In this document: piece after piece, positions 1-64,000 of the stretch
Layout: every line of letters begins with the position of its first letter
Numbering within the stretch: the first letter of the stretch is position 1
DNA from: Blastocatellia bacterium
GTDB lineage: Bacteria > Acidobacteriota > Blastocatellia > HR10
Direction of reading: 5' to 3'
Assembly (NCBI GenBank): GCA_025055075.1
Contig: JANWYV010000016.1
Span: 1-64,000 of the forward strand
DNA length: 64,000 bases
Notes under the pieces: generated by a model
What the model saw: the letters and a program-made list of their open reading frames with translations, nothing else
Databases searched by the model: none
Told to the model about the DNA's origin: nothing
Program-made: the position numbers and the translations under genes

Positions 1-48
1 GAGCGGCGCGAGTTGCTGCGGCGATGTCTCGATGGGCCTCGGCCGTGA
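1..48 (+). CDS. Possible 3' end of an upstream gene (partial)
   Basis: Frame 1 is open from the window edge to a TGA at 46-48 and would encode 15 charged residues ending GPRP. It could be the tail of a gene that starts outside the window. Too little is visible to assign a family, and an accidental open frame is equally possible. Confidence 0.25.
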   Translation, partial: ERRELLRRCLDGPRP

Positions 49-106
49 ACGCGCGCGGTCTTCGGGGCGATGGGGATGCGACGAATTTCGGAGAAGGAGG
101 CGAGAT

Positions 107-661
107 ATGCCTGGACCGGTTGAGATTTTGATGCATGAGCATCGGATCATCGAGCGGGCGCTTCGCGCGCTGCGCGGCGTGTGTCAGCGATTGGCGAGCG
201 GCGCATCGGTTCCCGCCGACGTGCCGCTGCAGCTTGTGGGGTTCTTCCAAACGTTCGCCGATCGCTGCCATCACGGGAAGGAGGAGAAGCATCTCTTCCC
301 GACGCTCGAAGCACACGGCGTGCCGCGCGAGGGCGGACCGATCGGCGTTATGCTCGACGAGCATGAGCTGGGGCGTGGACTCGTGCGCGAGATGGCCGAA
401 GCGGCATCAGCTTACGGGCGTGGGGAGTCGGATGCGGCTTCGCGCTTCGTGAGCGCCGCCGAGCGATACATGGATTTACTGGCGCAGCACATCTACAAGG
501 AGGATAATGTGCTCTTTCGGATCGCCGAGAACGTCCTCGAGGCGCCGACGAAAGCGGCGCTCACGGAAGCGTTCGAGCGCGAGGAAGCGGCGCTCGGGCT
601 CGGGACGCACGAGCACTATGAGGCGCTGGCGAGCGAGCTGGAGAAGACGTGGGCGACGTGA
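107..661 (+). CDS. Hemerythrin-like (HHE domain) protein
   Basis: This 184-residue protein resembles the hemerythrin HHE cation-binding family, four-helix bundles that hold a di-iron centre for O2/NO binding or iron handling. Visible candidate iron ligands are in MHEHR near the N-terminus, CHHGKEEKHLFP around residues 54-65, LDEHELGR around 83-90 and QHIYKEDNVLF around 126-136. There is no signal peptide, so it is likely cytoplasmic. The start at 107 is preferred over an upstream in-frame ATG at 32 because GAGAAGGAGG (91-100) sits just ahead of it and the domain begins there. It precedes the YwiC-like gene by 42 bases, so the two may be cotranscribed. The fold call is solid; the physiological role is unknown. 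Confidence 0.88.
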   Translation: MPGPVEILMHEHRIIERALRALRGVCQRLASGASVPADVPLQLVGFFQTFADRCHHGKEEKHLFPTLEAHGVPREGGPIGVMLDEHELGRGLVREMAEAASAYGRGESDAASRFVSAAERYMDLLAQHIYKEDNVLFRIAENVLEAPTKAALTEAFEREEAALGLGTHEHYEALASELEKTWAT

Positions 662-703
662 AGCGAAACCGACGCTCGCGCCCCTTGAGGAGGGAAGCCG
701 ACG

Positions 704-1501
704 ATGGGTTGGCGCGGTCGTCTGAAGCTGCCGAAGGAGCATGGAGCATGGGCGATGCTCTATGTCCCGCTCGCGATCGGGACGCTCGCCGCTGAGGGCG
801 AGCGCCGTCCGGTGCTGTGGTTGGGCTTGGCCGTGACATTTCTCTTCATCGCGCGCGAATCGGTGCTCGCGTGGTGGCGAGCGCGTCGTCGCGGTCAGCG
901 GGCTGAGTCCGCGCGAACGTTGACGCTCATCTACCTCGGGTTGGCGCTCGTCTTCGGCGCCCCGCTGCTTTTGGAATATCGGCTGTTCGGTTTGATCCCG
1001 TTGGCGATCGGCGCCATGGGCCTACTGTTTGTGAACGCCGAACAGGCCGTGCGACTGGAAGACCGCACGATCCTCGGAGAGCTGCTCGCGATCCTCGGAC
1101 TCACGATGACGGCACCGGCGGCGCATTACGCGATCCGGCGGGAGTGGGAACCAATGGCCGTGGGGCTTTGGGGAGTGAGCGCGCTTTATTTCGCGAGCAG
1201 CGTCTTCTACGTCAAGCTGCGCGTGCAGGCCGCGTATGGACGATCGCCGGAGCGGCGAGAACGCGCGCGGCGACAGTGCGCGATCTATCACGCGTTCCTG
1301 ATCATCGCGCTACTGGGGCTGGCCTTCACGCACCGCATGGGCGTGTTTCTGGCGATCGCCTTCGCTCCGGCGCTCGGGCGCGCGCTTCGGCATGTCGTTC
1401 GACCGGCCGAGCGCGTTGATCTCCGACGCGTCGGGCTCGCGGAGATTGCTAATGCCCTCGTCTTTCTGATCTTCGCCGCTTTGGCCTTTCGCTCTCTTTG
1501 A
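704..1501 (+). CDS. YwiC-like integral membrane protein
   Basis: A 265-residue hydrophobic protein whose N-terminus carries LPKEHGAWAML, the hallmark of the YwiC-like family. Seven to eight hydrophobic segments can be picked out, separated by short Arg-rich cytoplasmic loops such as WWRARRRGQRAES. The start is supported by GAGGAGGG about 10 bases upstream. The molecular function of the family is not established; in Bacillus the founding member lies near respiratory nitrate genes, but nothing like that is seen here. Its neighbour is the hemerythrin-like gene, and it converges on the guanylyltransferase gene with only 10 bases between stops. Confidence 0.85.
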   Translation: MGWRGRLKLPKEHGAWAMLYVPLAIGTLAAEGERRPVLWLGLAVTFLFIARESVLAWWRARRRGQRAESARTLTLIYLGLALVFGAPLLLEYRLFGLIPLAIGAMGLLFVNAEQAVRLEDRTILGELLAILGLTMTAPAAHYAIRREWEPMAVGLWGVSALYFASSVFYVKLRVQAAYGRSPERRERARRQCAIYHAFLIIALLGLAFTHRMGVFLAIAFAPALGRALRHVVRPAERVDLRRVGLAEIANALVFLIFAALAFRSL

Positions 1502-1511
1502 TTCCGAAGCC

Positions 1512-2597
1512 TCAGCACAGCTTCTCGCGGCCCGCGCGTTTCAACTGTTCCGGAAATTGGCGCACGTCCTGCGAACGGGCGAGATCGGCGACGAGCACGA
1601 CATCGGGCGTGTCCACGATCATGATGCGCTCCAGCCCAAGCGCGGCGATCAGCCGCCCGGTCTGCGAGTAGATGAGTGAATCCCGCACATCAATGAGCAG
1701 CGCATCGCCGAGGATCAAATTTCGCGCCTCGTCATGTTCGCGCGCGCGCAATTCGTAAACGGCTTGCCAACTGCCGACATCGCTCCAACCGAAGGTGACC
1801 GGGAGCACGTAGATCGGCTCCTCCGTCTTCTCCATGATGCCGTAGTCGATCGAGATCGCCTCGACTTCACCGTAGACGGCTTCCAAGGTCCGCTCATACG
1901 TGCCGCTTTGCAAGCTCTCTTCCAGTTGAGCGAGGGCGCGGGCCAAGCGAGGGAGATACCGCGCGATCTCTCGCCAAATGGTCTCCACCGAGAACGCGAA
2001 GATGCCGCTGTTCCACAAATACTGCCGGCTGGCGACGTACTGGTGCGCTGTCTGCAGATCGGGCTTCTCCACGAACCGCTCCGCGCGATAGACGGGATGG
2101 CCGAGGACGGGATCGCATGGCGCGCCTTTGAGGATGTAGCCATAGCCAGTCTCTGGGCGCGTGGGGGTGATGCCCAAAGTCGCAATCCCTCCCGAGCGCA
2201 CGAGCATCGCGGCAGCGCGCAGTGCGTCTCGGAAGGCCTCTTCATCGGCGACGAAGTGATCCGACGGCACGGCGATCAACACGGCCTCACTCGCCTCGCG
2301 CTTGACCTGCAGCGCGGCCAAGCCGATGCAAGGAGCCGTATTCCGTCCCTCCGGCTCCACGAGAATCCGCACGGCGCGCTCCTTGAAGATCTCTCGCACG
2401 CGAGGCTCGTGCCAACGATTGGTGACGATCAGAATGCGCGAATCGTCCACAAGCGGAGCCACGCGGAGATACGTCTCCTCAATGAGCGGGCGCGAGCCCG
2501 TGATGTTGAGGAACTGTTTCGGCAACCGCGCTCGGCTCGCCGGCCAAAAGCGCGTGCCCGATCCTCCGGCCATGATCGCAACGTAGATCGCATCCAT
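1512..2597 (-). CDS. manC: Mannose-1-phosphate guanylyltransferase
   Basis: Makes GDP-mannose from mannose-1-phosphate and GTP, the mannosyl donor for polysaccharide and glycolipid synthesis in the cytoplasm. The N-terminal nucleotidyltransferase signature is clear: MAGGSGTRFWPASR followed by PKQFL. LVEPEGRNTAPCIGLAA and VPSDHFV are further family motifs. At 361 residues it is the short form without the C-terminal phosphomannose isomerase cupin found in AlgA-type bifunctional enzymes. The ATG at 2597 is preferred over one 69 bases upstream because AAGGAGG lies 6 bases ahead of it and the family starts there. No other GDP-mannose pathway genes are adjacent. Confidence 0.92.
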   Translation of the reverse strand: MDAIYVAIMAGGSGTRFWPASRARLPKQFLNITGSRPLIEETYLRVAPLVDDSRILIVTNRWHEPRVREIFKERAVRILVEPEGRNTAPCIGLAALQVKREASEAVLIAVPSDHFVADEEAFRDALRAAAMLVRSGGIATLGITPTRPETGYGYILKGAPCDPVLGHPVYRAERFVEKPDLQTAHQYVASRQYLWNSGIFAFSVETIWREIARYLPRLARALAQLEESLQSGTYERTLEAVYGEVEAISIDYGIMEKTEEPIYVLPVTFGWSDVGSWQAVYELRAREHDEARNLILGDALLIDVRDSLIYSQTGRLIAALGLERIMIVDTPDVVLVADLARSQDVRQFPEQLKRAGREKLC

Positions 2598-2628
2598 ACG
2601 ATGCCTCCTTGTCCCACTGAGCAGCCGA

Positions 2629-2772
2629 TCAGCACGGCCACCCGACGTTCTCGAATGCTTCCTCATCCGCGAGCGATCCGGATAGCGCTAGGACGACTGA
2701 GAGCGATTCCCACTGGCCCTGCGCCTGAACAAGCTCCACAACGACATCGGCTCGTCGAGCAATCCCCTCCAT
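2629..2772 (-). CDS. Possible 47-residue ORF upstream of manC
   Basis: A short open frame reads MEGIARRADVVVELV and ends VGWPC, with protein-like composition, 31 bases ahead of the manC start on the same strand. No convincing ribosome site precedes it and no family is recognised. It could be a leader peptide or chance coding. Confidence 0.22.
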   Translation of the reverse strand: MEGIARRADVVVELVQAQGQWESLSVVLALSGSLADEEAFENVGWPC

Positions 2773-2892
2773 CACGATGAACGCTGCGGGGGATCCTCCT
2801 GTCCTCGACGTGACCTTCTCACTGTACACGGCTTTCGAGCGGGGAGCAACGGCGGGCCGTCGCTTCACGCGGCATGCGAGGCGCGAACGGGC

Positions 2893-2921
2893 TGGACAGC
2901 TTCAGGCAAGCGTGGTATCTT
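2893..2921 (+). promoter_or_regulatory. Sigma-70-type promoter for tRNA-Arg(CCG)
   Basis: TGGACA (2893-2898) and TATCTT (2916-2921) are separated by 17 bases, and the -10 ends 24 bases before the mature tRNA. The second tRNA-Arg gene has a similar TGGACG -35 element. Predicted by eye only. Confidence 0.55.
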
Positions 2922-2945
2922 TCCGAGTGCTCGGACGATGAGCGC

Positions 2946-3022
2946 GCGCCCGTAGCTCAGTTGGACAGAGCGTCGGCCTCCGGAGCCGAAGGTCGCTGGT
3001 TCGAATCCAGTCGGGCGCGCCA
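2946..3022 (+). tRNA. tRNA-Arg, anticodon CCG
   Basis: A full cloverleaf can be drawn: acceptor arms GCGCCCG/CGGGCGC, D arm GCTC...GAGC, anticodon stem TCGGC/GCCGA around loop CTCCGGA (anticodon CCG), and T arm GCTGG TTCGAAT CCAGT. Discriminator G is followed by an encoded CCA at 3020-3022. The anticodon reads CGG arginine codons. Confidence 0.96.
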
Positions 3023-3099
3023 TTTTCTTTGCGTCGGTTGACAGGGGGCGATGGCGATTCCCCTCAAGCCGAGCGCGGACGATCACGGAGAAAGCACCT

Positions 3100-4452
3100 A
3101 TGGATGAGGCCAACATGCGCTCGCTCTGGCGCGAGGCGGCGCTCGAATGCCTCAATGACGCCTGTCGCCGACGCTACCCCCTCACGGAGAAACTCTTCGC
3201 GTGCCCCGCTTGCGATGATGTGCTCTCGATCGCCTACGAGCCGACTGGCGAAGCTCCCGATGCCGTGCGAGCCCGCTGGCGCGAGCGTCGGCTCTCGAAC
3301 GATCCACTCGATCAAAGTGGCGTTTGGCGCTTTCGGGAATGTTTGCCGCCGATCCCGCTTCAGCACGTCGTCACCCTACGGGAGGGGAACACGCCGATTT
3401 ATCGCGCGCGCTTCTCTGCTCAATACGCTGGCGTTCGCAACCTTCTCTTCAAACACCTCGGCTTCAATCCAACGGGGTCGTTCAAGGATTACGGCATGAC
3501 GGTGGCCGTCAGTCAGGCCCGAGCGCTCGGCGCGCGCGTGCTCGTTTGCGCCTCCACTGGGAATACGTCGGCTTCGATGGCCGCCTATGCCGCGCGCGCG
3601 GGGATGCGGGCTGTCGTCCTCATCCCGAGTGAGAACGTCGCCTTGGGCAAAGTGGCGCAAGCGCTCGAATACGGGGCGGTGACGTTGCGCGTGAAGGGCG
3701 CCAATTTCGATGACGTCTTGCGCCTGGTGCGCCAGCTGAGCGCGCGGCCGGACGTCTATCTTTTGAACTCGCTCAATCCCTTTCGGATCGAGGGGCAGAA
3801 GGCGATCTTCATTGAGCTGCTCGATCAACTCGGATGGGAAGTGCCAGAGCATCTTGTCGTCCCGGGGGGGAATTTGGGAAATTCCGCGGCGCTCTTCAAG
3901 GCGATGGAGGAGTTGCGACGTTTGGGATTCATCGCGCGATGGCCGAAGCTGACCATCGTACAAGCGCAAGGGGCGAGTCCGCTCGCGACGGCCGTCGCTC
4001 AGGGCGCCAAGCGGATCACGCCGGTCCCGCAGCCGCGCACGCATGCGACGGCCATTCGCATCGGCCATCCGGTGAATTGGAGACGCGCGCTGCACGCGTT
4101 GGAAACGACCGGAGGGTTCTGTGTGGCCGTGAGCGAAGAGGAGATCGCGGAGGCGAAGGCGGCCATCGGACGCGAAGGTCTGGGTTGCGAACCGGCTTCG
4201 GCGGCGACGCTCGCCGGCATCAAGAAGCTTCGCGAGGAGGGGAAGCTCGCTCCTTCGGAGACGATCGTGGCCCTGTTGACGGGCCATCTCTTGAAAGACC
4301 CCGAATACACGATGCGCTATCACAGCGGTCAGCTCGATGATGCGCTCACCGGACGCCCTCTCCGCGCTCGTTTGGCCAATCCCCCGATCTGCGTAGAGCC
4401 GCATCTTGACGCGCTCATCCGATGCCTCTACGATGAGGAGTCTTCATCCTGA
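3100..4452 (+). CDS. thrC: Threonine synthase
   Basis: PLP enzyme converting O-phosphohomoserine to threonine, the last step of threonine synthesis. The 450-residue protein shows the PLP-lysine motif TGSFKDYG (Lys about 129), the substrate/phosphate loop [18 protein letters not shown], and the glycine-rich PLP phosphate-binding loop PGGNLGN. Cys pairs near the N-terminus (C22; C35 and C38 in CPAC) resemble the zinc-ribbon-like segment of this subclass. Length and motifs fit the monofunctional enzyme. A GGAG-type site precedes the ATG. It is the first gene of a short run with proC (15 bases downstream) and an M20 peptidase, suggesting an amino-acid metabolism operon. Confidence 0.95.
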
Positions 4453-4467
4453 GGCGAGGAGGCGAGG

Positions 4468-5295
4468 ATGCTGCGGCACCGAAACTTGGCCGTCCTTGGC
4501 GCCGGTAAAATCGGCGAGGCGTTGATTCGAGGCCTGCTCGAATCGGAGCTTTTGGAGCGAGAGAACATCATCGCCACGGCGAAGCATCAGAAGCGGCTCG
4601 ATTATCTGGCTGAGCATTACGGCGTGCGGACGACGCTCGACAACGCGCTCGCTGTCGAGCAAGCGGATCTGGTGCTCTTGAGCGTCAAGCCGCAGACGAT
4701 GTGCGAGCTGCTGGAGGAGATCGCGCCGGCCGTCGCTCCCCGGCATCTGCTCATCTCCGTCGCGGCCTCGGTCCCCACGGCATTCATCGAGAGCTTGCTG
4801 CCAATCGAAGTCCCCGTCGTTCGCGCCATGCCCAACACGCCGTGCGTCATCCGTGCGGGAATGACGGTGCTTTGCCGCGGCCGCCATGCGACGGAATCGC
4901 ATTTGCAACTGGCGCGCTCGCTCTTCGATGCCGTCGGACGCACGATGATCTTGGACGAGAGTCAGATGGACGCCGTGACGGGATTGAGCGCGAGCGGCCC
5001 AGCGTTCATCTACGTCATCATCGAATCGCTGGCCGAAGCGGGGGTGAAGGTGGGACTCGCGCGCGAGGTGGCCACGGAATTGGCCGCGCAGACGACGCTC
5101 GGGGCCGCGAAGATGGTGCTCGTCACCAACGAGCATCCGGCGAAGCTCAAGGATGCCGTGACCACGCCGGCCGGATGCACAATTGATGGCCTCCTGGAGC
5201 TGGAAGAGGGAGGCTTGCGCGTCACGTTGATCAAAGCCGTTGTCAAAGCCACGGAGCGCGCGCGCTGCTTGTTCTCGAACGGAGGGCGGACATGA
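4468..5295 (+). CDS. proC: Pyrroline-5-carboxylate reductase
   Basis: Reduces 1-pyrroline-5-carboxylate to proline with NAD(P)H in the cytoplasm. The 275-residue sequence has the N-terminal Rossmann motif GAGKIGEAL, the SVKPQ and MPNTPC motifs typical of ProC, and the C-terminal signature region LSASGPAFIY followed by DAVTTPAGCTIDGL. The ATG is preceded by GAGGAGGCGAGG. It follows thrC by 15 bases and overlaps the next start by ATGA, so it is very likely cotranscribed with both. Confidence 0.95.
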   Translation: MLRHRNLAVLGAGKIGEALIRGLLESELLERENIIATAKHQKRLDYLAEHYGVRTTLDNALAVEQADLVLLSVKPQTMCELLEEIAPAVAPRHLLISVAASVPTAFIESLLPIEVPVVRAMPNTPCVIRAGMTVLCRGRHATESHLQLARSLFDAVGRTMILDESQMDAVTGLSASGPAFIYVIIESLAEAGVKVGLAREVATELAAQTTLGAAKMVLVTNEHPAKLKDAVTTPAGCTIDGLLELEEGGLRVTLIKAVVKATERARCLFSNGGRT

Positions 5296-6386
5296 AGAGC
5301 GATGCCCTCTCGGAACACGCACGAGCGACGCTTCGCGCACGCGTGCGCGAACTCACCGCCGTGCTCGTGGAAACGCCGACGCCAAGCGGGAATGAAGCCG
5401 CGCTCTATCCCTTTCTGACTGCTGTGCTCCAAGCTTGTGGCTTCCATGTGGAGCGGCAGATGACGTCGCTCGGACGCGAGAACCTCGTCGCCCGACGGGG
5501 ACGAAGCACGCTGCTTTTTTCGGCGCACGTGGACACATATCCGGCTTACACGCATCCGGAGCCTTATCGGCTGCGCGAGGAGAATGGGCGACTCATCGGG
5601 CGCGGCGCCGTGGATTGCAAAGGACAAATCGCCGCACTGCTCTGCGCCGTCGAATTGATGGACGCGCCCTGCCAGATCGCCTTCGTCGTGGACGAAGAGC
5701 GCACGGCGCTCGGCTCGCGCGAGGTGCAAATTGAAGCCGATGGAGTGATCGTGCTGGAACCGACCGAGCTGCGTCCGGTCGTCGCACATGCCGGGGCGAT
5801 CGAATTGGAAGTCGCCGTCTACGGGCGAGCGGCCCACGGGAGCATGCCGCACTGCGGAGAGAACGCTGTCCTCAAAGCCATGCGGGTCATCGAGGAGATC
5901 GCCCGCCTGCCCTTCCTCGAACAGACGCATCCGCTCTTCCCTCCCGCTCCATGGGTGACGCTGGGGAAGATCGAGGGGGGATTCGACACCATGGTCGTCC
6001 CCAATCGCTGTACCTTTCAAATGGACGTGCGCGTGCTACCGGGCGTCTCCATCCGCACGGCATGCGAACAATTGTTCGCCCTGGCGGCGCAATATGGAGC
6101 CGAGTTGACGATCCTCGATGTCTCGGAGCCTTCCGAGGTTGATGCGCAGCATCCGGTTGTGCGCGCGCTGATGGCCGCTCATGAGGCGATCACGGGAGAG
6201 CGCCCGACTCCTTGCGGCTACTACAGCTTCACCGATGCCACGCACTATCTCCAACGGGGTTTCCCCGCCATCGTCTATGGAGCTGGGAATCTCGGCGTCG
6301 CCCACTCCGACCACGAGTGGGTCTCGCTCGACGAGCTGGAGATCATGACCCGCGTCCTCGCTCATATGCTGGCTCACTGGGGATAA
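5292..6386 (+). CDS. M20 family metallopeptidase / ArgE-DapE-like deacylase
   Basis: A 364-residue cytoplasmic zinc hydrolase of the M20 group. Metal and catalytic motifs are visible: FSAHVDTYP (His, Asp), GRGAVDCKGQ (bridging Asp), VVDEERTALGSRE (general-base Glu and metal ligand), and the late histidine in GVAHSDHEW. The central dimerisation insert contains the YGRAAHGSMPH segment typical of the family. Overlap with proC by four bases implies translational coupling. Candidate substrates are N-acetylated amino acids such as acetylornithine or acetyl-lysine; the sequence alone does not settle which. Its stop overlaps the 3' end of the convergent acetyltransferase gene by 13 bases. Confidence 0.88.
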   Translation: MKSDALSEHARATLRARVRELTAVLVETPTPSGNEAALYPFLTAVLQACGFHVERQMTSLGRENLVARRGRSTLLFSAHVDTYPAYTHPEPYRLREENGRLIGRGAVDCKGQIAALLCAVELMDAPCQIAFVVDEERTALGSREVQIEADGVIVLEPTELRPVVAHAGAIELEVAVYGRAAHGSMPHCGENAVLKAMRVIEEIARLPFLEQTHPLFPPAPWVTLGKIEGGFDTMVVPNRCTFQMDVRVLPGVSIRTACEQLFALAAQYGAELTILDVSEPSEVDAQHPVVRALMAAHEAITGERPTPCGYYSFTDATHYLQRGFPAIVYGAGNLGVAHSDHEWVSLDELEIMTRVLAHMLAHWG

Positions 6387-6910
6387 GCCTCCTCCTCGAT
6401 CCGTCGGATCATGCGCACCCATTCGCCGAGCTGCACGCCACACTCTTCAAATCCCAAGCTCTGGTACCACCGGCGCGCATGCCAATTGCGCTCCCCCACC
6501 CAGAGGCTGACGTATGAGCGACCGCGCTCCCGGGCATACGCGATAGCCGCTTCGAGGAGCTTTCGCCCTACTCCTCGCCCCTTCCAGTCGGGATGGACGC
6601 AGATCTCGTGAATCTCGCCCGTTTCGCCCAAGCGCTTGTCCCACCACTCAGCGTGGATGCTCACGAACCCGATCAATCGCCCCTCGACCTCAGCGACGAA
6701 GAACCCTTCGGGTTCGCCGCTGTAGAGCCAGTTCAGATAATTGCGAATGCGGAACGTGGTCGTGTCGGCATATTCCTCCAAACCTCGATACGCCTGCCGA
6801 TAGACCTCCTCCAACCGATCCAGTTCCTCGACACGCCCCCGTCGCACGATGATTGGCGGTGATGGAATCACGTCCACCATAACGCCCACCGCATTGACCT
6901 TCACGCACAT
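6374..6910 (-). CDS. GNAT family N-acetyltransferase
   Basis: A 178-residue GCN5-related acetyltransferase. The acetyl-CoA pyrophosphate-binding motif A is visible as HPDWKGRGVGRKLLEAA, followed by the C-terminal motif WHARRWYQSLGFEE. The substrate cannot be inferred. The ATG at 6910 is chosen because GAAGGGA precedes it at normal spacing; a TTG 30 bases upstream is the alternative. The gene is alone on this strand and converges on the M20 peptidase gene. Confidence 0.88.
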   Translation of the reverse strand: MCVKVNAVGVMVDVIPSPPIIVRRGRVEELDRLEEVYRQAYRGLEEYADTTTFRIRNYLNWLYSGEPEGFFVAEVEGRLIGFVSIHAEWWDKRLGETGEIHEICVHPDWKGRGVGRKLLEAAIAYARERGRSYVSLWVGERNWHARRWYQSLGFEECGVQLGEWVRMIRRIEEEAYPQ

Positions 6911-7009
6911 ATTATCGTCCCTTCGGGAGCTGCGAGGCAATCTACCGCTTCCTCTCGCGCGCTCGGGCGCAAGAGGGCGGATTGCTCGTCAGGCGTTCTG
7001 AGTCTTCGC

Positions 7010-7039
7010 TTGCTTGCCCGGCGGCTGTTTTGATAAAGT
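7010..7039 (+). promoter_or_regulatory. Candidate promoter for fmdB-accD-like operon
   Basis: TTGCTT (7010-7015) lies 16 bases before GATAAA (7032-7037); overlapping TAAAGT would give 18. A leader of about 60 bases to the FmdB start would follow. The match is moderate. Confidence 0.33.
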
Positions 7040-7103
7040 GTGCGCTTGAGTGAGCGACGCAATGGAGATCTCCCGCTGGGGGACTCCGAAGGAGGGGAAT
7101 GCC

Positions 7104-7309
7104 ATGCCGATGTATGAGTACGTCTGCGAGAAATGCGGCGAGAAGTTCGAGAAGCTGGTTCTGTCTCCCGAGACGAAGATCGCCTGTCCGCGGTGCGGCA
7201 GCGCTTCGTGCGAACGGATCTACTCCTCGTTCGCCTTCGGCATGGCGCGGAAATTCATCGCGAGCGTTCGCTCCACGAGCGGATGCGGATGCTCGGCCGG
7301 AGGGTGCGG

Positions 7310-7325
<16 letters not shown>
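7104..7325 (+). CDS. FmdB-type zinc ribbon protein
   Basis: A 73-residue small protein beginning [12 protein letters not shown], the signature of the FmdB/CxxC zinc-ribbon family, with a second CPRCGS knuckle around residues 33-38. The C-terminus is a Gly/Cys-rich tail with several Cys and a final CGCH. An earlier in-frame ATG at 7050 is rejected because AAGGAGGGG (7089-7097) serves 7104 and the family starts with MPxYEY. Such proteins are proposed regulators or metal-binding accessories, without firm function. Its 3' end overlaps the carboxylase start by 16 bases, so the two are probably translationally coupled. Confidence 0.88.
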
Positions 7326-8872
<1,547 letters not shown>

Positions 8873-8906
8873 ACGATCGGGAATCGCAAGGAGGGGAGAA
8901 GGGATC

Positions 8907-9419
8907 ATGAGCGATGCACCCCAGTCCTCGTCGGCCAATGAGTGGTTGGAGAGGCTGCGCAGTGTTCTCCCGGCATACCGGGGATATGCTGATCAAACCT
9001 CTCGACGCGAGCAAGATGCTCTCTATCGTCGGTACTTGAGCGACCGAGTTGGTGGACTGCTTGCACCGTTAGAGCAGCTCATCGGCGAACGGGCTCACGC
9101 CGGACAGGTCATCGAGGTCTTGCCCCTGGAGCGCGTGCGCGAGAAGCTGCGCGCGCTCCTTCGCGAGCTGGAGGCTCCCGACTACGGGACGACTGCGTTC
9201 TTCAATGAACGCCCCGTGGACGAGACCGTGCTCGATCTGCTCTATCAGTACGATCTCGTGCTCAATGAGCACGTGCAAGACGCCTATGCGCAACTGGAAG
9301 GATTGCGCGCGCATCCACCGGAAGGCCTCTTGCTGGCGGCCGAACGTCTGGAGGCGACGGTCCTCGCTCTGGAAGCTGAGTTCGAGAGCCGGTGCGAAGT
9401 GATCCGCAACTGGACGTGA
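8907..9419 (+). CDS. Uncharacterised helical protein coupled to an ABC transporter
   Basis: A 170-residue protein that is not confidently recognised. It is almost wholly charged and helix-prone, with no signal peptide or membrane segment. A LPAYRGYADQTSRREQD stretch near residues 21-37 recalls, from memory only, a group of short bacterial proteins with a PxYxGY motif. ATG follows a GGAGGGG site. It starts 34 bases after the carboxylase gene and stops 3 bases before the ABC ATPase ATG, so it is likely cotranscribed and possibly translationally coupled with the transporter, which suggests a cytoplasmic accessory role. Coiled-coil or scaffold functions are possible. Confidence 0.75.
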   Translation: MSDAPQSSSANEWLERLRSVLPAYRGYADQTSRREQDALYRRYLSDRVGGLLAPLEQLIGERAHAGQVIEVLPLERVREKLRALLRELEAPDYGTTAFFNERPVDETVLDLLYQYDLVLNEHVQDAYAQLEGLRAHPPEGLLLAAERLEATVLALEAEFESRCEVIRNWT

Positions 9420-9422
9420 GCG

Positions 9423-10367
9423 ATGATCACGACCAACGGGCTGACGAAAGTCTACGATGGGAAAGTCGCCGTCGAAGCGCTCACGATGGAGATTCGGCCC
9501 GGAGAGATCTTCGGCTTGCTCGGGCCAAATGGCGCGGGGAAGACGACGACCGTGCGCATGCTCGCGGCGCTCATCGCGCCTACCGCTGGAGAGGCGATCA
9601 TCGGAGGATACCGCCTGGGGGAACAAGACGCCGCGATCCGACGCCTGGTGGGGATCGTGACCGAAGCCCCTGGCCTCTACGAACGCTTGAGCGCGCGAGA
9701 GAATTTGGAAGTGTACGCGCGGCTCTACGGCGTCGCGAACGTCGCGCGACAGGTCGAGAAGTACCTTCGTCTGCTGGACCTCTGGGATCGGCGGGATGAG
9801 CCGGTCGGAACGTTCTCCAAAGGCATGAAGCAGAAGTTGGCGCTCGCTCGCGCTCTTGTGCACGAGCCGAAGATCTTGCTCCTGGATGAGCCGACCTCTG
9901 GTCTCGATCCGCAGATGACGCGCGTCGTGCGGGAGTTCATCGCCGATCTCCGAAGCCAAGGGCGAACGATCCTCCTCTGCACGCACAATCTGGATGAGGC
10001 CGAGCGCTTGTGCGACCGCATCCTCGTGTTGAAGACCCGTCCGATCGCGCTCGACACGCCCGAAGCGTTGCACCGACGGCTCTTCGGACGGCGCATCGTG
10101 GTCACGCTCGCTGAAGTGACCGCAGGGATCCTGGAGCGCGTGCGCACCCTCCCGTTTGTGCGCGATCTGCAGTGCAATGGACGGCAGCTCTACATCGCGC
10201 TCGCCGATCCGGAGCACGAGAACCCGTACCTTGTGCGCGCGTTGGTCGAAGCAGGGGCGGCCATTCAATTCCTCACTGAGGAGGAGCATTCCCTGGAGGA
10301 GATCTACCTCCGCCTCCTCGAGGAGGAGGCCGCAGCCCAGCAGGCGGAAGCGGCGTCAGCGAGATGA
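9423..10367 (+). CDS. ABC-2 type transporter ATP-binding protein
   Basis: A 314-residue ABC ATPase. Walker A is GPNGAGKTT (about residues 35-43), the signature is FSKGMKQKLALARAL, Walker B is ILLLDEPTSGLDP and the H-loop is CTHNLDEAE. The C-terminal 80 residues after the nucleotide domain form the extension usual for multidrug/ABC-2 exporters of the CcmA/NatA type. The permease gene begins 4 bases after its stop, so these two make one exporter. Substrate unknown; members act in drug, lipid, sodium or polymer export. Confidence 0.93.
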   Translation: MITTNGLTKVYDGKVAVEALTMEIRPGEIFGLLGPNGAGKTTTVRMLAALIAPTAGEAIIGGYRLGEQDAAIRRLVGIVTEAPGLYERLSARENLEVYARLYGVANVARQVEKYLRLLDLWDRRDEPVGTFSKGMKQKLALARALVHEPKILLLDEPTSGLDPQMTRVVREFIADLRSQGRTILLCTHNLDEAERLCDRILVLKTRPIALDTPEALHRRLFGRRIVVTLAEVTAGILERVRTLPFVRDLQCNGRQLYIALADPEHENPYLVRALVEAGAAIQFLTEEEHSLEEIYLRLLEEEAAAQQAEAASAR

Positions 10368-10371
10368 GACC

Positions 10372-11175
10372 ATGTCGCCCGTACTCGTCATCTTGAGAAA
10401 GGAATGGACCGACCTGCGGCGGCACCGCTTGCTCGTGCTCTCGATGGTCGTGCCAGCTCTCGTCTTCCTCCTGCTGCCGTTCATCCTCACGATCCTCATC
10501 CCGCTCTTTGATCCCTCGAGCTTGAGCGATCAGGATTTTCTGCGGATGATCGAAGTGTTGGGACGCGCGGAGCCGGAGTTACGGCGACTGGACCCTTTGG
10601 TGGTCCTGCACATCTACATCTTCCGACAGTTCGTCCTCATGCTTTTGCTCGTGCCGATTCTCGGCGCGCTCTCGATTGCGACCTACAGCATCATCGGGGA
10701 GAAGCAGAATCGCACGCTCGAGCCGCTTCTCGCGACGCCGATTGCGACGACCGAGCTTCTGTGGGGAAAGAGTCTGGCCGCGGCCATTCCGGCGACGCTG
10801 CTGGTGTGGGCCACTTTCGGACTCTACGTGCTGGGGATCCGTGCGTTGAGCCCTCCGGAAGTGCTTCCTCGCGTCGCGAATCCCGTCGGGCTCGGTCTCA
10901 TCTTCCTCATCGGACCACTGGTCGCGGTCCTCAGTCTGGGACTTGGGGTGATCGTCTCTTCGCGCGCGAAGGATCCACGCACGGCGCAGCAGGTCGGGGT
11001 CGTCCTGATCCTCCCCATCATGGCTCTCTTCATCATGCAGATGCGCGGCTTCTTCCTCTTGGACGTCCGATGGCTCTTCGTGGGAGCAGCAGCGCTGCTT
11101 GCGCTCGATGTGGTCCTCCTGAAAATCGGCGCGCGCCTCTTCGAGCGAGAGACGATCCTCACTCGCTGGGGCTGA
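10372..11175 (+). CDS. ABC-2 type transporter permease
   Basis: A 267-residue membrane protein beginning MSPVLVILRKEWTDLRRHR, the cytoplasmic N-terminus typical of ABC-2 permeases, followed by a first TM helix, an extracytoplasmic loop and a cluster of about five more helices. The ENRT-type feature appears as GEKQNRTLEPLLATPI, a conserved family motif. It follows the ATPase gene by 4 bases and is its membrane partner. Pairs like this work as a dimer of each subunit. Cargo is not deducible. Confidence 0.92.
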   Translation: MSPVLVILRKEWTDLRRHRLLVLSMVVPALVFLLLPFILTILIPLFDPSSLSDQDFLRMIEVLGRAEPELRRLDPLVVLHIYIFRQFVLMLLLVPILGALSIATYSIIGEKQNRTLEPLLATPIATTELLWGKSLAAAIPATLLVWATFGLYVLGIRALSPPEVLPRVANPVGLGLIFLIGPLVAVLSLGLGVIVSSRAKDPRTAQQVGVVLILPIMALFIMQMRGFFLLDVRWLFVGAAALLALDVVLLKIGARLFERETILTRWG

Positions 11176-11191
11176 AGTCGGCGCGAGCTAT

Positions 11192-11644
11192 CTATCGCGC
11201 GAGCGTGCGCAGGAAGTTCACCAGATGCCAGATCTCCTCCTGACTCAACGTCTTCTCAAAATCCGGCATGGGCGGATTTCCCTTGGCGATCTTCCAAAAC
11301 AATTCCCCGTCGCTCTGCGCGCGCATCCGAGCGCGGTCGGTCAAATCTTTCGGCTTTATCTCGAGAGCTTCCGCCATAGGGCCATCGCCTTTACCGCTCT
11401 CTCCATGGCACATGGCGCATTGTTCGGCAAACAGGCTCTTCCCCTTGCGGATCGAAGCGCTCGTCGCCCGAATCGGATTCTTCATCCGCTTGGCCGATTC
11501 GGGAACGTTCCAACGATTGGACTCTTGTTTGGCGATCGGCCCAAGGGGGGCCCAAGAGGCCGACGAATATTCGCGCCCGAGGACCACAAGTGTCCCGATG
11601 ATCATGATCCCCCAAAGAAGCGGAACCCAATTCTGACCTCGCAT
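11192..11644 (-). CDS. Membrane-anchored c-type cytochrome (monoheme)
   Basis: A 150-residue protein with an N-terminal hydrophobic anchor (about residues 5-23) and one haem-binding motif CAMCH. MPDF near the C-terminus offers the probable axial methionine. It belongs to the class I cytochrome c fold and would act on the periplasmic side as an electron carrier. The ATG at 11644 is chosen for the GGGGGAGCG site and because it places the anchor at the start; an upstream in-frame start at 11746 would add 34 low-quality residues. It stands alone and converges on the ABC permease gene 16 bases away. Partner oxidoreductase not in view. Confidence 0.9.
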   Translation of the reverse strand: MRGQNWVPLLWGIMIIGTLVVLGREYSSASWAPLGPIAKQESNRWNVPESAKRMKNPIRATSASIRKGKSLFAEQCAMCHGESGKGDGPMAEALEIKPKDLTDRARMRAQSDGELFWKIAKGNPPMPDFEKTLSQEEIWHLVNFLRTLAR

Positions 11645-11779
11645 CGCTCCCCCTTCTCCGAAATCTCTTCCGAAGGAATTCCATTGTATCGGCTCTCGGA
11701 GCCCAGAGGCAAAGCGCGCGCGTCCCCAACCGCTTGCCCGGGCCAAGCGCGAGCTTGCTCGAAGGAAGACCGAAGGGCG

Positions 11780-12857
11780 TCATCGAATCGCCACGGTCAC
11801 AGCCCGCCCTTCATCGGGGAACTTCACCCACGCGAGTCGGCGCATCGGCGATCATTTGGCGAAAGCTCGGGAACTTCCGCGCGTCCACGGTGAAGCTCCG
11901 AAATCCGTCCATGTAGTCGATGTCCAGGTAGATCACGTCGCACGGGATCTGACGCTGCCGAAACGCGCGGGCGATCTCGCGCACGCGACTTTCGGGCTCA
12001 TAGCTCCATCGGGATTGTTGATAGCCGAGCGCCCACTTCGGCGGCAGCGGCATGCGTCCCACGAGTTCCGTATAGCGCTCGATGACTTTCCTCGGATCGG
12101 GCCCGTAGAAGACGTAGTAGTTCAGCTCGCCCTCCTCTGCGCCGAACGAATACTGATCGCGCCGCGTGCTCCCCAGATCGAAGCTGGAGCGCGAGGGATT
12201 GTCGAAGAAAATCCCGTAACTGCGTCCCTGACGCAAAGCCAGCAGGAGGGGGATGGATTGATAGAGCGGATCCGTCCCTCGTTGATACCCATAAGCGTCC
12301 GTGTTCCAGTTGACATACACTCGACCGCGATGCTCAAGTGGTCCTGCTCGTTCTCCCAGCCCGTAGTAATATTCGTCGGGCGGCATCACCTTCCACACGC
12401 GCACTTCCCGACCCTCCCAGCTCATGCCCGCTCCGGGGGCATCCGCCACGATGACCTCGCCCTGCCGATCGCGAATCGTCACTGCGCAAGGGGATTTGTG
12501 AATCTCGACGATCGGCTCCCACGTGCTCAGCCGAACGCTCATCCGATCCTCGCCGATCTCCACGGGGACGGTCGGCCATTCAGTCTTAACCACGGCCCAG
12601 CTCTCATTAGGGCCAAATGCCGCCCCTGGCGGCATCCGAACCCGAATGAGATCGGTTGCCAAAACAGTGACCTGAAGCTGCGCGTTCTGACAATCGAGTG
12701 TCACCCCGCGCGCCTGGCGCGTGACCAAACGGGCTGAGCCGATTCGTTGCTATTGCCCGACCGTTGGGAAGACTTGGGCCAGAAGTGCAAACGAGACCGC
12801 GAGCCCCACGCGTAGAGCTCTCCGATGCCGGGCACCTAAGGCGAATGACCGAAGCAT
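11780..12857 (-). pseudogene. Decayed GH31 alpha-glucosidase-like gene
   Basis: An ATG at 12857 with a GAGGAGAGGG site opens a signal-peptide-like segment (MLRSFALG... then a hydrophobic stretch) that hits an in-frame TAG at codon 36. Beyond it the same frame continues for about 305 codons with GH31 N-terminal and early barrel features: GLGERAGPLEHRG, YQSIPLLLAL, YGPDPRKVIERY, PKWALGYQQSR and DVIYLDIDYMDGFRSFT. The frame stops at 11811, far short of the roughly 700-800 residues usual for GH31, so the catalytic nucleophile region (WxDMNE-type) is absent. A shifted frame ending at 11780 reads LAWVKFPDEGRAVTVAIR, which could be the original C-terminus left after an internal deletion. The CAG-to-TAG change looks like a C-to-T transition. 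Call: pseudogene. Confidence 0.8.
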
Positions 12858-13135
12858 ATCCCTCTCCTCAGTGCGAAGAAGCTGACCTTGATCTCGTGCT
12901 CTCCTCGTCCAATGATTCTGCGTGCTGAAGATCGGGTGGCATTCTAACTCCTCCCTCGCGTCTCCTCAACAGGCAGGCGAAAGGGGGTAGCACGAGCCTC
13001 CCGGCTCGTCGAAGGAGCTGATCGGGCGAAGGGCGCGACCAGCGCTCTTCCGCGGGCGCGCGGTGGGGAACATCTCGGGCTCGATTTTCTCCCCACCTTC
13101 GCGCTATGATGCTTCGCTCTCACGGGGACGAGGCG

Positions 13136-13435
13136 ATGAAGACGGTGCAATGGATGGAAGAGCAGCGCGCCCTCCTCGCGCGACGCGCGGATAAGATGGT
13201 ACGCGTGGCCGCCGCCCTGTTTCTCGTGAGTTGCGCGCTGGCTCTCGGCGTCGTGATCGCGCGGCGATGGGCCGATCATCCGGCGGGCATGTATATCGTG
13301 CTCGGCATGGCGTTGCTGTCGGTCGCCTTGATCGTGGCCGCCTTCGGCATGTTGTTGCCGCTTCCCTGGATCATCCATCAGCTCAAACAAATGGATGAGC
13401 TCATCGCCGAACAGCGGCGCCGCGAGGGATCGTAA
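13136..13435 (+). CDS. Small two-helix membrane protein
   Basis: A 99-residue protein starting MKTVQWMEEQRALLARRADK, with two hydrophobic segments at about residues 23-42 and 50-78 and a charged C-terminus that ends QRRREGS. An in-frame ATG 30 bases upstream is less likely because GACGAGGCG precedes 13136. No family is recognised. It may be a small inner-membrane protein. It converges on the following minus-strand gene. Confidence 0.6.
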   Translation: MKTVQWMEEQRALLARRADKMVRVAAALFLVSCALALGVVIARRWADHPAGMYIVLGMALLSVALIVAAFGMLLPLPWIIHQLKQMDELIAEQRRREGS

Positions 13436-13446
13436 TCCGTCGCGCC

Positions 13447-13818
13447 TCACGGTTCGTAGGCGAGCAAATCTGCCGCCAGCACGTCGCCTTTCTTCGTGAG
13501 ATGGTGAAGAATGAGATGCACGTCTCGCGATGAACCGTACAACAAAGGGAGCACATCGGCCAGAATCTTCCCATTCCCGGACTCCGGCCCGCCACGCGGA
13601 TCCACCTCCACGACGAGCGCGTGACGAATAGCAGCGGCTTCTTCGCTCGCGGTCTCGGCTTGCAAAAGCACCATCTCAGGCACATCCACCAAACGCAAGA
13701 GCGCTTTGATCGTCGGCTTGTTCGCTTCATTCAAAAGGCGCACGCGAAGCCGATCCCGAGCGAGCAACTCGGCTTCGGTCAATGACGTCGAGAGCACAAG
13801 CCGCACGGTCGGTTGCAT
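13447..13818 (-). CDS. Hypothetical 123-residue protein
   Basis: Starts MQPTVRLVLSTSLTEAELL with GAGAGGAG ahead of the ATG, and a decent promoter lies upstream (13854-13883). It has no signal peptide or TM helix. Visible features are an LLRLVDVPEMVLLQAE segment and a C-terminal KKGDVLAADLLAYEP. The composition suggests a folded cytoplasmic alpha/beta protein, but no family is recognised. Coding status is supported by start, promoter and codon use rather than homology. Confidence 0.65.
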   Translation of the reverse strand: MQPTVRLVLSTSLTEAELLARDRLRVRLLNEANKPTIKALLRLVDVPEMVLLQAETASEEAAAIRHALVVEVDPRGGPESGNGKILADVLPLLYGSSRDVHLILHHLTKKGDVLAADLLAYEP

Positions 13819-13853
13819 GACTCCTCTCCCGATGAGCGAATCTCCCGATGGCA

Positions 13854-13883
13854 AATGTACGCCAGAGACCCACGCGCTGTCGA
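13854..13883 (-). promoter_or_regulatory. Sigma-70-type promoter for the 123-residue protein
   Basis: On the minus strand TCGACA (13883-13878) is followed after 18 bases by TACATT (13859-13854), about 36 bases before the ATG at 13818. Five of six -35 bases fit the consensus. Confidence 0.45.
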
Positions 13884-14033
13884 GCCGAAGCGATGAAGGG
13901 TTGATTCCGACAGAGCACGCGCATGCGAGCGCCTGAACTTCGCCCCGAGCGCGCACAGTTGAGGCGAGATTCCCACTTCCTCCGGACAGCGCATCTGGAA
14001 AGGGGGGACCTCTCCATGGCAGATCCGATCACC

Positions 14034-14110
14034 TGGCGCGCCCGGGGGGACTCGAACCCCCAACCCTTGGATCCGAAGTCCAATGCTCTATCCAATTGAG
14101 CTACGGGCGC
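14034..14110 (-). tRNA. tRNA-Arg, anticodon TCG
   Basis: Cloverleaf on the minus strand: acceptor GCGCCCG/CGGGCGC, D arm GCTC...GAGC, anticodon stem TTGGA/TCCAA around CTTCGGA (anticodon TCG), T arm GGGGG TTCGAGT CCCCC, discriminator G and encoded CCA. It reads CGA and related arginine codons. Its acceptor stem is identical to that of the tRNA-Arg(CCG) at 2946-3022. Confidence 0.96.
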
Positions 14111-14129
14111 GCGAAATCAGCGAGTGAAG

Positions 14130-14159
14130 AGAATATCACACCGCATTCCCCATCGTCCA
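14130..14159 (-). promoter_or_regulatory. Candidate promoter for tRNA-Arg(TCG)
   Basis: TGGACG (14159-14154) and TATTCT (14135-14130) on the minus strand are 18 bases apart and end 19 bases before the mature tRNA. The -35 resembles that of the other tRNA-Arg gene. Confidence 0.45.
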
Positions 14160-14333
14160 GAGTCGCCACGCGTCCCTTCGGAAGACCCGCTCGTGCAGAA
14201 TCCGCATCAGCCGTCAGGGTGTGAGGGACGGATCTCTCCCACATGCCCGTCTTTCGCGAGAGGTCATGAGCGCGCCCGCTCCAACAGTCAGTCGAGCGGG
14301 GGTGTCGAGACGCGAAGGGTTCGGGGGAATCGT

Positions 14334-15719
14334 TCATCGAAAGAGCTGACGGATAGTGCCCATAGCGAGGGCTAGCTCCAAGCGAGCCAGATTATGGGCG
14401 TAGAGCGCCGCGATGTGGTTCTCTCGCGCGCGTTGCAGGCGGGTTTGGGCATCGGTGACTTCGAGGCTCGTGGTCACGCCGGCTTCGTACCGATGGCGCG
14501 CTTGTTCGAGTTCTCGCTCGGCCAGTCGCAGGCCTTCCTCGGCGACTTTCACCTGCTCGTCAGCCAAGCGCACGCTATCCAAAGCGGCCCGCACTTCCAG
14601 CTCGATCTGTCGTCGGAGGTCCTCCGTCTGCACCTGCTCTTGCTTCCATGCGGCTTGAGCATCCGCGCGCCGCGCCTGGCGCCGACCACCGTCGAAGAGG
14701 GGGAGGCGAAGCGCGACTCCAAAGGTTCGCGTGGGGGCCATGTGCGTGAGGCTTGATCCAATGGTCCCGTAGTCGGCGAATCCCACGAGCGAAGGCAATC
14801 GTTCCCACTTCGTCGCACTGTAAGCAAGCTGCGCCGCCGCTTCACGCTCTCGCTGAGCCGCGTAGTCGGCGCGCGAGCGCCACGCCGTCTCCAAGGCATG
14901 CGCCAACGTCGGCACCTCCATCGGCCGGTAGGTGAGCGCATCCGTCAAGTGCAATTCCGTCTCCAGCGGAAGCCCGAGCGCCTTGAGCAATTCCAACTGC
15001 GTGCGTCGCCATTCGTTCTCGGCGACGAGCAACTGCTGCCGCTCATGCATGAGCTGAACCTGCGCACGCGTGACCTCAATGCCGATGCCCGTGCCCACGG
15101 CCTTCTGATCTCGAGCGAGCTCGAGTAAGGCTTCTGCCAAGGTGACATTGGCGCGCGCGGTCGCCAGAGCCGCTTCAGCCCGAAGTGCAGCCAAATACAG
15201 GCGGGCGACGTGGCCAGCCACCTGATCGCGCACGCGTTCGAGATCGATTTGGGCGGCCTCCACGCCTGCATTCGCCGCTTGAAGGCGGCGCACCAGCGGG
15301 AGATCGAACAACGTCTGCGTAGCCGTCGCGCGCAGATCAAAGGTCATGAACGGTCCCACGAAGGGACGAAATCCGGGGAACGGGATCCGAATGCCCACCG
15401 CGTCGAGATTCAGCGTGCGATTTTGCTGACTGAGCGAGGCCTCGACGTGCGGCAGAAAGGCGGCCCGCACCTCGTCTCGTTGTGCCGCTACGCGACGGAG
15501 CTGGTGTTCGACCAAACGCACGCGCGCGTTCCCTTCCGGAGCGAGCGCCAAGGCCACAGCCTCTCTCAGGCTGAGGGAGAGAACAGGGCGAACGCTCCGC
15601 TCGGGATTCGACACCCTTTCCTGTGCCGCGCCAATGGAAGGAAGGAGAAGGAGAAGGACCAGGGGCACGTATTGCCCTGCATGCGTTTGCCACGCGCTCC
15701 TCAGAGATACCTCACGCAT
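14334..15719 (-). CDS. TolC-family outer membrane efflux protein
   Basis: A 461-residue protein with an N-terminal signal peptide (hydrophobic core LVLLLLLPSIGA, cleavage near AQE) and the duplicated outer-membrane-factor layout: long helical hairpins separated by beta segments. Family-like pieces are LSLREAVALAL at the start of the mature protein, LFDLPLVRRLQAANAGV, a central LRLPLFDGGRRQARR and RYEAGVTTSLEVTDAQTRL near the end. It would form the trimeric channel of a type I or RND export system. The start at 15719 has AGGAGGT 6 bases upstream. It is monocistronic here; the window's RND adaptor/pump pair at 39-43.7 kb lacks its own outer-membrane gene, so partnership is possible but unproven. 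Confidence 0.93.
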   Translation of the reverse strand: MREVSLRSAWQTHAGQYVPLVLLLLLPSIGAAQERVSNPERSVRPVLSLSLREAVALALAPEGNARVRLVEHQLRRVAAQRDEVRAAFLPHVEASLSQQNRTLNLDAVGIRIPFPGFRPFVGPFMTFDLRATATQTLFDLPLVRRLQAANAGVEAAQIDLERVRDQVAGHVARLYLAALRAEAALATARANVTLAEALLELARDQKAVGTGIGIEVTRAQVQLMHERQQLLVAENEWRRTQLELLKALGLPLETELHLTDALTYRPMEVPTLAHALETAWRSRADYAAQREREAAAQLAYSATKWERLPSLVGFADYGTIGSSLTHMAPTRTFGVALRLPLFDGGRRQARRADAQAAWKQEQVQTEDLRRQIELEVRAALDSVRLADEQVKVAEEGLRLAERELEQARHRYEAGVTTSLEVTDAQTRLQRARENHIAALYAHNLARLELALAMGTIRQLFR

Positions 15720-15751
15720 CGTATGACCTCCTGAGAAGATGACTTGTGGAA

Positions 15752-15762
15752 GACACTGTGTC
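15752..15762. promoter_or_regulatory. Operator-like palindrome downstream of tolC promoter
   Basis: GACACTGTGTC is a perfect 5-1-5 palindrome placed about 7-17 bases downstream of the predicted tolC transcription start. A repressor site here could block initiation. The cognate regulator is not identifiable. Confidence 0.35.
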
Positions 15763-15775
15763 CACGACGCGTGAG

Positions 15776-15805
15776 ATTTTGCCCGAGAGACGACCCAACT
15801 GTCAA
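15776..15805 (-). promoter_or_regulatory. Sigma-70-type promoter for tolC
   Basis: A perfect TTGACA (15805-15800) is followed after 18 bases by CAAAAT (15781-15776) on the minus strand, giving a leader of about 50 bases to the ATG at 15719. Confidence 0.55.
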
Positions 15806-15995
15806 AAAAGCCAGTCCCCAAGTGAGATCGCGACGTGCATCACAGGACGCTTCTCGGAACCGACCGTGCGCGTATCTCGCTGGAGGGCTCATGAACCTCA
15901 CTGGGTTCGTCGCACGGAGGAATGATCTTCCCGAGGTCTTCGACGCTAGATAGCGCGCGTTCGGCCGATTAGATTCTCCGCAGGAGGGGGCGGCG

Positions 15996-16469
15996 ATGAA
16001 GGCCCGCGCGAAACGAGTCGGAGGCATGATGTGGGTTTTGATCCTCCCTTTGCTCGCCTTCCAAGTAACCTCTCATGATCCTGTGCTGCTCATCCGCATG
16101 CCGGATGAGACGGCTCTGGCGAGCGATCCCTCCGATGCCGATATCGCCCGCTTTGTCGCCGAGCGAAGTCCACACTTGCAGATGACCGCGTCCGATCTCA
16201 TTTGAGATCGGGCTTTCGCCCGTCAAGTGCTCGGGCAGCGACAGATTTTTGAGGAGCTGGCGGCCTTCCAGGCACAAGAGAAGACGAGGGCGCGAGTGCG
16301 GTTCATCGCCTGGGCCGATGCCTTTCGCTTTTTCGCCGACTACGTCTCGGACCAGAGTAATCCGCCGATCGTCGCGCAACTGGGCGACACGTGGGCGGCC
16401 TACTTTCGTTCGCTCGGCGTCGTGGCCTACGAACGGCGACACACTTGGGACGTGCGCGTGTTGTGGTAA
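15996..16469 (+). pseudogene. Remnant of an extracellular sugar-binding protein (ABC solute-binding family 1)
   Basis: An ATG with a strong GCAGGAGGGGGC site opens a frame with a signal peptide and a mature start DPVLLIRMPDE. An in-frame TGA interrupts it at 16203-16205 (SDLI then DRAFARQ), and the same frame continues to a TAA at 16467-16469. The second half reads RVRFIAWADAFRFFADYV and PPIVAQLGDTWAAYFRSLGV, typical of the N-terminal lobe of family 1 solute-binding proteins. Only about 158 of the usual 400-plus codons remain, so the rest has been lost by deletion. The TGA is one C-to-T change from CGA. Confidence 0.78.
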
Positions 16470-16488
16470 AAGATATGGTCACGGCCCA

Positions 16489-17442
16489 ATGCACGCCAGG
16501 ACCGGTGCGCGCGAGTGGGGGAGCGAAGTTTCCACAATTGATACCGCGCTGCTTTTGGCCGGCGTGCTCACGGTGCGGCAGTGCTTCGCTTCCGATCCCG
16601 AAATCGTCGCGTTAGCCACGACGATCTACGAGCGGGTGGATTTCCCCTGGATGCTCAACGGACACCCGACGTTGCTGTCGCATGGCTGGACGCCGGAGGG
16701 AGGATTTCTCTCCGCCCGTTGGGACACTTACAGTGAGCACATGATCCTCTACCTTTTGGCCATCGCCTCGCCGACGCATCCGATCTCGCCCGAGGCCTGG
16801 TATGCCTGGCGGCGGAATCCCATCACCTATGCCGGCTACACGTACATCTACGGCGCGCCGCCGCTTTTCATCCATCAGTATTCGCACGCCTGGATAGACT
16901 TTCGTGGTCGTCAGGAAGAGCGCGGAATGCGCACTGATTGGTTTGAGAATTCGATCCTGGCCACGCGGGCTCATCGAGAATTTTGCCTTCGACTCGCCCG
17001 GGAATTTCCCCTGAGCTACTCGGAGAACGTGTGGGGGATCACGGCTTCCGATTGTCTACGGCAGGGACGGGTGCAATATTGCGACTGGGGTGGGCCGCCG
17101 CCACCGGGCTTTCCCCGCGATGGACGCATTGACGGCACGGTCGTCCCGAGCGCCGCCGCCGGTTCGCTCATGTTCACACCGGATATTTCGGTGCCGGCAC
17201 TTCGCACGATGCGTGAACGATTCTCCACTCAATATGGCGAGCGTTTTTATGGCCGCTATGGCTTCACCGATGCCTTCAACCCCACGACCGGATGGGTGAA
17301 TGCGGACGTCATCGGCATCAGCGTGGGCATCACGCTGCTCAGCGCTGAGAACCTGCGTGCCGGAACCGTCTGGCGCTTTTTCATGCGCAATCCAGAGATC
17401 GAACGCGCCCTCGATCTCATCGGTCTCCGCATCAAGGAGTAA
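16489..17442 (+). pseudogene. Glycoamylase-domain (PF10091-like) fragment, 5' truncated
   Basis: From about 16489 the frame encodes about 317 residues strongly resembling the glycoamylase family of alpha/alpha barrel proteins, some of which are beta-1,2-glucanases. Motifs include WGSEVSTIDTALLLAG, HGWTPEGGFLSARWDTY, PLFIHQYSHAWIDFRG, ENVWGITASDC, DGTVVPSAAAGSL and DAFNPTTGWVNADVIGI. There is no ribosome site or signal peptide at the 5' end, and the sequence is joined directly to the remnant of a sugar-binding protein, so the first part of the gene is missing. The remaining domain reads cleanly with no stop. It could still be expressed by chance, but a deletion-truncated pseudogene is the simplest reading. 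Confidence 0.75.
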
Positions 17443-17590
17443 TCACGCCCACCGCGTGCGCTCCTCATGAGAGATGCAGTCCTCGCGCCCCTTCCTCGAT
17501 CACGGTGAAGATGGCTGACAGAGCGGATCTCGGCGAAGGCTCGCCGTCCAGTTTGCTCTGAGCGAGAGTCGGCCCTTGGTTGGCGAGTTT

Positions 17591-17620
17591 TTGTGGTTCC
17601 TGACGCGCGTCTCTTATAAT
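17591..17620 (+). promoter_or_regulatory. Promoter giving a likely leaderless transcript of the MBL gene
   Basis: TTGTGG (17591-17596), an 18-base spacer and a perfect TATAAT (17615-17620) end 7 bases before the ATG at 17628. The expected transcription start coincides with that ATG. No ribosome site is present. Confidence 0.55.
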
Positions 17621-17627
17621 GATCCCC

Positions 17628-19688
17628 ATGAGGCCCTGGAATGCGACCATTCGGAAGTCCATCGCTCTCCTTCTCATCGCTCTCTGGCTCGAAGGATCTC
17701 CGCTACGGGCGCAAGAAGCTCCGCTTCGCATCTTCTTCCCCGATGTCGGCCACGGGCATGCCGCGCTCATCATCTCCCCGACGGGACGCACGCTGCTCAT
17801 TGACGGCGGTCCGGATGGAATGGGGCGCGCTGTCCTCGTGCCGCTCATGCGCGATCTCGGACTCACTCGCCTCGATGTGATGATCGCCACCCATTACGAT
17901 GCCGATCACATTGGCGGGTTGGATGAAATCGCCGCCATCTTCCCTCCGGCTGTCGCCTATGACAGCGGCGATCTCACAGCTCCGCGTACAGGCCGATTCT
18001 TCGCCGAGTATCTCCAAGCCATCGGCGCAGCTCGTCGCACGCTGCGCGCTGGAGACGTCCTCGATCTGGGCGATGGTGTGGTCGCGACCTGTGTGGTCGT
18101 CAACGGCGATCTCCTGAGCGGCGGACGCCTCGGCATCTTCGGCCGAAGCGATCCACTCGACCAATTGGACAATAGCGCCTCGATCGGTCTCCTCATCCAA
18201 TACGGGGATTTCGACCTCTTCATCGGAGGCGATCTCACTGGTGGCGGCTACGGGACGACAGATGTCGAATCCACCGTCGCTCAGCTCGTCGGCGATGTAG
18301 ACGTCGTGCAACTGAATCATCACGGCAGCGCAACGAGCAACAATGCGACGTTCCTCTCGACGCTCAAAGCCGAGGTGGGAATCGTGCAAGCGGCGACGAC
18401 GAATACATTTGGTCATCCGAGCGTCGAAGTCGTAGATCGCTTCATCACCGTGACGCCGACGAACGGTCTGACGCCCATTCCCCCCGATGGCGACTTCCCG
18501 CCTTCTCGCCCTCCCTTCCTCTTTCAAACGCAAGCGAGTCCCCCCTCGGATGCGCGCGTGAGTCATCAGGGGCATGTCGCCGGAGGGACGATCGAGATCG
18601 AGACGGACGGACGCCGGTATACCGTGCGCGGCAGACTGCTGCGACCGCGTACGTTTCCGACCGATGACGCAGAACGTGGTGTGCGCACGGATTTCCCACC
18701 GACGGTTATCGTGAGCGCGTCTCCTATCGTTCCGCAGGCCGGGGAAGCTGTTCTCCTCGCCGTGCAAATTGCGGATGATTCCGGGCGAATTCGTTCGACC
18801 CGTTTGACCTTCTCCACGAACGAAGAGGAGCCCGCGTCTCTGCCGCTCGTGCGTCTCTCAGAGAAGCTCTTCGCCGGGGAGATCCCCGGGCAGCCAGATG
18901 GGACGTTCGTGCGCTATTGCATCACCGCGGAAGATGAGGTGAGGCATACGACGACGGCGTGTGGCGAGTATTTCTCCGGCATCACACCGATTCGCACCGT
19001 GCGCGCTGTAGACGCGTGGGGCGTCCCGCGCTACGAAGGCGCGCCCGTTCGCATCATCGGCACGGTGACCGTCGGAAGCGGGACGTTCAACCGAACACAA
19101 ACGGAGATCTTCGTCGAGGATGAGACCGGCGGAATTCGCGTCTTCGACCTGCGCGCGCAGAGCCAGGTGGTGAATCTCGGAGACCGCGTCATGGTCACCG
19201 GGCGCGTGAAAAGCTTCAACGGACTTTTGGAACTCGACATCACCAATCCGCTGCCCATGCCGCCATTCCCTTCCCCGTTCGGCATTCGCGTGCTCGACCG
19301 CCCGGATGCAGAGCCCATTCCTCGATCCGTGCGCCTCGCCGATGTGGGCGAGGCTCGCGAGGGACAGCTCGTGCGAATCGAGGGGGTGAGGATCACTCAG
19401 GGCGCGATCCCGCCATCTGGGAACGCGAACCTCACAATCACCGACGGAACGGGCATAACGACTATGCGCATCCTCGACTCGACCAATATCCCCGGCTTGC
19501 CGACGCCGATCGGCTCCTTCACTCTCGTGGGCATCGTCGGCCAGTTCGACCGCTTTCGTCCCTTCACCCGCGGGTATCAGATCCTCCCCCGCCGTCGCGC
19601 CGATCTCATCCCGGCCGCGAGCACTTCCTCCTCTGACCGTAATCCGGAGATGGAGCTTACCTCCCCGCTAGGCGTCGTACGCCGATGA
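17628..19688 (+). CDS. Secreted metallo-beta-lactamase-fold protein with OB-fold C-terminus
   Basis: A 686-residue exported protein: signal peptide (SIALLLIALWLEGSPLRAQ), then a ComEC-like metallo-beta-lactamase domain with FFPDVGHGHAALI, LLIDGGPDG, THYDADHIGG, DNSASIGLLI and NHHGSATSNN, so the metal-binding histidines and aspartates appear intact. A linker and Ig-like part follow (about 330-440), then two OB-fold-like segments (IIGTVTVGSGTF..., VRIEGVRITQG...), as in secreted nucleases. Function: probably a periplasmic or extracellular metallohydrolase, perhaps acting on nucleic acid or phosphodiesters; substrate is inference. Start 17628 is preferred over an ATG at 17619, which lies inside the -10 element. 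The 3' end overlaps the convergent gene by 32 bases. Confidence 0.85.
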   Translation: MRPWNATIRKSIALLLIALWLEGSPLRAQEAPLRIFFPDVGHGHAALIISPTGRTLLIDGGPDGMGRAVLVPLMRDLGLTRLDVMIATHYDADHIGGLDEIAAIFPPAVAYDSGDLTAPRTGRFFAEYLQAIGAARRTLRAGDVLDLGDGVVATCVVVNGDLLSGGRLGIFGRSDPLDQLDNSASIGLLIQYGDFDLFIGGDLTGGGYGTTDVESTVAQLVGDVDVVQLNHHGSATSNNATFLSTLKAEVGIVQAATTNTFGHPSVEVVDRFITVTPTNGLTPIPPDGDFPPSRPPFLFQTQASPPSDARVSHQGHVAGGTIEIETDGRRYTVRGRLLRPRTFPTDDAERGVRTDFPPTVIVSASPIVPQAGEAVLLAVQIADDSGRIRSTRLTFSTNEEEPASLPLVRLSEKLFAGEIPGQPDGTFVRYCITAEDEVRHTTTACGEYFSGITPIRTVRAVDAWGVPRYEGAPVRIIGTVTVGSGTFNRTQTEIFVEDETGGIRVFDLRAQSQVVNLGDRVMVTGRVKSFNGLLELDITNPLPMPPFPSPFGIRVLDRPDAEPIPRSVRLADVGEAREGQLVRIEGVRITQGAIPPSGNANLTITDGTGITTMRILDSTNIPGLPTPIGSFTLVGIVGQFDRFRPFTRGYQILPRRRADLIPAASTSSSDRNPEMELTSPLGVVRR

Positions 19689-20844
19689 TCGCATTGGTCT
19701 GCGCCGCCCCAGAGGAATCCACGAAGAAGACCTCTCCGGTCACGAGACTGACCGCGAATCCGGCATTTTGATGAAAGAATCGGGAGACGGGGCTTCCGGC
19801 CCTGTTCCGGATCGAAGGATTCGCCAAGATCTCCGCCTCTGAAGCGAAGAGCGTAGCGTCGCCCTTTCCTCCACCGGCATTTCGGATCGCGATGATCCCC
19901 CGAGTGGCGGGATGTCCCGACGTCCCAAACGTGTTCAGCAGATAAATGGCATCATCCGATCCCACATCCACGCCGGAGTAGCCGACATCCGGAATCCCCA
20001 AGTCTGCTTCGATGTCCGTCGCCGCGACGAGGAGAGAGACCTTTCCCGTCCGGGGATCCACCTCCAAGAGATCATCCGTCGCCTGAGCGCGACCGCTGTT
20101 GATGACGACCAACGTTCCTCGCGATGGCCATACCGCGGCATCGTTGAGATCAATGTCCTGCCCGACGCCAATGACCGCTTCTAGCTGCGCTTGAGAGACA
20201 AGCTCCGAAGCGGCCGTTCGTCCTCCATCGGGAGCATGGACATCAATCTTCACGATGCTGTCGCCGTTGAAGGCGCCGAACCGGTCGTTCAGCAAAATGT
20301 AGGCCGTCGTCCCCAAAACGGCCATCGAGCGGTTCCCCTCGATCGAAGAGATGGGCTGGATGGGCATAAACGGCCGATCCAGACCGGAGATCAAGGCGAC
20401 CTCTCCGCTTCGGGGATCAACGCGGAAGAGGTACGCCAGCTCATCTCCTCCCCCATCCGTGAGGATGATGATGTGTCCGTCTTCGTCCACCTCCACTGTT
20501 TGCAACGTCATCACGGCAGGAGCGGGATCCCCACCATTCTCGGCGTCAACTTTTGCCCTGAGCGTCGCCGTATCCGTGACCTTCGTGATGATCGGAGGAG
20601 TCACCGAAACATCGGCGATGAAGACTTCGTTGTTCGCGGCATCGGAGAAATCGGTGAAGATCAACCGACCATCGGGCGTCGCGCTCAACCGTCCGGGGCG
20701 TGCTCCTTTCGAGAGCGTCTTCTCCGCGATATGATCCCCTGACACGGCGAGACGCACCACAAGAGCACTGGCTTGCCGTCCCCATACGGGGGGATATATG
20801 AGGGCGAGAAAGAGGATCGCAACTGTCCACGTTTTCGCGTTCAT
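19657..20844 (-). CDS. Secreted beta-propeller-like (SMP-30/NHL-type) protein
   Basis: A 395-residue protein with a signal peptide (TVAILFLALIYPPVWG, cleavage near QAS). The mature part shows repeated blade-like stretches: GRLSATPDGRLIFTDFSDA, VDEDGHIIILTDGGGDE, LFRVDPRSGEVALISG, LLEVDPRTGKVSLLV and GVDVGSDDAIYLLNTFG. These fit a six- or seven-bladed propeller that binds rather than cleaves. Start 20844 has AGGAGGGAGG just upstream and follows the TonB receptor stop by 17 bases, so it is probably cotranscribed with that receptor and may assist its ligand. No enzyme motif was seen. Confidence 0.75.
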   Translation of the reverse strand: MNAKTWTVAILFLALIYPPVWGRQASALVVRLAVSGDHIAEKTLSKGARPGRLSATPDGRLIFTDFSDAANNEVFIADVSVTPPIITKVTDTATLRAKVDAENGGDPAPAVMTLQTVEVDEDGHIIILTDGGGDELAYLFRVDPRSGEVALISGLDRPFMPIQPISSIEGNRSMAVLGTTAYILLNDRFGAFNGDSIVKIDVHAPDGGRTAASELVSQAQLEAVIGVGQDIDLNDAAVWPSRGTLVVINSGRAQATDDLLEVDPRTGKVSLLVAATDIEADLGIPDVGYSGVDVGSDDAIYLLNTFGTSGHPATRGIIAIRNAGGGKGDATLFASEAEILANPSIRNRAGSPVSRFFHQNAGFAVSLVTGEVFFVDSSGAAQTNAIIGVRRLAGR

Positions 20845-20861
20845 GGCCTCCCTCCTAAGCT

Positions 20862-23800
20862 TCAAAACGTGACCCGCACGCCGAGCTGCAGATCGCGAGC
20901 GCGCAGGCCGAAGACCGGCTGCAGGAAATCGGCGCGCGGGCGCAAGGTGAAGACGCGCGAAGTGACGCCGCCGCTGCGCGTGGCGTCGTAAGCATCCACC
21001 TGCACGCCGGTGAACTGTGGCCGATTGAAGACATTGAAGGCCTGGATGATGAATTCCAGACGCCGTCGTTCAGCCAGATCAATCCGCTTGCGCAAGCTGA
21101 GGTCAATCTGATTCCGCCCTGGGCCGCGGAAGGCCCCGCGTCCCCAGTGCGGCGCGCGATCGTCAGGGACGTTGTCCTCGTTCAGATCCGTGTCCGTGCT
21201 CGCTCCGGCGAGATCAGCGGTCACGGCGCGTCCACTGGAGAACGTCGCGATCCCGCTCACGCTCCAATTCCCCAAGGCGTAGCGCAGGATGCGATTAGTG
21301 GCGTTCTTGAAGAATGGCATCTGCCAGACACCACTGATGACCAACCGCTGTCGCTCATCCAAGCTGGAGAGCCCGCGATCGCGACGCACGTCGAACGGAT
21401 CGAGAATGTCGGTGAAGCGCCCATCGAGCGCATTGCGGATGTCATCGGTCGTCTTCGAGAGCGTGTAGGAGACCAGCAGCGACAGGCCGCGATGGAAACG
21501 GCGATTGATGCGCACGGCCATCCCGTGATAGATCGAATTGGCCGCGCTCTCGACCATATTGATCTGCCGGAAATTCGGGTTCGGCCGCAGCGATGCCGGC
21601 GAGACGACGCCAATGCGCGGGAATTGGAACGTGTGGACAATTCGTCCTTGCTCATCCAACACGCGGATGGTCGCCACGCCCGCCGGTCCTTCAAGCGGCG
21701 GTCGCACGTTGATGTTGCGCGAGCGCGAGATCTTCACCCCTCGCGTGAAGAGATAGGCCACCGAGACCGTCGTCTGCGGAAATAGCTCGCGCTCGATCTC
21801 CAGATTCGCTTGCTGCGTATAGGGATTCACGCGATCCGGCGCGAAGACCATGATGTCCGAGGACGGGTCGGCGAATCGAATCCCGCCCGGAGGCGTTTCC
21901 AGTCGCGGGAACTTCGTCTTCGAGAGATTGAGCGGATCGAGCGCGGTGATCGGTGGAAAGACGATCCCATTAGCCGCCAGGGCCGTCCCCGAGAGGAAGA
22001 TGTTGATCGAATACGCGTTGTTGTTCGTCAGGACGTCGTTGATCATGAGATTGGGCGTCAGACCATAGAAGATCCCGTATCCGGCGCGAATGACCGTCTT
22101 CCCATCCCTGAACGGAGAGAGGGCAATCCCCAAGCGCGGCGCCACATTGTTCGTGTCCTCGTTGATCCGTCCCGTCTCCGGCACAAGCGGGTTTACGACA
22201 AGCGGACCTGGCAGCGTCTGCAATTCATACCGCACGCCATAGTAGAGCGTCAGGCGCGAACTAATGCGGAACGTGTCCTGGCCATAGAAGCCATAGACCA
22301 TCGTGCGCTGCCGCACGAGCGGATCGCCGATGAAAAACCGTTGCGTATAGTTGCTGATCACGCCGTTCAAGAAGTCGGTGACGCTGCCAAAGCTGTAGGT
22401 TCCATTGACGTTGCTGGCGAAGAAATTTCGATCCACGATGCGATTGATGTCGAGCCCCGCTTTGATCGTGTGCCGCCCCCGAATGATCGAGACGTTATCA
22501 ATCCATTGCACGCGGCGCTCGCGGGTGAAACGGCCTGGGAAGTCCCCCGGTCGAGCATGGAGGAACGTCCGACCGCCGAGATTGAATCCGGAGACGGTGA
22601 TCTGCGGCAGGAAGGGATCGTTCGCGAAATCGCCCGTATCGTCGAAGACGAAGTTGAAGCGAAATTCGTTGAGCAGCGTGGGCGTGAGCACGGAGTTGAG
22701 CGCGATGACGCTCGTGTAGCTGTTGGTGAAATTCTTCGCGTTGCCGGTGACATTGGTCGTCGTCGTGGGCGTGGTGAAGACACCGTTTCGGGAATCGAAC
22801 TGCTGGAAGTTGTGCGTGAGCGTGAGCGTGTGATTGGGCGTGATCTGCCAATCCAGCCGAGGGAAGAAATTGATCTGATCGAAATCGCGCGGGATGGAGC
22901 GCACGAGCGGACGGAAGAAGCGTTCGGCCAGCTCACGATCGGGACCGCGCAAGGCGCGAATCTCGCTCTCCAGGCGCGCGCCGAGGGTGACCGTCACCGG
23001 CTCGTTGCGAACCTGATGATCGTAGTTGAGGAACCAGAAGAGCTTGTTGCGGATGAGCGGCCCACCGATATTGCCGCCGAACTGTTGGCGGCGTTCAGGT
23101 GGCTTGGGCACGTTGTTGGCATTATTGAAGAAGCCGTTAGCGTTCCACGCATCGTCGCGGATGTAGTAGAAGGCCGTGCCGCGCCACTCGTTGGTGCCCG
23201 AGCGCGTGATGGCGTTGACGATGCCGCCGGCCGCGCGTCCGAATTCGGCCGAGAAGTTACTGTTGGCCACGCGGAATTCTTGCACCGTCTCCTGGCTGAA
23301 TTGGAACGGCGCGCGCGTGCGCCCGCGAATCTCGCCGAAGTAGGCGTTGTTGTTATCGGCGCCATCCACTTGGATGTTATTGAAGACGCGATCCACGCCC
23401 GTGAAGCTCACGTTGCCGAAGTCGTCGGCTGCCGTCACGCCCGGCGTCAAAAGCACCAACTCCGTCCAATTCCGTCCATTCAGCGGAAGCACATCAATGA
23501 GCGCGCGATCAATGACCGTGCCCGGTTGCGTGCGCGTCGTCTCGATGAGCGGGAGCGTCTCGGCCGTGACGAGGACTTCCTCTCGAATGCCCGCCGGCTG
23601 CAGTGTGCCGTTCACCGTGAGGGCATCGCCGACGCGCAGCTCGATCCCTTCGAGTTTCAATTCGGCGAATCCCGCTTTGGCGAACGTGACCGTGTATGTC
23701 CCGGGAGGCAGAAGCGGGATGACGTAGTAGCCGACGGCGTTCGTCTTCACCGTGCGCGTCAGGCCCGTTCCGGCGTTCACGGCCGTAACGGTGACCTCCG

Positions 23801-23948
23801 GCACGACGGCTCCGGTGGGATCATACACATACCCCTCCAGCGTGGCCGCCGTCGCCTGCGATTGCGGGAAGGCGCGCAGAGGCGTTAGGGCGATGAGAAG
23901 GGCGAGGCCGATGGGGCCAAGGAAGCGAGCGAAATTGACGCATTTCAT
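20862..23948 (-). CDS. TonB-dependent receptor, Oar-like with carboxypeptidase-regulatory-like N-terminus
   Basis: A 1028-residue outer membrane protein: signal peptide (about residues 1-30), a carboxypeptidase-regulatory-like beta sandwich (ATLEGYVYDPTGAVVPEV..., YVIPLLPPGTYTVTF), a plug domain (LPLNGRNWTELVLLTPGV, IQVDGADNNNAYFGEIRG, GGIVNAITRSGTNEWRG) and a large beta barrel ending in the classic C-terminal aromatic LGVRVTF. This architecture is abundant in Acidobacteria and Bacteroidetes-like secreted-protein transport receptors; natural ligands are generally unknown. Start 23948 is chosen for the GGGAGGGACTT site and the signal peptide position. A promoter lies at 23995-24024. It is followed by the propeller gene. 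Confidence 0.92.
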   Translation of the reverse strand: MKCVNFARFLGPIGLALLIALTPLRAFPQSQATAATLEGYVYDPTGAVVPEVTVTAVNAGTGLTRTVKTNAVGYYVIPLLPPGTYTVTFAKAGFAELKLEGIELRVGDALTVNGTLQPAGIREEVLVTAETLPLIETTRTQPGTVIDRALIDVLPLNGRNWTELVLLTPGVTAADDFGNVSFTGVDRVFNNIQVDGADNNNAYFGEIRGRTRAPFQFSQETVQEFRVANSNFSAEFGRAAGGIVNAITRSGTNEWRGTAFYYIRDDAWNANGFFNNANNVPKPPERRQQFGGNIGGPLIRNKLFWFLNYDHQVRNEPVTVTLGARLESEIRALRGPDRELAERFFRPLVRSIPRDFDQINFFPRLDWQITPNHTLTLTHNFQQFDSRNGVFTTPTTTTNVTGNAKNFTNSYTSVIALNSVLTPTLLNEFRFNFVFDDTGDFANDPFLPQITVSGFNLGGRTFLHARPGDFPGRFTRERRVQWIDNVSIIRGRHTIKAGLDINRIVDRNFFASNVNGTYSFGSVTDFLNGVISNYTQRFFIGDPLVRQRTMVYGFYGQDTFRISSRLTLYYGVRYELQTLPGPLVVNPLVPETGRINEDTNNVAPRLGIALSPFRDGKTVIRAGYGIFYGLTPNLMINDVLTNNNAYSINIFLSGTALAANGIVFPPITALDPLNLSKTKFPRLETPPGGIRFADPSSDIMVFAPDRVNPYTQQANLEIERELFPQTTVSVAYLFTRGVKISRSRNINVRPPLEGPAGVATIRVLDEQGRIVHTFQFPRIGVVSPASLRPNPNFRQINMVESAANSIYHGMAVRINRRFHRGLSLLVSYTLSKTTDDIRNALDGRFTDILDPFDVRRDRGLSSLDERQRLVISGVWQMPFFKNATNRILRYALGNWSVSGIATFSSGRAVTADLAGASTDTDLNEDNVPDDRAPHWGRGAFRGPGRNQIDLSLRKRIDLAERRRLEFIIQAFNVFNRPQFTGVQVDAYDATRSGGVTSRVFTLRPRADFLQPVFGLRARDLQLGVRVTF

Positions 23949-23994
23949 AAGTCCCTCCCTGAATGCCCGAGGTTCATCCTTCAGCCTACCGCTT

Positions 23995-24024
23995 AATCTA
24001 ACACTGCCGCGCGGCCACAAGCAA
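23995..24024 (-). promoter_or_regulatory. Candidate promoter for the Oar-like receptor
   Basis: Minus-strand TTGCTT (24024-24019) and TAGATT (24000-23995) are 18 bases apart, about 46 bases before the ATG at 23948. Confidence 0.42.
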
Positions 24025-24059
24025 GCGAAGGTCGGGCGAGACGTGAGGACGCCCGATGC

Positions 24060-24947
24060 TCATTTCCCCCAATAGAGCTTGTCACGCAGGACTTGAAAGT
24101 AGTTCTTGTTCGGCGGGGAGATGAGATCGAACGTCTTTGCGCTCTTGTGGACGATCACCTCATCCCCGACCTGCAGGGCGAAGCCGACTTGCCCGTCCAG
24201 CGTCAGCGTGACCTCTTCGCGCGGCGTGCGCAGGATGAGCTTCACGTCCGATTGATCCGAGATGACCAGCGGACGGTTCGTCAACATATGGGGGCAAATC
24301 GGCGTGATCACGATCGCGGCGACCGAAGGATGAACGATCGGTCCCCCAGCCGAGAGCGAATACGCCGTGGATCCCGTAGGCGTGGAGACGATGAGGCCAT
24401 CGGCGCGGAAGGTCGTCACGGGCGCGCCGTCAATCCAGCATTCGATCTGGATGATGCGCGCCAGCGCGCTCTTGTTCACGACAGCATCGTTGAGGACCGA
24501 ATATTCGGCCACGCACTGGCCGGCGCGATAGACGAAGGCATCGAGCATCATGCGGGAGTCCACGAGCGCCTCCTCCATCAGCGCGCGCTCCAAGGCGGGG
24601 AACATCTCCTCCAACGTGAACTCGGTCAGATAGCCGAGCCCGCCGAAGTTGACGCCGAGGACGGGAATACGCCGCCCGCCCATCAAGCGCGCCGCTGCGA
24701 GCATGGTCCCATCTCCTCCCATCACGACCAGCAGGTCGATCGTCGAAGGCAGCTTCTCAGGGGGCACGAGCGTGGCCCGACATCCAGGAGCCATTTCCTC
24801 GATGATCGGTTCAGCGACAAGCTCAATGCCCCGTTCCGCGAGAAATCGCGAGAGATGCTCGATGATCGACCCCGCCCCCTTGATCTTCGGCTTGACCATG
24901 AGGCCGACGCGATGAACGCGAAGTTTTCGTCGCTCGAGCATACCCAC
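24060..24947 (-). CDS. nadK: NAD kinase
   Basis: Phosphorylates NAD to NADP with ATP or polyphosphate. The 295-residue protein has the kinase-defining VVMGGDGTMLAA motif, LGVNFGGLGYLTEF, YSVLNDAVV with the NDxxV feature, and the C-terminal DGLIVSTPTGSTAYSLSAGGP segment. It is intact and of usual length. Start is either GTG at 24947 or ATG at 24941; no ribosome site precedes either, and the promoter at 24953-24981 places the transcription start at about the GTG. It diverges from the DUF1460 gene with overlapping control regions. Confidence 0.95.
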   Translation of the reverse strand: MGMLERRKLRVHRVGLMVKPKIKGAGSIIEHLSRFLAERGIELVAEPIIEEMAPGCRATLVPPEKLPSTIDLLVVMGGDGTMLAAARLMGGRRIPVLGVNFGGLGYLTEFTLEEMFPALERALMEEALVDSRMMLDAFVYRAGQCVAEYSVLNDAVVNKSALARIIQIECWIDGAPVTTFRADGLIVSTPTGSTAYSLSAGGPIVHPSVAAIVITPICPHMLTNRPLVISDQSDVKLILRTPREEVTLTLDGQVGFALQVGDEVIVHKSAKTFDLISPPNKNYFQVLRDKLYWGK

Positions 24948-24952
24948 GGGGT

Positions 24953-24981
24953 ATTATCCGCGAGGCGGGGTGGGTTTTCAA
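24953..24981 (-). promoter_or_regulatory. Promoter for nadK, likely leaderless
   Basis: TTGAAA (24981-24976), 17-base spacer, GATAAT (24958-24953). Five bases then separate the -10 from a GTG at 24947 and 11 bases from the ATG at 24941. Confidence 0.55.
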
Positions 24982-25010
24982 TTCCCGTCCCCTCGGACGG
25001 GATGGCGCAC

Positions 25011-25040
25011 TGGTCGGCGCGATGGCCGATGCCCTACAAT
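25011..25040 (+). promoter_or_regulatory. Candidate promoter for the DUF1460 gene
   Basis: TGGTCG (25011-25016) and TACAAT (25035-25040) are 18 bases apart. The start it predicts is downstream of an ATG at 25022, which supports translation from 25061. Confidence 0.38.
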
Positions 25041-25060
25041 CGCCAAGGGGGGTACAGCCG

Positions 25061-25867
25061 ATGGAATCGCGCGCGGTGCAACAGCAGGAGATCGCCGCTC
25101 TCCTGCACGAGCTGCGTGGGGGGGCATCGCTCGGCGAGCGCATGCGACGCGCGGCTCAACTCTTGCGCGGTCGCCCATATCTTGAGAACCCACTTGGAGG
25201 CGGGCCTGATCAGCGCGAGGTCCTCACGCTCTCGCTCGCAGGCTTCGATTGCGTCACCTATGTGGAGACCGTGCTCGCGCTGGCTTTGGCCCGTTCGGTG
25301 CGCGACGTCCGACGATGGCTGCGGCGCATCCGTTATAAGGAAGGGCGAATCGCCTGGCGCACGCGCCATCATTACATGGTCGAGTGGATTCGCGAGAACG
25401 TTCGTCAGGGCATTCTCACGAACCTCACGCGCGGTTCGGGGACGCGCCTTCTCACGCGGCGAGTGAACGTGGTCCCCGGCCTCCCGCCTCGAACGCTTCG
25501 CTTTCGCTGCTTCCCGAAGGACCAGCTCGCGAAGCGGCGCGAGCGCCTTCGCGACGGGGATCTCATCTTCTTCGTCTCCACCAAGCCGAACCTCGATGTC
25601 TTTCACATCGGCCTGTTGCTCGTGGAACGAAAATCATCTCGCGCGGAAGACGAGGCCCCGCTCCGCCTCATGCTCTCTCACGCCTCGCGTCGTCGTGGTC
25701 GTGTCGTGGAGCAGGAGCTGGAAGCGTTTCTGAAGGAACATCGCATGTCGGGCGTTCTGCTCGTGCGCCCGCGAGAGCCGAATGCGCGCTCCTCCTCGAG
25801 GACGCGCGTCTGCTCCGCGCGCGCCAGAGCGCGACGACGGCGCCCGCAAAAAAGACGATGTGACTGA
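25061..25867 (+). CDS. DUF1460 (NlpC/P60-like) protein
   Basis: A 268-residue protein resembling DUF1460 proteins, cysteine peptidase/amidase-like folds probably acting on peptidoglycan peptides. The key motif is AGFDCVTYVETVLALALAR, carrying the candidate catalytic Cys; the late histidine may be in FHIGLLL. No signal peptide is seen, although homologues are often exported. Start 25061 has AAGGGGGG upstream; an ATG at 25022 lies before the predicted transcript start. Recognisable domain sequence ends near 25777, and the last 29 residues (Arg/Ser-rich, low complexity) are antisense to the convergent glycosyltransferase, so that tail may be non-functional. Confidence 0.78.
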   Translation: MESRAVQQQEIAALLHELRGGASLGERMRRAAQLLRGRPYLENPLGGGPDQREVLTLSLAGFDCVTYVETVLALALARSVRDVRRWLRRIRYKEGRIAWRTRHHYMVEWIRENVRQGILTNLTRGSGTRLLTRRVNVVPGLPPRTLRFRCFPKDQLAKRRERLRDGDLIFFVSTKPNLDVFHIGLLLVERKSSRAEDEAPLRLMLSHASRRRGRVVEQELEAFLKEHRMSGVLLVRPREPNARSSSRTRVCSARARARRRRPQKRRCD

Positions 25868-26681
25868 CGAGAGCGTAGGCGAAGAAAAGCGGACGACGCA
25901 CGATGGCCGAGAGCGAAGGTCGCGACGTGGCGAGGAATTGTCGCGGGAACTCCGGATGGCGCGCGAGGAAAAGCCCGTATCCTTGACCGTGCCAGAACTT
26001 GCGCCGCATCAGATCCCGCAATCGCAGAGGATACTCGTGCACGATGCGGATATCGCCCAGGAACGCGATCGGGACGCCGGCGCGGGAAAGACGATACCCC
26101 AGCTCGATGTCCTCTGCGGCCACCAGTGTCGAATCGAACCCTCCGAGAGCGCGCAACACCTCGACGCGTGCCAGAAAGCCCATGCCGTTCAATCCGCGCA
26201 CGCTCTCCGACCGAACGTATTGACCGATAGCCCAGCGATCGATCTCGGCCTCATAGCGCGCCCACAACGAGCGCGTGGGAGCAGGTTCGAAATCGAACTG
26301 GAAACACGCGATCGAACGATCCTGCGCATCCACCGCGCGTTCTAAGCGCAAGAAGTGATCGGGCGCGAGGAACGTGTCCGAGTCCAAGAAATGCACCCAT
26401 TCGGTCGCGACGGCGTGGAGTCCCGCATTGCGCAATTCGGCGAGCGTTCGCGCATCGGGGACGTAGAGCGAGCGAATCGGAAAGGGAAAAGCGCGGGAGA
26501 GCGCGCTCAAGTGCGTCTCGATGTCGGGGATGTCGCGGCTCACGATGAGGATCTCCACCGGAGAGAAGGCGCTCGGCGCGGTATTGGCGACCGACAGAAG
26601 GAGACGCTCGAGCGCCCGCTCCCGTCCGCGGTGCACGGGAATCACGAGAGTCGTGGATCGGGAGAAAGGATCACGATCCAC
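25668..26681 (-). CDS. Glycosyltransferase family 2 protein
   Basis: A 337-residue GT-A enzyme transferring sugar from a nucleotide donor, probably to cell-surface glycans. It has TTLVIPVHRG at the N-terminus, a DxD-like HFLDSDTFLAP, LNGMGFLARVEVLRALGGFD for acceptor-site geometry and EDIELGYRLSRAG, the ED-containing motif. A hydrophobic segment (PLFFAYALVSHIVFFAGAVV) near residues 262-283 may anchor it to the membrane. The 47 residues after it are low complexity and overlap the convergent gene by 200 bases. It lies 44 bases after the D-glycerate dehydrogenase-like gene on the same strand. Confidence 0.85.
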   Translation of the reverse strand: MDRDPFSRSTTLVIPVHRGRERALERLLLSVANTAPSAFSPVEILIVSRDIPDIETHLSALSRAFPFPIRSLYVPDARTLAELRNAGLHAVATEWVHFLDSDTFLAPDHFLRLERAVDAQDRSIACFQFDFEPAPTRSLWARYEAEIDRWAIGQYVRSESVRGLNGMGFLARVEVLRALGGFDSTLVAAEDIELGYRLSRAGVPIAFLGDIRIVHEYPLRLRDLMRRKFWHGQGYGLFLARHPEFPRQFLATSRPSLSAIVRRPLFFAYALVSHIVFFAGAVVALWRARSRRASSRRSAHSALAGARAERPTCDVPSETLPAPAPRHDHDDARRERA

Positions 26682-26725
26682 CGCCTGTCGCTCTTCGTCA
26701 CGCGTTCGGCGCTCGCGCGCGTGCG

Positions 26726-27841
26726 CTATTGAAACGCCTCTTTGTTCACCACGAAGGGCATCTTCGCCGGATCTCCGCCGTAATTCCCCTCGAGCACATC
26801 AATGAGCGCTTGGACGGTTCGTCCCGCCATGCCGCGATCGGGATCGGGCGAGAGGCGCGTGATGCGTCCCCCGCTGGCGAAGTGATGGAAAAGTCGAAGC
26901 CGATCTTCCAACTCCGGATCGCGCAAGGGAGAATCCGGCGGCAAAGGTTCGACCTCGAAGACATCCAGCGCCGCTCCGGCGATCACCCCATTCTTCAACG
27001 CCCAATACAGCGCGCGCTCATCCACGACCGGCCCACGCGAAGTGTTGATGAGATAGGCCGTCGGTTTCATCTTCCGCAGCGCGTTCTCGTCAATGAGGTG
27101 ATAGGTCGGTGTCTCGCTCTCACCAGGGCGAAGGAGCGGGACATGAAGGCTCACGTAATCTCCCTGGCTCAAAGCCTCGTCGAAACTCACATAGCGGATC
27201 GTGCGCCGTTCGGGCGCGAATCCCAACTCATAGCGCAGATCCAATTCGCGTTGAACCTTGGCGACGAAGTCGTGATCTTGAACGATCGGATCGTAGCAGA
27301 GGATATTCATGTCGAAGCCGATGCACTTCTTGATGAACGCCTTCCCGATCCGCCCCGTTCCGATGACCGAGACCGTCTTGCCCGTCACCTCGTCGCCCAG
27401 GAAGGGGAGATACGGATGCCACGCTCCCCATCGGTTCTCCCGCACGAGCTTCTCGCTCGGCCAGAGTTTGCGCGAGACGCACCCCAGGATGAAGAGGGCG
27501 AATTCGGCCGTCGCCTCGTTCAAGACGTCGGGCGTATGCGTGAAGGGGATCTTCAGTTCGTTGGCCGCTGCGCGATCAATGTTATCGAAGCCGACGGCAC
27601 ATTGGGCGACGACCTTGAGCGTGCCGCGTCCGGCCTCCAGGACCTCGCGATCAATCGGATCGCGCAAGGTGGTGATCAGCCCATCTATCCCCGACTTCAC
27701 TTTCTCGATGATGAGGCTCTTGGGCGGAGGATCGGGATGCGGATAGACCTCGACTTCATATCCCCGCTGCCGCAGTATATCCAGAGCCTCCTGGCCGATG
27801 TCGCAAGTCGCGAATACGCGAAAGCGTTTGGGCGTCGCCAT
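26726..27841 (-). CDS. D-2-hydroxyacid dehydrogenase (glyoxylate/hydroxypyruvate reductase-like)
   Basis: A 371-residue NAD(P)-dependent dehydrogenase. The Rossmann motif is VIGTGRIGKAF and the catalytic set appears as NTSRGPVVDE (Arg), DVFEVEPLP (Glu) and HHFASGG (His). QCAVGFDNID and FTHTPDVLNEATAEFALFILGC are strong family motifs. Length is slightly above the 320-330 usual because of an insertion around VAKVQRELDLRYELGFAPERR. Likely substrates are glyoxylate, hydroxypyruvate or other 2-oxoacids. It is in a run with DUF2905, ndk and sucD upstream and the glycosyltransferase downstream, all minus strand. Confidence 0.9.
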   Translation of the reverse strand: MATPKRFRVFATCDIGQEALDILRQRGYEVEVYPHPDPPPKSLIIEKVKSGIDGLITTLRDPIDREVLEAGRGTLKVVAQCAVGFDNIDRAAANELKIPFTHTPDVLNEATAEFALFILGCVSRKLWPSEKLVRENRWGAWHPYLPFLGDEVTGKTVSVIGTGRIGKAFIKKCIGFDMNILCYDPIVQDHDFVAKVQRELDLRYELGFAPERRTIRYVSFDEALSQGDYVSLHVPLLRPGESETPTYHLIDENALRKMKPTAYLINTSRGPVVDERALYWALKNGVIAGAALDVFEVEPLPPDSPLRDPELEDRLRLFHHFASGGRITRLSPDPDRGMAGRTVQALIDVLEGNYGGDPAKMPFVVNKEAFQ

Positions 27842-27850
27842 ATATCCTCC

Positions 27851-28096
27851 TCACTTGCGAAGCGAAGAGACCAACGACCAAAGGATCGTCGCGATCAGGC
27901 TCAAGATCAGGCTCGTGACCAAGGGGAAGTAGAATCGAACGTTCTCGCGCTCGATGCGGATGTCCCCGGGGAGCCGCCCCAAAGGAATTTGCGGGAAGCG
28001 CTCTAAGAGCACGAGCACCAGACCAAAGACGACGAACAAAAGCCCGATCACGATGAAGAGTCGTCCCATGCCGCCCAGACCTTCCCACGGCATCAT
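27851..28096 (-). CDS. DUF2905 family small membrane protein
   Basis: An 81-residue protein with two TM helices (GRLFIVIGLLFVVFGLVLVL and PLVTSLILSLIATILWSLV) and the central LGRLPGDIRIERENVRFYFP motif that defines DUF2905. Function of the family is unknown. It sits between ndk (3 bases upstream) and the dehydrogenase (9 bases downstream), consistent with cotranscription. The start may be the first ATG or an ATG 27 bases in. Confidence 0.88.
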   Translation of the reverse strand: MMPWEGLGGMGRLFIVIGLLFVVFGLVLVLLERFPQIPLGRLPGDIRIERENVRFYFPLVTSLILSLIATILWSLVSSLRK

Positions 28097-28099
28097 CGT

Positions 28100-28519
28100 T
28101 CACCCCACGATCTCCAGGGCGTTGAAGAAATAGGCGATCTCAAACTCGGCGGTCTCTGGAGCATCCGAGCCATGGACGACGTTGCGCTCGATCGTCGTGC
28201 CGAACTGACGACGGATCGTGCCATCAGCCGCCCGAGCCGGATCGGTCGCCCCCATGACCTCTCGCCACCGGGAGATGGCGGATTCCCCTTCCAGCAGAAG
28301 GACGACGCACGGCCCGCTCGACATGAACGTCGTGAGGCTTTCGAAGAATGGCTTATCGCGATGTACAGCGTAAAACCCTTCCGCTTGCGCCTTCGTCAGA
28401 TGCACCATCTTCAGGCCGCGAATGCGAAATCGTTCCGCCTCGATCCGGCGGATGATCTCTCCCACGAGCCCTCGCTCGACGGCATCCGGTTTGATGATGG
28501 CGAGCGTGCGTTCGAGCAT
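28100..28519 (-). CDS. ndk: Nucleoside diphosphate kinase
   Basis: Transfers gamma-phosphate between nucleoside tri- and diphosphates to balance NTP and dNTP pools. At 139 residues it has the usual length; [14 protein letters not shown] is the start signature and NVVHGSD carries the phosphorylated histidine (His116). It lies 41 bases after sucD, and linkage of ndk to succinyl-CoA synthetase is common, matching GTP/ATP production to nucleotide exchange. Confidence 0.96.
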
Positions 28520-28560
28520 GCCTTTTCCCTCCTCACAGTTCGACTTCTGAACGCTGCGCG

Positions 28561-29436
28561 CTATTCCCGTCCTAAGACGCGCGCGACTGTAGCGCCGATC
28601 TCGGCCGGGCTGCGGACGACATGAATGCCGGCTTCCTCCATCGCCCGCATTTTCTCAGCCGCCGTTCCATGGCCTCCAGAGATGATGGCCCCCGCATGGC
28701 CCATGCGCCGACCGGGCGGCGCCGTCTGCCCAGCGACGAATCCGATGACGGGCTTGGTCATGTGCGCGCGCACGAAGGCCGCCGCTTCTTCCTCAGCCGT
28801 CCCTCCGATCTCCCCAATGAGGACGACCGCCTCCGTTTGCTCGTCCTGCTCGAAGAGGCGCAGCACATCCACGAAGTTCGTACCGACGATGGGATCCCCT
28901 CCAATCCCGACGCAGGTGGATTGTCCGAGCCCCCGCTGCGTCAGTTGCCACACGGCCTCATACGTGAGCGTGCCGCTGCGGGAGACAACGCCAATCGTCC
29001 CTTCTCGATGAATGTGTCCGGGCATGATGCCCACCTTGCACTTTCCTGGGGAGATCACCCCCGGGCAGTTCGGTCCAATCAACCGCGCCGGCCGATTCTG
29101 CAAGAAGGCCATGACTCGAACCATATCGAGCGCGGGAATGCCTTCCGTGATGCAGACGATGAGCGCGATGCCGGCGTCCGCCGCCTCCATGATGGCATCA
29201 GCGGCAAAGGCGGCGGGCACGTAGATCACACTTGTATTCGCTCCGGTCTCCCGTACTGCCTGCTCGACCGTATTGAAGACCGGCACCCCTTCGTGAACCG
29301 TCCCACCTTTCCCCGGAGTGACACCGGCGACGATCTTCGTCCCATACGCCTTCATTTGCTGCGTATGGAACGTCCCCTCTCGACCCGTGATTCCTTGAAC
29401 GACGACGCGCGTGTGCTCGTCTACGAGTATGCTCAA
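28561..29436 (-). CDS. sucD: Succinate-CoA ligase, alpha subunit
   Basis: Alpha subunit of succinyl-CoA synthetase in the TCA cycle. The 291-residue sequence begins [20 protein letters not shown], contains [11 protein letters not shown] and the phosphohistidine segment [11 protein letters not shown] (His about 247). The start is a TTG at 29436, chosen because family proteins begin MSILVDx and GGGGAGTG lies upstream; an ATG 57 bases further upstream would add a poor N-terminus. No sucC gene is adjacent, so the beta subunit must lie elsewhere. A strong promoter is at 29484-29512. Confidence 0.95.
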
Positions 29437-29887
29437 TGCCCTACACTCCCCACACCAAATGTTGTTCCCAAACGAGGCACTGGAATATACCATAACCCAC
29501 TGCCTGAGACAAAGCGGATTTCACCCGAACCTCAGGCTTCTACAGAGCAGCGCGGCGAGTGTTAAGACCGCACCGTATCGCGGATTCTAAGCTCGAGAGC
29601 CTGCCGGATTCCCGCATCGGGTAGACTCATCACTCTGAGAGGGCACAGCTTGCGGTCGCGCGAATCCCCGCGAGATGATCCGACCGCCGATTTATACTGG
29701 AGCGCCACCTCCGCGCATAGCTCGTAAGCGACGTGGCGGTAGCAAAAGGGGACTTGGAAGGAACACATCGCTGAACATGGCTTCGCCGTGTACTCCAGAG
29801 TTCGCAACGGCGGATACTCGGAATGCCCCGTGAGACCGCGGGATTGACCTCTTCGGGAATCTCGACTATCCTGGCAGGGGACGGGCT
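29437..29887. other. Divergent intergenic region, sucD / M48 protease
   Basis: This 451-base region carries the sucD promoter and a TATACT (about 29695) that could be an M48 -10 element. CGCCAC and GTGGCG about 24 bases apart (near 29702-29737) could form a stem. No RNA family or convincing gene was recognised in the rest. Confidence 0.45.
29484..29512 (-). promoter_or_regulatory. Sigma-70-type promoter for sucD-ndk operon
   Basis: TTGTCT (29512-29507), 17-base spacer and TATATT (29489-29484) on the minus strand, about 47 bases before the TTG start of sucD. Confidence 0.58.
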
Positions 29888-30877
29888 ATGAGGGATGGCA
29901 ACACGAAGCGAAGATGGCGGAGATTCACACTCGTACTGGTCAGTCTCACCTTCGGATCGGTGTTCGGGCTCGCTCATCCCGAGAGTGAGTTCGCGGCGCG
30001 CGCGACGGATTCCGCGCGGATCGCGAGCGGAAGTCGGAATCCCTACGACAAGTTTCGAGGAGCGAGCTACAGCAACGAAGGCCTCTACCCGGAACGAGAT
30101 GAGATTCGCCTGGGGCAGGAGCTGCACAAGCAATTGCAGAAGGAGCAAAAGATCGTACAGGATCCACTGCTCGCTCGATACGTGCAGCAGCTTGGAGAGA
30201 AGCTGGCTCGCCTCTCCAAACGTCCGGACCTCGACTACCACTTCTTCATCATTGAGGATCCGACGGTGAATGCCTTCGCGCTGCCGGGCGGATACGTCTA
30301 CGTGCACACAGGCTTGCTCGCCGCGGTGGCGGACGAAAGCGAACTCGCGTCGGTCCTCGGGCACGAGATCGGACATGTCGTCGCGCGGCATGGGCTGAAG
30401 AACTTCAAGCGGGCGCAGAGGTACCAATTCCTCGTCGGCTTGATCAATCTGGGCATTGGCGCGATCGGCGGCGAGAGCACGGCGGCGCGCATCGGGCAAA
30501 CGGCCTCGCAACTTCTGGCCGCGGGCATTTTCACGAAGCATTCGCGGGATGCTGAGCGGGAGGCCGATTTCCTCGGCTTGCACAACATGTATGCGGCCGG
30601 ATACGATCCGCGCGGCATGGTCTCGATGTTCGAGAAGCTGGAGCAGATCTCGCGTCGAAATCCCGATCTGCTCGGCGCGGTCTTCCGCACGCATCCGCCG
30701 GCATCCGAGCGCATTCGGAACACACAGGCGGAGATCACGGATCATCTCGCGCTCGACCCTCGCCTGGTGCGCGACACGTCAGCCTTTCGCGCGATGAAGC
30801 AACGATTGCGAGAGTTAGGATTGGCCGAGGGCTCGGCCTCCTCATCTGTGCGGAGGCGGTTGAGAAGCCGCTCGTGA
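29888..30877 (+). CDS. M48-family metalloprotease
   Basis: A 329-residue protein with an N-terminal hydrophobic signal/anchor (about residues 12-30), then the M48 peptidase domain. The zinc motif HEIGH is at residues 159-163 and EREADFLGL supplies the third ligand. PTVNAFALPGGYVYVHTGLL is the typical segment before the motif, and the TPR-rich tail of BepA-like proteins is absent, so this is the short form. It would act in the periplasm on misassembled envelope proteins, judged by relatives. ATG at 29888 follows GGCAGGGG. The O-antigen ligase-like gene starts 15 bases later. Confidence 0.9.
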   Translation: MRDGNTKRRWRRFTLVLVSLTFGSVFGLAHPESEFAARATDSARIASGSRNPYDKFRGASYSNEGLYPERDEIRLGQELHKQLQKEQKIVQDPLLARYVQQLGEKLARLSKRPDLDYHFFIIEDPTVNAFALPGGYVYVHTGLLAAVADESELASVLGHEIGHVVARHGLKNFKRAQRYQFLVGLINLGIGAIGGESTAARIGQTASQLLAAGIFTKHSRDAEREADFLGLHNMYAAGYDPRGMVSMFEKLEQISRRNPDLLGAVFRTHPPASERIRNTQAEITDHLALDPRLVRDTSAFRAMKQRLRELGLAEGSASSSVRRRLRSRS

Positions 30878-30892
30878 TCGACGCACGTCGGC

Positions 30893-33001
30893 ATGGCCTC
30901 GCTTACATCGGATTCGCCCCGAGGACGGATCGCACCGCGAACGCTTGATCTCTGGATCGAGGGCGTATTCGTCCTGCTCCTCTTCGGATCGCCCTTCGCG
31001 CTCGGAGCGGTCGAAGCGTGGGGATACGGGGCGATGGAGATGGGCGTCGCCGTGCTCGCGGCTCTCTTCCTCGTGCGCGGATGGCGTCGCGGTCGTTTCG
31101 CTTGGTTCGCCTCACCGGTGAATCCGCTCTTGTTCGCGCTCCTTCTACTGGCTCTGCTACAGGGGGTGCCGCTCCCCCTCTCCGCGATCGCCTGGCTCTC
31201 GCCCCGCGCGGCCGAGATGGTGCCGGTGGAGGGGCCATCCTCGTGGACCTCGCTCGCCCTCAATCGCACGCTTTGGCGCGAAGAGCTGCTCAAGTGGATC
31301 GCCTACGGCGCGACGTTCTTCATCGCCGCGAGTTGGCTCCATGAGCCGCGACGCGTGAAGCGATTTTTCGGCTACTTCGTCGCCGTGGGGGCGAGCCTCA
31401 CGCTCTTCGCCCTCGTTCAGCTCGCGTTCTGGAACGGGAAGATCTTCTGGCGGATCGAGACGGCCTCGGCCTTTCCCTTCGGTCCGTATGTGAATCACAA
31501 CCATTTCGCGGGCTTCATCGAACTGGCCTTGGGCGCGACGCTCGGGCTTTTGCTCGCGGAGATTCATCCGGTTGTGAGCGGGCGCGTGCGGCTGCGCGAT
31601 TACTCCGCCACGCGCGCCATTCTGCTCGCTGGTGTGGGCGCGCTCTTGCTCATCGGTCTTCTGCTCTCCCGCTCACGCGGGGGGATCGTGAGCGTGCTTG
31701 GCGCGAGTGCGATCTTACCCCTTTTGCTCCAACGTTCGGAATCCCGACGCGCGCTCGTTTTGGCCCTGCTCGTCCTCGCTCTGCTGGTGGGGGGTGCCCT
31801 GGCGCTTGGCTCTGGAATTGCGCTCGAACGCTATCGGTTCGCGGGCGATCCATCGGTGCAGTATCGGCTCGCGACCTGGCGCGACACATTGGCGCTCGGG
31901 CGCGATTATTGGCGGTTCGGCTGCGGCCTCGGGAACTTCGCCGAGGCCTTTCCCGCTTACAAGACGGGCTTCCCCGGATTCTTCACGGTTCATCCCGAGA
32001 ACGATTACCTGCAAGCGCTCGCCGAACTGGGGATCGCGGGATTCGGACTGCTGATGGCGCTCATCGGCATCTACGCGCGCGGCGTCCTCAAGCTTTTGCG
32101 CCAACGACGCAATGAAGAGGTGCGGGGCCTGGCTGCGGGCGGAATGTTTGGCCTCATCGCGCTCTCGCTTCACGGCCTCTATGACTTCAACTTCCACATC
32201 CCCGCGAATGCTTTCGCCTTCGTCTTGATGGCCGCCATGACCCAAGCGATCGTCGCGCTGCACGTCCGCTCGAACGGCGAGATCGCTTTCCTCATGCCGG
32301 TGCGGCAATGGACGCGCGAGCGCTCGACTTCGCTGTTCACGGGCATCGTGCTCGTGGGCCTTGCGGGAGCGATCGGGTATGCCGCGCTCTCTCTTCGCGC
32401 CGCGATCCATCACCAGCAATTCCTCGCGTGGTTCCAAACCTATCGTGTGGAGCCTCCCGAACAAGCGCTTCGCGCGATGGATCGCCTCATTCCCGGCCAT
32501 GAGGCTGAGATGCGCCACTGGCGCGCTCGTCAGCTCTTCGATTACGGGCGTCTTCCGGATCGTCCACGACTGCAGCAGTATGCCTTCTTCGAGCGCGCGG
32601 CGGAGTTGGCGCAGGAGGCCGTCTGGGCCCGGCCAGCGCGCGGCCGCTATTGGGCGCTCTGGGCACGCGCGCTGGCCGAATTGGGTGAGCGAGAACGCGC
32701 CGTGTGGGCTTTCGAACGCGCCGTGAGGCTCGACCCCATGAACGCCGAGATTCGCTATGACTTCGGTCGCTACGCCGTCTTCCTCGGCGATCGCGAGCGC
32801 GCCCTCGCGGAACTCTCTCGCGCCCGACAGTTGAATCCGCAATTGGACCTCGTGCAAACGCTCGACCTGCTCAGTCACGTGATCGCGGACGAACACCTCC
32901 TGCGCCGCGTCCTTGTCAGCGAGAACGAAGTGGCAGCCTTCACCGCATGGTACCGGGAGCACTTCGAGCGCGGGAAGACGGCGAGCGATCATCGGAAGTA
33001 A
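30893..33001 (+). CDS. O-antigen ligase/polymerase-like protein with C-terminal TPR
   Basis: A 702-residue membrane protein. The first about 480 residues contain 10-12 TM helices and the Wzy_C/O-antigen ligase features: FGPYVNHNHFAGFIELALG, a SRSRGGIVSVLGA loop, CGLGNFAEAFPAY and HPENDYLQALAELGI. This fold links or polymerises glycans on the periplasmic face. A TPR-like C-terminus (YWALWARALAELGERERAV, FGRYAVFLGDRERALAEL) follows the last TM. Lipopolysaccharide, exopolysaccharide and glycoprotein substrates are all possible. It follows the M48 gene closely and converges on the kinase gene with a hairpin between them. Confidence 0.85.
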   Translation: MASLTSDSPRGRIAPRTLDLWIEGVFVLLLFGSPFALGAVEAWGYGAMEMGVAVLAALFLVRGWRRGRFAWFASPVNPLLFALLLLALLQGVPLPLSAIAWLSPRAAEMVPVEGPSSWTSLALNRTLWREELLKWIAYGATFFIAASWLHEPRRVKRFFGYFVAVGASLTLFALVQLAFWNGKIFWRIETASAFPFGPYVNHNHFAGFIELALGATLGLLLAEIHPVVSGRVRLRDYSATRAILLAGVGALLLIGLLLSRSRGGIVSVLGASAILPLLLQRSESRRALVLALLVLALLVGGALALGSGIALERYRFAGDPSVQYRLATWRDTLALGRDYWRFGCGLGNFAEAFPAYKTGFPGFFTVHPENDYLQALAELGIAGFGLLMALIGIYARGVLKLLRQRRNEEVRGLAAGGMFGLIALSLHGLYDFNFHIPANAFAFVLMAAMTQAIVALHVRSNGEIAFLMPVRQWTRERSTSLFTGIVLVGLAGAIGYAALSLRAAIHHQQFLAWFQTYRVEPPEQALRAMDRLIPGHEAEMRHWRARQLFDYGRLPDRPRLQQYAFFERAAELAQEAVWARPARGRYWALWARALAELGERERAVWAFERAVRLDPMNAEIRYDFGRYAVFLGDRERALAELSRARQLNPQLDLVQTLDLLSHVIADEHLLRRVLVSENEVAAFTAWYREHFERGKTASDHRK

Positions 33002-33009
33002 CAGTTCGA

Positions 33010-33033
33010 AGCTGGCCGAGGCAGAGGCCAGCT
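33010..33033. terminator. Bidirectional terminator-like hairpin
   Basis: AGCTGGCC and GGCCAGCT form a perfect 8-bp stem around an 8-base loop between two convergent genes. No T-run follows on either side, so intrinsic termination is plausible but not certain. Confidence 0.45.
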
Positions 33034-33059
33034 CTGGTGAAAAGCGAGGGCGTGGAGCG

Positions 33060-35183
33060 CTACGGCTTCCGCCGCTTCTTCTCCAGCATCTTCAGATGAT
33101 TTCGCGCGACGGCCGCATATGGTCCCGCTGTACATCGTTCGAAAGCCTCGCGCGCCGCATCGTACTCGCCCCGACGTTCATAGACGAGACCGAGCAGATA
33201 GTAGACATCGGGATTCGCAGGATCGAGCTGCTGCGCGGCTTGATACTCGCGCAACGCTTCGTCGTATCGTCCCGCATTGAAATTTTCATTCCCTCGACGC
33301 ACGTGCTCGGCGACGGTAAGTGCGGCGCTCGTCGTCTCCTCCGTGTGAGAAGAGGGCTCTCTCGCGGGCGTCGCCTCTGAAGGCGATTCCGGGAGCGATC
33401 CTGGGGAGACCGAGGGCGAAGTTCGAGAATGGGGCCGACGAATGGACGAGGAAGACGAGATGGCGCGCTCGCGCGGGGACTCTGGCCTCGCGAGCGTTTC
33501 CGAGGGCGAGGACGAGGATTCAGGCAAGCTGCGCTCCTGCGGCCTTTGGACGACGGATGAGGTCACTTCCGGCGATTTTCTCCATGACCGAAGAGCGAAG
33601 ATCCCCCCGAGAAGCCCGACACTCACGAGCCCAAGGGCGAGCGCGCGTCGGGAGCGCATCCTCCACGATCGCGTCATCTCCTGGGTCGAAAGAGTGGGAA
33701 CGATTCCCTGTGTGGCCACATCGGCCACTGTGTCCGGGAGAGTTTCTGGCGAAGGTCGGGTAGCGCGCGTCTCTCCTGACGCGGCGCTCATCGTCTCTCG
33801 TTTCCCGAATGCAAGCCATCGGCTAAGGACGTGCCACCGACGCGGACGGAGTGCGAGCATGAGGGAGACCATCTCTCCCTCGATGACCTCGCACGCGGCG
33901 TGAGCCGGAACGTACTGCGGATGTCGCACTGTGATCCGATGCCGACCGATGGGGACGCGTTCCAATGCGCAAGTCCCGCGCTCATCGGTCACGCCCACGC
34001 GTTCGCCATCCAGGAAGACATCGGCGCCTGCGACGGCACACTGAAGAAATATGCTCCCCAGATGAAGCGGATCGAGCCTCAGCAGGACCACGCTCGCCTT
34101 CCCCGACTCCAGGTGAACGGTCCCGCGCCAGCGATGATGACGAGCCGACTCCACTTCGAGGAGATGGGCGCGAGGGCTGAGACCCTCGATCTCACAATTC
34201 CCCTCGGCATCGGTTCGCCCCGCATATCGGCCGTCCACGTAGACTAGCGCCGCTGCGACGCCAGCGCGAGTCTCCGCATCCTCGCACCGAAGGCGGAGCT
34301 TCCCCACCTCCAGTCCGATCGCTTGTCGAAACGCGCGCGCCATCTCCACGGCCGAAGAGAAACGATCCTCAGGGTTTTTCGCCAGCGCGCGCACGAACAC
34401 CTCCTCGACGGCCGCGGGCACATCCGGACGAAAGCGCCGCGGCGAAGGAGGCTGCTCATGCAAGTGGGCGTAGATCACTCGCTCGAGCGATTCGGCCTCG
34501 AACGGCACGCGCCCGGTGAGCATTTGATACGCGACGATGCCCAAGCTGTAGATGTCCGACCGGTGATCAATGGCCGCTCCAGAGCGGAATTGCTCCGGCG
34601 ATGCATAATGGAGCGTCCCCATCGGGCGGCTGACGCGCGCGCTTGTGGCTCCCGGGAGCGCTTTCGCGATCCCGAAATCGAGGATCTTCACGATCGGCTC
34701 GCCCTTGTAGTCCGTGACGAGCATCAAATTGCTCGGCTTCAAATCCCGATGCACGAGACCGCGCGCGTGAGCGTAAGCGAGCGCCTCAGCGATCTGATCC
34801 AGAAACAGCGCCACGCGCTCCAACGACAGAGGCCCGTGTCGCCGAAGCTCTTCCTCCAGCGTGTGTCCGGACAGCCACTCCATGACGAGGAATGGGAGTC
34901 CATCGCGCGTCATCGCAGCGTCGGTGACCCGAATGATATACGGATGATCGAGCGCGACCGTCGCTTTCGCCTCCTTGAAGAACACCTCGACCAGGTCGGG
35001 ACAAGAGAGCGCCAAATCCGGCTTCAGGACCTTTACCGCCACCGTCGCCGTCGTCACCAGGTGGCGAGCGCGATAGACGACGCCCATTCCACCAATCCCG
35101 ACAAGTTCCTCTACGCGGTACCGATCGGCCAAGACGGTGCCTACGAAGCCGTAGGGATCACGCCGCATCTTCGACTCCACCAT
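33060..35183 (-). CDS. Eukaryotic-type Ser/Thr protein kinase with PEGA-like and TPR parts
   Basis: A 707-residue transmembrane kinase. The kinase domain (about 20-280) shows the glycine loop GIGGMGVVYRAR, catalytic Lys51 in VAVKVL, HRDLKPSN (Asp147) and DFG (169-171), so it should be active. Residues about 290-470 hold beta-sandwich or PEGA-like repeats (VYVDGRYAGRTDAEGNCEI, VFLDGERVGVTDERGTC). A TM helix lies near 512-533, a Ser/Pro-rich linker follows, and the C-terminal 90 residues contain TPR units (NFNAGRYDEALREYQAAQ). The TPR part would be on the opposite side of the membrane from the kinase. An AAGGA site precedes the ATG, and a 49-residue ORF lies upstream. Confidence 0.92.
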   Translation of the reverse strand: MVESKMRRDPYGFVGTVLADRYRVEELVGIGGMGVVYRARHLVTTATVAVKVLKPDLALSCPDLVEVFFKEAKATVALDHPYIIRVTDAAMTRDGLPFLVMEWLSGHTLEEELRRHGPLSLERVALFLDQIAEALAYAHARGLVHRDLKPSNLMLVTDYKGEPIVKILDFGIAKALPGATSARVSRPMGTLHYASPEQFRSGAAIDHRSDIYSLGIVAYQMLTGRVPFEAESLERVIYAHLHEQPPSPRRFRPDVPAAVEEVFVRALAKNPEDRFSSAVEMARAFRQAIGLEVGKLRLRCEDAETRAGVAAALVYVDGRYAGRTDAEGNCEIEGLSPRAHLLEVESARHHRWRGTVHLESGKASVVLLRLDPLHLGSIFLQCAVAGADVFLDGERVGVTDERGTCALERVPIGRHRITVRHPQYVPAHAACEVIEGEMVSLMLALRPRRWHVLSRWLAFGKRETMSAASGETRATRPSPETLPDTVADVATQGIVPTLSTQEMTRSWRMRSRRALALGLVSVGLLGGIFALRSWRKSPEVTSSVVQRPQERSLPESSSSPSETLARPESPRERAISSSSSIRRPHSRTSPSVSPGSLPESPSEATPAREPSSHTEETTSAALTVAEHVRRGNENFNAGRYDEALREYQAAQQLDPANPDVYYLLGLVYERRGEYDAAREAFERCTAGPYAAVARNHLKMLEKKRRKP

Positions 35184-35267
35184 CGTTCCTTGTCCTCTCA
35201 GGAGGCAGTGGGCGAGGACAACGTCGGCAGCATCCTCATCCCCGCTTCACCACTGACCCCAGGCCTC

Positions 35268-35417
35268 TCATCCGACAAACGAGCGAGCATACGCCTGTTG
35301 ATGCCACCGGCTCGGCTGTGGAGACGCGTGCGCGTCCTCCCCGATCACATCATATTGCCGATCGTCCCCGGACGGAGCCTCCGAATCCGCGACGATCAGT
35401 TTGATGGCGGGACCCAT
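35268..35417 (-). CDS. Possible 49-residue leader ORF of the kinase gene
   Basis: ATG at 35417 is preceded by GAGGGC with good spacing, and a promoter lies 25-53 bases further upstream. The product begins MGPAIKLIVADSEAPSG and has no TM or signal. It lies in the leader of the kinase transcript. It could be a translated leader or a small independent protein; no family recognised. Confidence 0.38.
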   Translation of the reverse strand: MGPAIKLIVADSEAPSGDDRQYDVIGEDAHASPQPSRWHQQAYARSFVG

Positions 35418-35441
35418 ATTCTTGCCCTCACAGCGTCACAG

Positions 35442-35470
35442 AGTGTATCACCCGCTCACCGAGAGGACAA
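35442..35470 (-). promoter_or_regulatory. Promoter for the kinase / leader ORF
   Basis: TTGTCC (35470-35465), 17 bases, TACACT (35447-35442) on the minus strand. The transcript would start near 35435, about 250 bases before the kinase ATG. Confidence 0.5.
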
Positions 35471-35498
35471 GAAGAGGTGTAGGCGCTGCCTGCGCGCG

Positions 35499-36170
35499 TC
35501 ACGAGCTTGAGGTCGTTTCCTCAAGGCCCGTGATGCGAATGCCCGCGGATCGCGATCCATAGCGCCGATTCAACGAGATGAGCAAAGGGGTGATCTCCTC
35601 GACTGCGCGCGCCATCCGAAGGGACCCGGCATCCCAAGCGCGCAAGCCCAACCGGCGAATGAGGGCGATGACGGCCTCCTTCGCCGCCATATCGTCCCCG
35701 CAGACCAGGATGTCGCATTCGACAGCCCGCTCCAGATTCTGCAAAGCGGCGGCTGAGACATTCTGAAAGGCGGCGACAACCCTCACGGCATCGCCCAATA
35801 GCCGTTGGGCTTCCTCAGCCGCCGACTGCTCCGAGCGCCGTCGCAGACGCAGCGGATCGTGCGGATCGAGAGGCACGGTCGTGTCCACGAGGATCTTCCC
35901 CTGAAGTTCAGGAGCGATCGTCCGCAGCGTCTCTTCATGCGCGGCATAAGGCACGCAGAGGATCGCGAGATCGGCCGCGTGCGCTGCTGCGCGATTCTCC
36001 AACCCGACGACTGCCCTTCGACCCAACTGCTGATTCAACGCTTCGGCCTTCGCTTGGGCTTTCTCCGCCTGACGCGAACCGATGAATACCTCATCGGCGC
36101 CCGAGGCCGCCAAGCGTAAGACGAGACCTCGCCCTTCCTTCCCCGTTCCTCCGATCACAGCGATTTTCAT
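35499..36170 (-). CDS. npdG: NADPH-dependent F420 reductase
   Basis: Exchanges hydride between F420H2 and NADP, linking the F420 and NADPH pools. The 223-residue protein begins MKIAVIGGTGKEGRGL, whose glycine-rich Rossmann motif and HIxGGTG pattern fit F420H2:NADP oxidoreductase, and continues with VFIGSRQAEKAQAKAE and an ACVEC-free C-terminal helical part (WDAGSLRMARAVEEITPLLISLN). ATG at 36170 has AAGGAGGT upstream. It is the last gene of the minus-strand cof cluster and follows cofE by 20 bases. Its location next to F420 biosynthesis genes strengthens the assignment. Confidence 0.9.
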   Translation of the reverse strand: MKIAVIGGTGKEGRGLVLRLAASGADEVFIGSRQAEKAQAKAEALNQQLGRRAVVGLENRAAAHAADLAILCVPYAAHEETLRTIAPELQGKILVDTTVPLDPHDPLRLRRRSEQSAAEEAQRLLGDAVRVVAAFQNVSAAALQNLERAVECDILVCGDDMAAKEAVIALIRRLGLRAWDAGSLRMARAVEEITPLLISLNRRYGSRSAGIRITGLEETTSSS

Positions 36171-36190
36171 CCCCACCTCCTTCTGAGCCT

Positions 36191-36943
36191 TCAGCGAAAC
36201 AAATCGCGCTCGGGCGGACGCACGAGCGCCGACGCAGTTCCTTCGTGCCGCTCATACGCATAACCACGAATGATCACCGCGGGAATTCCGGCGAGCTTCT
36301 CCATCAACAGGCCAGCGGCACACGCCAATTCGTCGGCCACGGCCACGACTGTCGCCTGCAGCGGCACGCCGAAACGATCGTGCTGTCCCCGATAGTCCTT
36401 GAGAGCAGCGAGCCCGGCCACGCCAATGGCGACTTCGGTCAACCCCTCGCGCCAGGGCCGACCGAACGTATCGGTGATGAGGACGGCGATTTCAACGCCC
36501 ACGCGTCGCTTGATCTCGCGCTGAATAGCGCGCGCCGAAGCATCTGGATCCCGAGGCAGAAGCGCCACGCGCCCCTCGCCTACATTCGAACGATCCACGC
36601 CCGCATTCGCGCAGACGAATCCATGCGGCGTCTCCACCACGAGCACTTGCCGATCCATGCGCACGATGCGTCGCGCTTCGCGCAAAATCACCTCGAGGAG
36701 GCGAGGATCTTTCCCCATGTGATGGGCGATGGTCCGAGCGAAGGCTGATGGCTCGACCTCGCTGAGCACGACGAGCCGTCCTTCTGCTTTGGAGACAATC
36801 TTCTGCGTGAGCACCAGAATATCGCCGTCCTGGAGTGCGAGTCCCTCGCTGGCTAACGCCTCAAGCAGCAGCGCCACCAGATCATCGCCCGGTCGCACCT
36901 CGGGCACCCCTTCGATGCCGATCACCTGAATCGCGCGAGCCAT
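36191..36943 (-). CDS. cofE: Coenzyme F420-0:L-glutamate ligase
   Basis: Adds L-glutamates to F420-0 with GTP. The 250-residue protein starts IQVIGIEGVPEVRPGDDL and shows the CofE signature segments LTQKIVSKAEGR, CANAGVDRSNV, TDTFGRPWREG and VDELACAAGLLM. It is a stand-alone CofE; the C-terminal flavin domain of FbiB-type fusions is absent. The gene overlaps cofC by 22 bases. In this host it probably makes F420 with more than one glutamate. Confidence 0.93.
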   Translation of the reverse strand: MARAIQVIGIEGVPEVRPGDDLVALLLEALASEGLALQDGDILVLTQKIVSKAEGRLVVLSEVEPSAFARTIAHHMGKDPRLLEVILREARRIVRMDRQVLVVETPHGFVCANAGVDRSNVGEGRVALLPRDPDASARAIQREIKRRVGVEIAVLITDTFGRPWREGLTEVAIGVAGLAALKDYRGQHDRFGVPLQATVVAVADELACAAGLLMEKLAGIPAVIIRGYAYERHEGTASALVRPPERDLFR

Positions 36944-37590
36944 TGCCGCTCCTCGAAAAGCACAGCCGTCGCCGAGCGAACGGCCAATTCTGGAGTAGTC
37001 TCATATTGCCGCGCAAGCTCGCCGAGGTCCTCCGGCGCATCTACATCCAAAGCGACGCGAGGGAGATCGAGGACAACCGTACACAGCGCGGCCTCATGGG
37101 CTTTGTGATAGTGGAAGTGAAAGCTGTCCTCGCCAAAGCGAAGCGGGAGCTTGGTGGGCAAGCGGAGCCACATCGCATTCGTCCCTCGACCATCGCGCGA
37201 GGGCACGAGCACGACGTCCGCTCGCTCGCCCGCGCGCAGAATCGCCTCGACGTCAGCTGGCGCGATCAGTGGCACATCGCTCGGCAGCGCGAGAACAGCG
37301 CTCGCTCCCTGCCGATGCGCTTCCGCGAGCGCGCGCTCGACAGCCGCCGTCTGACCGCGATTCGAGGACTCTGAAAGCACAAAGGCACCGAATCGTCGCG
37401 CCAGCGCTACGGCGTGCGGCTCACGGGTGACGAGGACGAGACGATCGAGTTCGTGGACCCGAACGAGCGCTCCGAGCACGTCTTCGAGCATGGCGCGCGC
37501 GAGCGCGCGACGTTCGCCCGGAGCGAGCACAGCGTGCAATCGCTGCTTCGCCGTCTGGAAGTCTTTGACCGGAACGACGGCCCAAATCAA
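36922..37590 (-). CDS. cofC: 2-phospho-L-lactate (or PEP) guanylyltransferase
   Basis: Activates the phospho-acid side chain with GTP to give the guanosine diphosphate precursor used by CofD. The 222-residue protein begins MIWAVVPVKDFQTAKQRL and holds the nucleotidyltransferase core LALPSDVPLI and DVDAPEDLGE, which are CofC/FbiD family marks. Both phospholactate and phosphoenolpyruvate are documented substrates in different lineages, and the sequence does not tell which is used here. It overlaps cofD by 4 bases and cofE by 22. Confidence 0.9.
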   Translation of the reverse strand: MIWAVVPVKDFQTAKQRLHAVLAPGERRALARAMLEDVLGALVRVHELDRLVLVTREPHAVALARRFGAFVLSESSNRGQTAAVERALAEAHRQGASAVLALPSDVPLIAPADVEAILRAGERADVVLVPSRDGRGTNAMWLRLPTKLPLRFGEDSFHFHYHKAHEAALCTVVLDLPRVALDVDAPEDLGELARQYETTPELAVRSATAVLFEERQWLARFR

Positions 37591-38519
37591 GCTTCAGAGT
37601 GTAGGCAGGCTAGAGCCTCCCGCGCAAGCCGCACCGCGGCAGCGCGATCGCTCATACGCAGCGGGGCCGTGAACGCGCGAACGCCCATCTGCTCGATGGC
37701 TTCCCGACAGTGCGCATCCTGCTCGTCAATGAGGATCCGGCCGATAATTCCGGCGTAAAAGCGCGCCACGCCCAGCGGGGAGACGTCATATCCACACGCC
37801 CGCATGAGTTTCCCGGCAGGGCCGCTCACAGCTTCGGTCCCGATGATCGGACTGACGGCGAGCACGCGCTCGCGCCTGCGGGCGAGCGCCTCTCGAATGC
37901 CGGGAATCGAGAGGATGGGCCCAACGCTCGTGATGGGATTGCTCGGCGCGATGAGGATTCCTTGTGCCTCGCCGATCGCCTCGAGCACGCCCGGCGCCGG
38001 ACGCGCCCGCTCGCTCCCGCGATATTCCACCGCCACGACCTCCGGCATCCATCGCTCGCGCACGAAGAACTCTTGAAAGGCGAGCACGCCCGACGGAGTG
38101 TGAATGTACGTTCGGACGGGATCATTCGTCATCGGAAGAAGGCGCGCGCGCACGCCCAGCCGCGCGCACAATGCGGCCGTCACCTCCGTGAGCGAATATC
38201 CCTGCCGCAACCATTTCGTCCGCACAAGGTGCGTGGCCAAATCCCGATCTCCGAGCCGAAACCATGTGGGCTCGCCGAAGCGACCAATGGCTGCCAAACA
38301 CGCGAACGTATCTCCTCGAATCCCCCATCCCCGCTCCTCATCCAACATGCCGGCCAGCCCGTACATGAGCGTATCCAAATCCGGCGAGATGTGTAGCCCC
38401 CACAGCTCGACGTCATCCCCCGTATTGCCGATGAGCGCGAGCGTTTCCGGCAGGATGACTTCGAGCAATCCACGCACGAATTTCGCGGCACCGGTTCCTC
38501 CCGCGAGGACCGCGATCAC
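37587..38519 (-). CDS. cofD: 2-phospho-L-lactate transferase
   Basis: Joins the activated phospho-acid unit to the deazaflavin Fo, forming F420-0 (or dehydro-F420-0). The 310-residue sequence starts MIAVLAGGTGAAKFVRGLLE, followed by LIGNTGDDVELWGLHISPDLDT, GDTFACLAAIGRFGEPTWF and IAPSNPITSVGPILSIPG, all CofD hallmarks. The start is a GTG with GAGGAGGGATC ahead. It begins the four-gene minus-strand cluster. The Fo synthase genes (cofG/cofH or fbiC) are not in this window, so they must be elsewhere for the pathway to be complete. Confidence 0.95.
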   Translation of the reverse strand: MIAVLAGGTGAAKFVRGLLEVILPETLALIGNTGDDVELWGLHISPDLDTLMYGLAGMLDEERGWGIRGDTFACLAAIGRFGEPTWFRLGDRDLATHLVRTKWLRQGYSLTEVTAALCARLGVRARLLPMTNDPVRTYIHTPSGVLAFQEFFVRERWMPEVVAVEYRGSERARPAPGVLEAIGEAQGILIAPSNPITSVGPILSIPGIREALARRRERVLAVSPIIGTEAVSGPAGKLMRACGYDVSPLGVARFYAGIIGRILIDEQDAHCREAIEQMGVRAFTAPLRMSDRAAAVRLAREALACLHSEA

Positions 38520-38557
38520 GATCCCTCCTCGATGGTTCCCGAAATCGGCGAGCGTTC

Positions 38558-38563
38558 ATTCTA
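38558..38563 (-). promoter_or_regulatory. Candidate -10 element of the cof operon
   Basis: TAGAAT on the minus strand lies 38 bases before the cofD GTG. No strong -35 partner is visible at 16-18 bases. Confidence 0.3.
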
Positions 38564-38600
38564 TCCCGCTGCGCGCCCTTGCGGAAGGGGCTCGAATGTG

Positions 38601-38612
38601 GTAAGTACTTAC
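38601..38612. promoter_or_regulatory. TetR-type operator palindrome
   Basis: GTAAGTACTTAC is a perfect 12-bp palindrome, extended by a further TTACTT repeat, 24 bases before the tetR ATG. A TTGCGG -35-like element lies just upstream. This matches the usual position and AAGTA/TACTT composition of autoregulatory sites of TetR regulators of efflux pumps. Confidence 0.6.
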
Positions 38613-38636
38613 TTACTTCGCGAGGAGCGAGTCGTT

Positions 38637-39332
38637 ATGGTCGCAAGCGCGAAATCGGCGAAGGCGATGAGCGCTGAGCTCCGACGGCTCTCGGCCGAGG
38701 ATCGCCGCCGCCAGATCGTCCAGGCGGCCATCGAGCTTTTCGCCCGCAAGGGCTTCAACGGAACGACGACTAAGGAGATCGCAAGGGCGGCCGGCGTCAG
38801 CGAAGCGCTCATCTTCCGCCACTTCCCAACCAAGCAGGATCTCTACTCGGCCATCATTGACCACAAGATGAAGGAATGCCGACGCTCTTTTCAGGAAGAG
38901 CTGCGCGAGGCGATGGCGCATCGAGACGATCGGGCATTCTTCACCCGTTTGGCCGAGGAGATCTTGCAGACGCACCGAGAAGATCCGAGCTTCATTCGCC
39001 TGATGCTCTTCAGCGCCCTCGAAGGGCATGAATTGAGCCGCATGGTCTACGAGACGTACGTCACGGAGATGTTCGAAGAGTTGGTCGCGTACATCGCGCG
39101 TCGAGTCCGCGAGCGCGCTTTTCGCGCTGTGGACCCGCGCGTGGCCGCGCGCGCTTTCGTGGGGATGATCGCCCATCATGCCTTGGCGCGAGCGCTGTTT
39201 GATCCGAGCGAACGTTTGCTGAACCTCGACGATACGGCCGCCGCGCGCGCCTTCGCCACCATCTTCCTCGACGGAATCGCTCGGCGAGCGCGTCGAGACC
39301 GTTCGTCTTCTCGGAGGGATCACGATCAATGA
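38637..39332 (+). CDS. TetR/AcrR-family transcriptional repressor
   Basis: A 231-residue regulator. The N-terminal helix-turn-helix is classic: RRRQIVQAAIELFARKGF, TTKEIARAAGVSEALIFRHF then KQDLYSAII. The C-terminal ligand-binding domain is helical and poorly conserved. It probably represses its own operon through the palindrome at 38601-38612 and is relieved by a substrate of the pump. Start 38637 has GAGGAG upstream. Its last codons overlap the adaptor gene by ATGA, so regulator, adaptor and pump are cotranscribed. Confidence 0.93.
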   Translation: MVASAKSAKAMSAELRRLSAEDRRRQIVQAAIELFARKGFNGTTTKEIARAAGVSEALIFRHFPTKQDLYSAIIDHKMKECRRSFQEELREAMAHRDDRAFFTRLAEEILQTHREDPSFIRLMLFSALEGHELSRMVYETYVTEMFEELVAYIARRVRERAFRAVDPRVAARAFVGMIAHHALARALFDPSERLLNLDDTAAARAFATIFLDGIARRARRDRSSSRRDHDQ

Positions 39333-40534
39333 CCCGACGATGGAAAATCCTCGGACTGTGCTTTCTGATGATCGCGAGTTCGGCCTGCCGCGGCCGCGAC
39401 GAACAAGGCTCATCGTCCCCGGCATTGGCGGATCAGGCTGTGGAGGTGGAGGTCGCGACGGTCGCTGAGCGAACGTTCGATCGCCAGATCGAGATCGTCG
39501 GGACGCTCGCCGCCGATGAGGAGGTCGTCGTCTCCACGGAAGTGGAAGGCCAAATCGTCGAGATGCGCGTGGACCTAGGCAGCGTCGTGCGTCGGGGGGA
39601 TGTCCTGGCTCGGCTGGAGAGCCGCGATTTCGAACTGCGCCTGGCCGAAGCCGAAGCCGCGTTGCAGCAGGTGCGCGCTCGTTTGGGATTGACGCCGGAT
39701 CGCGATCGGATTGATCCGGAAGAGACGGCAATCGTCCGGCAAGCGCGTGCCGCTTACGAAGATGCCCGCTTGCGCTTCCAACGGATCCGTCAACTCCATG
39801 GTCGCGGCATCGTCTCGCAGCAAGAATTGGATCAAGCCGACGCCGCCCTTCGTATCGCTGAGGCGCGATATGAAGCCGCTGTGGAGGAAGTGCGCAGCTT
39901 GCTCGCCCAACTGGACCAATGGCGCGCTCGCGTGGCGGCCGCCCGGCGCGATCTGGAGAGGACGGTAATCCGCGCCCCCATCTCTGGAGCAGTCGCCGCG
40001 CGTCATGTCTCCCTCGGGGAGTTCCTGCGCCGCAACGATCGCGTGGTGACACTGGTGAAGATTGACCCTCTCCGTTTGCGCGCCGATGTTCCCGAACGCT
40101 ACGCGGGGAAAATCGCCCTCGGCCGTCGCCTCGCCTTTGTCGTGGATGCCGTTCCCGAGAAGACCTTTCAAGGCATGATCGTGCGCATCAGCCCATCGGC
40201 GCGCAGCGAGACGCGCTCGCTCACCATCGAGGCCGAAGTCCGAAATCCGGATGGCGAATTGCGGCCGGGATATTTCGCCCGTGCTCAACTCGTCATCGAA
40301 CCCGGAGCGAAAGCGATCGTGATCCCCTCTCGCGCAGTCATCTCCTCGGTGGGGCTGACGAAGGTCTTCGTGCTGGACGGCGATCGCGCTCGTGAGCGGT
40401 CCATCAAAACGGGCGCTCGAGTGAACACCGACGTCGAAGTCCTTGAAGGCCTGCGATCGAACGAGCGCGTGATCGTCTCCAACTTGGATCGGCTGGGCGA
40501 TGGGACGCGCGTGCGCGTGGCGCGCTCCCGATGA
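39329..40534 (+). CDS. RND efflux periplasmic adaptor lipoprotein
   Basis: A 401-residue membrane-fusion protein. The N-terminus has a lipobox-like IASSAC that would acylate Cys19 after signal cleavage. A lipoyl-like segment (GQIVEMRVDLGSVVRRGDVLARL), an alpha-helical hairpin (about 110-215) and beta-barrel/membrane-proximal parts follow: RTVIRAPISGAVAARHVSLGEFL, RLRADVPERYAGKIALG and VLEGLRSNERVIVSNLDRLG. It links the inner-membrane pump to an outer-membrane channel such as the TolC protein at 14334-15719. The gene overlaps tetR and lies 21 bases ahead of the pump gene. Confidence 0.93.
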   Translation: MTRRWKILGLCFLMIASSACRGRDEQGSSSPALADQAVEVEVATVAERTFDRQIEIVGTLAADEEVVVSTEVEGQIVEMRVDLGSVVRRGDVLARLESRDFELRLAEAEAALQQVRARLGLTPDRDRIDPEETAIVRQARAAYEDARLRFQRIRQLHGRGIVSQQELDQADAALRIAEARYEAAVEEVRSLLAQLDQWRARVAAARRDLERTVIRAPISGAVAARHVSLGEFLRRNDRVVTLVKIDPLRLRADVPERYAGKIALGRRLAFVVDAVPEKTFQGMIVRISPSARSETRSLTIEAEVRNPDGELRPGYFARAQLVIEPGAKAIVIPSRAVISSVGLTKVFVLDGDRARERSIKTGARVNTDVEVLEGLRSNERVIVSNLDRLGDGTRVRVARSR

Positions 40535-40555
40535 CCTCTGCAAGGAGCATTCACT

Positions 40556-43500
40556 ATGAAGCTCTCAGACACGGCCATTCAGCGCCCCGTCCTCACGACG
40601 ATGTTCATCGCCGCCTTCCTCATCTTCGGCATCGTGGGGTATCAACGCATCGCCGTTGACCTCTATCCCGAAGTGGAGTTCCCCGTCGTCACCGTCACGA
40701 CGGTCCTGCGAGGAGCGAGCCCAGAAGTCGTCGAGACCGAGGTCACCGACGTCATCGAAGAGGAGATCAGCACGATCGAAGGTGTGGACGAAATTCGCTC
40801 CCAGAGCTTCGAGGGCCTCTCCTCGGTCATTGTGACGTTCGCCCTCGAAAAAGACATTGATGTCGCCGCTCAAGAGGTCCGGGAGAAAGTCGCTGTCGCA
40901 ACCGCTCGGCTGCCCAGGGACATCGAGCCTCCGGTTGTGCAAAAGCTCGATATCTCGGCTAGCCCCATCATGTGGATCGCGGTGAGCGGCGATCGGCCCT
41001 ATCGTGAGCTGGCCTATTATGCTGACAAAGTGCTCAAAGAGCGGCTGCAGATGGTGCGCGGCGTCGGTTCGATCCTGCTCGGCGGATTCCGAGATCGAGA
41101 GATCCACGTCTGGCTCGATCAAGATCGGCTCGAAGCCTACGGCCTCTCCCCTCTGGACGTCACGCGCGCGATCCAAACCAAGCACGTCGAACTCCCAGCC
41201 GGGCGCATCGAGAATCCCGAGCAAGAGCTGATCATCAAAGTGATGGGCGAATATACCTCGGTCGAGGAGCTGAATGATCTCATCGTGGCCTACCGGCAGG
41301 GCGTTCCCGTGCGGTTGCGCGATCTCGGACGCGTGGAAGATGGAGAAGAGGATACGCGCACCATCGCGCGTTTCAATCGGAAGCCGGCGATCGGCCTGGG
41401 CGTCCGCAAGCAATCGGGGACGAATACGGTCGAGGTCGCCGATCGCGTGAAGACGGCCTTAGCGGAGATTCGGAAAGAGCTGCCGCCGGGGATTGACGCG
41501 CAGATCGCTTTCGATGCCTCGGAGTTCATCAAGAAGTCCATGGGCGATGTGCAGTTCGATATCCTCTTTGGCGCCTTGCTCACGTCGGCCGTCATCCTCC
41601 TCTTCCTGCGCAACGCCCGCACGACGCTTATTAGCGTCATCGCGATCCCGACGTCGCTCATCGGGACGTTCGCCTTCATGAACGCCCTCGGCTTTACGAT
41701 CAACAATATGACGATGCTGGCGCTCTCGCTCGCCGTCGGGATCGTCATTGATGATGCTATCGTCGTTTTGGAGAACATCTTCCGCCACATGGAAAAACTG
41801 CGGCAGCCGCGTCTGGTGGCCGCTCGCGAGGGAACGCGAGAGATCGCCTTCGCCGTGATCGCTGCGACCTTCAGCATCGTGGCCGTCTTCCTGCCGGTCG
41901 CGTTCTTGAAAGGAATCATCGGGCGCTTCTTCATCCAAATGGGCCTGACGGTCGTCATCGCTATCCTCATCTCGCTCGTGATCTCGCTGACGCTCACACC
42001 GATGCTCTGCTCGCGTTTCATGCAGCTGGAGGAGCGGCACGGTCGGATCTACGCGGCCCTGGAACGCGGCTTTGGCGCCATCGAACGGGCGTATCGCTCC
42101 GCGCTCGCGTTCGCGCTGCATCGTCGCGCTCTCATCGTCACGAGCGCATTGCTGCTTTTCGTCCTCTCGCTCGGCCTCTCTCGCTTCATCGGGCGCGAGT
42201 TCTTCACGCAAGCGGATGAGAGCCGCTTCATCGTCCGCTTCGAGACGCCGCTTGGTTGGTCCATCGAACGCATAGATGCCGTCACCCGTCGAGCTGAGGA
42301 GATCCTCTTCTCCCATCCTGAGGTGCGAGGCGCCTTCGTGGGAACCGGCTTCTTCGGCAGTGTCAATCAAGGCATCATGTTCGTGAGTCTCTTCCCGAAG
42401 AGCGAGCGCACGGTCTCGCAACAGCAACTCATGGACACTCTGCGGAAGCAGTTGAGCGCCATACCCGATCTCACCGTGGCCGTCGACCCCGTTTCTCCTT
42501 TCGGATTCGGAGGCGGCCAACGCAATACGGACATTCAGTACATCCTTGAAGGGCCATCGCTGGAGGACCTGGCGGCGCGCTCGCAGCTTCTTGTGCAGCG
42601 CCTCAAGCAAACCCCTGGGTTCGTGGACGTGGATACGGACCTGGAGCTGACCAAACCGGAAGTGAAGGTGTACATCAATCGGGAGAAGGCCGAAGATCTG
42701 GGTTTGGACATCGTCACGATCACGCAAGCGATCAACATCCTCATGGGGGGCGTCGATGTGGCGAAATTCAAAGAGGGAGGCGAGCGATACGACATCAACG
42801 TTCGCGCACTTCCCAGCGACCGCGCGCTGCCGAGCGACCTAGATCGCATCACCGTCGTCTCGCGCGATGGGCGCCGGGTGAAGCTCTCCAATGTCATTGA
42901 GGTCGTCGAGAGTGCCGGTCCCAATGTGATCAATCGGTATAACCGACAGCGCGCCGTGACGCTCTATGCGAACCTGCGGGGAAAGCCGCAAGGTGAGGCG
43001 CTCGCCGAAGTCGAACGGCTCATCGCCGAAACGCTTCCGAACGCACCGGGATATCGTGCTGAGCTGGCTGGTCGCAGCCGCGAATTCCAACGCTCCTTCC
43101 AATACTTGGGCACGGCGCTCGCGCTCTCGATCCTCATCATCTACATGGTCCTGGCCTCGCAATTCGAGAGCTTCATCCATCCGTTCACGATCATGCTCTC
43201 GCTGCCGCTGGCCACGGTGGGTGTCTTCGGTCTGCTGCTCGCGACAGGGAAGACGCTCAACATCTTCAGCTATTTGGGCATCATCATGCTCGTCGGCATC
43301 GTGACGAAGAATGCCATTCTGCTCGTGGACTTCACCAACCAGCTACGCGCGCAAGGAGTGGATCGTACGAGGGCCATCCTGCAAGCCGGGCCGATTCGCT
43401 TGCGTCCCATCTTGATGACGGCGATCACGACGATCGCCGGCATGGTGCCCGTCTCCCTCGCGTTCAGCGAAGGAGGCGAGACGCGCGCGCCCTTGGCCGT

Positions 43501-43693
43501 GGCCGTCATCGGGGGCATGTTGACCTCGACGTTCCTGACGCTGTTGGTCATCCCCGTCGTTTACACGCTGTTCGACGATCTGGGCCAGTGGCTGAGCCGC
43601 CACCTCCTGCGCCGCGAAGAACGGGCTCCAGAGGCCGTCTTGGAACCCGCCCCTCTACTCCATCAGCAAACGGCGAGCGAGAGCGGGGATTGA
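40556..43693 (+). CDS. RND efflux pump permease (AcrB/HAE1 type)
   Basis: A 1045-residue inner-membrane proton antiporter with 12 expected TM helices and two large periplasmic loops. It starts KLSDTAIQRPVLTTMF, and TM4 carries the proton-relay DD pair in AVGIVIDDAIVVLENIFRHM. Other family marks are VEFPVVTVTTVLRGASPEVVE, a porter-domain repeat in the second half and LGIIMLVGIVTKNAILLVDF. The Lys/Arg of the TM10 relay lies in this same region. HAE1-like rather than metal-transporting, judged by overall motifs. An AAGGAG site precedes the ATG. It would work as a trimer with the adaptor to expel hydrophobic compounds. Confidence 0.95.
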   Translation: MKLSDTAIQRPVLTTMFIAAFLIFGIVGYQRIAVDLYPEVEFPVVTVTTVLRGASPEVVETEVTDVIEEEISTIEGVDEIRSQSFEGLSSVIVTFALEKDIDVAAQEVREKVAVATARLPRDIEPPVVQKLDISASPIMWIAVSGDRPYRELAYYADKVLKERLQMVRGVGSILLGGFRDREIHVWLDQDRLEAYGLSPLDVTRAIQTKHVELPAGRIENPEQELIIKVMGEYTSVEELNDLIVAYRQGVPVRLRDLGRVEDGEEDTRTIARFNRKPAIGLGVRKQSGTNTVEVADRVKTALAEIRKELPPGIDAQIAFDASEFIKKSMGDVQFDILFGALLTSAVILLFLRNARTTLISVIAIPTSLIGTFAFMNALGFTINNMTMLALSLAVGIVIDDAIVVLENIFRHMEKLRQPRLVAAREGTREIAFAVIAATFSIVAVFLPVAFLKGIIGRFFIQMGLTVVIAILISLVISLTLTPMLCSRFMQLEERHGRIYAALERGFGAIERAYRSALAFALHRRALIVTSALLLFVLSLGLSRFIGREFFTQADESRFIVRFETPLGWSIERIDAVTRRAEEILFSHPEVRGAFVGTGFFGSVNQGIMFVSLFPKSERTVSQQQLMDTLRKQLSAIPDLTVAVDPVSPFGFGGGQRNTDIQYILEGPSLEDLAARSQLLVQRLKQTPGFVDVDTDLELTKPEVKVYINREKAEDLGLDIVTITQAINILMGGVDVAKFKEGGERYDINVRALPSDRALPSDLDRITVVSRDGRRVKLSNVIEVVESAGPNVINRYNRQRAVTLYANLRGKPQGEALAEVERLIAETLPNAPGYRAELAGRSREFQRSFQYLGTALALSILIIYMVLASQFESFIHPFTIMLSLPLATVGVFGLLLATGKTLNIFSYLGIIMLVGIVTKNAILLVDFTNQLRAQGVDRTRAILQAGPIRLRPILMTAITTIAGMVPVSLAFSEGGETRAPLAVAVIGGMLTSTFLTLLVIPVVYTLFDDLGQWLSRHLLRREERAPEAVLEPAPLLHQQTASESGD

Positions 43694-43742
43694 TAAGCGC
43701 CCTGGCTGGCGCGAGCGAGTGGATCCCGATGCTTCGCGCAGT

Positions 43743-43773
43743 GGGAATTTCCCCATGACTCGGGGAAATCCCC
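43743..43773. repeat. Inverted repeat between RND operon and HELTH gene
   Basis: GGGAATTTCCCC and GGGGAAATCCCC form a 12-bp stem with one mismatch around a 7-base loop. It could terminate the RND transcript (no T-run) or be an enhancer site about 95-125 bases upstream of the sigma-54-like -24 element at 43866. Confidence 0.45.
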
Positions 43774-43865
43774 CAAAGAGAGTGGCCACGCGATCCAGGC
43801 CACGGTCCCGAACCTCCTAACCCTCACTCCCCCGAAGCGTTGGATCTCCCCTTGATCGCTCTCCC

Positions 43866-43880
43866 TGGCATGCCACTTGC
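43866..43880 (+). promoter_or_regulatory. Sigma-54-type promoter
   Basis: TGGCATG-N4-TTGC with the GG and GC dinucleotides 10 bases apart closely fits the -24/-12 consensus TGGCACG-N4-TTGCW. It lies 31 bases before the ATG at 43911. Confidence 0.5.
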
Positions 43881-43898
43881 CTATTCTCACGATAGGCA
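43878..43898. promoter_or_regulatory. Inverted repeat overlapping the -12 element
   Basis: TGCCTAT and ATAGGCA are perfect 7-bp arms separated by 7 bases. The left arm begins inside the -12 box, so the element could be an operator or, when transcribed, a 5' hairpin just before the ribosome site. Confidence 0.4.
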
Positions 43899-43910
43899 GG
43901 GAGAAGCACG

Positions 43911-44753
43911 ATGAAGAACGCGTTGTCTCCCGCGACGCGGAGACGTTCGCGGGCGATCTTCGCGACGCGCCCGAAGGGGTGTCGGTCTTTGCGTCCTTTT
44001 GTCCCGAAGGTGCTTCTCGGACTCATCCTGCTTGTGCCCTTTCCCGTCAAGCCCACGTGCGCCGAGCGCACATGGCCCGTGCTGCCGGGCATCTTCAACA
44101 GCTCGCAGGAGCGCTATCGCCTCAGTCGCGAGAAGCTCGAGCGAATCTGCGCGAGCCTGGAACGGGTGACCGGATGGCGGGGAGTACATTTCGAGCATGA
44201 TGCTTGGCTGTGCCTGCAGGAAGCTCACCTCACCACGATCGGATCTCCGACAGCACGAGCCCTCGTCCTCAAAGCGATCCGGGAGACGATCATCGTCCTC
44301 GAAGACCGCAGCCGGTCGTTAGATGTCGCTTTCGCAGCGATCCGACACGAGGCCACCTATCACAAAGCCTCGGGAGAGCACCTTCCCCTCTTCTCCCTGT
44401 GGGTGGATTTCGAGGATTTCCAACATCTCCGAGGCCATCCCGAAGCTCTCGCCGCTTTTGACCTCGGCCTCGTGCTCTTGCATGAACTGACGCATGCAGC
44501 CTTTGATCGGCGCGATCCGCCCAGCTCGCGTGGTGCTTCCGATCCGGGCGAGTGCGAGGCGCTCGTCAACCAAGTGAGAGCGGAACTCGGTCTTCCCCTC
44601 CGCGCGCATTATCACTTCGAGCATGTGATCCCTTCGCTGCTCTCCGATCTCTCCTTCGGACGCCTCCGATTCGAGCGAGTGATATATCGCGAGGGGAAGC
44701 CCCGACGCGAGATCTATATCATCCAGTGGCCGAAGTCCTTCGTCTCCAACTGA
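43911..44753 (+). CDS. Exported protein with HExxH (HELTH) zinc motif
   Basis: A 280-residue protein, not assigned to a known family. The first 60 residues are Arg-rich then hydrophobic (VLLGLILLVPFPVKPTCA), consistent with an export signal. Around residue 190 is LLHELTHAAFD, a HExxH zinc-protease-like motif; a third ligand may be Glu in GECEALVNQVRAEL. It may be a small metallopeptidase or a dead relative. Start 43911 follows GGCAGGGAG. Upstream is the sigma-54-like promoter with inverted repeats; downstream a hairpin separates it from the convergent flippase-like gene. Confidence 0.65.
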   Translation: MKNALSPATRRRSRAIFATRPKGCRSLRPFVPKVLLGLILLVPFPVKPTCAERTWPVLPGIFNSSQERYRLSREKLERICASLERVTGWRGVHFEHDAWLCLQEAHLTTIGSPTARALVLKAIRETIIVLEDRSRSLDVAFAAIRHEATYHKASGEHLPLFSLWVDFEDFQHLRGHPEALAAFDLGLVLLHELTHAAFDRRDPPSSRGASDPGECEALVNQVRAELGLPLRAHYHFEHVIPSLLSDLSFGRLRFERVIYREGKPRREIYIIQWPKSFVSN

Positions 44754-44755
44754 GT

Positions 44756-44778
44756 GTCTCCCTCCCTTTGCGGGAGAC
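44756..44778. terminator. Bidirectional terminator-like hairpin
   Basis: GTCTCCC and GGGAGAC are perfect 7-bp arms around a 9-base loop directly between convergent stops, with GAG/CTC extending the stem. A short T-run lies in the loop only. Confidence 0.42.
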
Positions 44779-44781
44779 CGC

Positions 44782-45798
44782 TCACGATCGAGAATGCGAC
44801 CCGGCGAGCGAACGCCGCCCATAGGCGATGTACACCATCGCGCCGGGGAGGCTGGCGAGGACGACCACCGCAAACCACAGTAGCGCTAGCAACAAGCTCG
44901 CTTCGCGCGTCACTCCCAATGAGGAGAAGAAGAGGACGAAGGCATACTCGCGCACGCCGAGGCCATACATCGTGATCGGGAGCATGCTGAGCAGCGAGAT
45001 GATCGGAATGAAAACGCAAAAAGCGAGAAAATCAAGCGCGAGGCCAAGCGCTCGCGCGTTCGCATAATTGAGGCCGATGAGCATCAGGTGGAAGACGAGC
45101 GACACCCCGACGGCCTTCCCGAGCGTGAGCGGAGCGGACCGATAGGCACGGAGCGCGACATGCGCCCGGTCCACCAGCACGACGAGTGGCATCCACCGGA
45201 CGGCGGAGAAGAAACGATTCAGAAAACGGTACGAGACGTCGGCGAAGAGCACGAGGTTGAGGATGACATAAAGAAGCAGCCCCCCGAGAAGCAGGATGAC
45301 TAAAGGGCGATCGGCGAATTCCACGCGACCGACGGCGGCGGCCACAAGCGCCACAAGCAGCAGCGCGCCGAGCCCCGTATTTCGATCCATGAACACGGAG
45401 GCGAGCGCGCGCACTGAATCTCGTGTCTCGCGCGCCAGATAGTAGGCTTTCACGGCATCCCCTCCGATGACCGTCGGCAAGAAGAAATTGAAGAACATGC
45501 CGAGGAAATAGAGTGCAACGAGCTGTCCGTAGGAGGCGGAGATGCCTATGGGCGTCGTGAGGATTTTCCATCGGAAGGCACTCAAAAGTTGGCCGCCAAT
45601 GTACAGAATCAGCGCGATGGTGAAAAACTCCAGGCGGACTCCAGCGAGCGTACTGAGCATCTGCCCGAGATCTATGCGTTGCAAGAGGATCCACAGGAGG
45701 AGCGCGCTGACCGCTCCCTTCGCCCCAAGGGGTAACCATCTCCGCCTCTGATGTTCCCGCGAAGCCCAGAAGGCGCGCGGCTCGACCCGACGATCCAC
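44782..45798 (-). CDS. Lysylphosphatidylglycerol synthase TM region / UPF0104 family (flippase-like)
   Basis: A 338-residue inner-membrane protein with about eight TM helices. The family marks are FRWKILTTPIGISASYGQLV, FLGMFFNFFLPTVIGGDAVKAYYL and LPITMYGLGVREYAFVLFFSSLGV. Relatives include the flippase domain of MprF and AglD-like glycolipid proteins, moving or building lipid-linked molecules across the inner membrane. No synthase domain is attached. Lone gene on the minus strand. Confidence 0.88.
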   Translation of the reverse strand: MDRRVEPRAFWASREHQRRRWLPLGAKGAVSALLLWILLQRIDLGQMLSTLAGVRLEFFTIALILYIGGQLLSAFRWKILTTPIGISASYGQLVALYFLGMFFNFFLPTVIGGDAVKAYYLARETRDSVRALASVFMDRNTGLGALLLVALVAAAVGRVEFADRPLVILLLGGLLLYVILNLVLFADVSYRFLNRFFSAVRWMPLVVLVDRAHVALRAYRSAPLTLGKAVGVSLVFHLMLIGLNYANARALGLALDFLAFCVFIPIISLLSMLPITMYGLGVREYAFVLFFSSLGVTREASLLLALLWFAVVVLASLPGAMVYIAYGRRSLAGSHSRS

Positions 45799-45991
45799 GA
45801 TGACTCGCCTCCACTGCTGACCGAATCATTGTGCACGATCCCTCGTCGCTTGAAAAGCCAAGTTCTCTTTCGCTTGTGCCTCCCATCGACTCGTCATTGA
45901 GTGCCTTCCTCAGATACACTTTGTGAAGGAACCCCTCGCGCCGAACCAGCGGTCGAGGGATTTCCCAAGCGATTCGAGGTGCCGTGCGAAC

Positions 45992-46564
45992 ATGACTCCG
46001 ATTTTCCAATTCTGGTTTTGGACCAGCTTGGTGGCGTGCGGTGTGATGGAACTTCTCGTCTCCCGCCTCCCCCTCGGGCCGAGGAGTCAACGGGACCGCC
46101 ATTCGCTCCTTTGGCTGGGGATCGTCCAAGCTGTGGGCATCCCATTTGTGGCGCTCACGACGGCGAGTGCCCCCGAGATCTTCTGCCGCTTGCTCTTCGA
46201 CGGCGTGGGCAACGTCCTTGGTGGGATCATAGCTGCAACGGGGATTTTCATCCGCTGGCGGGCGAAGCGAACCCTCGGACGCTTCTTCACAGCGCGCGTG
46301 GCGATCCTGCCCGAGCATCGACTTGTCGAACACGGCCCCTATCGCTACGTGCGGCACCCGGGTTATTTGGGGATTCTGCTCTTCTTCCTGGGCTGGCCGC
46401 TCGTGGTTGGACATGTGCTGGCCATTCCACTTGTTTGGCTTCCGACACTGGCAGTCTACCTCTACCGAATCAAGGTGGAGGAAGACGCGCTTCGCGAAGC
46501 CTTCGGCGCGCTCTATCGCGACTATGAGCGGCGGACAGCGCGATTGCTCCCCTTCCTCTGGTGA
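45992..46564 (+). CDS. Isoprenylcysteine carboxyl methyltransferase (ICMT)-family protein
   Basis: A 190-residue integral membrane protein with about five TM helices. The C-terminal part has the family core LVEHGPYRYVRHPGYLGIL and YRIKVEEDALREAFGALYRDY, which form the SAM and acceptor sites in Ste14-like/PEMT enzymes. Bacterial members methylate varied small lipids, so the natural substrate is unknown. Start 45992 has GAGGTG at rather long spacing; a GTG at 45923 is an alternative. It converges on bamA with only two bases between stops. Confidence 0.83.
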   Translation: MTPIFQFWFWTSLVACGVMELLVSRLPLGPRSQRDRHSLLWLGIVQAVGIPFVALTTASAPEIFCRLLFDGVGNVLGGIIAATGIFIRWRAKRTLGRFFTARVAILPEHRLVEHGPYRYVRHPGYLGILLFFLGWPLVVGHVLAIPLVWLPTLAVYLYRIKVEEDALREAFGALYRDYERRTARLLPFLW

Positions 46565-46566
46565 CG

Positions 46567-49500
46567 TCAGAACGTGCGCCCAATGCTGAAGCGGAAGACG
46601 GACTTCTCCTCGAAGAAGATTTGATTCGGCCCGGGCGTCGTTTTCGCATTCGGGTTATACGCCCAGATGAAGCGGAAGGGGATATTGACGACAGGCATCT
46701 GGAACCGAAACTCAATGCCGAGCGAGGCGCGATAGTCCCGAAGCCCGCGCAATCCGCGAGCGCCCTCCGAGAGCAGGATCTCGCTCCTCGTGTTCCCAAG
46801 CCCACGAATCTTCACTTGTGTGAACCCATCGGGCACCTCGTTCGGCAATTTCCCCTGAGCACGCTGCGCGATCCGCACCTCCTCTGGAGTCGCCAAGAAT
46901 CCGTTCGGGTTGAGCAGGATTTGCTCGAACGAGGCCAGCTCCGTGAGCAATTGATGGCCCAAGGGGATCGTCCGACGGCTGGCGACAAATAAGGGGCTGA
47001 TGAATTGCGGAAGCGGCGTGCTGACGATCTGCTGATTGGCGTATCTCTTCAGGTTGAAAGCCGATCCGATGTCGAAGAAGGCAGCGACCGAGAACGGTCC
47101 AGCGAGCGGAATACGATACTCGAAGTTGTAAAGGAGTTGCGTGTCCCCACCCACAGGGACGAGCGTGCGCGTCAGGAGTTCGTCGGTGAAGACGAATTTC
47201 TCCAGGACGCTCTGTCGAATGAAGGGGCGCTGCGCCGGAGCCGGCGCCGTGTCCGGAACGACCGGAAGCGTCCGCGTCGTCTTGAACGGATCGGGATCGT
47301 CGGCGAAGATCGCTTCGACGTTTCGCGAGGTGAAGCGCTGCGACACAGGGACGACGGGAGAGACCGAGCGGATGCCGAATCCGCGGATCGAGTCCTCTCC
47401 GCCGAGGAAGAATCGGCTGAAGATGGGGATCCCGCCGACGAAGGCCAAGGAATTGGAATCAAACGGCGCGCCATAGTTCGTGATATGGGAAGCTAGCGCG
47501 CGCATGCCGATGACCGTGTCTTTTCCGAGGAACTTGATCCCCGTCGGACGGAAGTACTTGAACTCGACGGTCGGCTGAATGAGGCGGACGTTGCCCCCCA
47601 AGAACCCGCCGCTGATGCCGAGCGAGATATAGAGGCTCTTGCCGGACGTCGGATCAATGGGATGGTTGAGGGTGTTATAAGTGAACGATGGCACGAGCAT
47701 GCTCGTGCGGATATTCGGCTGACGGAATGTGACCGGGATGTCGTTGTTCGGATCAGCATCGCGATTGACGGGCGGATCCTCGATCGAATTCGCGCTGTAA
47801 GAATACGAGAGACCGACGCGCGAGAATTGCCCGAAGCGCCACCATCGCTTGGTGAGCGTGATCAGTGGCGTGCTCATGAAGATGCTGAACCCCGCCGTCT
47901 TATCCTTGAAGAGGGATTCCCCGCGCAACCCGAAGAGCCCGGGGCTCAGGAATCCTCCACTCAAGATCCCCAGACCGCCGCCGAAGAAGTCATAGCTGCG
48001 GGCGAAGATGCTGAACCCGAGAGAGACGTTTCGATCCAGGACGTACGGCTCGGTGAAGGAGAAGAGGAAATAGCGCATGAGATTCCCCTGCGCGAGGCTG
48101 AACGTAAGGGACTCGCCATATCCAAAGAGGTTGTTCGTCGAGTAATCAATCCCGATGTAGCTTCCGCCGATGCCGCTCGCCCCTCCCGTGAATTGGATCT
48201 GATTCCGGCCTTTCTCCTTCACGTTCAGCTCGATGTCGAGCAAGCCCTCGCGGTCATTGGTGCGGAAGGTGGCATGTTCCTCCTTGATCTCCTCGAAATA
48301 ACCGAGCTGATTGAGCCGCAACAGGCTCTGCTTCCAGAGATACTGATTGAAGACCTCGCCTTCGGAGACGAGCATCTCGCGGCGCAGGACCTTATCGCGC
48401 GTGTTCGTGTTGCCGGTGAACTCCAACCGATTGAGGATGAACTGACGGCCCTCCTCGATCTCGATGGTGAAATCGGCGATCCCCTTCTTCGGATCATCGG
48501 GATCGTCGCGCAACTCGTGGCGAGGATGCGCCACCATCTGGATATAGCCATTCGCCCCGTAGAGATCCTTGAGGGTCTCGAAGACGCCCTTTTGGATGAC
48601 CGTCGAGCGCACGATGTCTCCGGTCTTCAAGCCGATGATGCGGAGGATTTGCTCGTCGGTATAGAGCGTGTTCCCCTCGACCTCGATCTTCCCGAACCGA
48701 TATTGCTTGCCCTCGCTGATCGGGATCGTGATCTTCAACCCTCGTTTCGGCTTGCGGAAGAGCGGCAGGGGGATGCCGCTGCCTTGGGTGATCATCTCGA
48801 CCTTCGGCTCGCCGATCTGTGCATCAATGTAGCCGTTGTCGGCCAGCACGAAGAAGCGGGTCCGTTCGAGGCTGCGCTTGAGGGCCTCGGGATGATAGAT
48901 GTCGCGCGAGGTGAAGCGGGTGAGGAAGCTCGCCTGACGGACCTCCTTCATCGCCTTGCGGAGTTTCTTGTCAGAGAAGACCGTGTTCCCCTCGAACTCG
49001 ATCTTGACGACGCGCACGCGCGGCCCCTCGTTGATCTTGAAGGTCACGGCGACGGCGGCTGTCGAAAGCTCTTCGACCTCGATGTCCACGGTCGCTTCGG
49101 GCTTCCCTTTCTCGGCGAGCAGATCCTTGAGGACGCGCCGGGCGACCTGTCCCCGAGCCGGGTCCCACATCGCCTCCTTACTCACGCCCACGCGCCGCTC
49201 CCGAAAGCGTTGCAGCACATCGCTCTCTTGCACCGACTTCAAGCCGACGAACTTCAGGTCGCGGATGATCGGATTCTCCTCGACCTCGAACGTGACGATC
49301 TTTCCCCCCTCGGGACCATCCTGCACGTAGACGCGAATGTTGCGGAAGAGGTTCTGCGCCCAGAGCGCTTGAAGATCGCGCTCGATCTGGGCGGGATTAT
49401 AAGGATCGCCCCGACGGGTCTGGATGTAGTAACGGATCGAATCGGCCGTCAGGCGGCGATTCCCGCGAATCAGGACGTCCTCGACCGTCACCTGCGAACG

Positions 49501-49572
49501 GGCGAGTCCAGAGGTGCCCACGCTCGCGATAAGTGACCAAGCGCCGAGAACGGCAATGAGGGATCGCCTCAT
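46567..49572 (-). CDS. bamA: Outer membrane protein assembly factor BamA
   Basis: The central subunit of the beta-barrel assembly machinery. The 1001-residue protein has a signal peptide (cleavage after about residue 26), five POTRA-type repeats over about 28-420 (VEDVLIRGNRRLTADSIRYY, VVKIEFEGNTVFSDKKL, RFGKIEVEGNTLYTDEQIL, LNRLEFTGNTNTRDKVLR) and a C-terminal 16-strand barrel with a substantial extra loop region around 600-800. SEDSIRGF-like GGEDSIRGFGIRS is the conserved loop-6 VRGF/Y variant. The C-terminal residue is Phe (FRFSIGRTF). ATG has AGGAGGAGC upstream. It follows clpC by 125 bases on the same strand and ends the envelope cluster. Confidence 0.96.
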   Translation of the reverse strand: MRRSLIAVLGAWSLIASVGTSGLARSQVTVEDVLIRGNRRLTADSIRYYIQTRRGDPYNPAQIERDLQALWAQNLFRNIRVYVQDGPEGGKIVTFEVEENPIIRDLKFVGLKSVQESDVLQRFRERRVGVSKEAMWDPARGQVARRVLKDLLAEKGKPEATVDIEVEELSTAAVAVTFKINEGPRVRVVKIEFEGNTVFSDKKLRKAMKEVRQASFLTRFTSRDIYHPEALKRSLERTRFFVLADNGYIDAQIGEPKVEMITQGSGIPLPLFRKPKRGLKITIPISEGKQYRFGKIEVEGNTLYTDEQILRIIGLKTGDIVRSTVIQKGVFETLKDLYGANGYIQMVAHPRHELRDDPDDPKKGIADFTIEIEEGRQFILNRLEFTGNTNTRDKVLRREMLVSEGEVFNQYLWKQSLLRLNQLGYFEEIKEEHATFRTNDREGLLDIELNVKEKGRNQIQFTGGASGIGGSYIGIDYSTNNLFGYGESLTFSLAQGNLMRYFLFSFTEPYVLDRNVSLGFSIFARSYDFFGGGLGILSGGFLSPGLFGLRGESLFKDKTAGFSIFMSTPLITLTKRWWRFGQFSRVGLSYSYSANSIEDPPVNRDADPNNDIPVTFRQPNIRTSMLVPSFTYNTLNHPIDPTSGKSLYISLGISGGFLGGNVRLIQPTVEFKYFRPTGIKFLGKDTVIGMRALASHITNYGAPFDSNSLAFVGGIPIFSRFFLGGEDSIRGFGIRSVSPVVPVSQRFTSRNVEAIFADDPDPFKTTRTLPVVPDTAPAPAQRPFIRQSVLEKFVFTDELLTRTLVPVGGDTQLLYNFEYRIPLAGPFSVAAFFDIGSAFNLKRYANQQIVSTPLPQFISPLFVASRRTIPLGHQLLTELASFEQILLNPNGFLATPEEVRIAQRAQGKLPNEVPDGFTQVKIRGLGNTRSEILLSEGARGLRGLRDYRASLGIEFRFQMPVVNIPFRFIWAYNPNAKTTPGPNQIFFEEKSVFRFSIGRTF

Positions 49573-49697
49573 AACGCTCCTCCTGCTCTCACGGCTTACG
49601 CCATGCGCGGATCCCGAGAATCAAAGAAGCCGGACTTGCGCTCCCCTCTCGTGCGATCCGCGGCATCCGGCCTCACGAGAACGCCTCGCCGAACCCT

Positions 49698-52073
49698 TCA
49701 TCGCACGAGCACCGCATCGTCCGGCTTTTCGACAGATGCCGGCCGATAGGCCAGCGAATCCCCTTCGAGATAGACTTCCACGACCGAGCCCGGACCGAAG
49801 TGTCTCCGGATGATGGCTTCCGAGAGCGGATCCTCCACGTATTTCTGCAAGGCGCGTCGCAGGGGTCGCGCGCCGAAGGTGCGATCCGAACACGTCTTCT
49901 GAACGATCCACTGCTTCGCCTCATCGGTCAGGCGGATCTCGATGCCCACATGCGCCATCGTGCGATTCAATTGCGAGACGAGCAGGTCCACGATCTTCAG
50001 CAAGTCCTCATCCGTGAGCGGATCGAAGATGATGATTTCGTCGAGCCGATTGAGGAATTCGGGATTGAACGTCTGCCGGACAGCATGCATGACTTCCTCT
50101 TCGATCTTCGCCTGCGCCTGATCGGGCGTAGCTTGGAAGCCCACATGACCGCGCTTCTGGATGAAGCGGGCGCCGATATTCGACGTCATGATGATGATGG
50201 CGTTTTTGAAATCCACCGTATTGCCGAGGCTATCGGTGAGATGCCCGTCCTCCAACACCTGCAGGAGGATATTGAAGATGTCCGGATGCGCCTTCTCGAT
50301 CTCATCGAGCAGGATCACGCAATAGGGATTCCGCTTGACGCGCTCGGTGAGCTGTCCGCCCTCCTCATGGCCGACATATCCAGGCGGCGATCCGATGAGT
50401 TTGGAGACCGAGTGCTTCTCCATGAACTCCGACATGTCGAAGCGGATCAAAGCGCGTTCGCTGCCAAAGAGGAACTCGGCCAGAGTGCGCGCGACTTCGG
50501 TCTTGCCGACGCCCGTGGGGCCGAGGAAGAGGAAACTGCCAACCGGACGATTCGGATTCTTCAATCCCGCGCGCGAGCGCCGGATGGCGCGGGCCACGGC
50601 CGAGATGGCCTTGTCTTGGCTGACGACGCGCTTGTGCAGCTCCTCCTCGATCCGAAGCAGCTTCTGTTGCTCCTCCTCCTTGATCGAGGTCACTGGGATG
50701 CCCGTCCACCGCGAGATGACATCCTCGACGTCCTCGCGCACAACGTCAACAACGGGCTCATCCTCCAGGAGGTCGGGCTCCCATTCGTCCGTGTAGAATC
50801 GCGAACGGGAGCGGAAGAGGAAGTGACCGATGTCCGAGGAAGAGCCGCGCGATCGCCGATTCATGAGCGCCGCGGCCTGTCGCAGCTTCACGCGGGCTCC
50901 GGCCTCATCCAAAACGTCAATCGCCTTATCGGGGAGGAAACGATCGGTGATGTACCGATTCGAGTAGTAGACGGCCGCCCAAATGGCTTCCTCCGTGTAG
51001 CGGACGCGGTGATAGGCCTCATAGCGATCCTTGATGCCCATGAGGATGCGGATTGTCTCTTCCTCGGTGGGCGGCGCGACCTTCACGGCTTGGAAGCGGC
51101 GCTCCAGCGAGCGATCCTTTTCGATCGTTCGTCGGAATTCGGCCGGCGTCGTCGCACCGATGCATTGAATCTCCCCACGCGAGAGCGCCGGTTTGAGAAT
51201 ATTCGCCGCATCGAGGGAACCTTCAGCACTGCCAGCTCCCACGAGCGTATGCAATTCATCAATGAAGACGATGTACTGCGGGTTCTCGATCAACTCGCGC
51301 ATGATGGCCTTCAGGCGCTCCTCGAACTGCCCCCGATATTTCGTCCCGGCGACGATGAGGCTGAGATCGAGGGCGACGATCCGCTTATTCCGAAGGAATG
51401 GGGGCACGTCTCCGGCCACGATCCGTTGTGCGAGCCCCTCGACGATAGCCGTTTTACCGACCCCCGGCTCGCCGATCAAGCAAGGATTGTTCTTCGTCCG
51501 GCGACAGAGGATTTGGATGACGCGCTCCAGCTCGGCTTCGCGTCCGATCAAGGGGTCAAGCTTATCGGCCAGGGCCATCTCCGTCAGGTCGCGACTGAAT
51601 TCGGCCAGATGGGGCGTCTCCTTCTTAGTCTGTTGCAGGCGCTCGACGCTGCTGCGCATCAGCTCTTCGCGCACATGCTGCAAGCGCAGCCCGCGCTCGT
51701 AGAGCAACTCGGCCGCTAAACTGCTCTCCTCTCGCAGAATGCCCAGCAACAGATGTTCCGTCCCCACATACCGATGGCCCAAGCGCTCCGATTCCTCATC
51801 GGCATATTTCAAGACGCGCCGAGCCTCCTGACTGAGGGGCAAATCCACTGACGAAGTCGAAACCTTCTCCCGCACGACGGATCGGCTCTCGATCTCCTTC
51901 CGAATCGCCTCCACGGCCGAGGATGACCGCAAGAACCGCGCTGCCAACGTCTTATCCTCTCGGAGCAGTCCCAACAAGATATGCTCGGCTTCGATGGCCG
52001 AGGCCCCCATCTGGCTGGCTTCGTAGCGGGCGAAGAAGATGGCGCGTCGCGCTTTTTCCGTATATCGTTCAAA
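49698..52073 (-). CDS. clpC: ClpC-type AAA+ ATPase
   Basis: A 791-residue Hsp100 unfoldase that feeds proteins to ClpP. It has an N-terminal Clp_N repeat pair ([19 protein letters not shown]..., [18 protein letters not shown]-like), AAA1 with [16 protein letters not shown], and AAA2 with [18 protein letters not shown], plus DEADB-type Walker B motifs ([20 protein letters not shown]). In the space where ClpC normally has the UVR motif it shows an unusual Ser/Arg-rich [20 protein letters not shown] segment, so UVR is missing or diverged. Start 52073 has GAGGGGGCG upstream. It lies between lolD and bamA. Confidence 0.93.
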
Positions 52074-52093
52074 CATCGCCCCCTCGCTTTCGC

Positions 52094-52825
52094 TCAAAAT
52101 TCCTCTCGCAACGTCCCGTCATGTAAGTGTAGCACGCGATCACAGCGACGGGCTATAGATTCGTTGTGAGTGGCGATGATCGCCGTCAACTGTCGGGCCC
52201 GATGCAGGTCTTGAAGCAGCGCGAACACAAGGGCTCCAGTTCGAACATCGAGGTTTCCCGTGGGTTCGTCCGCCAGCAGCAGACGCGGCTCATGGACGAG
52301 CGCCCGCGCCAAGGCGACCCGCTGTTGCTCCCCTCCGGAGAGTTGCGCGGGCCTATGCGCGAGCCGATGCCCCAATCCCACCTGCTCCAGCATCGCCGCC
52401 GCCCTCCGCGCGGCCTCCGTCCGCGTCATGCCGCCGATCAACAGCGGCAGCATCACGTTCTCAAGCGCCGTGAATTCCGGCAGCAGCCCGTGAAACTGAA
52501 AGACGAAACCGATCATCTGCTGCCGGAACCGAGCTAAATCTACCTCACTCCCAGAAAAGATGTCAAACCCCTGGAAAATCACTCGACCCGAGGTCGGGCG
52601 ATCGAGCCCACCCAGCAGATGCAGCAACGTGGATTTCCCCGAGCCCGATGCGCCGACGATGGCCACCATCTCGCCTTCGACAACGCTCAAGTCCACCCCT
52701 CGCAGTACCGGCACGGGCTCCGGTCCATCGGTGTAGGTCTTGCAGAGCCCTTCGGCACGGAGCAGAACGTGCGGACGCGCCGCGCGCCGATCGCGTTCGA
52801 TCGCTTGCGGGCGCACGTCACTCAT
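52094..52825 (-). CDS. lolD: Lipoprotein-release ABC ATPase LolD-like
   Basis: A 243-residue ABC ATPase of the LolD/MacB class. Walker [34 protein letters not shown] signature and [12 protein letters not shown] Walker B are all present. With LolC/E-type permease it would extract lipoproteins from the inner membrane. The ATG overlaps the upstream permease stop by 8 bases, giving a LolCD unit followed 20 bases later by clpC. Confidence 0.93.
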
Positions 52826-54083
52826 ACCGCAGCCCCTCGACGGGATTCAAGCGCGCGGCTTGCCGGGCCGGATAGATCGTCGCCAGGAAGCTGATCAACA
52901 GAGCGATCCCCGCGACGATCGCCGCGTCCCCCACGCGCGGACGAAATGGCGCATAGGCGATCGAGAAGACCGTCTCCGGCAATCGAATCCATTGATACCG
53001 ATCGGCGAGCCACGATAACAAAACGCCCGCGCCGAGCCCCAGCGCCGTGCCGATCACTCCGACGAGGACGCCTTGCCAGATGAAGATGCGCATGATCGAG
53101 ATTGAGCGCGCGCCCATCGCCCGCAAGATCGAAATATCCCGCGTCTTCTCAATGACCATCATCACGAGCGATGTGATGATGTTCAACGCCGCGATGAAGA
53201 TCATCAGCGTGAGGACGACGACGACGACGATCCGCTGAATCTGCAAGGCCGCGAACACCGGTTGATTCAGCTCCTGCCAATCCGTCGTTGTGTACTCCGG
53301 CCCGGCGATCTCGCGGACGCGTCGCGCGATCTCCTTCACAGCATAGATATCCGTGACCTTCATCTGCAACACGGTGGCGGGTTGCTCCGTGCCCAGCAAC
53401 CGTCGCAACGCGTCCAAAGAGACGTAGCCCCAGGAGGAATCGTATTCGTAGAGCCCTGACGAGAAAAGGCCCACGACGCGCAGCCGTCCCAGACGGGGGA
53501 TCACGCCCAGGGGGGTCAACCTTCCATCCGGTGGGATGATCGTGAGCACATCTCCCACCTTCACGCCCAATTCTTCGGCGATGACACGCCCCAGCAGTAT
53601 GCCGGGCACTCCATCGGCTTCTTCAGCTAATCGCTCGACCGCTCCCTGAACGACGATGCCCCACACCTCGTTCGCTTCTCGTGGAGCCCCGAGGTCAACG
53701 CCTTTCAGAATGAGTCCCACGCCGTGTCCCGCGTGCGACGCGAAGACCTGTTCGTAATGCGTCGGCGCCACCGCGCGAATTCCCGGCACGCGGGCGATCT
53801 TCTCCTGCAGCTCAGCGGGAATCGCTCGGCCATCTTTCCGCAAGAGATTCAGGTGCGCTGTGCCCGCCAGCAGCTTCCCCTGAATGTCTTCATTGAATCC
53901 GTTCACGAGCGAGAGCGCGATCAGCAGCACGGCCACCCCCGCGGCGATCCCCAAGATCGCGATCAAGCTGATGACGGCGATGACCGCTTGCTTTCGCTTC
54001 GCCGTCAGATAGCGCAGGGCGATGAGCAGCTCGAACGGACGCACGCTCACGGCCTCCCGCACCGCTTCAATGACCGATCGCAT
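52818..54083 (-). CDS. Lipoprotein-release ABC permease LolC/LolE-like
   Basis: A 421-residue permease with one N-terminal TM helix (about residues 32-58), a large periplasmic MacB-core domain, and three C-terminal TMs of the FtsX/LolE type ([60 protein letters not shown]). The [13 protein letters not shown] end is a family mark. Only one permease gene is present, so the transporter may be a homodimer (LolF-like) rather than LolC+LolE. Start 54083 has GGAGGA at good spacing. It is 24 bases after glgC and overlaps lolD. Confidence 0.92.
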
Positions 54084-54107
54084 GCTCATTCCTCCACTGG
54101 CGCGCCC

Positions 54108-55397
54108 TCAGATGACCGTCCCGTCCGGGATGATGGCATGGCGAGGGATGACGACGATCCCGTCCCGGATGTACCAATTCTCGCCATCGGCGTGCTGCCG
54201 TCCTTCCACGTTCACGATCCGGACATTGGCCCCGATGCGCGCGTTCTTGTCAATGATCGCGCCCACGATCTCCGCGTTCTCGCCGATCCCCACAATGGGA
54301 ATGCCCCGCGCGCGATCGGCCTCCATCTCCTCGAGCGTCTGGTAGAAATCCGCCCCCATGACGATCGTGCGCACGAGCCGTGCGCCTCGCTCGATGCGCG
54401 ATCGGACGCCGATGACGCAGTGGATCAATTCCGCCCCGTTGAGGATGGAGCCGTCGGCGATGAGGCAATCGTGAATGCGACATTCTCGAATCTTAGCCGG
54501 TGGCAGATAGCGCGGATGCGTGTAAATCGGCGCATCCGGATCATAGAGGTTGAATTTCGGAAGTGGAAGGGTCAGGCCGATGTTCGCCTCATAGAACGCG
54601 CGGATCGTGCCGATGTCCTCCCAGTAGCCATCGAAGAGATATGCCTGAACGTGATAGCGCTGGATCGCCGCGGGAATGATCTCGCGTCCGAAATCCACGT
54701 ACTGCGGATACTCATCGAGCAAGGTCCTGAGCACCGACTTGCGAAACACGTAAATCCCCATCGAGGCCAGATACGGACGGCGCACGGCCTCTTCAGGTGC
54801 GAGGCCAATCCGCGCCGTATCGGTGCGCATCTCTTGGAGAGCTGTGCCTTTTGGCTTCTCGCGGAACTCGATGACTCGTCCCCGATCGTCAATCTTCATG
54901 AGCCCGAACTCCGATGCGCGCTCTTCTTCGACGGCGACGACCGAGAGCGTGACATCCGCTCGCGTTCGCTCATGATGAGCGATGAAATCCCGGTAATCCA
55001 TCCGATAGAGGTGGTCGCCGGCCAAGATCAAATATGTCTCCGCGCGCCATTGCTCGAAATGGCGCCAGCCACGACGCACAGCGTCGGCCGTCCCTTGAAA
55101 CCAATTCCGGTTCTCCAGCGTCTGCTCGGCCGCCAAAATATCCACGAAGCCCTCGGTGAACGGCCCGAATTGATACGTTCGCGAGATATGCCGATTGAGC
55201 GAGGCGGAATTGAACTGCGTGAGGACGTAAATACGCGTGATCCCCGAATTGATGCAATTGCTCACGGAGATGTCCACCAAGCGATACTTCCCAGCTAGGG
55301 GGACCGCCGGTTTGGCCCGATCTTTGGTGAGCGGAAAGAGCCGCGTCCCCTGTCCTCCACCGAGGATGATCGCTAAGACATCGTCTCGACGCGCCAT
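54108..55397 (-). CDS. glgC: Glucose-1-phosphate adenylyltransferase
   Basis: Makes ADP-glucose for glycogen or related alpha-glucan synthesis. The 429-residue protein starts [24 protein letters not shown], then [38 protein letters not shown] and EFREKPKG; the catalytic Asp is in the GDHLYRMDY motif. The C-terminal half has left-handed beta-helix repeats. GGGGGGAGGA precedes the ATG at 55397; an earlier start at 55457 is less likely. It is the first gene of the minus-strand run with lolC, lolD, clpC and bamA, but a functional link is not apparent. Confidence 0.95.
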
Positions 55398-55521
55398 GGG
55401 TCCTCCCCCCGCTTCTCGCAGCGCACGCAAGCGCTCGACGTTCGTGCCATCGGGCATTTAGTGTAGTACAGCCCCCCGAGAAATCCAAGCACGCGCTCAT
55501 CCGCCCCGGCTGTTGACCGAC

Positions 55522-55564
55522 TTGACCGAATATCCGCTGATGAGCTACCCTTACGCGGCTCATC
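55522..55564 (+). promoter_or_regulatory. Promoter with operator-like inverted repeat for the ferritin-like gene
   Basis: TTGACC (55522-55527), 18 bases, TACCCT (55546-55551). GATGAGC (55539-55545) and GCTCATC (55558-55564) are perfect 7-bp arms 12 bases apart, bracketing the -10. A repressor bound here would block initiation. Confidence 0.48.
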
Positions 55565-55588
55565 GCTCATGAGAAAGGAGACCGCAGA

Positions 55589-56005
55589 ATGGACCGAGAG
55601 AAGATCCTGAACGCTCTCAACAAAGCGCTCGCTCAGGAATACGCCTGTTTCATCCGCTACAAGACGCATGCGGCCGTCATCACCGGCCCTTACGCTAAGC
55701 CCATCAGTGAGCAACTGGATGAGATCGCCGAGGATGAGGAGAGCCACGCTCGCGATTTGCGCGATCGCATCACGGGATTAGGAGGCACGCCGACGATGGC
55801 GGTCACCACCGAGGACCTCATCCCGGCCACGACGCTCGAGGAGATCCTACGCGTTAATATCGAGGAGGAGAAGAAGGCCATCGCCCTCTATCAGGAGATC
55901 CTCAACATAATTCCGCGCGAGCAACATCTGCTCTACGAGACGATCCAGGACATCCTCGAAGACGAATTCGAACACTTGGAGGAGCTGCAGCGGCTTCAGT
56001 CCTGA
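55589..56005 (+). CDS. Ferritin-like (bacterioferritin-related) protein
   Basis: A 138-residue four-helix protein. Candidate di-iron ligands are in LAQEYACFIRYKTHAAV (Glu), EDEESHARDLRDR (Glu and His), INVNIEEEKKAI-type helix (IEEEKKAIALYQE) and EDEFEHLEELQRL (Glu and His). It is shorter than true bacterioferritin (about 158) and lacks the haem methionine context, so it may be a rubrerythrin/DPS-like relative. Role in iron storage or peroxide handling is inferred. ATG has AAAGGAG upstream. It precedes the CoA-disulfide-reductase-like gene by 37 bases. Confidence 0.82.
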   Translation: MDREKILNALNKALAQEYACFIRYKTHAAVITGPYAKPISEQLDEIAEDEESHARDLRDRITGLGGTPTMAVTTEDLIPATTLEEILRVNIEEEKKAIALYQEILNIIPREQHLLYETIQDILEDEFEHLEELQRLQS

Positions 56006-56042
56006 TCGTCCGTCGGCGAGGCCTCGGGAGAAGGAGACGGAC

Positions 56043-57407
56043 ATGCCGGAACCTGCTCGGCGCCTTGTGGTTATCGGCGGAGTCGCTGGTGGCATGTCGG
56101 CAGCCGCGCGCGCCAAGCGCGTCAATCCCGATCTGGAGGTGATCGTCCTCGAGCGCGATCCCCACGTCTCTTATGGCGCCTGTGGAATCCCGTACTTTCT
56201 CGCTGGTCTCGTGCCCGATCCCGAGAAACTCATCGTCTATACGCCCGAGTACTTCCGCCGCGAACGGGGCATTGACGTGCGCACGAATACCGAAGCCGTG
56301 GAGCTTCGGCCGGACGAACGTACTGTCCTCGCGCGCGATCGCGGGAGCGGCGCGGTGGAGAAGATCCCCTACGATCGGCTCATCATCGCCACCGGCGCCA
56401 TCCCTGTTCGTCCCTCCCTGCCTGGCATCGAGCTCGATCACATCTTCGTGCTGCGCAGCCTGAACGATGGCTTGCGAATTCATCGCGCGCTCGTCGAAGC
56501 GCATCCGCAACGTGCCGTCATCTTGGGAGCCGGATACATCGGCCTCGAGATGGCCGAAGCGCTCCGGATGCGCGGACTGCAGGTGACGGTCATCGAGGCG
56601 CTCGATCACGTCCTCGGCCAAACCGAGCCGGAGATCAGCCGGATCGTCGAGCAGGAGCTGGCCGCTCACGGTGTGCGCCTGCTGCTGACGACGCGCGCGG
56701 TTGGTTTCGAGGGCGATGCGCGCGGGCGAGTTCGCGAGGTCATCACCGATGCGGGCGAACGACTCGCCGCGGATCTCGCCCTGATCGGCATCGGCATTCG
56801 CCCGAACGTGCATCTGGCCGAAGCGGCCGGGATTGCGCTCGGCCCCACCGGGGCCATCGCCGTAGACGAGCGACAGGAAACGAATATCACGGGCATCTTC
56901 GCCGCCGGCGATTGCTGCGAGGCGAGGCATCTGGTCACCGAACGCCCGACATGGATTCCGCTCGGCCCGGCGGCTAATAAGCAAGGGAGAGTCGCGGGAG
57001 ATAATGCGGCCGGACGGCACGCGACGTTTGCAGGCGTCGTTGGAACAGCTGTCGTCAAGGTCTTCGATCTCGAAGTCGCGCGCACCGGGCTCTCGCTTCA
57101 GGAAGCGCTCGCAGCTGGGTTCAAAGCGAAGAAGGTCTCGACCACGGCTTCTTCGCGCGCCGGATACTATCCAGGCGCGCATCCCATTACCCTCGTCCTC
57201 ATCTTCGACGAAGCGACGCATCGGCTGCTCGGTGCCCAGATGGTCGGGCGCGAAGGCGTGGCCAAACGCATTGATGTATTCGCGACCGCCCTGCACGCCC
57301 GGATGACGTTGGAAGAGATGAGCCAGCTCGATCTGAGTTATGCGCCACCTTTCGCACCGGTGTGGGATCCGATCCTGATTGCCGTCAATGCGGCGCTGAA
57401 GGTGTGA
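56043..57407 (+). CDS. FAD-dependent CoA-disulfide reductase / NADH oxidase-like protein
   Basis: A 454-residue pyridine-nucleotide disulfide oxidoreductase. FAD binding: LVVIGGVAGGMSAAARAKR; single redox Cys47 in YGACGIPYF, as in CoADR/Nox; NAD(P) binding: AVILGAGYIGLEMAEAL; second FAD contact: GIFAAGDCC. The C-terminal dimer domain (GYYPGAHPITLVLIFDE, GREGVAKRIDV) is complete. Depending on residues not resolved here it could reduce CoA disulfide or O2. ATG has GAGAAGGAGA upstream. Cluster position next to a ferritin-like protein suggests oxidative stress. Confidence 0.87.
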   Translation: MPEPARRLVVIGGVAGGMSAAARAKRVNPDLEVIVLERDPHVSYGACGIPYFLAGLVPDPEKLIVYTPEYFRRERGIDVRTNTEAVELRPDERTVLARDRGSGAVEKIPYDRLIIATGAIPVRPSLPGIELDHIFVLRSLNDGLRIHRALVEAHPQRAVILGAGYIGLEMAEALRMRGLQVTVIEALDHVLGQTEPEISRIVEQELAAHGVRLLLTTRAVGFEGDARGRVREVITDAGERLAADLALIGIGIRPNVHLAEAAGIALGPTGAIAVDERQETNITGIFAAGDCCEARHLVTERPTWIPLGPAANKQGRVAGDNAAGRHATFAGVVGTAVVKVFDLEVARTGLSLQEALAAGFKAKKVSTTASSRAGYYPGAHPITLVLIFDEATHRLLGAQMVGREGVAKRIDVFATALHARMTLEEMSQLDLSYAPPFAPVWDPILIAVNAALKV

Positions 57408-57409
57408 TC

Positions 57410-58291
57410 ATGGGCGCGGCGGGGAGCGACCTGCAGAATCGCATCGTCATCATCACGGGGGCTTCCTCGGGAATCGGCGAAGCGACAGCGCGGCGCTTGG
57501 CGCGCGAAGGCGCTGTGGTCGTCCTCGCGGCGCGACGACGAGAGCGCTTGGAACGCCTCGCCGAAGAGATCGCGGCCTCCGGAGGACACGCGCTCGCCAT
57601 TCCCACGGATATCACCGTAGAGGCCGACCGGCGTCGCCTTGTCGAGCGCACGATGGAGACGTATGGACGCGTAGACGCGCTCGTCAACAATGCGGGTTAT
57701 GGTCAGCGCGGGCCCATCGAGTGCGTCCCCATCGAAGCCATCCGGCAGAATTTCGAGACGAATCTCTTCGCGCTCATCGCGCTCACACAGCTTGTGATCC
57801 CCATCCTGAGAACCCAAGGACGCGGGCGCATCGTGAACGTCAGCTCGGTCGCTGGGCGCATCGCCCGCCCCTTCTCGGCCGTATACGATGCCACGAAACA
57901 CGCTCTGGAAGCGATCTCCGATGGACTCCGCGGGGAGCTTGCTCCCTTCGGCATTCACGTCATCGTGATCGAGCCGGGATTCATTCAGACCGAATTCTTG
58001 CACGTCGCCAATGAGGTCTCGCGCTCAGCGTTGGAGCGTTCGCACCCATACGCTCCATTTTTGGCCGACCTCGATCGCCGATATGAGCGCTGGCGGCGAT
58101 GGGCAGGACGTCCGGAAGACGTCGCCGCCGTCATTATGCGAGCGCTCACGGAGGCGCGCCCGCGCCCTCGCTATGCCGTGCCCAAGCATGCGCGCCTATT
58201 GCTCGCGCTCAAACGCTGGATCCCGGATCACCTCTTCGATGCCCTCATGCGTCGGCAGATGGGACTGGTCCATCGCCCCCTCGAGAGTTGA
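57410..58291 (+). CDS. Short-chain dehydrogenase/reductase (SDR)
   Basis: A 293-residue classical SDR. TGASSGIG (about 15-22) binds NAD(P), LVNNAGYG is the structural motif, catalytic Ser lies in VNVSSVAG and the Tyr/Lys pair in YDATKHA. The Arg-rich AARRRERL after the second strand suggests NADP preference. Substrate is unknown; C-terminal additions after residue 240 are typical of lipid or sterol-type members. Start 57410 has GAAGGTG and the upstream gene's stop lies 3 bases before it, so the two are coupled. Confidence 0.9.
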   Translation: MGAAGSDLQNRIVIITGASSGIGEATARRLAREGAVVVLAARRRERLERLAEEIAASGGHALAIPTDITVEADRRRLVERTMETYGRVDALVNNAGYGQRGPIECVPIEAIRQNFETNLFALIALTQLVIPILRTQGRGRIVNVSSVAGRIARPFSAVYDATKHALEAISDGLRGELAPFGIHVIVIEPGFIQTEFLHVANEVSRSALERSHPYAPFLADLDRRYERWRRWAGRPEDVAAVIMRALTEARPRPRYAVPKHARLLLALKRWIPDHLFDALMRRQMGLVHRPLES

Positions 58292-58384
58292 TCGGGAGCG
58301 CGCGCGCCCTCACCGAGACGCCCCTATTGCGATACAATATCTCGGGCGGTCAACAAGCGCTCGCCCATCGAACGGAGATGGCCG

Positions 58385-59371
58385 ATGGCGAACGAAGTGA
58401 CACATGTGGAACTCCGGGATGCGCGCGGCACGCGGACATTGAAGATCGCATCCCGCGGGATCATCCGACGGCATCTGGAACCGATCCGGACGCCAAAGCC
58501 CCCGTGGATTCGTGCCACGCTGCCGAGCGGGCCCGTCTACGGCGAACTGAAGCAACTGGTCGCGGAGCTGCGCCTGCACACGGTATGTCAAGAGGCTCTC
58601 TGCCCGAATATCGGTGAGTGCTGGGGTCATGGAACGATGACGATCATGTTACTCGGTAGCGTGTGCACGCGCGCGTGTCGCTTCTGTGCCGTAGCGACGG
58701 GGAATCCACGCGGATGGCTTGATCCTGAGGAACCGGAACACGTCGCGGAAGCCATCGCCCTTTTGGCTCAGCGTCATGGTCTGAAATACGTCGTGCTCAC
58801 GAGCGTGGACCGCGATGATCTCCCCGATGGCGGCGCCGCCCATTTCGCCGAGACCGTGCGCCGCATCAAGGCGCGAGTGCCCGAGATCAAGGTCGAGACC
58901 CTGACGCCGGACTTTCGGGGCGATCTCCGCGCCGTCGAAATCGTGCTCGAAGCCGGCGTGGACGTCTTCTCCAACAATTTGGAGACTGTGCGTCGGCTCA
59001 CCCCTCGCGTGCGCGACCCCCGCGCCGGATATGATCAAACGCTTCGCGTCCTCGCCCACGCCAAAGAGTTTCGTCCTGATGTGCTCACCAAAAGCAGCTT
59101 GATGCTCGGCCTCGGTGAGACCGACGAGGAACTTCGCCAAGCCATGCGCGATCTCCGTGCCGTCGGCGTGGATATTCTCACGCTCGGACAATACCTGCGC
59201 CCGACCAAGCATCATCTTCCGGTCGCTCGCTACGTGACGCCGGAAGAATTCGCCCTCTATCGGCAATGGGGATATGAAGAGGGCTTCCGCGAGGTCTTCA
59301 GCGGACCGCTCGTCCGCAGCTCCTATCGCGCCGAACGCGTCTTCATCGAAGCGCGGGGCGGACCAGCGTGA
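58385..59371 (+). CDS. lipA: Lipoyl synthase
   Basis: Radical-SAM enzyme inserting two sulfurs into protein-bound octanoyl groups. The auxiliary cluster uses Cys68, Cys73 and Cys79 ([14 protein letters not shown]); the SAM cluster uses Cys94, Cys98 and Cys101 (CTRACRFC). [29 protein letters not shown] and [10 protein letters not shown]-type motif [10 protein letters not shown] are all diagnostic. Length 328 is slightly above the typical 300-320. ATG follows ACGGAGA. The lipB partner is not in view. Confidence 0.95.
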
Positions 59372-59458
59372 AAGCCGGCTCCGCGCCTGCGCGAAATCCA
59401 TCACTCGACGATCTCGGGGACCTGCCTTCTCTTCACAGCTAGAGGATCGCCCAGGCTC

Positions 59459-60850
59459 TCACGTGGCCGGAAAGATATAGACCCTCCCCGGTCCTGTCGG
59501 CAGCCCAAATGCCCCTGGGTTCACCGATCCAATCGTCACGTCGCCTCGTCCATCGTGGTTCACGTCCGCAATGGTTAAGGCGAGAGCGAACTGCGTTCCT
59601 GGATCGGGAGGAGAGGCCTGAAAAGTGACATCGGCCGTCGCATCCAGAGCTGATCCCCCGGCGAAGAAATAGGCTCGTCCCGTAACGCTGCCCCTCCGAG
59701 CGATCTGAGCGCCCACGAGGATGTCAGCCCCCGTCCCTCCCCGCGCTTTCCCCAGGGCCAGCGCTGTGCCAAAGCCGTCATTCTGACCGGGTGCGGGAGC
59801 GCGAAGGGTGAGATCTGCTACAGCATCAAACGGTCGGCTCCCGAAGAAGAGATAGACTTCGCCTGGATCGCTCGTGGCCGTGAGCAAAGTCTGCGTGAGA
59901 TTCGGATGCGGCGTTCCAACGAGAGCGTCCTCCAAGCCGTCTCCGTTGACGTCCCCAACAGCGAGCGCCTGACCGAAACCGCTGTTTCGCTTGGGAACGG
60001 GCTGTTGTAACGTTGCATCCACCGTCAGATCAAGGGGCGATCCCCCGAAGAAGATGTGCACGCGCCCGGCCTCTTGAGCTGAACCGGCGTCTTCATTCGG
60101 GGCTCCTACGAGCACGTCATCGAATCCATCTCCATTGACGTCCCCAACGACGACCGCGTTCCCAAAGGCTGCTCCGCGCTGAGGCCTGGGAGATTGAAGC
60201 GTGCGCGGAGCAGTTGGGAATGACGCTCCGCCTTCATAAAGGAAGACCTGGCCAGCCTGATCCTGGGTACCGATCCGCACATTTTCAGCGCCGACGAGAA
60301 CGTCCTCTCGCCCATCACCGTTCACATCCCCGACGGCGAGCGCCCACCCGAAACGCGCTAAGGGATTCAAGCTCGGCAGCGGAAGCTCCCCATCCGCTCG
60401 CGCGTCCAAAGAAGGACCGCCGAAGAAGAAGTACACCTTCCCCGTACCCCGTTGTGCCCCTCCGTTGGCGAGAAGCGCCGAGACGAGGATGTCTTTCCAA
60501 CCATCTCCATTCAGGTCTCCAAGGGCAATAGCCCAACCGAAACGAGCGTCTCGCTCCGGTGTCGGCGCACGAAGGATGAGATCGGGAGAGGTCTCCAGGG
60601 GCGCGCCGCCGAAGAAGACAAAGACCTGTCCCGCGTTCGCCTTGCCCTCAACGTCCACGAGCACAGCGCCCACGAGAAGATCGGCGACCCCATCCCCGTT
60701 CACATCTCCGCTGGCCAGTCCGAACCCGAAACTGCTCTCAGAAGGAGAAGGCTCCAAGATGACGGGAGCTTGAAATTGCGCGAGCCCGAAGCCAGGTCGG
60801 ATGAAGAATCCCAAGGAGAGGACGAAACAGAACACCCCACGTATGCGCAT
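59459..60850 (-). CDS. Secreted FG-GAP seven-bladed propeller protein
   Basis: A 463-residue exported protein: signal peptide (RGVFCFVLSLGFFIRPGFGLAQ), then seven FG-GAP repeats, each a FGxxxxxGDVNGDGxxDxLVG unit. Most keep the Ca-binding DxNxDG pattern (e.g. GDVNGDGVADLLVGA, GDLNGDGWKDILV); the sixth (LGKARGGTGADILVG) is degenerate. This fits an integrin-alpha-like beta propeller with Ca-bound blades, probably a cell-surface binding protein. Start 60850 has GGAGGGC upstream. A 57-residue membrane peptide gene lies 88 bases upstream on the same strand. Confidence 0.88.
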   Translation of the reverse strand: MRIRGVFCFVLSLGFFIRPGFGLAQFQAPVILEPSPSESSFGFGLASGDVNGDGVADLLVGAVLVDVEGKANAGQVFVFFGGAPLETSPDLILRAPTPERDARFGWAIALGDLNGDGWKDILVSALLANGGAQRGTGKVYFFFGGPSLDARADGELPLPSLNPLARFGWALAVGDVNGDGREDVLVGAENVRIGTQDQAGQVFLYEGGASFPTAPRTLQSPRPQRGAAFGNAVVVGDVNGDGFDDVLVGAPNEDAGSAQEAGRVHIFFGGSPLDLTVDATLQQPVPKRNSGFGQALAVGDVNGDGLEDALVGTPHPNLTQTLLTATSDPGEVYLFFGSRPFDAVADLTLRAPAPGQNDGFGTALALGKARGGTGADILVGAQIARRGSVTGRAYFFAGGSALDATADVTFQASPPDPGTQFALALTIADVNHDGRGDVTIGSVNPGAFGLPTGPGRVYIFPAT

Positions 60851-60938
60851 AGAGATGCCCTCCGTGACAGAATCCCCCACACTTGGAAAGTCATTCCAAG
60901 CGGGAGTCACCCAGAGATCCCCTCTACCACTTCCACCG

Positions 60939-61112
60939 TCACAGGAAAGTCTGGAAATCGGGCGGTAGGAGTCCTGCGAACGGTCCGATGCAGAGGAGGA
61001 CCAATGGCGGGAAGATGAAAAACAGCAATAGGCAAATGCTCGGGAGCATGGCATATCCGAACGTGAGCGCTATGGGAGCCAATAACATGAGCATGCTGAC
61101 GAGCTTCTTCAT
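60939..61112 (-). CDS. Small two-helix membrane peptide (57 residues)
   Basis: ATG at 61112 is preceded by GGAGGTG at ideal spacing, and the frame is open to a TGA at 60939. The product starts MKKLVSMLMLLAPIALTFG and continues into a second hydrophobic run (ICLLLFFIFPPLVLLCIG), ending PDFQTFL. The first helix could be a signal anchor. It is not assigned to a family. It is 88 bases upstream of the FG-GAP gene on the same strand, so cotranscription is plausible. Confidence 0.6.
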   Translation of the reverse strand: MKKLVSMLMLLAPIALTFGYAMLPSICLLLFFIFPPLVLLCIGPFAGLLPPDFQTFL

Positions 61113-61200
61113 AATCCCACCTCCATCGAAATATCCATCGGCCTTATCCTAACGGCTGCCCCGAGCGCGGTCAATGGGAACTTGGCGAACAAGGCGAAGC

Positions 61201-61238
61201 TTGACAAGAGGGGAAGCTCGCTAGTACTTTTCCCCTCT
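61201..61238 (+). promoter_or_regulatory. Promoter with overlapping inverted repeat for the secreted-protein/TonB-receptor genes
   Basis: A perfect TTGACA (61201-61206) is followed by a weak -10 region around 61222-61229. AGAGGGGAA (61207-61215) and TTCCCCTCT (61230-61238) are perfect 9-bp arms, covering the spacer and the start region, which is an arrangement expected of a repressor site or attenuator. Confidence 0.45.
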
Positions 61239-61242
61239 CTTT

Positions 61243-61623
61243 ATGGCGAGGCGACCGATATTCGCGCAAAGGATGAGAGGCCGAGGTCCGTGGTTCGTCG
61301 TCTCGCTCTATCTCCTCTTGGTGTGGGATCTCACGGCGCATGCTGTCGCCCCTGCGCGTGACCACTGGCCCACGCTGTCTCACGAGACGGCCTTCTCCCT
61401 CCCCACACTCCCCTTGGATGCCGATTCATCCTCGGGAACAGCGCATTCTGGTCTTTGCGCGTGTCAACATGGGCACGTCCCGTTTGTCTCGCCGATCGCG
61501 AAGACTCTTCTCCCCCCACCGACCTTCGCCCTCATAGAGGGATTGGCTCTCGCCCACCGCATTCACCTCCTACTGACGGACCGCATCATTCGATCCCCTC
61601 CTCTCAACGCACCCCTCATCTGA
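61243..61623 (+). CDS. Small secreted Cys/His-containing protein
   Basis: A 126-residue protein with a signal-like N-terminus (RGPWFVVSLYLLLVWDLTAHA). The middle carries CACQHGHVPFVSP, a Cys/His cluster suited to metal binding. No family is recognised. Start could be 61243 or an ATG at 61273; both keep the signal. It lies upstream of the TonB receptor on the same strand with a small hairpin between, so a role in the same uptake system is suspected. Confidence 0.55.
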   Translation: MARRPIFAQRMRGRGPWFVVSLYLLLVWDLTAHAVAPARDHWPTLSHETAFSLPTLPLDADSSSGTAHSGLCACQHGHVPFVSPIAKTLLPPPTFALIEGLALAHRIHLLLTDRIIRSPPLNAPLI

Positions 61624-61631
61624 TGCGCGGC

Positions 61632-61649
61632 GTGAGGCGCGATCCTCAC
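61632..61649 (+). repeat. Hairpin after the small secreted protein gene
   Basis: GTGAGG and CCTCAC form a perfect 6-bp stem around a 6-base loop, 9 bases past the stop. It might be an attenuator or processing site between this gene and the TonB receptor. Confidence 0.3.
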
Positions 61650-61750
61650 CCCGCTGGAGGGTCGCGCGACACATCTTCCACTTGCAACGAGAACGAACTC
61701 GATGACCGTCATGGAAAAGGTCGCATCGCACACAGAGAGGAGAGGGAACA

Positions 61751-64000
61751 ATGGAATGGACGCATCTGTTCCGATCTGGGGCGCCCTGCTTCATGAAGCT
61801 GGGCTCCTGGCATCGTAGAGCGCTCATCTTCTTGGCCCTCGGACTCGTGCTCCTCGTTCACGGCCCCGTCAACGGAGCACAACCCTCGGGCACGCTGCGA
61901 GGACGAGTCCTTCTCCGACCGGCCAATACGCCGGCGCATGGGATGACGGTGACGCTCGTGCCGGGGAACCGTTCATCCGTGACCGATGAGGCCGGAAGGT
62001 ACGAATTCTCCGAAATCCCCCCGGGCCGATACACGGTGATCGTCCATATGGAGCGTTTGCCCGATGTCATCCAAACCGTCGAGATCGGCCCCGGCGCGAC
62101 AGTGACTCTGGATATTGAATTCACGCTCTCTCCCATTCGCGAACAGATCACCGTGACGGCGAGTGGACGCGAAGAGACCCTCGCGGAAGCTTTTCACGCT
62201 GTGACTTCACTCGACGCCACGGATCTCTTGGGAAAGGACTTGACGTCGCTCGGCCAAGCCCTGGAGCATCAACCGGGAGTCGCCAAGCGCAGCTTCGGTC
62301 CGGGCTCATCGCGTCCGGTGATTCGCGGCTTCGACGGAGACCGCGTCCTCATCCTTCAGGATGGCATTCGGACGGGCTCGCTCTCTTCGCAATCCGGGGA
62401 GCACGGTGAACCCCTTGACGTCCTCAGTGCAGATACCATCGAGGTGGTCAAAGGCCCGGCCACATTGCTCTACGGGAGCAATGCGCTCGGTGGCGTCATC
62501 AACGTCATCACGCGCCATCATCAGATGCATCAGCATCCGCATCGAGGTGCACGTGGCTACGTGACGGGCATCGGCAGTTCGACGAACGACCACGGAGGTG
62601 GAAGCCTCGGTCTCGAATACGGTTTCGGCGACTGGCTCATCTGGGGCAACGGCGGGGGACAACGAACGCGCGATTATCGCACCCCACTTGGCCGGATTCC
62701 GAACTCCGAGACGCGAGGGGGGCATGGCACCGGGGGATTTGGCCGCTATGGGGAGCGCACGTTCTTTAGCCTGAGCTACGGTCACGACGTGTTTCGCTAT
62801 GGCGTGCCCTTCGCCGGGCAGCTTCACGCTGAACATGACGATCATGGCGAAGAGGACGAGCACCACGAACATGAAGCGGAACCGCGCGTGGACTTGAAGA
62901 TGCGACGCCACAATCTGCGCGCCAGCGGCGGCGTGCGCGATCTGGGCGCCTTCGTGGATCGCATGCAGGTGTTCTTCGACTACACCGATTATCAGCACCG
63001 CGAGTTGGAGGACAGCGTGCCGAAGACGACCTTCGAGAATCGCCAGGTCGTCTCCCGAATCGTCTTCGACGAGCGCAAACGAGGCGGGCTCTCCGGGAGC
63101 TTCGGCTTCTGGTTCTTGCACCGCCGATACGAGACGCGCGGTGAGGAAACATTGGCCCCGCCGGTCACTCAACGGGCCCTCGCGCTCTTCGCTCTGCAAC
63201 AGTGGGACCTGCGACGTCTCGTCCTGCAGTTCGGCGGACGGTTAGAACATAATGGCTACGATCCCGTCGGGCTGCCGAGCCGCTCTTTCACCGGCTTCTC
63301 CGGCGCAGCGGGCCTACGCCTCTCGCTCTGGGAAGGTGGGACGTTCGTCCTCAACTACACGCATTCGTTCCGAGCGCCCGCGCTCGAAGAGCTGTACAAT
63401 CGAGGACCGCACATCGGAAACCTCGCCTTCGAGATCGGCGATCCGATGCTCCGACGCGAGCGCGGCGATGGTGTGGATCTCTCCGTGCGTCATCAGAGCG
63501 ATCGTTGGCGCGCCGAAGCGAACGCTTACTATTATCGCCTCACCGATTTCGTCTTCCCGGCCCCAACGGGAGAGATTCGTGAGGGTCTTCGTGTAGTTGT
63601 CTTTCGGCAAGCGGACAGCCGATTCATCGGAACGGAGCTTGGACTCAACCTCGCACTCCATCAGCGAGTGTGGCTCAACCTCGGCTTGGACGCCGTAGAC
63701 GCGGAGCTGCGCCCATCGCGAACGCCCTTGCCTCGCATTCCCCCGGTGCGAGGACGCGCGGGACTAGACATTCAGATCAAGGACTTCACACTTGCTCCGG
63801 AGGCCATCCTAGCGCGCGCTCAAAACGACATCTTTCCCACGGAGACGCGAACCCCCGGATATGCCGTCTTCAACGTGCGCGCCACGTATACGCTCGCGCA
63901 ATCGCACATGCTTCATATCTTCTCCATCACGGGTTTCAACCTCGGCAATCGGCTATACCGCAACCACCTCTCGTTCATCAAAGACCTCGCGCCGGAAATA
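61751..64000 (+). CDS. TonB-dependent receptor, histidine-rich, probably metal-transporting (partial, runs off window)
   Basis: The first 750 residues are in the window. A signal peptide (LIFLALGLVLLVHGPVNGA) leads into a carboxypeptidase-regulatory-like domain (LRGRVLLRPANTPAHGMTVT, EFSEIPPGRYTVIV), a plug (LGQALEHQPGV, PVIRGFDGDRVLILQDGIR, EVVKGPATLLYGSNALGGVIN), then barrel. Two His-rich stretches stand out: RHHQMHQHPH just after the plug and HAEHDDHGEEDEHHEHEAE near residues 358-376. Such His/acidic loops are typical of ZnuD-type zinc receptors. RNHLSFIKDLAPE near the window edge is the usual last-strand region, so only a few codons are missing. ATG has AGAGGGAACA upstream; ATG at 61793 is an alternative. 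Confidence 0.9.
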   Translation, partial: MEWTHLFRSGAPCFMKLGSWHRRALIFLALGLVLLVHGPVNGAQPSGTLRGRVLLRPANTPAHGMTVTLVPGNRSSVTDEAGRYEFSEIPPGRYTVIVHMERLPDVIQTVEIGPGATVTLDIEFTLSPIREQITVTASGREETLAEAFHAVTSLDATDLLGKDLTSLGQALEHQPGVAKRSFGPGSSRPVIRGFDGDRVLILQDGIRTGSLSSQSGEHGEPLDVLSADTIEVVKGPATLLYGSNALGGVINVITRHHQMHQHPHRGARGYVTGIGSSTNDHGGGSLGLEYGFGDWLIWGNGGGQRTRDYRTPLGRIPNSETRGGHGTGGFGRYGERTFFSLSYGHDVFRYGVPFAGQLHAEHDDHGEEDEHHEHEAEPRVDLKMRRHNLRASGGVRDLGAFVDRMQVFFDYTDYQHRELEDSVPKTTFENRQVVSRIVFDERKRGGLSGSFGFWFLHRRYETRGEETLAPPVTQRALALFALQQWDLRRLVLQFGGRLEHNGYDPVGLPSRSFTGFSGAAGLRLSLWEGGTFVLNYTHSFRAPALEELYNRGPHIGNLAFEIGDPMLRRERGDGVDLSVRHQSDRWRAEANAYYYRLTDFVFPAPTGEIREGLRVVVFRQADSRFIGTELGLNLALHQRVWLNLGLDAVDAELRPSRTPLPRIPPVRGRAGLDIQIKDFTLAPEAILARAQNDIFPTETRTPGYAVFNVRATYTLAQSHMLHIFSITGFNLGNRLYRNHLSFIKDLAPEI

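What the first reader, a model, noticed from the sequence alone, without database searches (positions are those of the whole stretch)
11780..17442. Decayed carbohydrate-use locus: three sugar-related relics around intact genes
A GH31 glucosidase, an extracellular sugar-binding protein and a glycoamylase-domain gene all look truncated or interrupted within 6 kb. Two in-frame stops (TAG and TGA) are each one C-to-T change from CAG and CGA. These relics together suggest loss of an ancestral glucan-uptake system by point mutation plus deletion, with intact TolC, tRNA and other genes between. Alternative: assembly errors.
Basis: partly seen in the sequence, partly recalled or inferred. Interest (0 to 1): 0.62.

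Follow-up and report, generated by a model that had tools for sequence, protein, structure and literature searches.

The report
Recently deleted sugar-polymer digestion gene cluster
A bacterium from the Acidobacteriota has recently and almost completely lost a gene cluster, still whole in its four closest held relatives, that probably let it sense, import and digest the glucose polymer beta-1,2-glucan; this is ordinary gene loss, but unusually clearly documented.

Summary
Four held same-genus genomes, one per species, carry a complete locus: GH31 alpha-glucosidase-type gene, a 947-aa membrane protein with a sugar-binding domain, a 247-aa secreted protein, a TonB-type outer-membrane protein, a GH3 beta-glucosidase and a PF10091 'glycoamylase' closest to GH144 endo-beta-1,2-glucanases. 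In the window only stumps remain. GH31 has TGG>TAG after the signal peptide and a 1,427-bp out-of-frame internal deletion. The sensor gene has CGA>TGA and a 4-bp frameshift, and a 9,501-bp deletion removes its remaining ~80%, the next three genes and the 5' third of the glycoamylase. No other copies exist in the genome. The rest of the 64-kb window is collinear with relatives, without other clearly truncated genes. The remaining codons still show purifying selection (W-branch N/S 0.48 against a neutral 2.5-3.1), so the loss is recent. The junctions have 0-5 bp of homology, which argues against an assembler artefact. One detail is wrong: the TAG came from TGG, not CAG. Verdict: true, recent pathway loss of a known kind; modest interest.

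The parts
11780..12857 (-). GH31 pseudogene: ATG 12857-12855, signal peptide, TAG at 12752-12750, N-terminal mutarotase-like domain and first ~70 residues of the catalytic barrel, then out-of-frame 18-codon C-terminal tail with original stop 11782-11780
   Evidence: PF13802 full, PF01055 positions 2-70 of 328; relatives have open frames of ~860 aa; TAG is TGG in relatives
11844..11848 (.). Junction of a 1,427-bp deletion inside GH31 (3-5 bp microhomology, CGG/ATCGG); frame lost
   Evidence: w11848 matches G001:C4 22630 and w11844 matches 24053; same in G003; tail out of frame
15996..16488 (+). 5' stump (~165 codons) of a 947-aa protein: signal/anchor, extracellular solute-binding domain, transmembrane helix, cytoplasmic part
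   Evidence: 84% aa identity to G003 protein with 1 TGA and 1 TAA inside; DNA alignment
16203..16205 (+). Premature TGA (CGA in G001 and G003, CGC in G002/G004, CGG in G005)
16467..16469 (+). TAA made by a 4-bp deletion (relatives TGGTAyTGGAAAG, window TGGTAAAAG)
16488..16489 (.). Blunt junction of a 9,501-bp deletion removing ~80% of the sensor gene, the 247-aa protein, the 1,135-aa TonB-type outer-membrane protein, the GH3 gene and the 5' ~140 codons of the glycoamylase
   Evidence: w16488 = G001:C4 31308, w16489 = 40810; G003 48760/58173; gene content by Pfam; absent elsewhere in the genome
16489..17442 (+). 3' part of the PF10091 glycoamylase / GH144-type gene without signal peptide and first part of the barrel; the annotated-looking ORF 16249-17442 is a fusion with out-of-frame sensor sequence
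   Evidence: 94/92% aa identity to G001/G003 from query residue 79-80 on; 138-452 of 455 aa retained; PF10091
13106..13435 (+). Small membrane protein gene between the relics, open
   Evidence: no confident family
13447..13956 (-). Open reading frame of unknown function, collinear with relatives
14034..14110 (-). tRNA-Arg (TCG), intact
14334..15734 (-). TolC-type outer-membrane efflux protein, intact
   Evidence: PF02321; collinear and open

Best explanation
The segment is the wreck of a glucan-utilisation locus that was complete in the ancestor of the genus and was lost recently on the branch leading to this genome. In the intact relatives a membrane protein with an extracellular sugar-binding domain probably senses glucan fragments, a TonB-type receptor probably imports them, a GH144-like enzyme cuts the chain, GH3 releases glucose, and the nearby GH31 trims alpha-glucosides. 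Here one 9.5-kb deletion removed the heart of the locus, a 1.4-kb microhomology deletion gutted GH31, and two C>T nonsense mutations and a 4-bp frameshift hit the stumps. Shown: intact ancestral state, lesions, lack of other copies, purifying selection until recently. Inferred: the substrate (beta-1,2-glucan), the sensor role, the order of events, and that loss was neutral or favoured because the substrate is not used.
For: Intact locus in G001, G003, G002, G004. Exact junctions, same against two relatives. Stops and frameshift by alignment. Missing genes not elsewhere in a 98.8%-complete genome (glycoamylase single-copy). Rest of the window collinear and without other clear truncations. W-branch N/S in relics 32/66 against 37/57 in sisters, neutral expectation 2.5-3.1, P about 1e-13 or less for full relaxation. 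Substrate: best solved relative of the glycoamylase is XCC2207/XcSGL (E 3e-73), also CpSGL; its catalytic Glu and the clan Phe align (residues from PMC12102758); GH3 matches Lin1840 and other beta-glucosidases; known beta-1,2-glucan clusters combine GH144, GH3, a binding protein and a TonB transporter (PMC8861115; PMC4757417).
Against: Reads could not be mapped and no second genome of this species is held, so an intact strain may coexist. The remaining codons look so well preserved that few substitutions can have followed the loss; two nonsense changes in that short time is slightly more than expected (about 3.7% of random changes are nonsense). The substrate is inferred from homology only, and GH31 is not a usual beta-glucan enzyme.
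Confidence: 0.9

Rival explanations
1. Assembly or binning artefact: the genome has an intact locus and the deletions, stops and frameshift are errors or chimeric joins.
For: No reads available; the relic codons still look constrained; the genome is a multi-contig assembly (59 contigs).
Against: Short-read assemblers join only at long shared words; these junctions share 0-5 bp. Missing DNA is not present as separate contigs. Five lesions of three kinds fall in one pathway and no other clear truncation was found in 64 kb.
Confidence: 0.06
2. The shortened genes are still functional: the 300-aa GH31 piece, the 165-aa binding domain and the 315-aa glycoamylase piece act as small proteins.
For: Low N/S in the remaining codons; a possible start codon (TTG 12728) follows the TAG.
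Against: GH31 piece lacks nearly all of its catalytic barrel; the binding-domain piece is interrupted twice; the glycoamylase piece lacks signal peptide and the first part of its barrel, and its ORF starts in out-of-frame sequence. Constraint inherited from before the loss explains the low N/S.
Confidence: 0.03
3. The window shows the ancestral short state and the relatives gained the 9.5-kb and 1.4-kb segments.
For: The core cluster sits at a different place from GH31 and the sensor gene in G006, so parts of the locus do move.
Against: Outgroup clade G002/G004 has the same genes; the segments are interiors of conserved genes (GH31, sensor, glycoamylase), which could not have been inserted in frame.
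Confidence: 0.01

Closest known systems
Beta-1,2-glucan gene clusters of Ignavibacterium album (GH144, GH3, Sop-binding protein, presumed TonB transporter) and Listeria innocua (Lin1839-1841)
   Same: In the intact relatives: GH144-like endoglucanase, GH3 beta-glucosidase, sugar-binding domain, TonB-type outer-membrane protein in one stretch.
   Different: Binding domain is part of a membrane-anchored 947-aa protein; no GH94 phosphorylase was seen among the annotated genes; a GH31 lies nearby; in the window the locus is destroyed.
Bacteroidota-type polysaccharide utilisation loci
   Same: Outer-membrane TonB-type protein next to glycoside hydrolases and a likely sensor.
   Different: No SusD-like protein was recognised by Pfam; the outer-membrane protein is the OMP_b-brl_4 type; the phylum is Acidobacteriota.
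Microhomology-mediated or illegitimate deletion and pseudogene formation in bacteria
   Same: 0-5 bp at junctions, nonsense and small frameshift lesions, clustered in one pathway.
   Different: Nothing unusual found.

Membership tests
Pseudogenised locus (true gene loss) | Intact orthologues in relatives at the same place | tested here: met
Pseudogenised locus (true gene loss) | Inactivating lesions in the remnants | tested here: met
   2 nonsense, 1 frameshift, 2 large deletions
Pseudogenised locus (true gene loss) | No functional copy elsewhere in the genome | tested here: met
   the other GH31 (contig C28) is a 27%-identical paralogue
Pseudogenised locus (true gene loss) | Relaxed selection on remnants (expected of old pseudogenes only; not required of a young one) | tested here: not met
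   W-branch N/S 32/66, not above functional sisters 37/57; consistent with recent loss
Pseudogenised locus (true gene loss) | Lesions supported by raw reads | not testable with these tools
   no reads available
GH144 endo-beta-1,2-glucanase (ancestral glycoamylase gene) | PF10091 domain and closest solved relatives are GH144 enzymes | tested here: met
   XcSGL 8xul E 3e-73, CpSGL 5gzh E 3e-43
GH144 endo-beta-1,2-glucanase (ancestral glycoamylase gene) | Clan residues E239, F286 and Y367 of XcSGL | tested here: inconclusive
   E and F align; Y falls in a gapped region (residues from PMC12102758)
GH144 endo-beta-1,2-glucanase (ancestral glycoamylase gene) | Hydrolysis of beta-1,2-glucan | not testable with these tools
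   needs an assay
GH3 beta-glucosidase of the Lin1840 kind (lost gene) | Full GH3 N, C and Fn3-like domains | tested here: met
GH3 beta-glucosidase of the Lin1840 kind (lost gene) | Preference for beta-1,2-linked glucose | not testable with these tools
   Lin1840 is among the PDB relatives, but other GH3 beta-glucosidases score higher, so specificity is open

The most novel reading that the evidence does not exclude
The 947-aa protein of the intact relatives is an undescribed one-piece sensor: an extracellular sugar-binding domain joined through a membrane helix to a cytoplasmic DNA-binding-like region. The locus it may govern is repeatedly being dismantled: the 9.5-kb deletion here, a one-base frameshift in the sensor's C-terminal part in G001, and an isolated 5' fragment cut near the same point in another genus (G005).
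Probability: 0.2. Interest if true: 0.5.

Novelty: new member of a known kind. Interest (0 to 1): 0.3.

Why it matters
It is a clean natural example of a whole sugar pathway being lost at once in one species of a genus whose other held species keep it, with exact breakpoints and a recent date, and it points to a probable beta-1,2-glucan locus in this group of Acidobacteriota. For annotation it is a warning: the 397-aa ORF at 16249-17442 and the 305-aa ORF at 11811-12728 would be called genes but are debris.

Tried and rejected
A structure prediction of the 947-aa sensor with five aligned relatives gave a poor model (mean pLDDT 52, pTM 0.30), and no fold search was made with it. Pfam gave only weak hits to the sensor's cytoplasmic half, none above a curated cut-off. 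One control gene in the N/S count (acetyl-CoA carboxylase) was read in the wrong frame and is left out of the argument. Insertion of the segments in relatives, functional short genes and assembly error were considered and rejected or ranked low. A literature search for membrane regulators with solute-binding domains found nothing, which proves little. The ~2.7-kb difference between tRNA-Arg and TolC against G001 is absent against G003, so it is an insert in G001, not a deletion here.

Full report
What was checked. The window is contig C16 of a 3.02-Mb, 98.8% complete genome.

The intact locus. All four same-genus genomes hold full-length GH31 (open frames ~860 aa) and glycoamylase (505-527 aa open frames). 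In G001 and G003 the order is GH31 (-), tRNA-Arg, TolC (-), then on the + strand a 947-aa membrane protein with an extracellular sugar-binding domain (split by a frameshift in G001), a 247-aa secreted protein without Pfam family, a 1,135-aa TonB-type outer-membrane protein, a GH3 beta-glucosidase and the glycoamylase. G004 has the same right-hand block on one contig, and G006, of another family, keeps the outer-membrane protein, GH3 and glycoamylase together.

The lesions. Aligning the window with G001 and G003 gives two sharp deletions. The first joins window 11844-11848 across 1,427 bp of GH31, with 3-5 bp of microhomology, and throws the 18-codon tail (stop 11782-11780) out of frame. The second joins 16488 to 16489 across 9,501 bp (G001 coordinates 31309-40809) without microhomology and removes about 80% of the sensor gene, three whole genes and the first ~140 codons of the glycoamylase. 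Smaller lesions: TAG at 12752-12750, 35 codons after the GH31 ATG and just behind the signal peptide, from TGG; TGA at 16203-16205 from CGA; and a 4-bp deletion at 16468/16469 that makes TAA.

Is it more than chance or error? A comparison of the whole 64-kb window with G001 and G003 shows collinearity otherwise; apart from shadow, overlapping and window-edge ORFs, the only truncated or missing genes are the six of this locus. Searches of the whole genome for the lost part of the sensor gene, the outer-membrane protein and GH3 find no copy: only 50-80-bp DNA matches, the stump itself, and a GH3 at 31% identity. The junctions share at most 5 bp, too little for an assembler to join unrelated contigs by mistake (general knowledge of k-mer assembly). 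Read mapping is the missing proof.

When. Pairwise DNA identities of flanking genes fit the tree (window,(G001,G003)),(G002,G004). Counting changes unique to each branch, the relics on the window branch have 32 nonsynonymous and 66 synonymous changes, against 37 and 57 for the same stretches in G001 plus G003. A dead gene would give 2.5-3.1 nonsynonymous per synonymous change. If the gene was dead for the last fraction f of the branch, f above about 0.05-0.1 is disfavoured (P 0.03-0.04 at 0.05, about 0.01 at 0.1). So the locus worked for most of the branch and died late. Two nonsense changes in so short a time is a mild tension, recorded as such.

What the locus did. The glycoamylase's best solved relative is XCC2207/XcSGL, a GH144 beta-1,2-glucanase, then 'putative glucoamylase' entries and CpSGL, also GH144 (PMC12102758). 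The catalytic glutamate (Gln in the E239Q mutant entry 8xul) aligns with Glu in the YSEHM motif, and the clan Phe aligns as well; the clan Tyr cannot be placed. GH3 matches a group of periplasmic beta-glucosidases that includes Lin1840, which acts on beta-1,2-glucooligosaccharides (PMC4757417). The sensor's binding domain is nearest to sugar-binding proteins such as CbpB, with a weak match to Lin1841. This mirrors published beta-1,2-glucan clusters (PMC8861115). The substrate therefore is probably beta-1,2-glucan; this is inference from homology.

Side results. The 947-aa protein has full-length homologues (model positions up to ~950) in only 7 of 162 genomes of the class, besides the frameshifted G001 copy and a shorter match in G005. 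Its cytoplasmic half has no confident Pfam match, and the predicted structure is too poor to use. In G001 a one-base insertion shifts its C-terminal part out of frame. In G005, of another genus, a 657-bp fragment of its 5' end is 90% identical to G001, although GH31-region DNA of the two is about 70-75% identical, and it ends 51 bp beyond the window's own breakpoint. This suggests transfer and a second, independent truncation.

Verdict. It is a real and recent loss of a glucan-use locus by two deletions and three small lesions: a new instance of a well-known kind of event, of modest interest.

Noticed in passing
L033 (G005:C58) record positions 12441-13097: In another genus a 657-bp 5' fragment of the sensor gene, 90% identical to G001 where GH31-region DNA is ~70-75% identical, ends within 51 bp of the window's deletion breakpoint: likely horizontal transfer plus an independent truncation.
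   Followed up: partly
L023 (G001:C4) around record position 33036: A one-base insertion (GAATTCGG against GAATCGG in G003) puts the sensor gene's C-terminal part into another frame, so a second species of the genus may carry a damaged regulator.
   Followed up: partly
L023 (G001:C4:26400-29150) and L030 (G002:C55:5430-7206): An AAA ATPase gene (AAA_21/AAA_15), with a small partner gene in G002, sits between tRNA-Arg and TolC in G001 and near TolC in G002, but is absent in the window and G003: a variable spot next to a tRNA gene, possibly a defence-type insert.
   Followed up: partly
L025:16253-19096: The intact 947-aa protein joins an extracellular sugar-binding domain, a membrane helix and a conserved cytoplasmic half without Pfam family; its predicted strand-strand-helix pattern and the motif WPTAQPKFPKEAFATHCTKLRKKIE recall winged-helix DNA-binding domains.
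   Followed up: partly
window 16249-17442: The 397-aa ORF that an automatic annotator would call a glycoamylase is a fusion: its first ~79 codons are out-of-frame sensor-gene sequence.
   Followed up: yes

Follow-up and report, generated by a model that had tools for sequence, protein, structure and literature searches.

A small ORF and the TonB-dependent receptor gene behind it lie at the end of the window, the whole 64,000-nt stretch of DNA analysed here. The two probably form a self-regulated metal-uptake gene headed by a CruR-like arrest leader of the DUF2946 type. This reading is built from sequence on the architecture of the leader, its repeated position before one family of receptors and the receptor's own set of ZnuD-type ligands. 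We infer that the ribosome arrests, in which direction the unit responds, which route it takes (Rho or unmasking) and which metal is involved. The first-pass annotation had proposed a candidate zinc-type uptake unit made of a secreted Cys/His protein and a His-rich receptor under a palindromic promoter. Its ZnuD-type receptor was borne out, and the His signature, the palindromic operator, the Zur or ABC neighbours and the uptake role of the small protein were not. The features of the locus are as follows.

61201..61230, forward strand: putative promoter (TTGACA, 18 nt, TACTTT), from the congener alignment by eye
61207..61238, no strand assigned: 9-bp inverted repeat with a 14-nt loop, from sequence; not supported as an operator
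61243..61623, forward strand: putative leader ORF, 126 aa, with a hydrophobic N terminus, a Cys/His motif and a C-terminal RSPP, from sequence and alignments
61456..61476, forward strand: CACQHGH, candidate metal-sensing motif, from sequence; aligns with the CxxC of relatives
61547..61624, forward strand: candidate Rho entry region, the 78-nt stretch with the greatest excess of C over G anywhere in the window, both strands considered, from base composition
61591..61602, forward strand: RSPP, candidate ribosome-arrest motif; R and both P invariant in 28/28 leaders
61624..61750, forward strand: intergenic region, 127 nt, containing an 11-bp hairpin and the receptor's ribosome-binding site, from sequence and folding
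61751..64000 and on to contig base 64042, forward strand: ZnuD-like TonB-dependent receptor, from profile, sequence and fold
62399..62404, forward strand: E217-H218, counterparts of ZnuD D99-H100, from alignment
62513..62542, forward strand: first His stretch, RHHQMHQHPH, at the plug-barrel junction, from sequence
62825..62881, forward strand: second His stretch, HAEHDDHGEEDEHHEHEAE, from sequence
63002..63004, forward strand: E418, counterpart of ZnuD E340, from alignment
63410..63412, forward strand: H554, counterpart of ZnuD H499, from alignment

The assembly is 3.0 Mb in 59 contigs and is 98.8% complete, and its nearest named relatives are MAGs of Blastocatellia or other Acidobacteriota. 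Upstream of the locus, an FG-GAP repeat protein gene (59459-61054, reverse strand) points away from the putative leader promoter. The neighbouring Zur-like regulator or ABC zinc importer that had been anticipated beyond the receptor did not appear; an HNH gene on the opposite strand and one unassigned ORF follow before the contig ends at 67345. The whole 98.8% complete assembly gave no match to the ZnuA or ABC-3 permease families. The genome encodes a ZIP-family gene and two Fur-family genes, and neither of the latter adjoins a recognised zinc gene (3.3-kb loci, inspected by eye).

The receptor and its ZnuD-like site

The receptor is 763 amino acids long and carries an N-terminal carboxypeptidase-regulatory-like domain at residues 48-123. 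Its best profile is the NCBIfam ZnuD model, at 223 bits versus 134 for haem, 90 for B12 and 58 for copper receptors; this is far below the curated ZnuD cut-off of 950 bits (NF038289), yet ZnuD is the top family. The same model matches 32/32 rows of the receptor family alignment. Among solved structures, ZnuD is also the closest in sequence (E 1.4e-36; next 3.5e-16). A Foldseek search with a structure model of the receptor (mean pLDDT 82) returned ZnuD first at E 1.5e-44, with the next family at 6.1e-33, and realignment of the model to ZnuD gave a Z score of 44.3 and an rmsd of 1.8 over 581 residues (next family, Z 37.2). In profile, sequence and fold, the receptor groups with ZnuD, and not with haem, B12 or OprC-type copper receptors. 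This is as the first-pass annotation had it.

The structure of ZnuD from Neisseria meningitidis (4rdr, 4rdt, 4rvw; PMC4557270) shares its fold, plug and D/E-H-E-H ligand quartet with the receptor; aligned by structure, the two are 24% identical. Each of the four zinc ligands of ZnuD (D99, H100, E340 and H499) has a counterpart. Before counting ligands among the window and 75 relatives, we removed five rows whose receptor is interrupted by stop codons (L070, L119, L128, L130 and L132). H218, E418 and H554 are each kept in 76/76 rows, and position 217 is D in 72/76 and E in 4/76. The structure alignment took in 43 of the 75 remaining loci. The receptor differs from ZnuD in its extra N-terminal domain, in loop-3 His clusters that are not kept across its family and in having no Zur site recognised at the locus. 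In L069 and L130, an otherwise acidobacterial receptor sits in records titled Acidimicrobiia and Arcobacter, which are possibly mislabelled bins.

The two His-dense stretches that had been noted in the receptor do exist, as candidate counterparts of the loop-3 His/Asp clusters of ZnuD. They are not a family signature, and we rejected them as such: among the 76 rows, the His count of the first stretch varies from 0 to 5, and the second has no His in 41/76. The second stretch falls in a low-confidence loop of the structure model, with residues 363-375 at pLDDT <50. Since the stretches vary among relatives, the zinc reading rests on the buried site and not on them. The zinc-type unit had been staked on conserved His stretches and on a receptor of the metal-uptake group; the stretches gave way, while the grouping with ZnuD and the ligand comparison both came out in its favor.

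The probable leader ORF and its relatives

The small ORF with its CACQHGH is present as first described. Its sequence suits a regulatory leader of the CruR/DUF2946 type better than the secreted uptake component it had been taken for. It is the first ORF before the receptor, at a distance of 127 nt, as expected of a CruR-type leader. The residues between its two motifs number 44 counted from the first Cys and 42 from the second, in keeping with a spacing of about 45, and its last Cys stands 43 residues before the R. RSPP is present in the window's leader and in both congeners. A leader-profile search of the window's genome found a single copy, at the receptor locus. Relative to the two congeners, dN/dS is 0.35-0.39 for the leader and 0.12-0.14 for the receptor, so the leader diverges faster.

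We then examined 80 named receptor loci, the best 80 of 400 confirmed by scan. A strict scan, which demanded a Cys pair and then RxPP 40-48 residues further on, picked out a leader in 25/80 of these loci and in 0/226 control regions; one of the 25 matches (L110) was judged spurious. A motif-only scan for ORFs ending in R[AGS]PP, in which one locus with <300 bases upstream was left out, gave 30/79 loci from the same best 80 of 400, against 0/79 antisense and 0/144 downstream regions. One of these 30 matches (L080) is a broken leader, matched in another frame. On the receptor tree, the presence of a leader by the strict scan requires at least 13 changes, versus a mean of 21 for shuffled labels; leader presence is therefore clustered but patchy.

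The relatives' ORFs share a layout: the N terminus is hydrophobic and often followed by H-x-H, after which come C-x-x-C and a C-terminal R-A-P-P. The body is barely alignable, and what stays fixed is one Cys, the spacing and RxPP; in the 28-leader alignment no residue is invariant except a single Cys, the R and the two P. Where a leader has CxxC, the distance from its last Cys to the R is mostly 45 residues (range 43-48 over all strict-scan matches), with mostly 44 residues between the motifs. Five leaders (L070, L084, L086, L106 and L120) have mixed Cys/His sites and no tight Cys pair. Pfam DUF2946 is matched by 16/28 leaders at E up to 1.

Several observations point against the leader reading. 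The window's leader has no match to Pfam DUF2946 (PF11162), it has CAC and then QHGH (CxC plus HGH) in place of the CXXC of DUF2946/CruR, it has RSPP for RAPP, and 49/79 receptor loci (from the best 80 of 400) are without such a leader in the motif-only scan.

An independent search for DUF2946 across 162 genomes of the class was positive in 29 of them. It returned 30 loci, 21 of them with a motif-complete leader. These 21 precede a member of the ZnuD-like receptor family in 7 cases, another TonB-receptor-like ORF in 12 and an outer-membrane efflux protein in 2 (L156 and L163, whose leaders have C-x-x-C and a C-terminal RAPP or RGPP). Two of the 12 TonB-receptor-like ORFs were checked against Pfam, plus one via L180, and the rest were judged by likeness. 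The 12 loci (L149, L150, L152-L154, L159, L161, L162, L164, L165, L170 and L171) place leaders before a second TonB-receptor-like family, and the plug G-D-H motif also occurs in several of them.

Other arrangements were also seen. In L180 (4010-5326, 8351-9082 and 9371-10551), tandem leaders, both ending in RAPP, stand ahead of a TonB-type receptor, beyond which the opposite strand encodes a ZIP-family zinc transporter and a ZnuD-like receptor is present in fragmentary form. We dropped a ZIP gene beside the receptor as a clue to zinc, as L180 was the single case when the loci examined were searched by tblastn with the L180 ZIP protein. In L091, a DtxR-type repressor with a FeoA domain (5283-6053) follows a leader-headed receptor. 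L065 has a small Cys/His ORF on the reverse strand upstream of the receptor, with a Pro-rich C terminus and no RAPP, which is perhaps another type of leader. In L049, L051, L052, L055, L057, L059-L062 and L064, a receptor with no detected leader stands behind an apparent LytTR-type response regulator, identified by eye.

Possible mechanism, metal and alternatives

CruR of Bordetella pertussis (Bp2923, DUF2946) is encoded upstream of crtA/bfrG. Its CXXC senses copper, expression of the TonB receptor gene behind it depends on its RAPP, and 45 residues separate the two motifs (PMC9426467). In the model given there, the ribosome stalls at RAPP without metal and blocks Rho, and the receptor is transcribed. 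Arrest of CruR at RAPP was demonstrated in vitro, RSPP is partly arrest-permissive in other peptides, and TonB-receptor leaders with RAPP or RGPP are reported to be widespread in Gram-negatives (PMC12992588). The window's leader resembles CruR in being the first ORF before a TonB receptor, in its hydrophobic N terminus, Cys motif, spacing of about 45 residues and C-terminal R-x-P-P, and in the long intergenic gap (162 nt in CruR versus 127 in the window; PMC9426467). Unlike CruR, it combines CACQHGH with RSPP, precedes a ZnuD-like receptor instead of CrtA, has no PepSY_TM gene after the receptor and belongs to the phylum Acidobacteriota. CutF of Rhodobacter capsulatus is likewise an exported leader with a Cys motif and a C-terminal Pro-rich stretch that acts on the next gene (PMC9973294). 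However, CutF activates a copper oxidase with copper, and its stem-loop hides the next ribosome-binding site (PMC9973294), a structure not seen in the window. For CutF-like leaders, links to other metals have been drawn from their context.

On these models, the nascent leader chain would sense metal through its Cys/His motif while the ribosome pauses at RSPP near the leader C terminus. With metal scarce, the ribosome would stay, the mRNA beyond would be protected or the start site exposed, and the receptor would be made. Bound metal would relieve the arrest and receptor expression would stop. Two routes may be envisaged, Rho termination in the manner of CruR and ribosome-binding-site unmasking in the manner of SecM or CutF.

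For the Rho route, the C-over-G stretch at 61547-61624 spans the RSPP and stop codon of the leader. C exceeds G in 28/28 leaders versus 9/23 receptor genes, and 9/28 leaders stand out in C excess at 0.05 within their own locus. Synonymous recoding of the window's leader reaches the observed excess in 215/2000 cases, so amino-acid content largely explains it. We therefore did not retain a selected Rho entry site, extreme though the stretch is within the window. For unmasking, we found no pairing that hides the receptor ribosome-binding site above the level of shuffles in the window (0.33 of shuffles reach it), and the window's intergenic folding energy is ordinary (z -0.67). Such pairing reaches 0.05 or less in 6/28 loci, the window not among them, a count that is partly post hoc because the idea came from first viewing the folds of some loci. 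Unmasking was set aside as the window's mechanism, with some support in relatives. In L038, L078, L107, L072, L098 and L137, the leader stop-codon region is predicted to pair with the receptor ribosome-binding site; L078 comes from a cultured relative, Pyrinomonas methylaliphatogenes K22. Rfam had no match to 60900-61900 with E up to 1, and no intrinsic terminator was found in 61100-61800.

For zinc as the leader's metal, we put the chances at somewhat better than even. Zinc is favored because of the receptor, with its ligand quartet and with ZnuD as its nearest solved relative, and copper is possible because the characterized leaders of the CruR/CutF type sense copper. A fuller proposal is held only tentatively, at a little under even. 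It would have a zinc-sensing arrest peptide controlling a zinc-importing outer-membrane receptor, recurrent in Acidobacteriota, in which the sensor CxxC has been remodelled to mixed Cys/His sites, whereas R-x-P-P and its position ahead of the receptor have not changed. Examples of such a remodelled sensor would be CACQHGH in the window and the Cys plus His variants in L070, L086, L106 and L120.

Leader and receptor might instead respond to and import copper, as cruR-crtA does in B. pertussis, the likeness to ZnuD being ancestry only; we think this rather unlikely. Beyond the copper-sensing of CruR and CutF, leaders of the same class also precede efflux-protein genes, and CrtA, the copper transporter under CruR, has only two conserved His, so that the lack of a Cys/Met site does not speak against a copper receptor. 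Against copper, the receptor conserves all four ZnuD zinc-ligand positions, both acidic ones included, scores far higher with the ZnuD profile than with the copper-receptor profile and has a fold nearer ZnuD than OprC. It is improbable that the small ORF encodes a secreted protein that functions in binding metal, a metallochaperone of the uptake system. The hydrophobic N terminus, the Cys/His motif and a leader dN/dS <1 would suit such a protein, but the fixed elements within a barely alignable body are what an arrest peptide would show, and the leader profile has no match among solved structures.

Control of receptor transcription by a Zur/Fur-type regulator at the promoter repeat is very improbable. 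The 9-bp inverted repeat reported in the promoter region is real, with arms AGAGGGGAA at 61207-61215 and TTCCCCTCT at 61230-61238 and 14 nt between them. It overlaps the putative promoter, in a genome with two Fur-family genes. Such a repeat arises in 20/2000 dinucleotide shuffles of the 102-bp region and in 9/627 window tiles, making it mildly unusual. Alignment with two congeners, by eye, does not keep the arms as an inverted repeat, and on this ground we discarded it as the metal-regulator site it had been suggested to be. Its 9-14-9 geometry is also unlike the Zur sites printed in the accessible parts of PMC2895646 and PMC4176598. What the window and its congeners (L035/L067 and L036/L068) do have in common, by eye, is TTGACA (61201-61206), the 18-nt spacer and the start ATG. 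The second hexamer is weak; TACTTT was not listed in the promoter scan because it has only 3/6 consensus letters. The putative promoter ends only 12 nt before the leader ATG, and the transcript may accordingly carry almost no untranslated 5' sequence.

Under the preferred reading, a metal-responsive arrest leader ahead of the receptor, the parts are known, and the combination of an arrest leader with a zinc-type receptor appears to be new. At title and abstract level, subscription papers and supplements aside, we found no publication that describes a ZnuD-type receptor with a DUF2946/RAPP leader and none proposing a CruR-type leader for zinc. According to the CruR paper, riboswitches for copper and zinc have yet to be described, and it suggests that protein-based leaders evolved in their stead for copper (PMC9426467). 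The RAPP/RGPP survey describes TonB-related leaders with these motifs, and its accessible part does not name ZnuD-type receptors; an RSPP leader like the window's would be missed there, because the survey extracted RAPP and RGPP only (PMC12992588). If true, the proposal would bring a second metal within the scope of nascent-chain sensing and, in a genome where neither ZnuA nor ABC-3 was matched, would offer an alternative to Zur that can be tested. With many natural sensor variants standing before one receptor family, the metal specificity of arrest peptides could be mapped.
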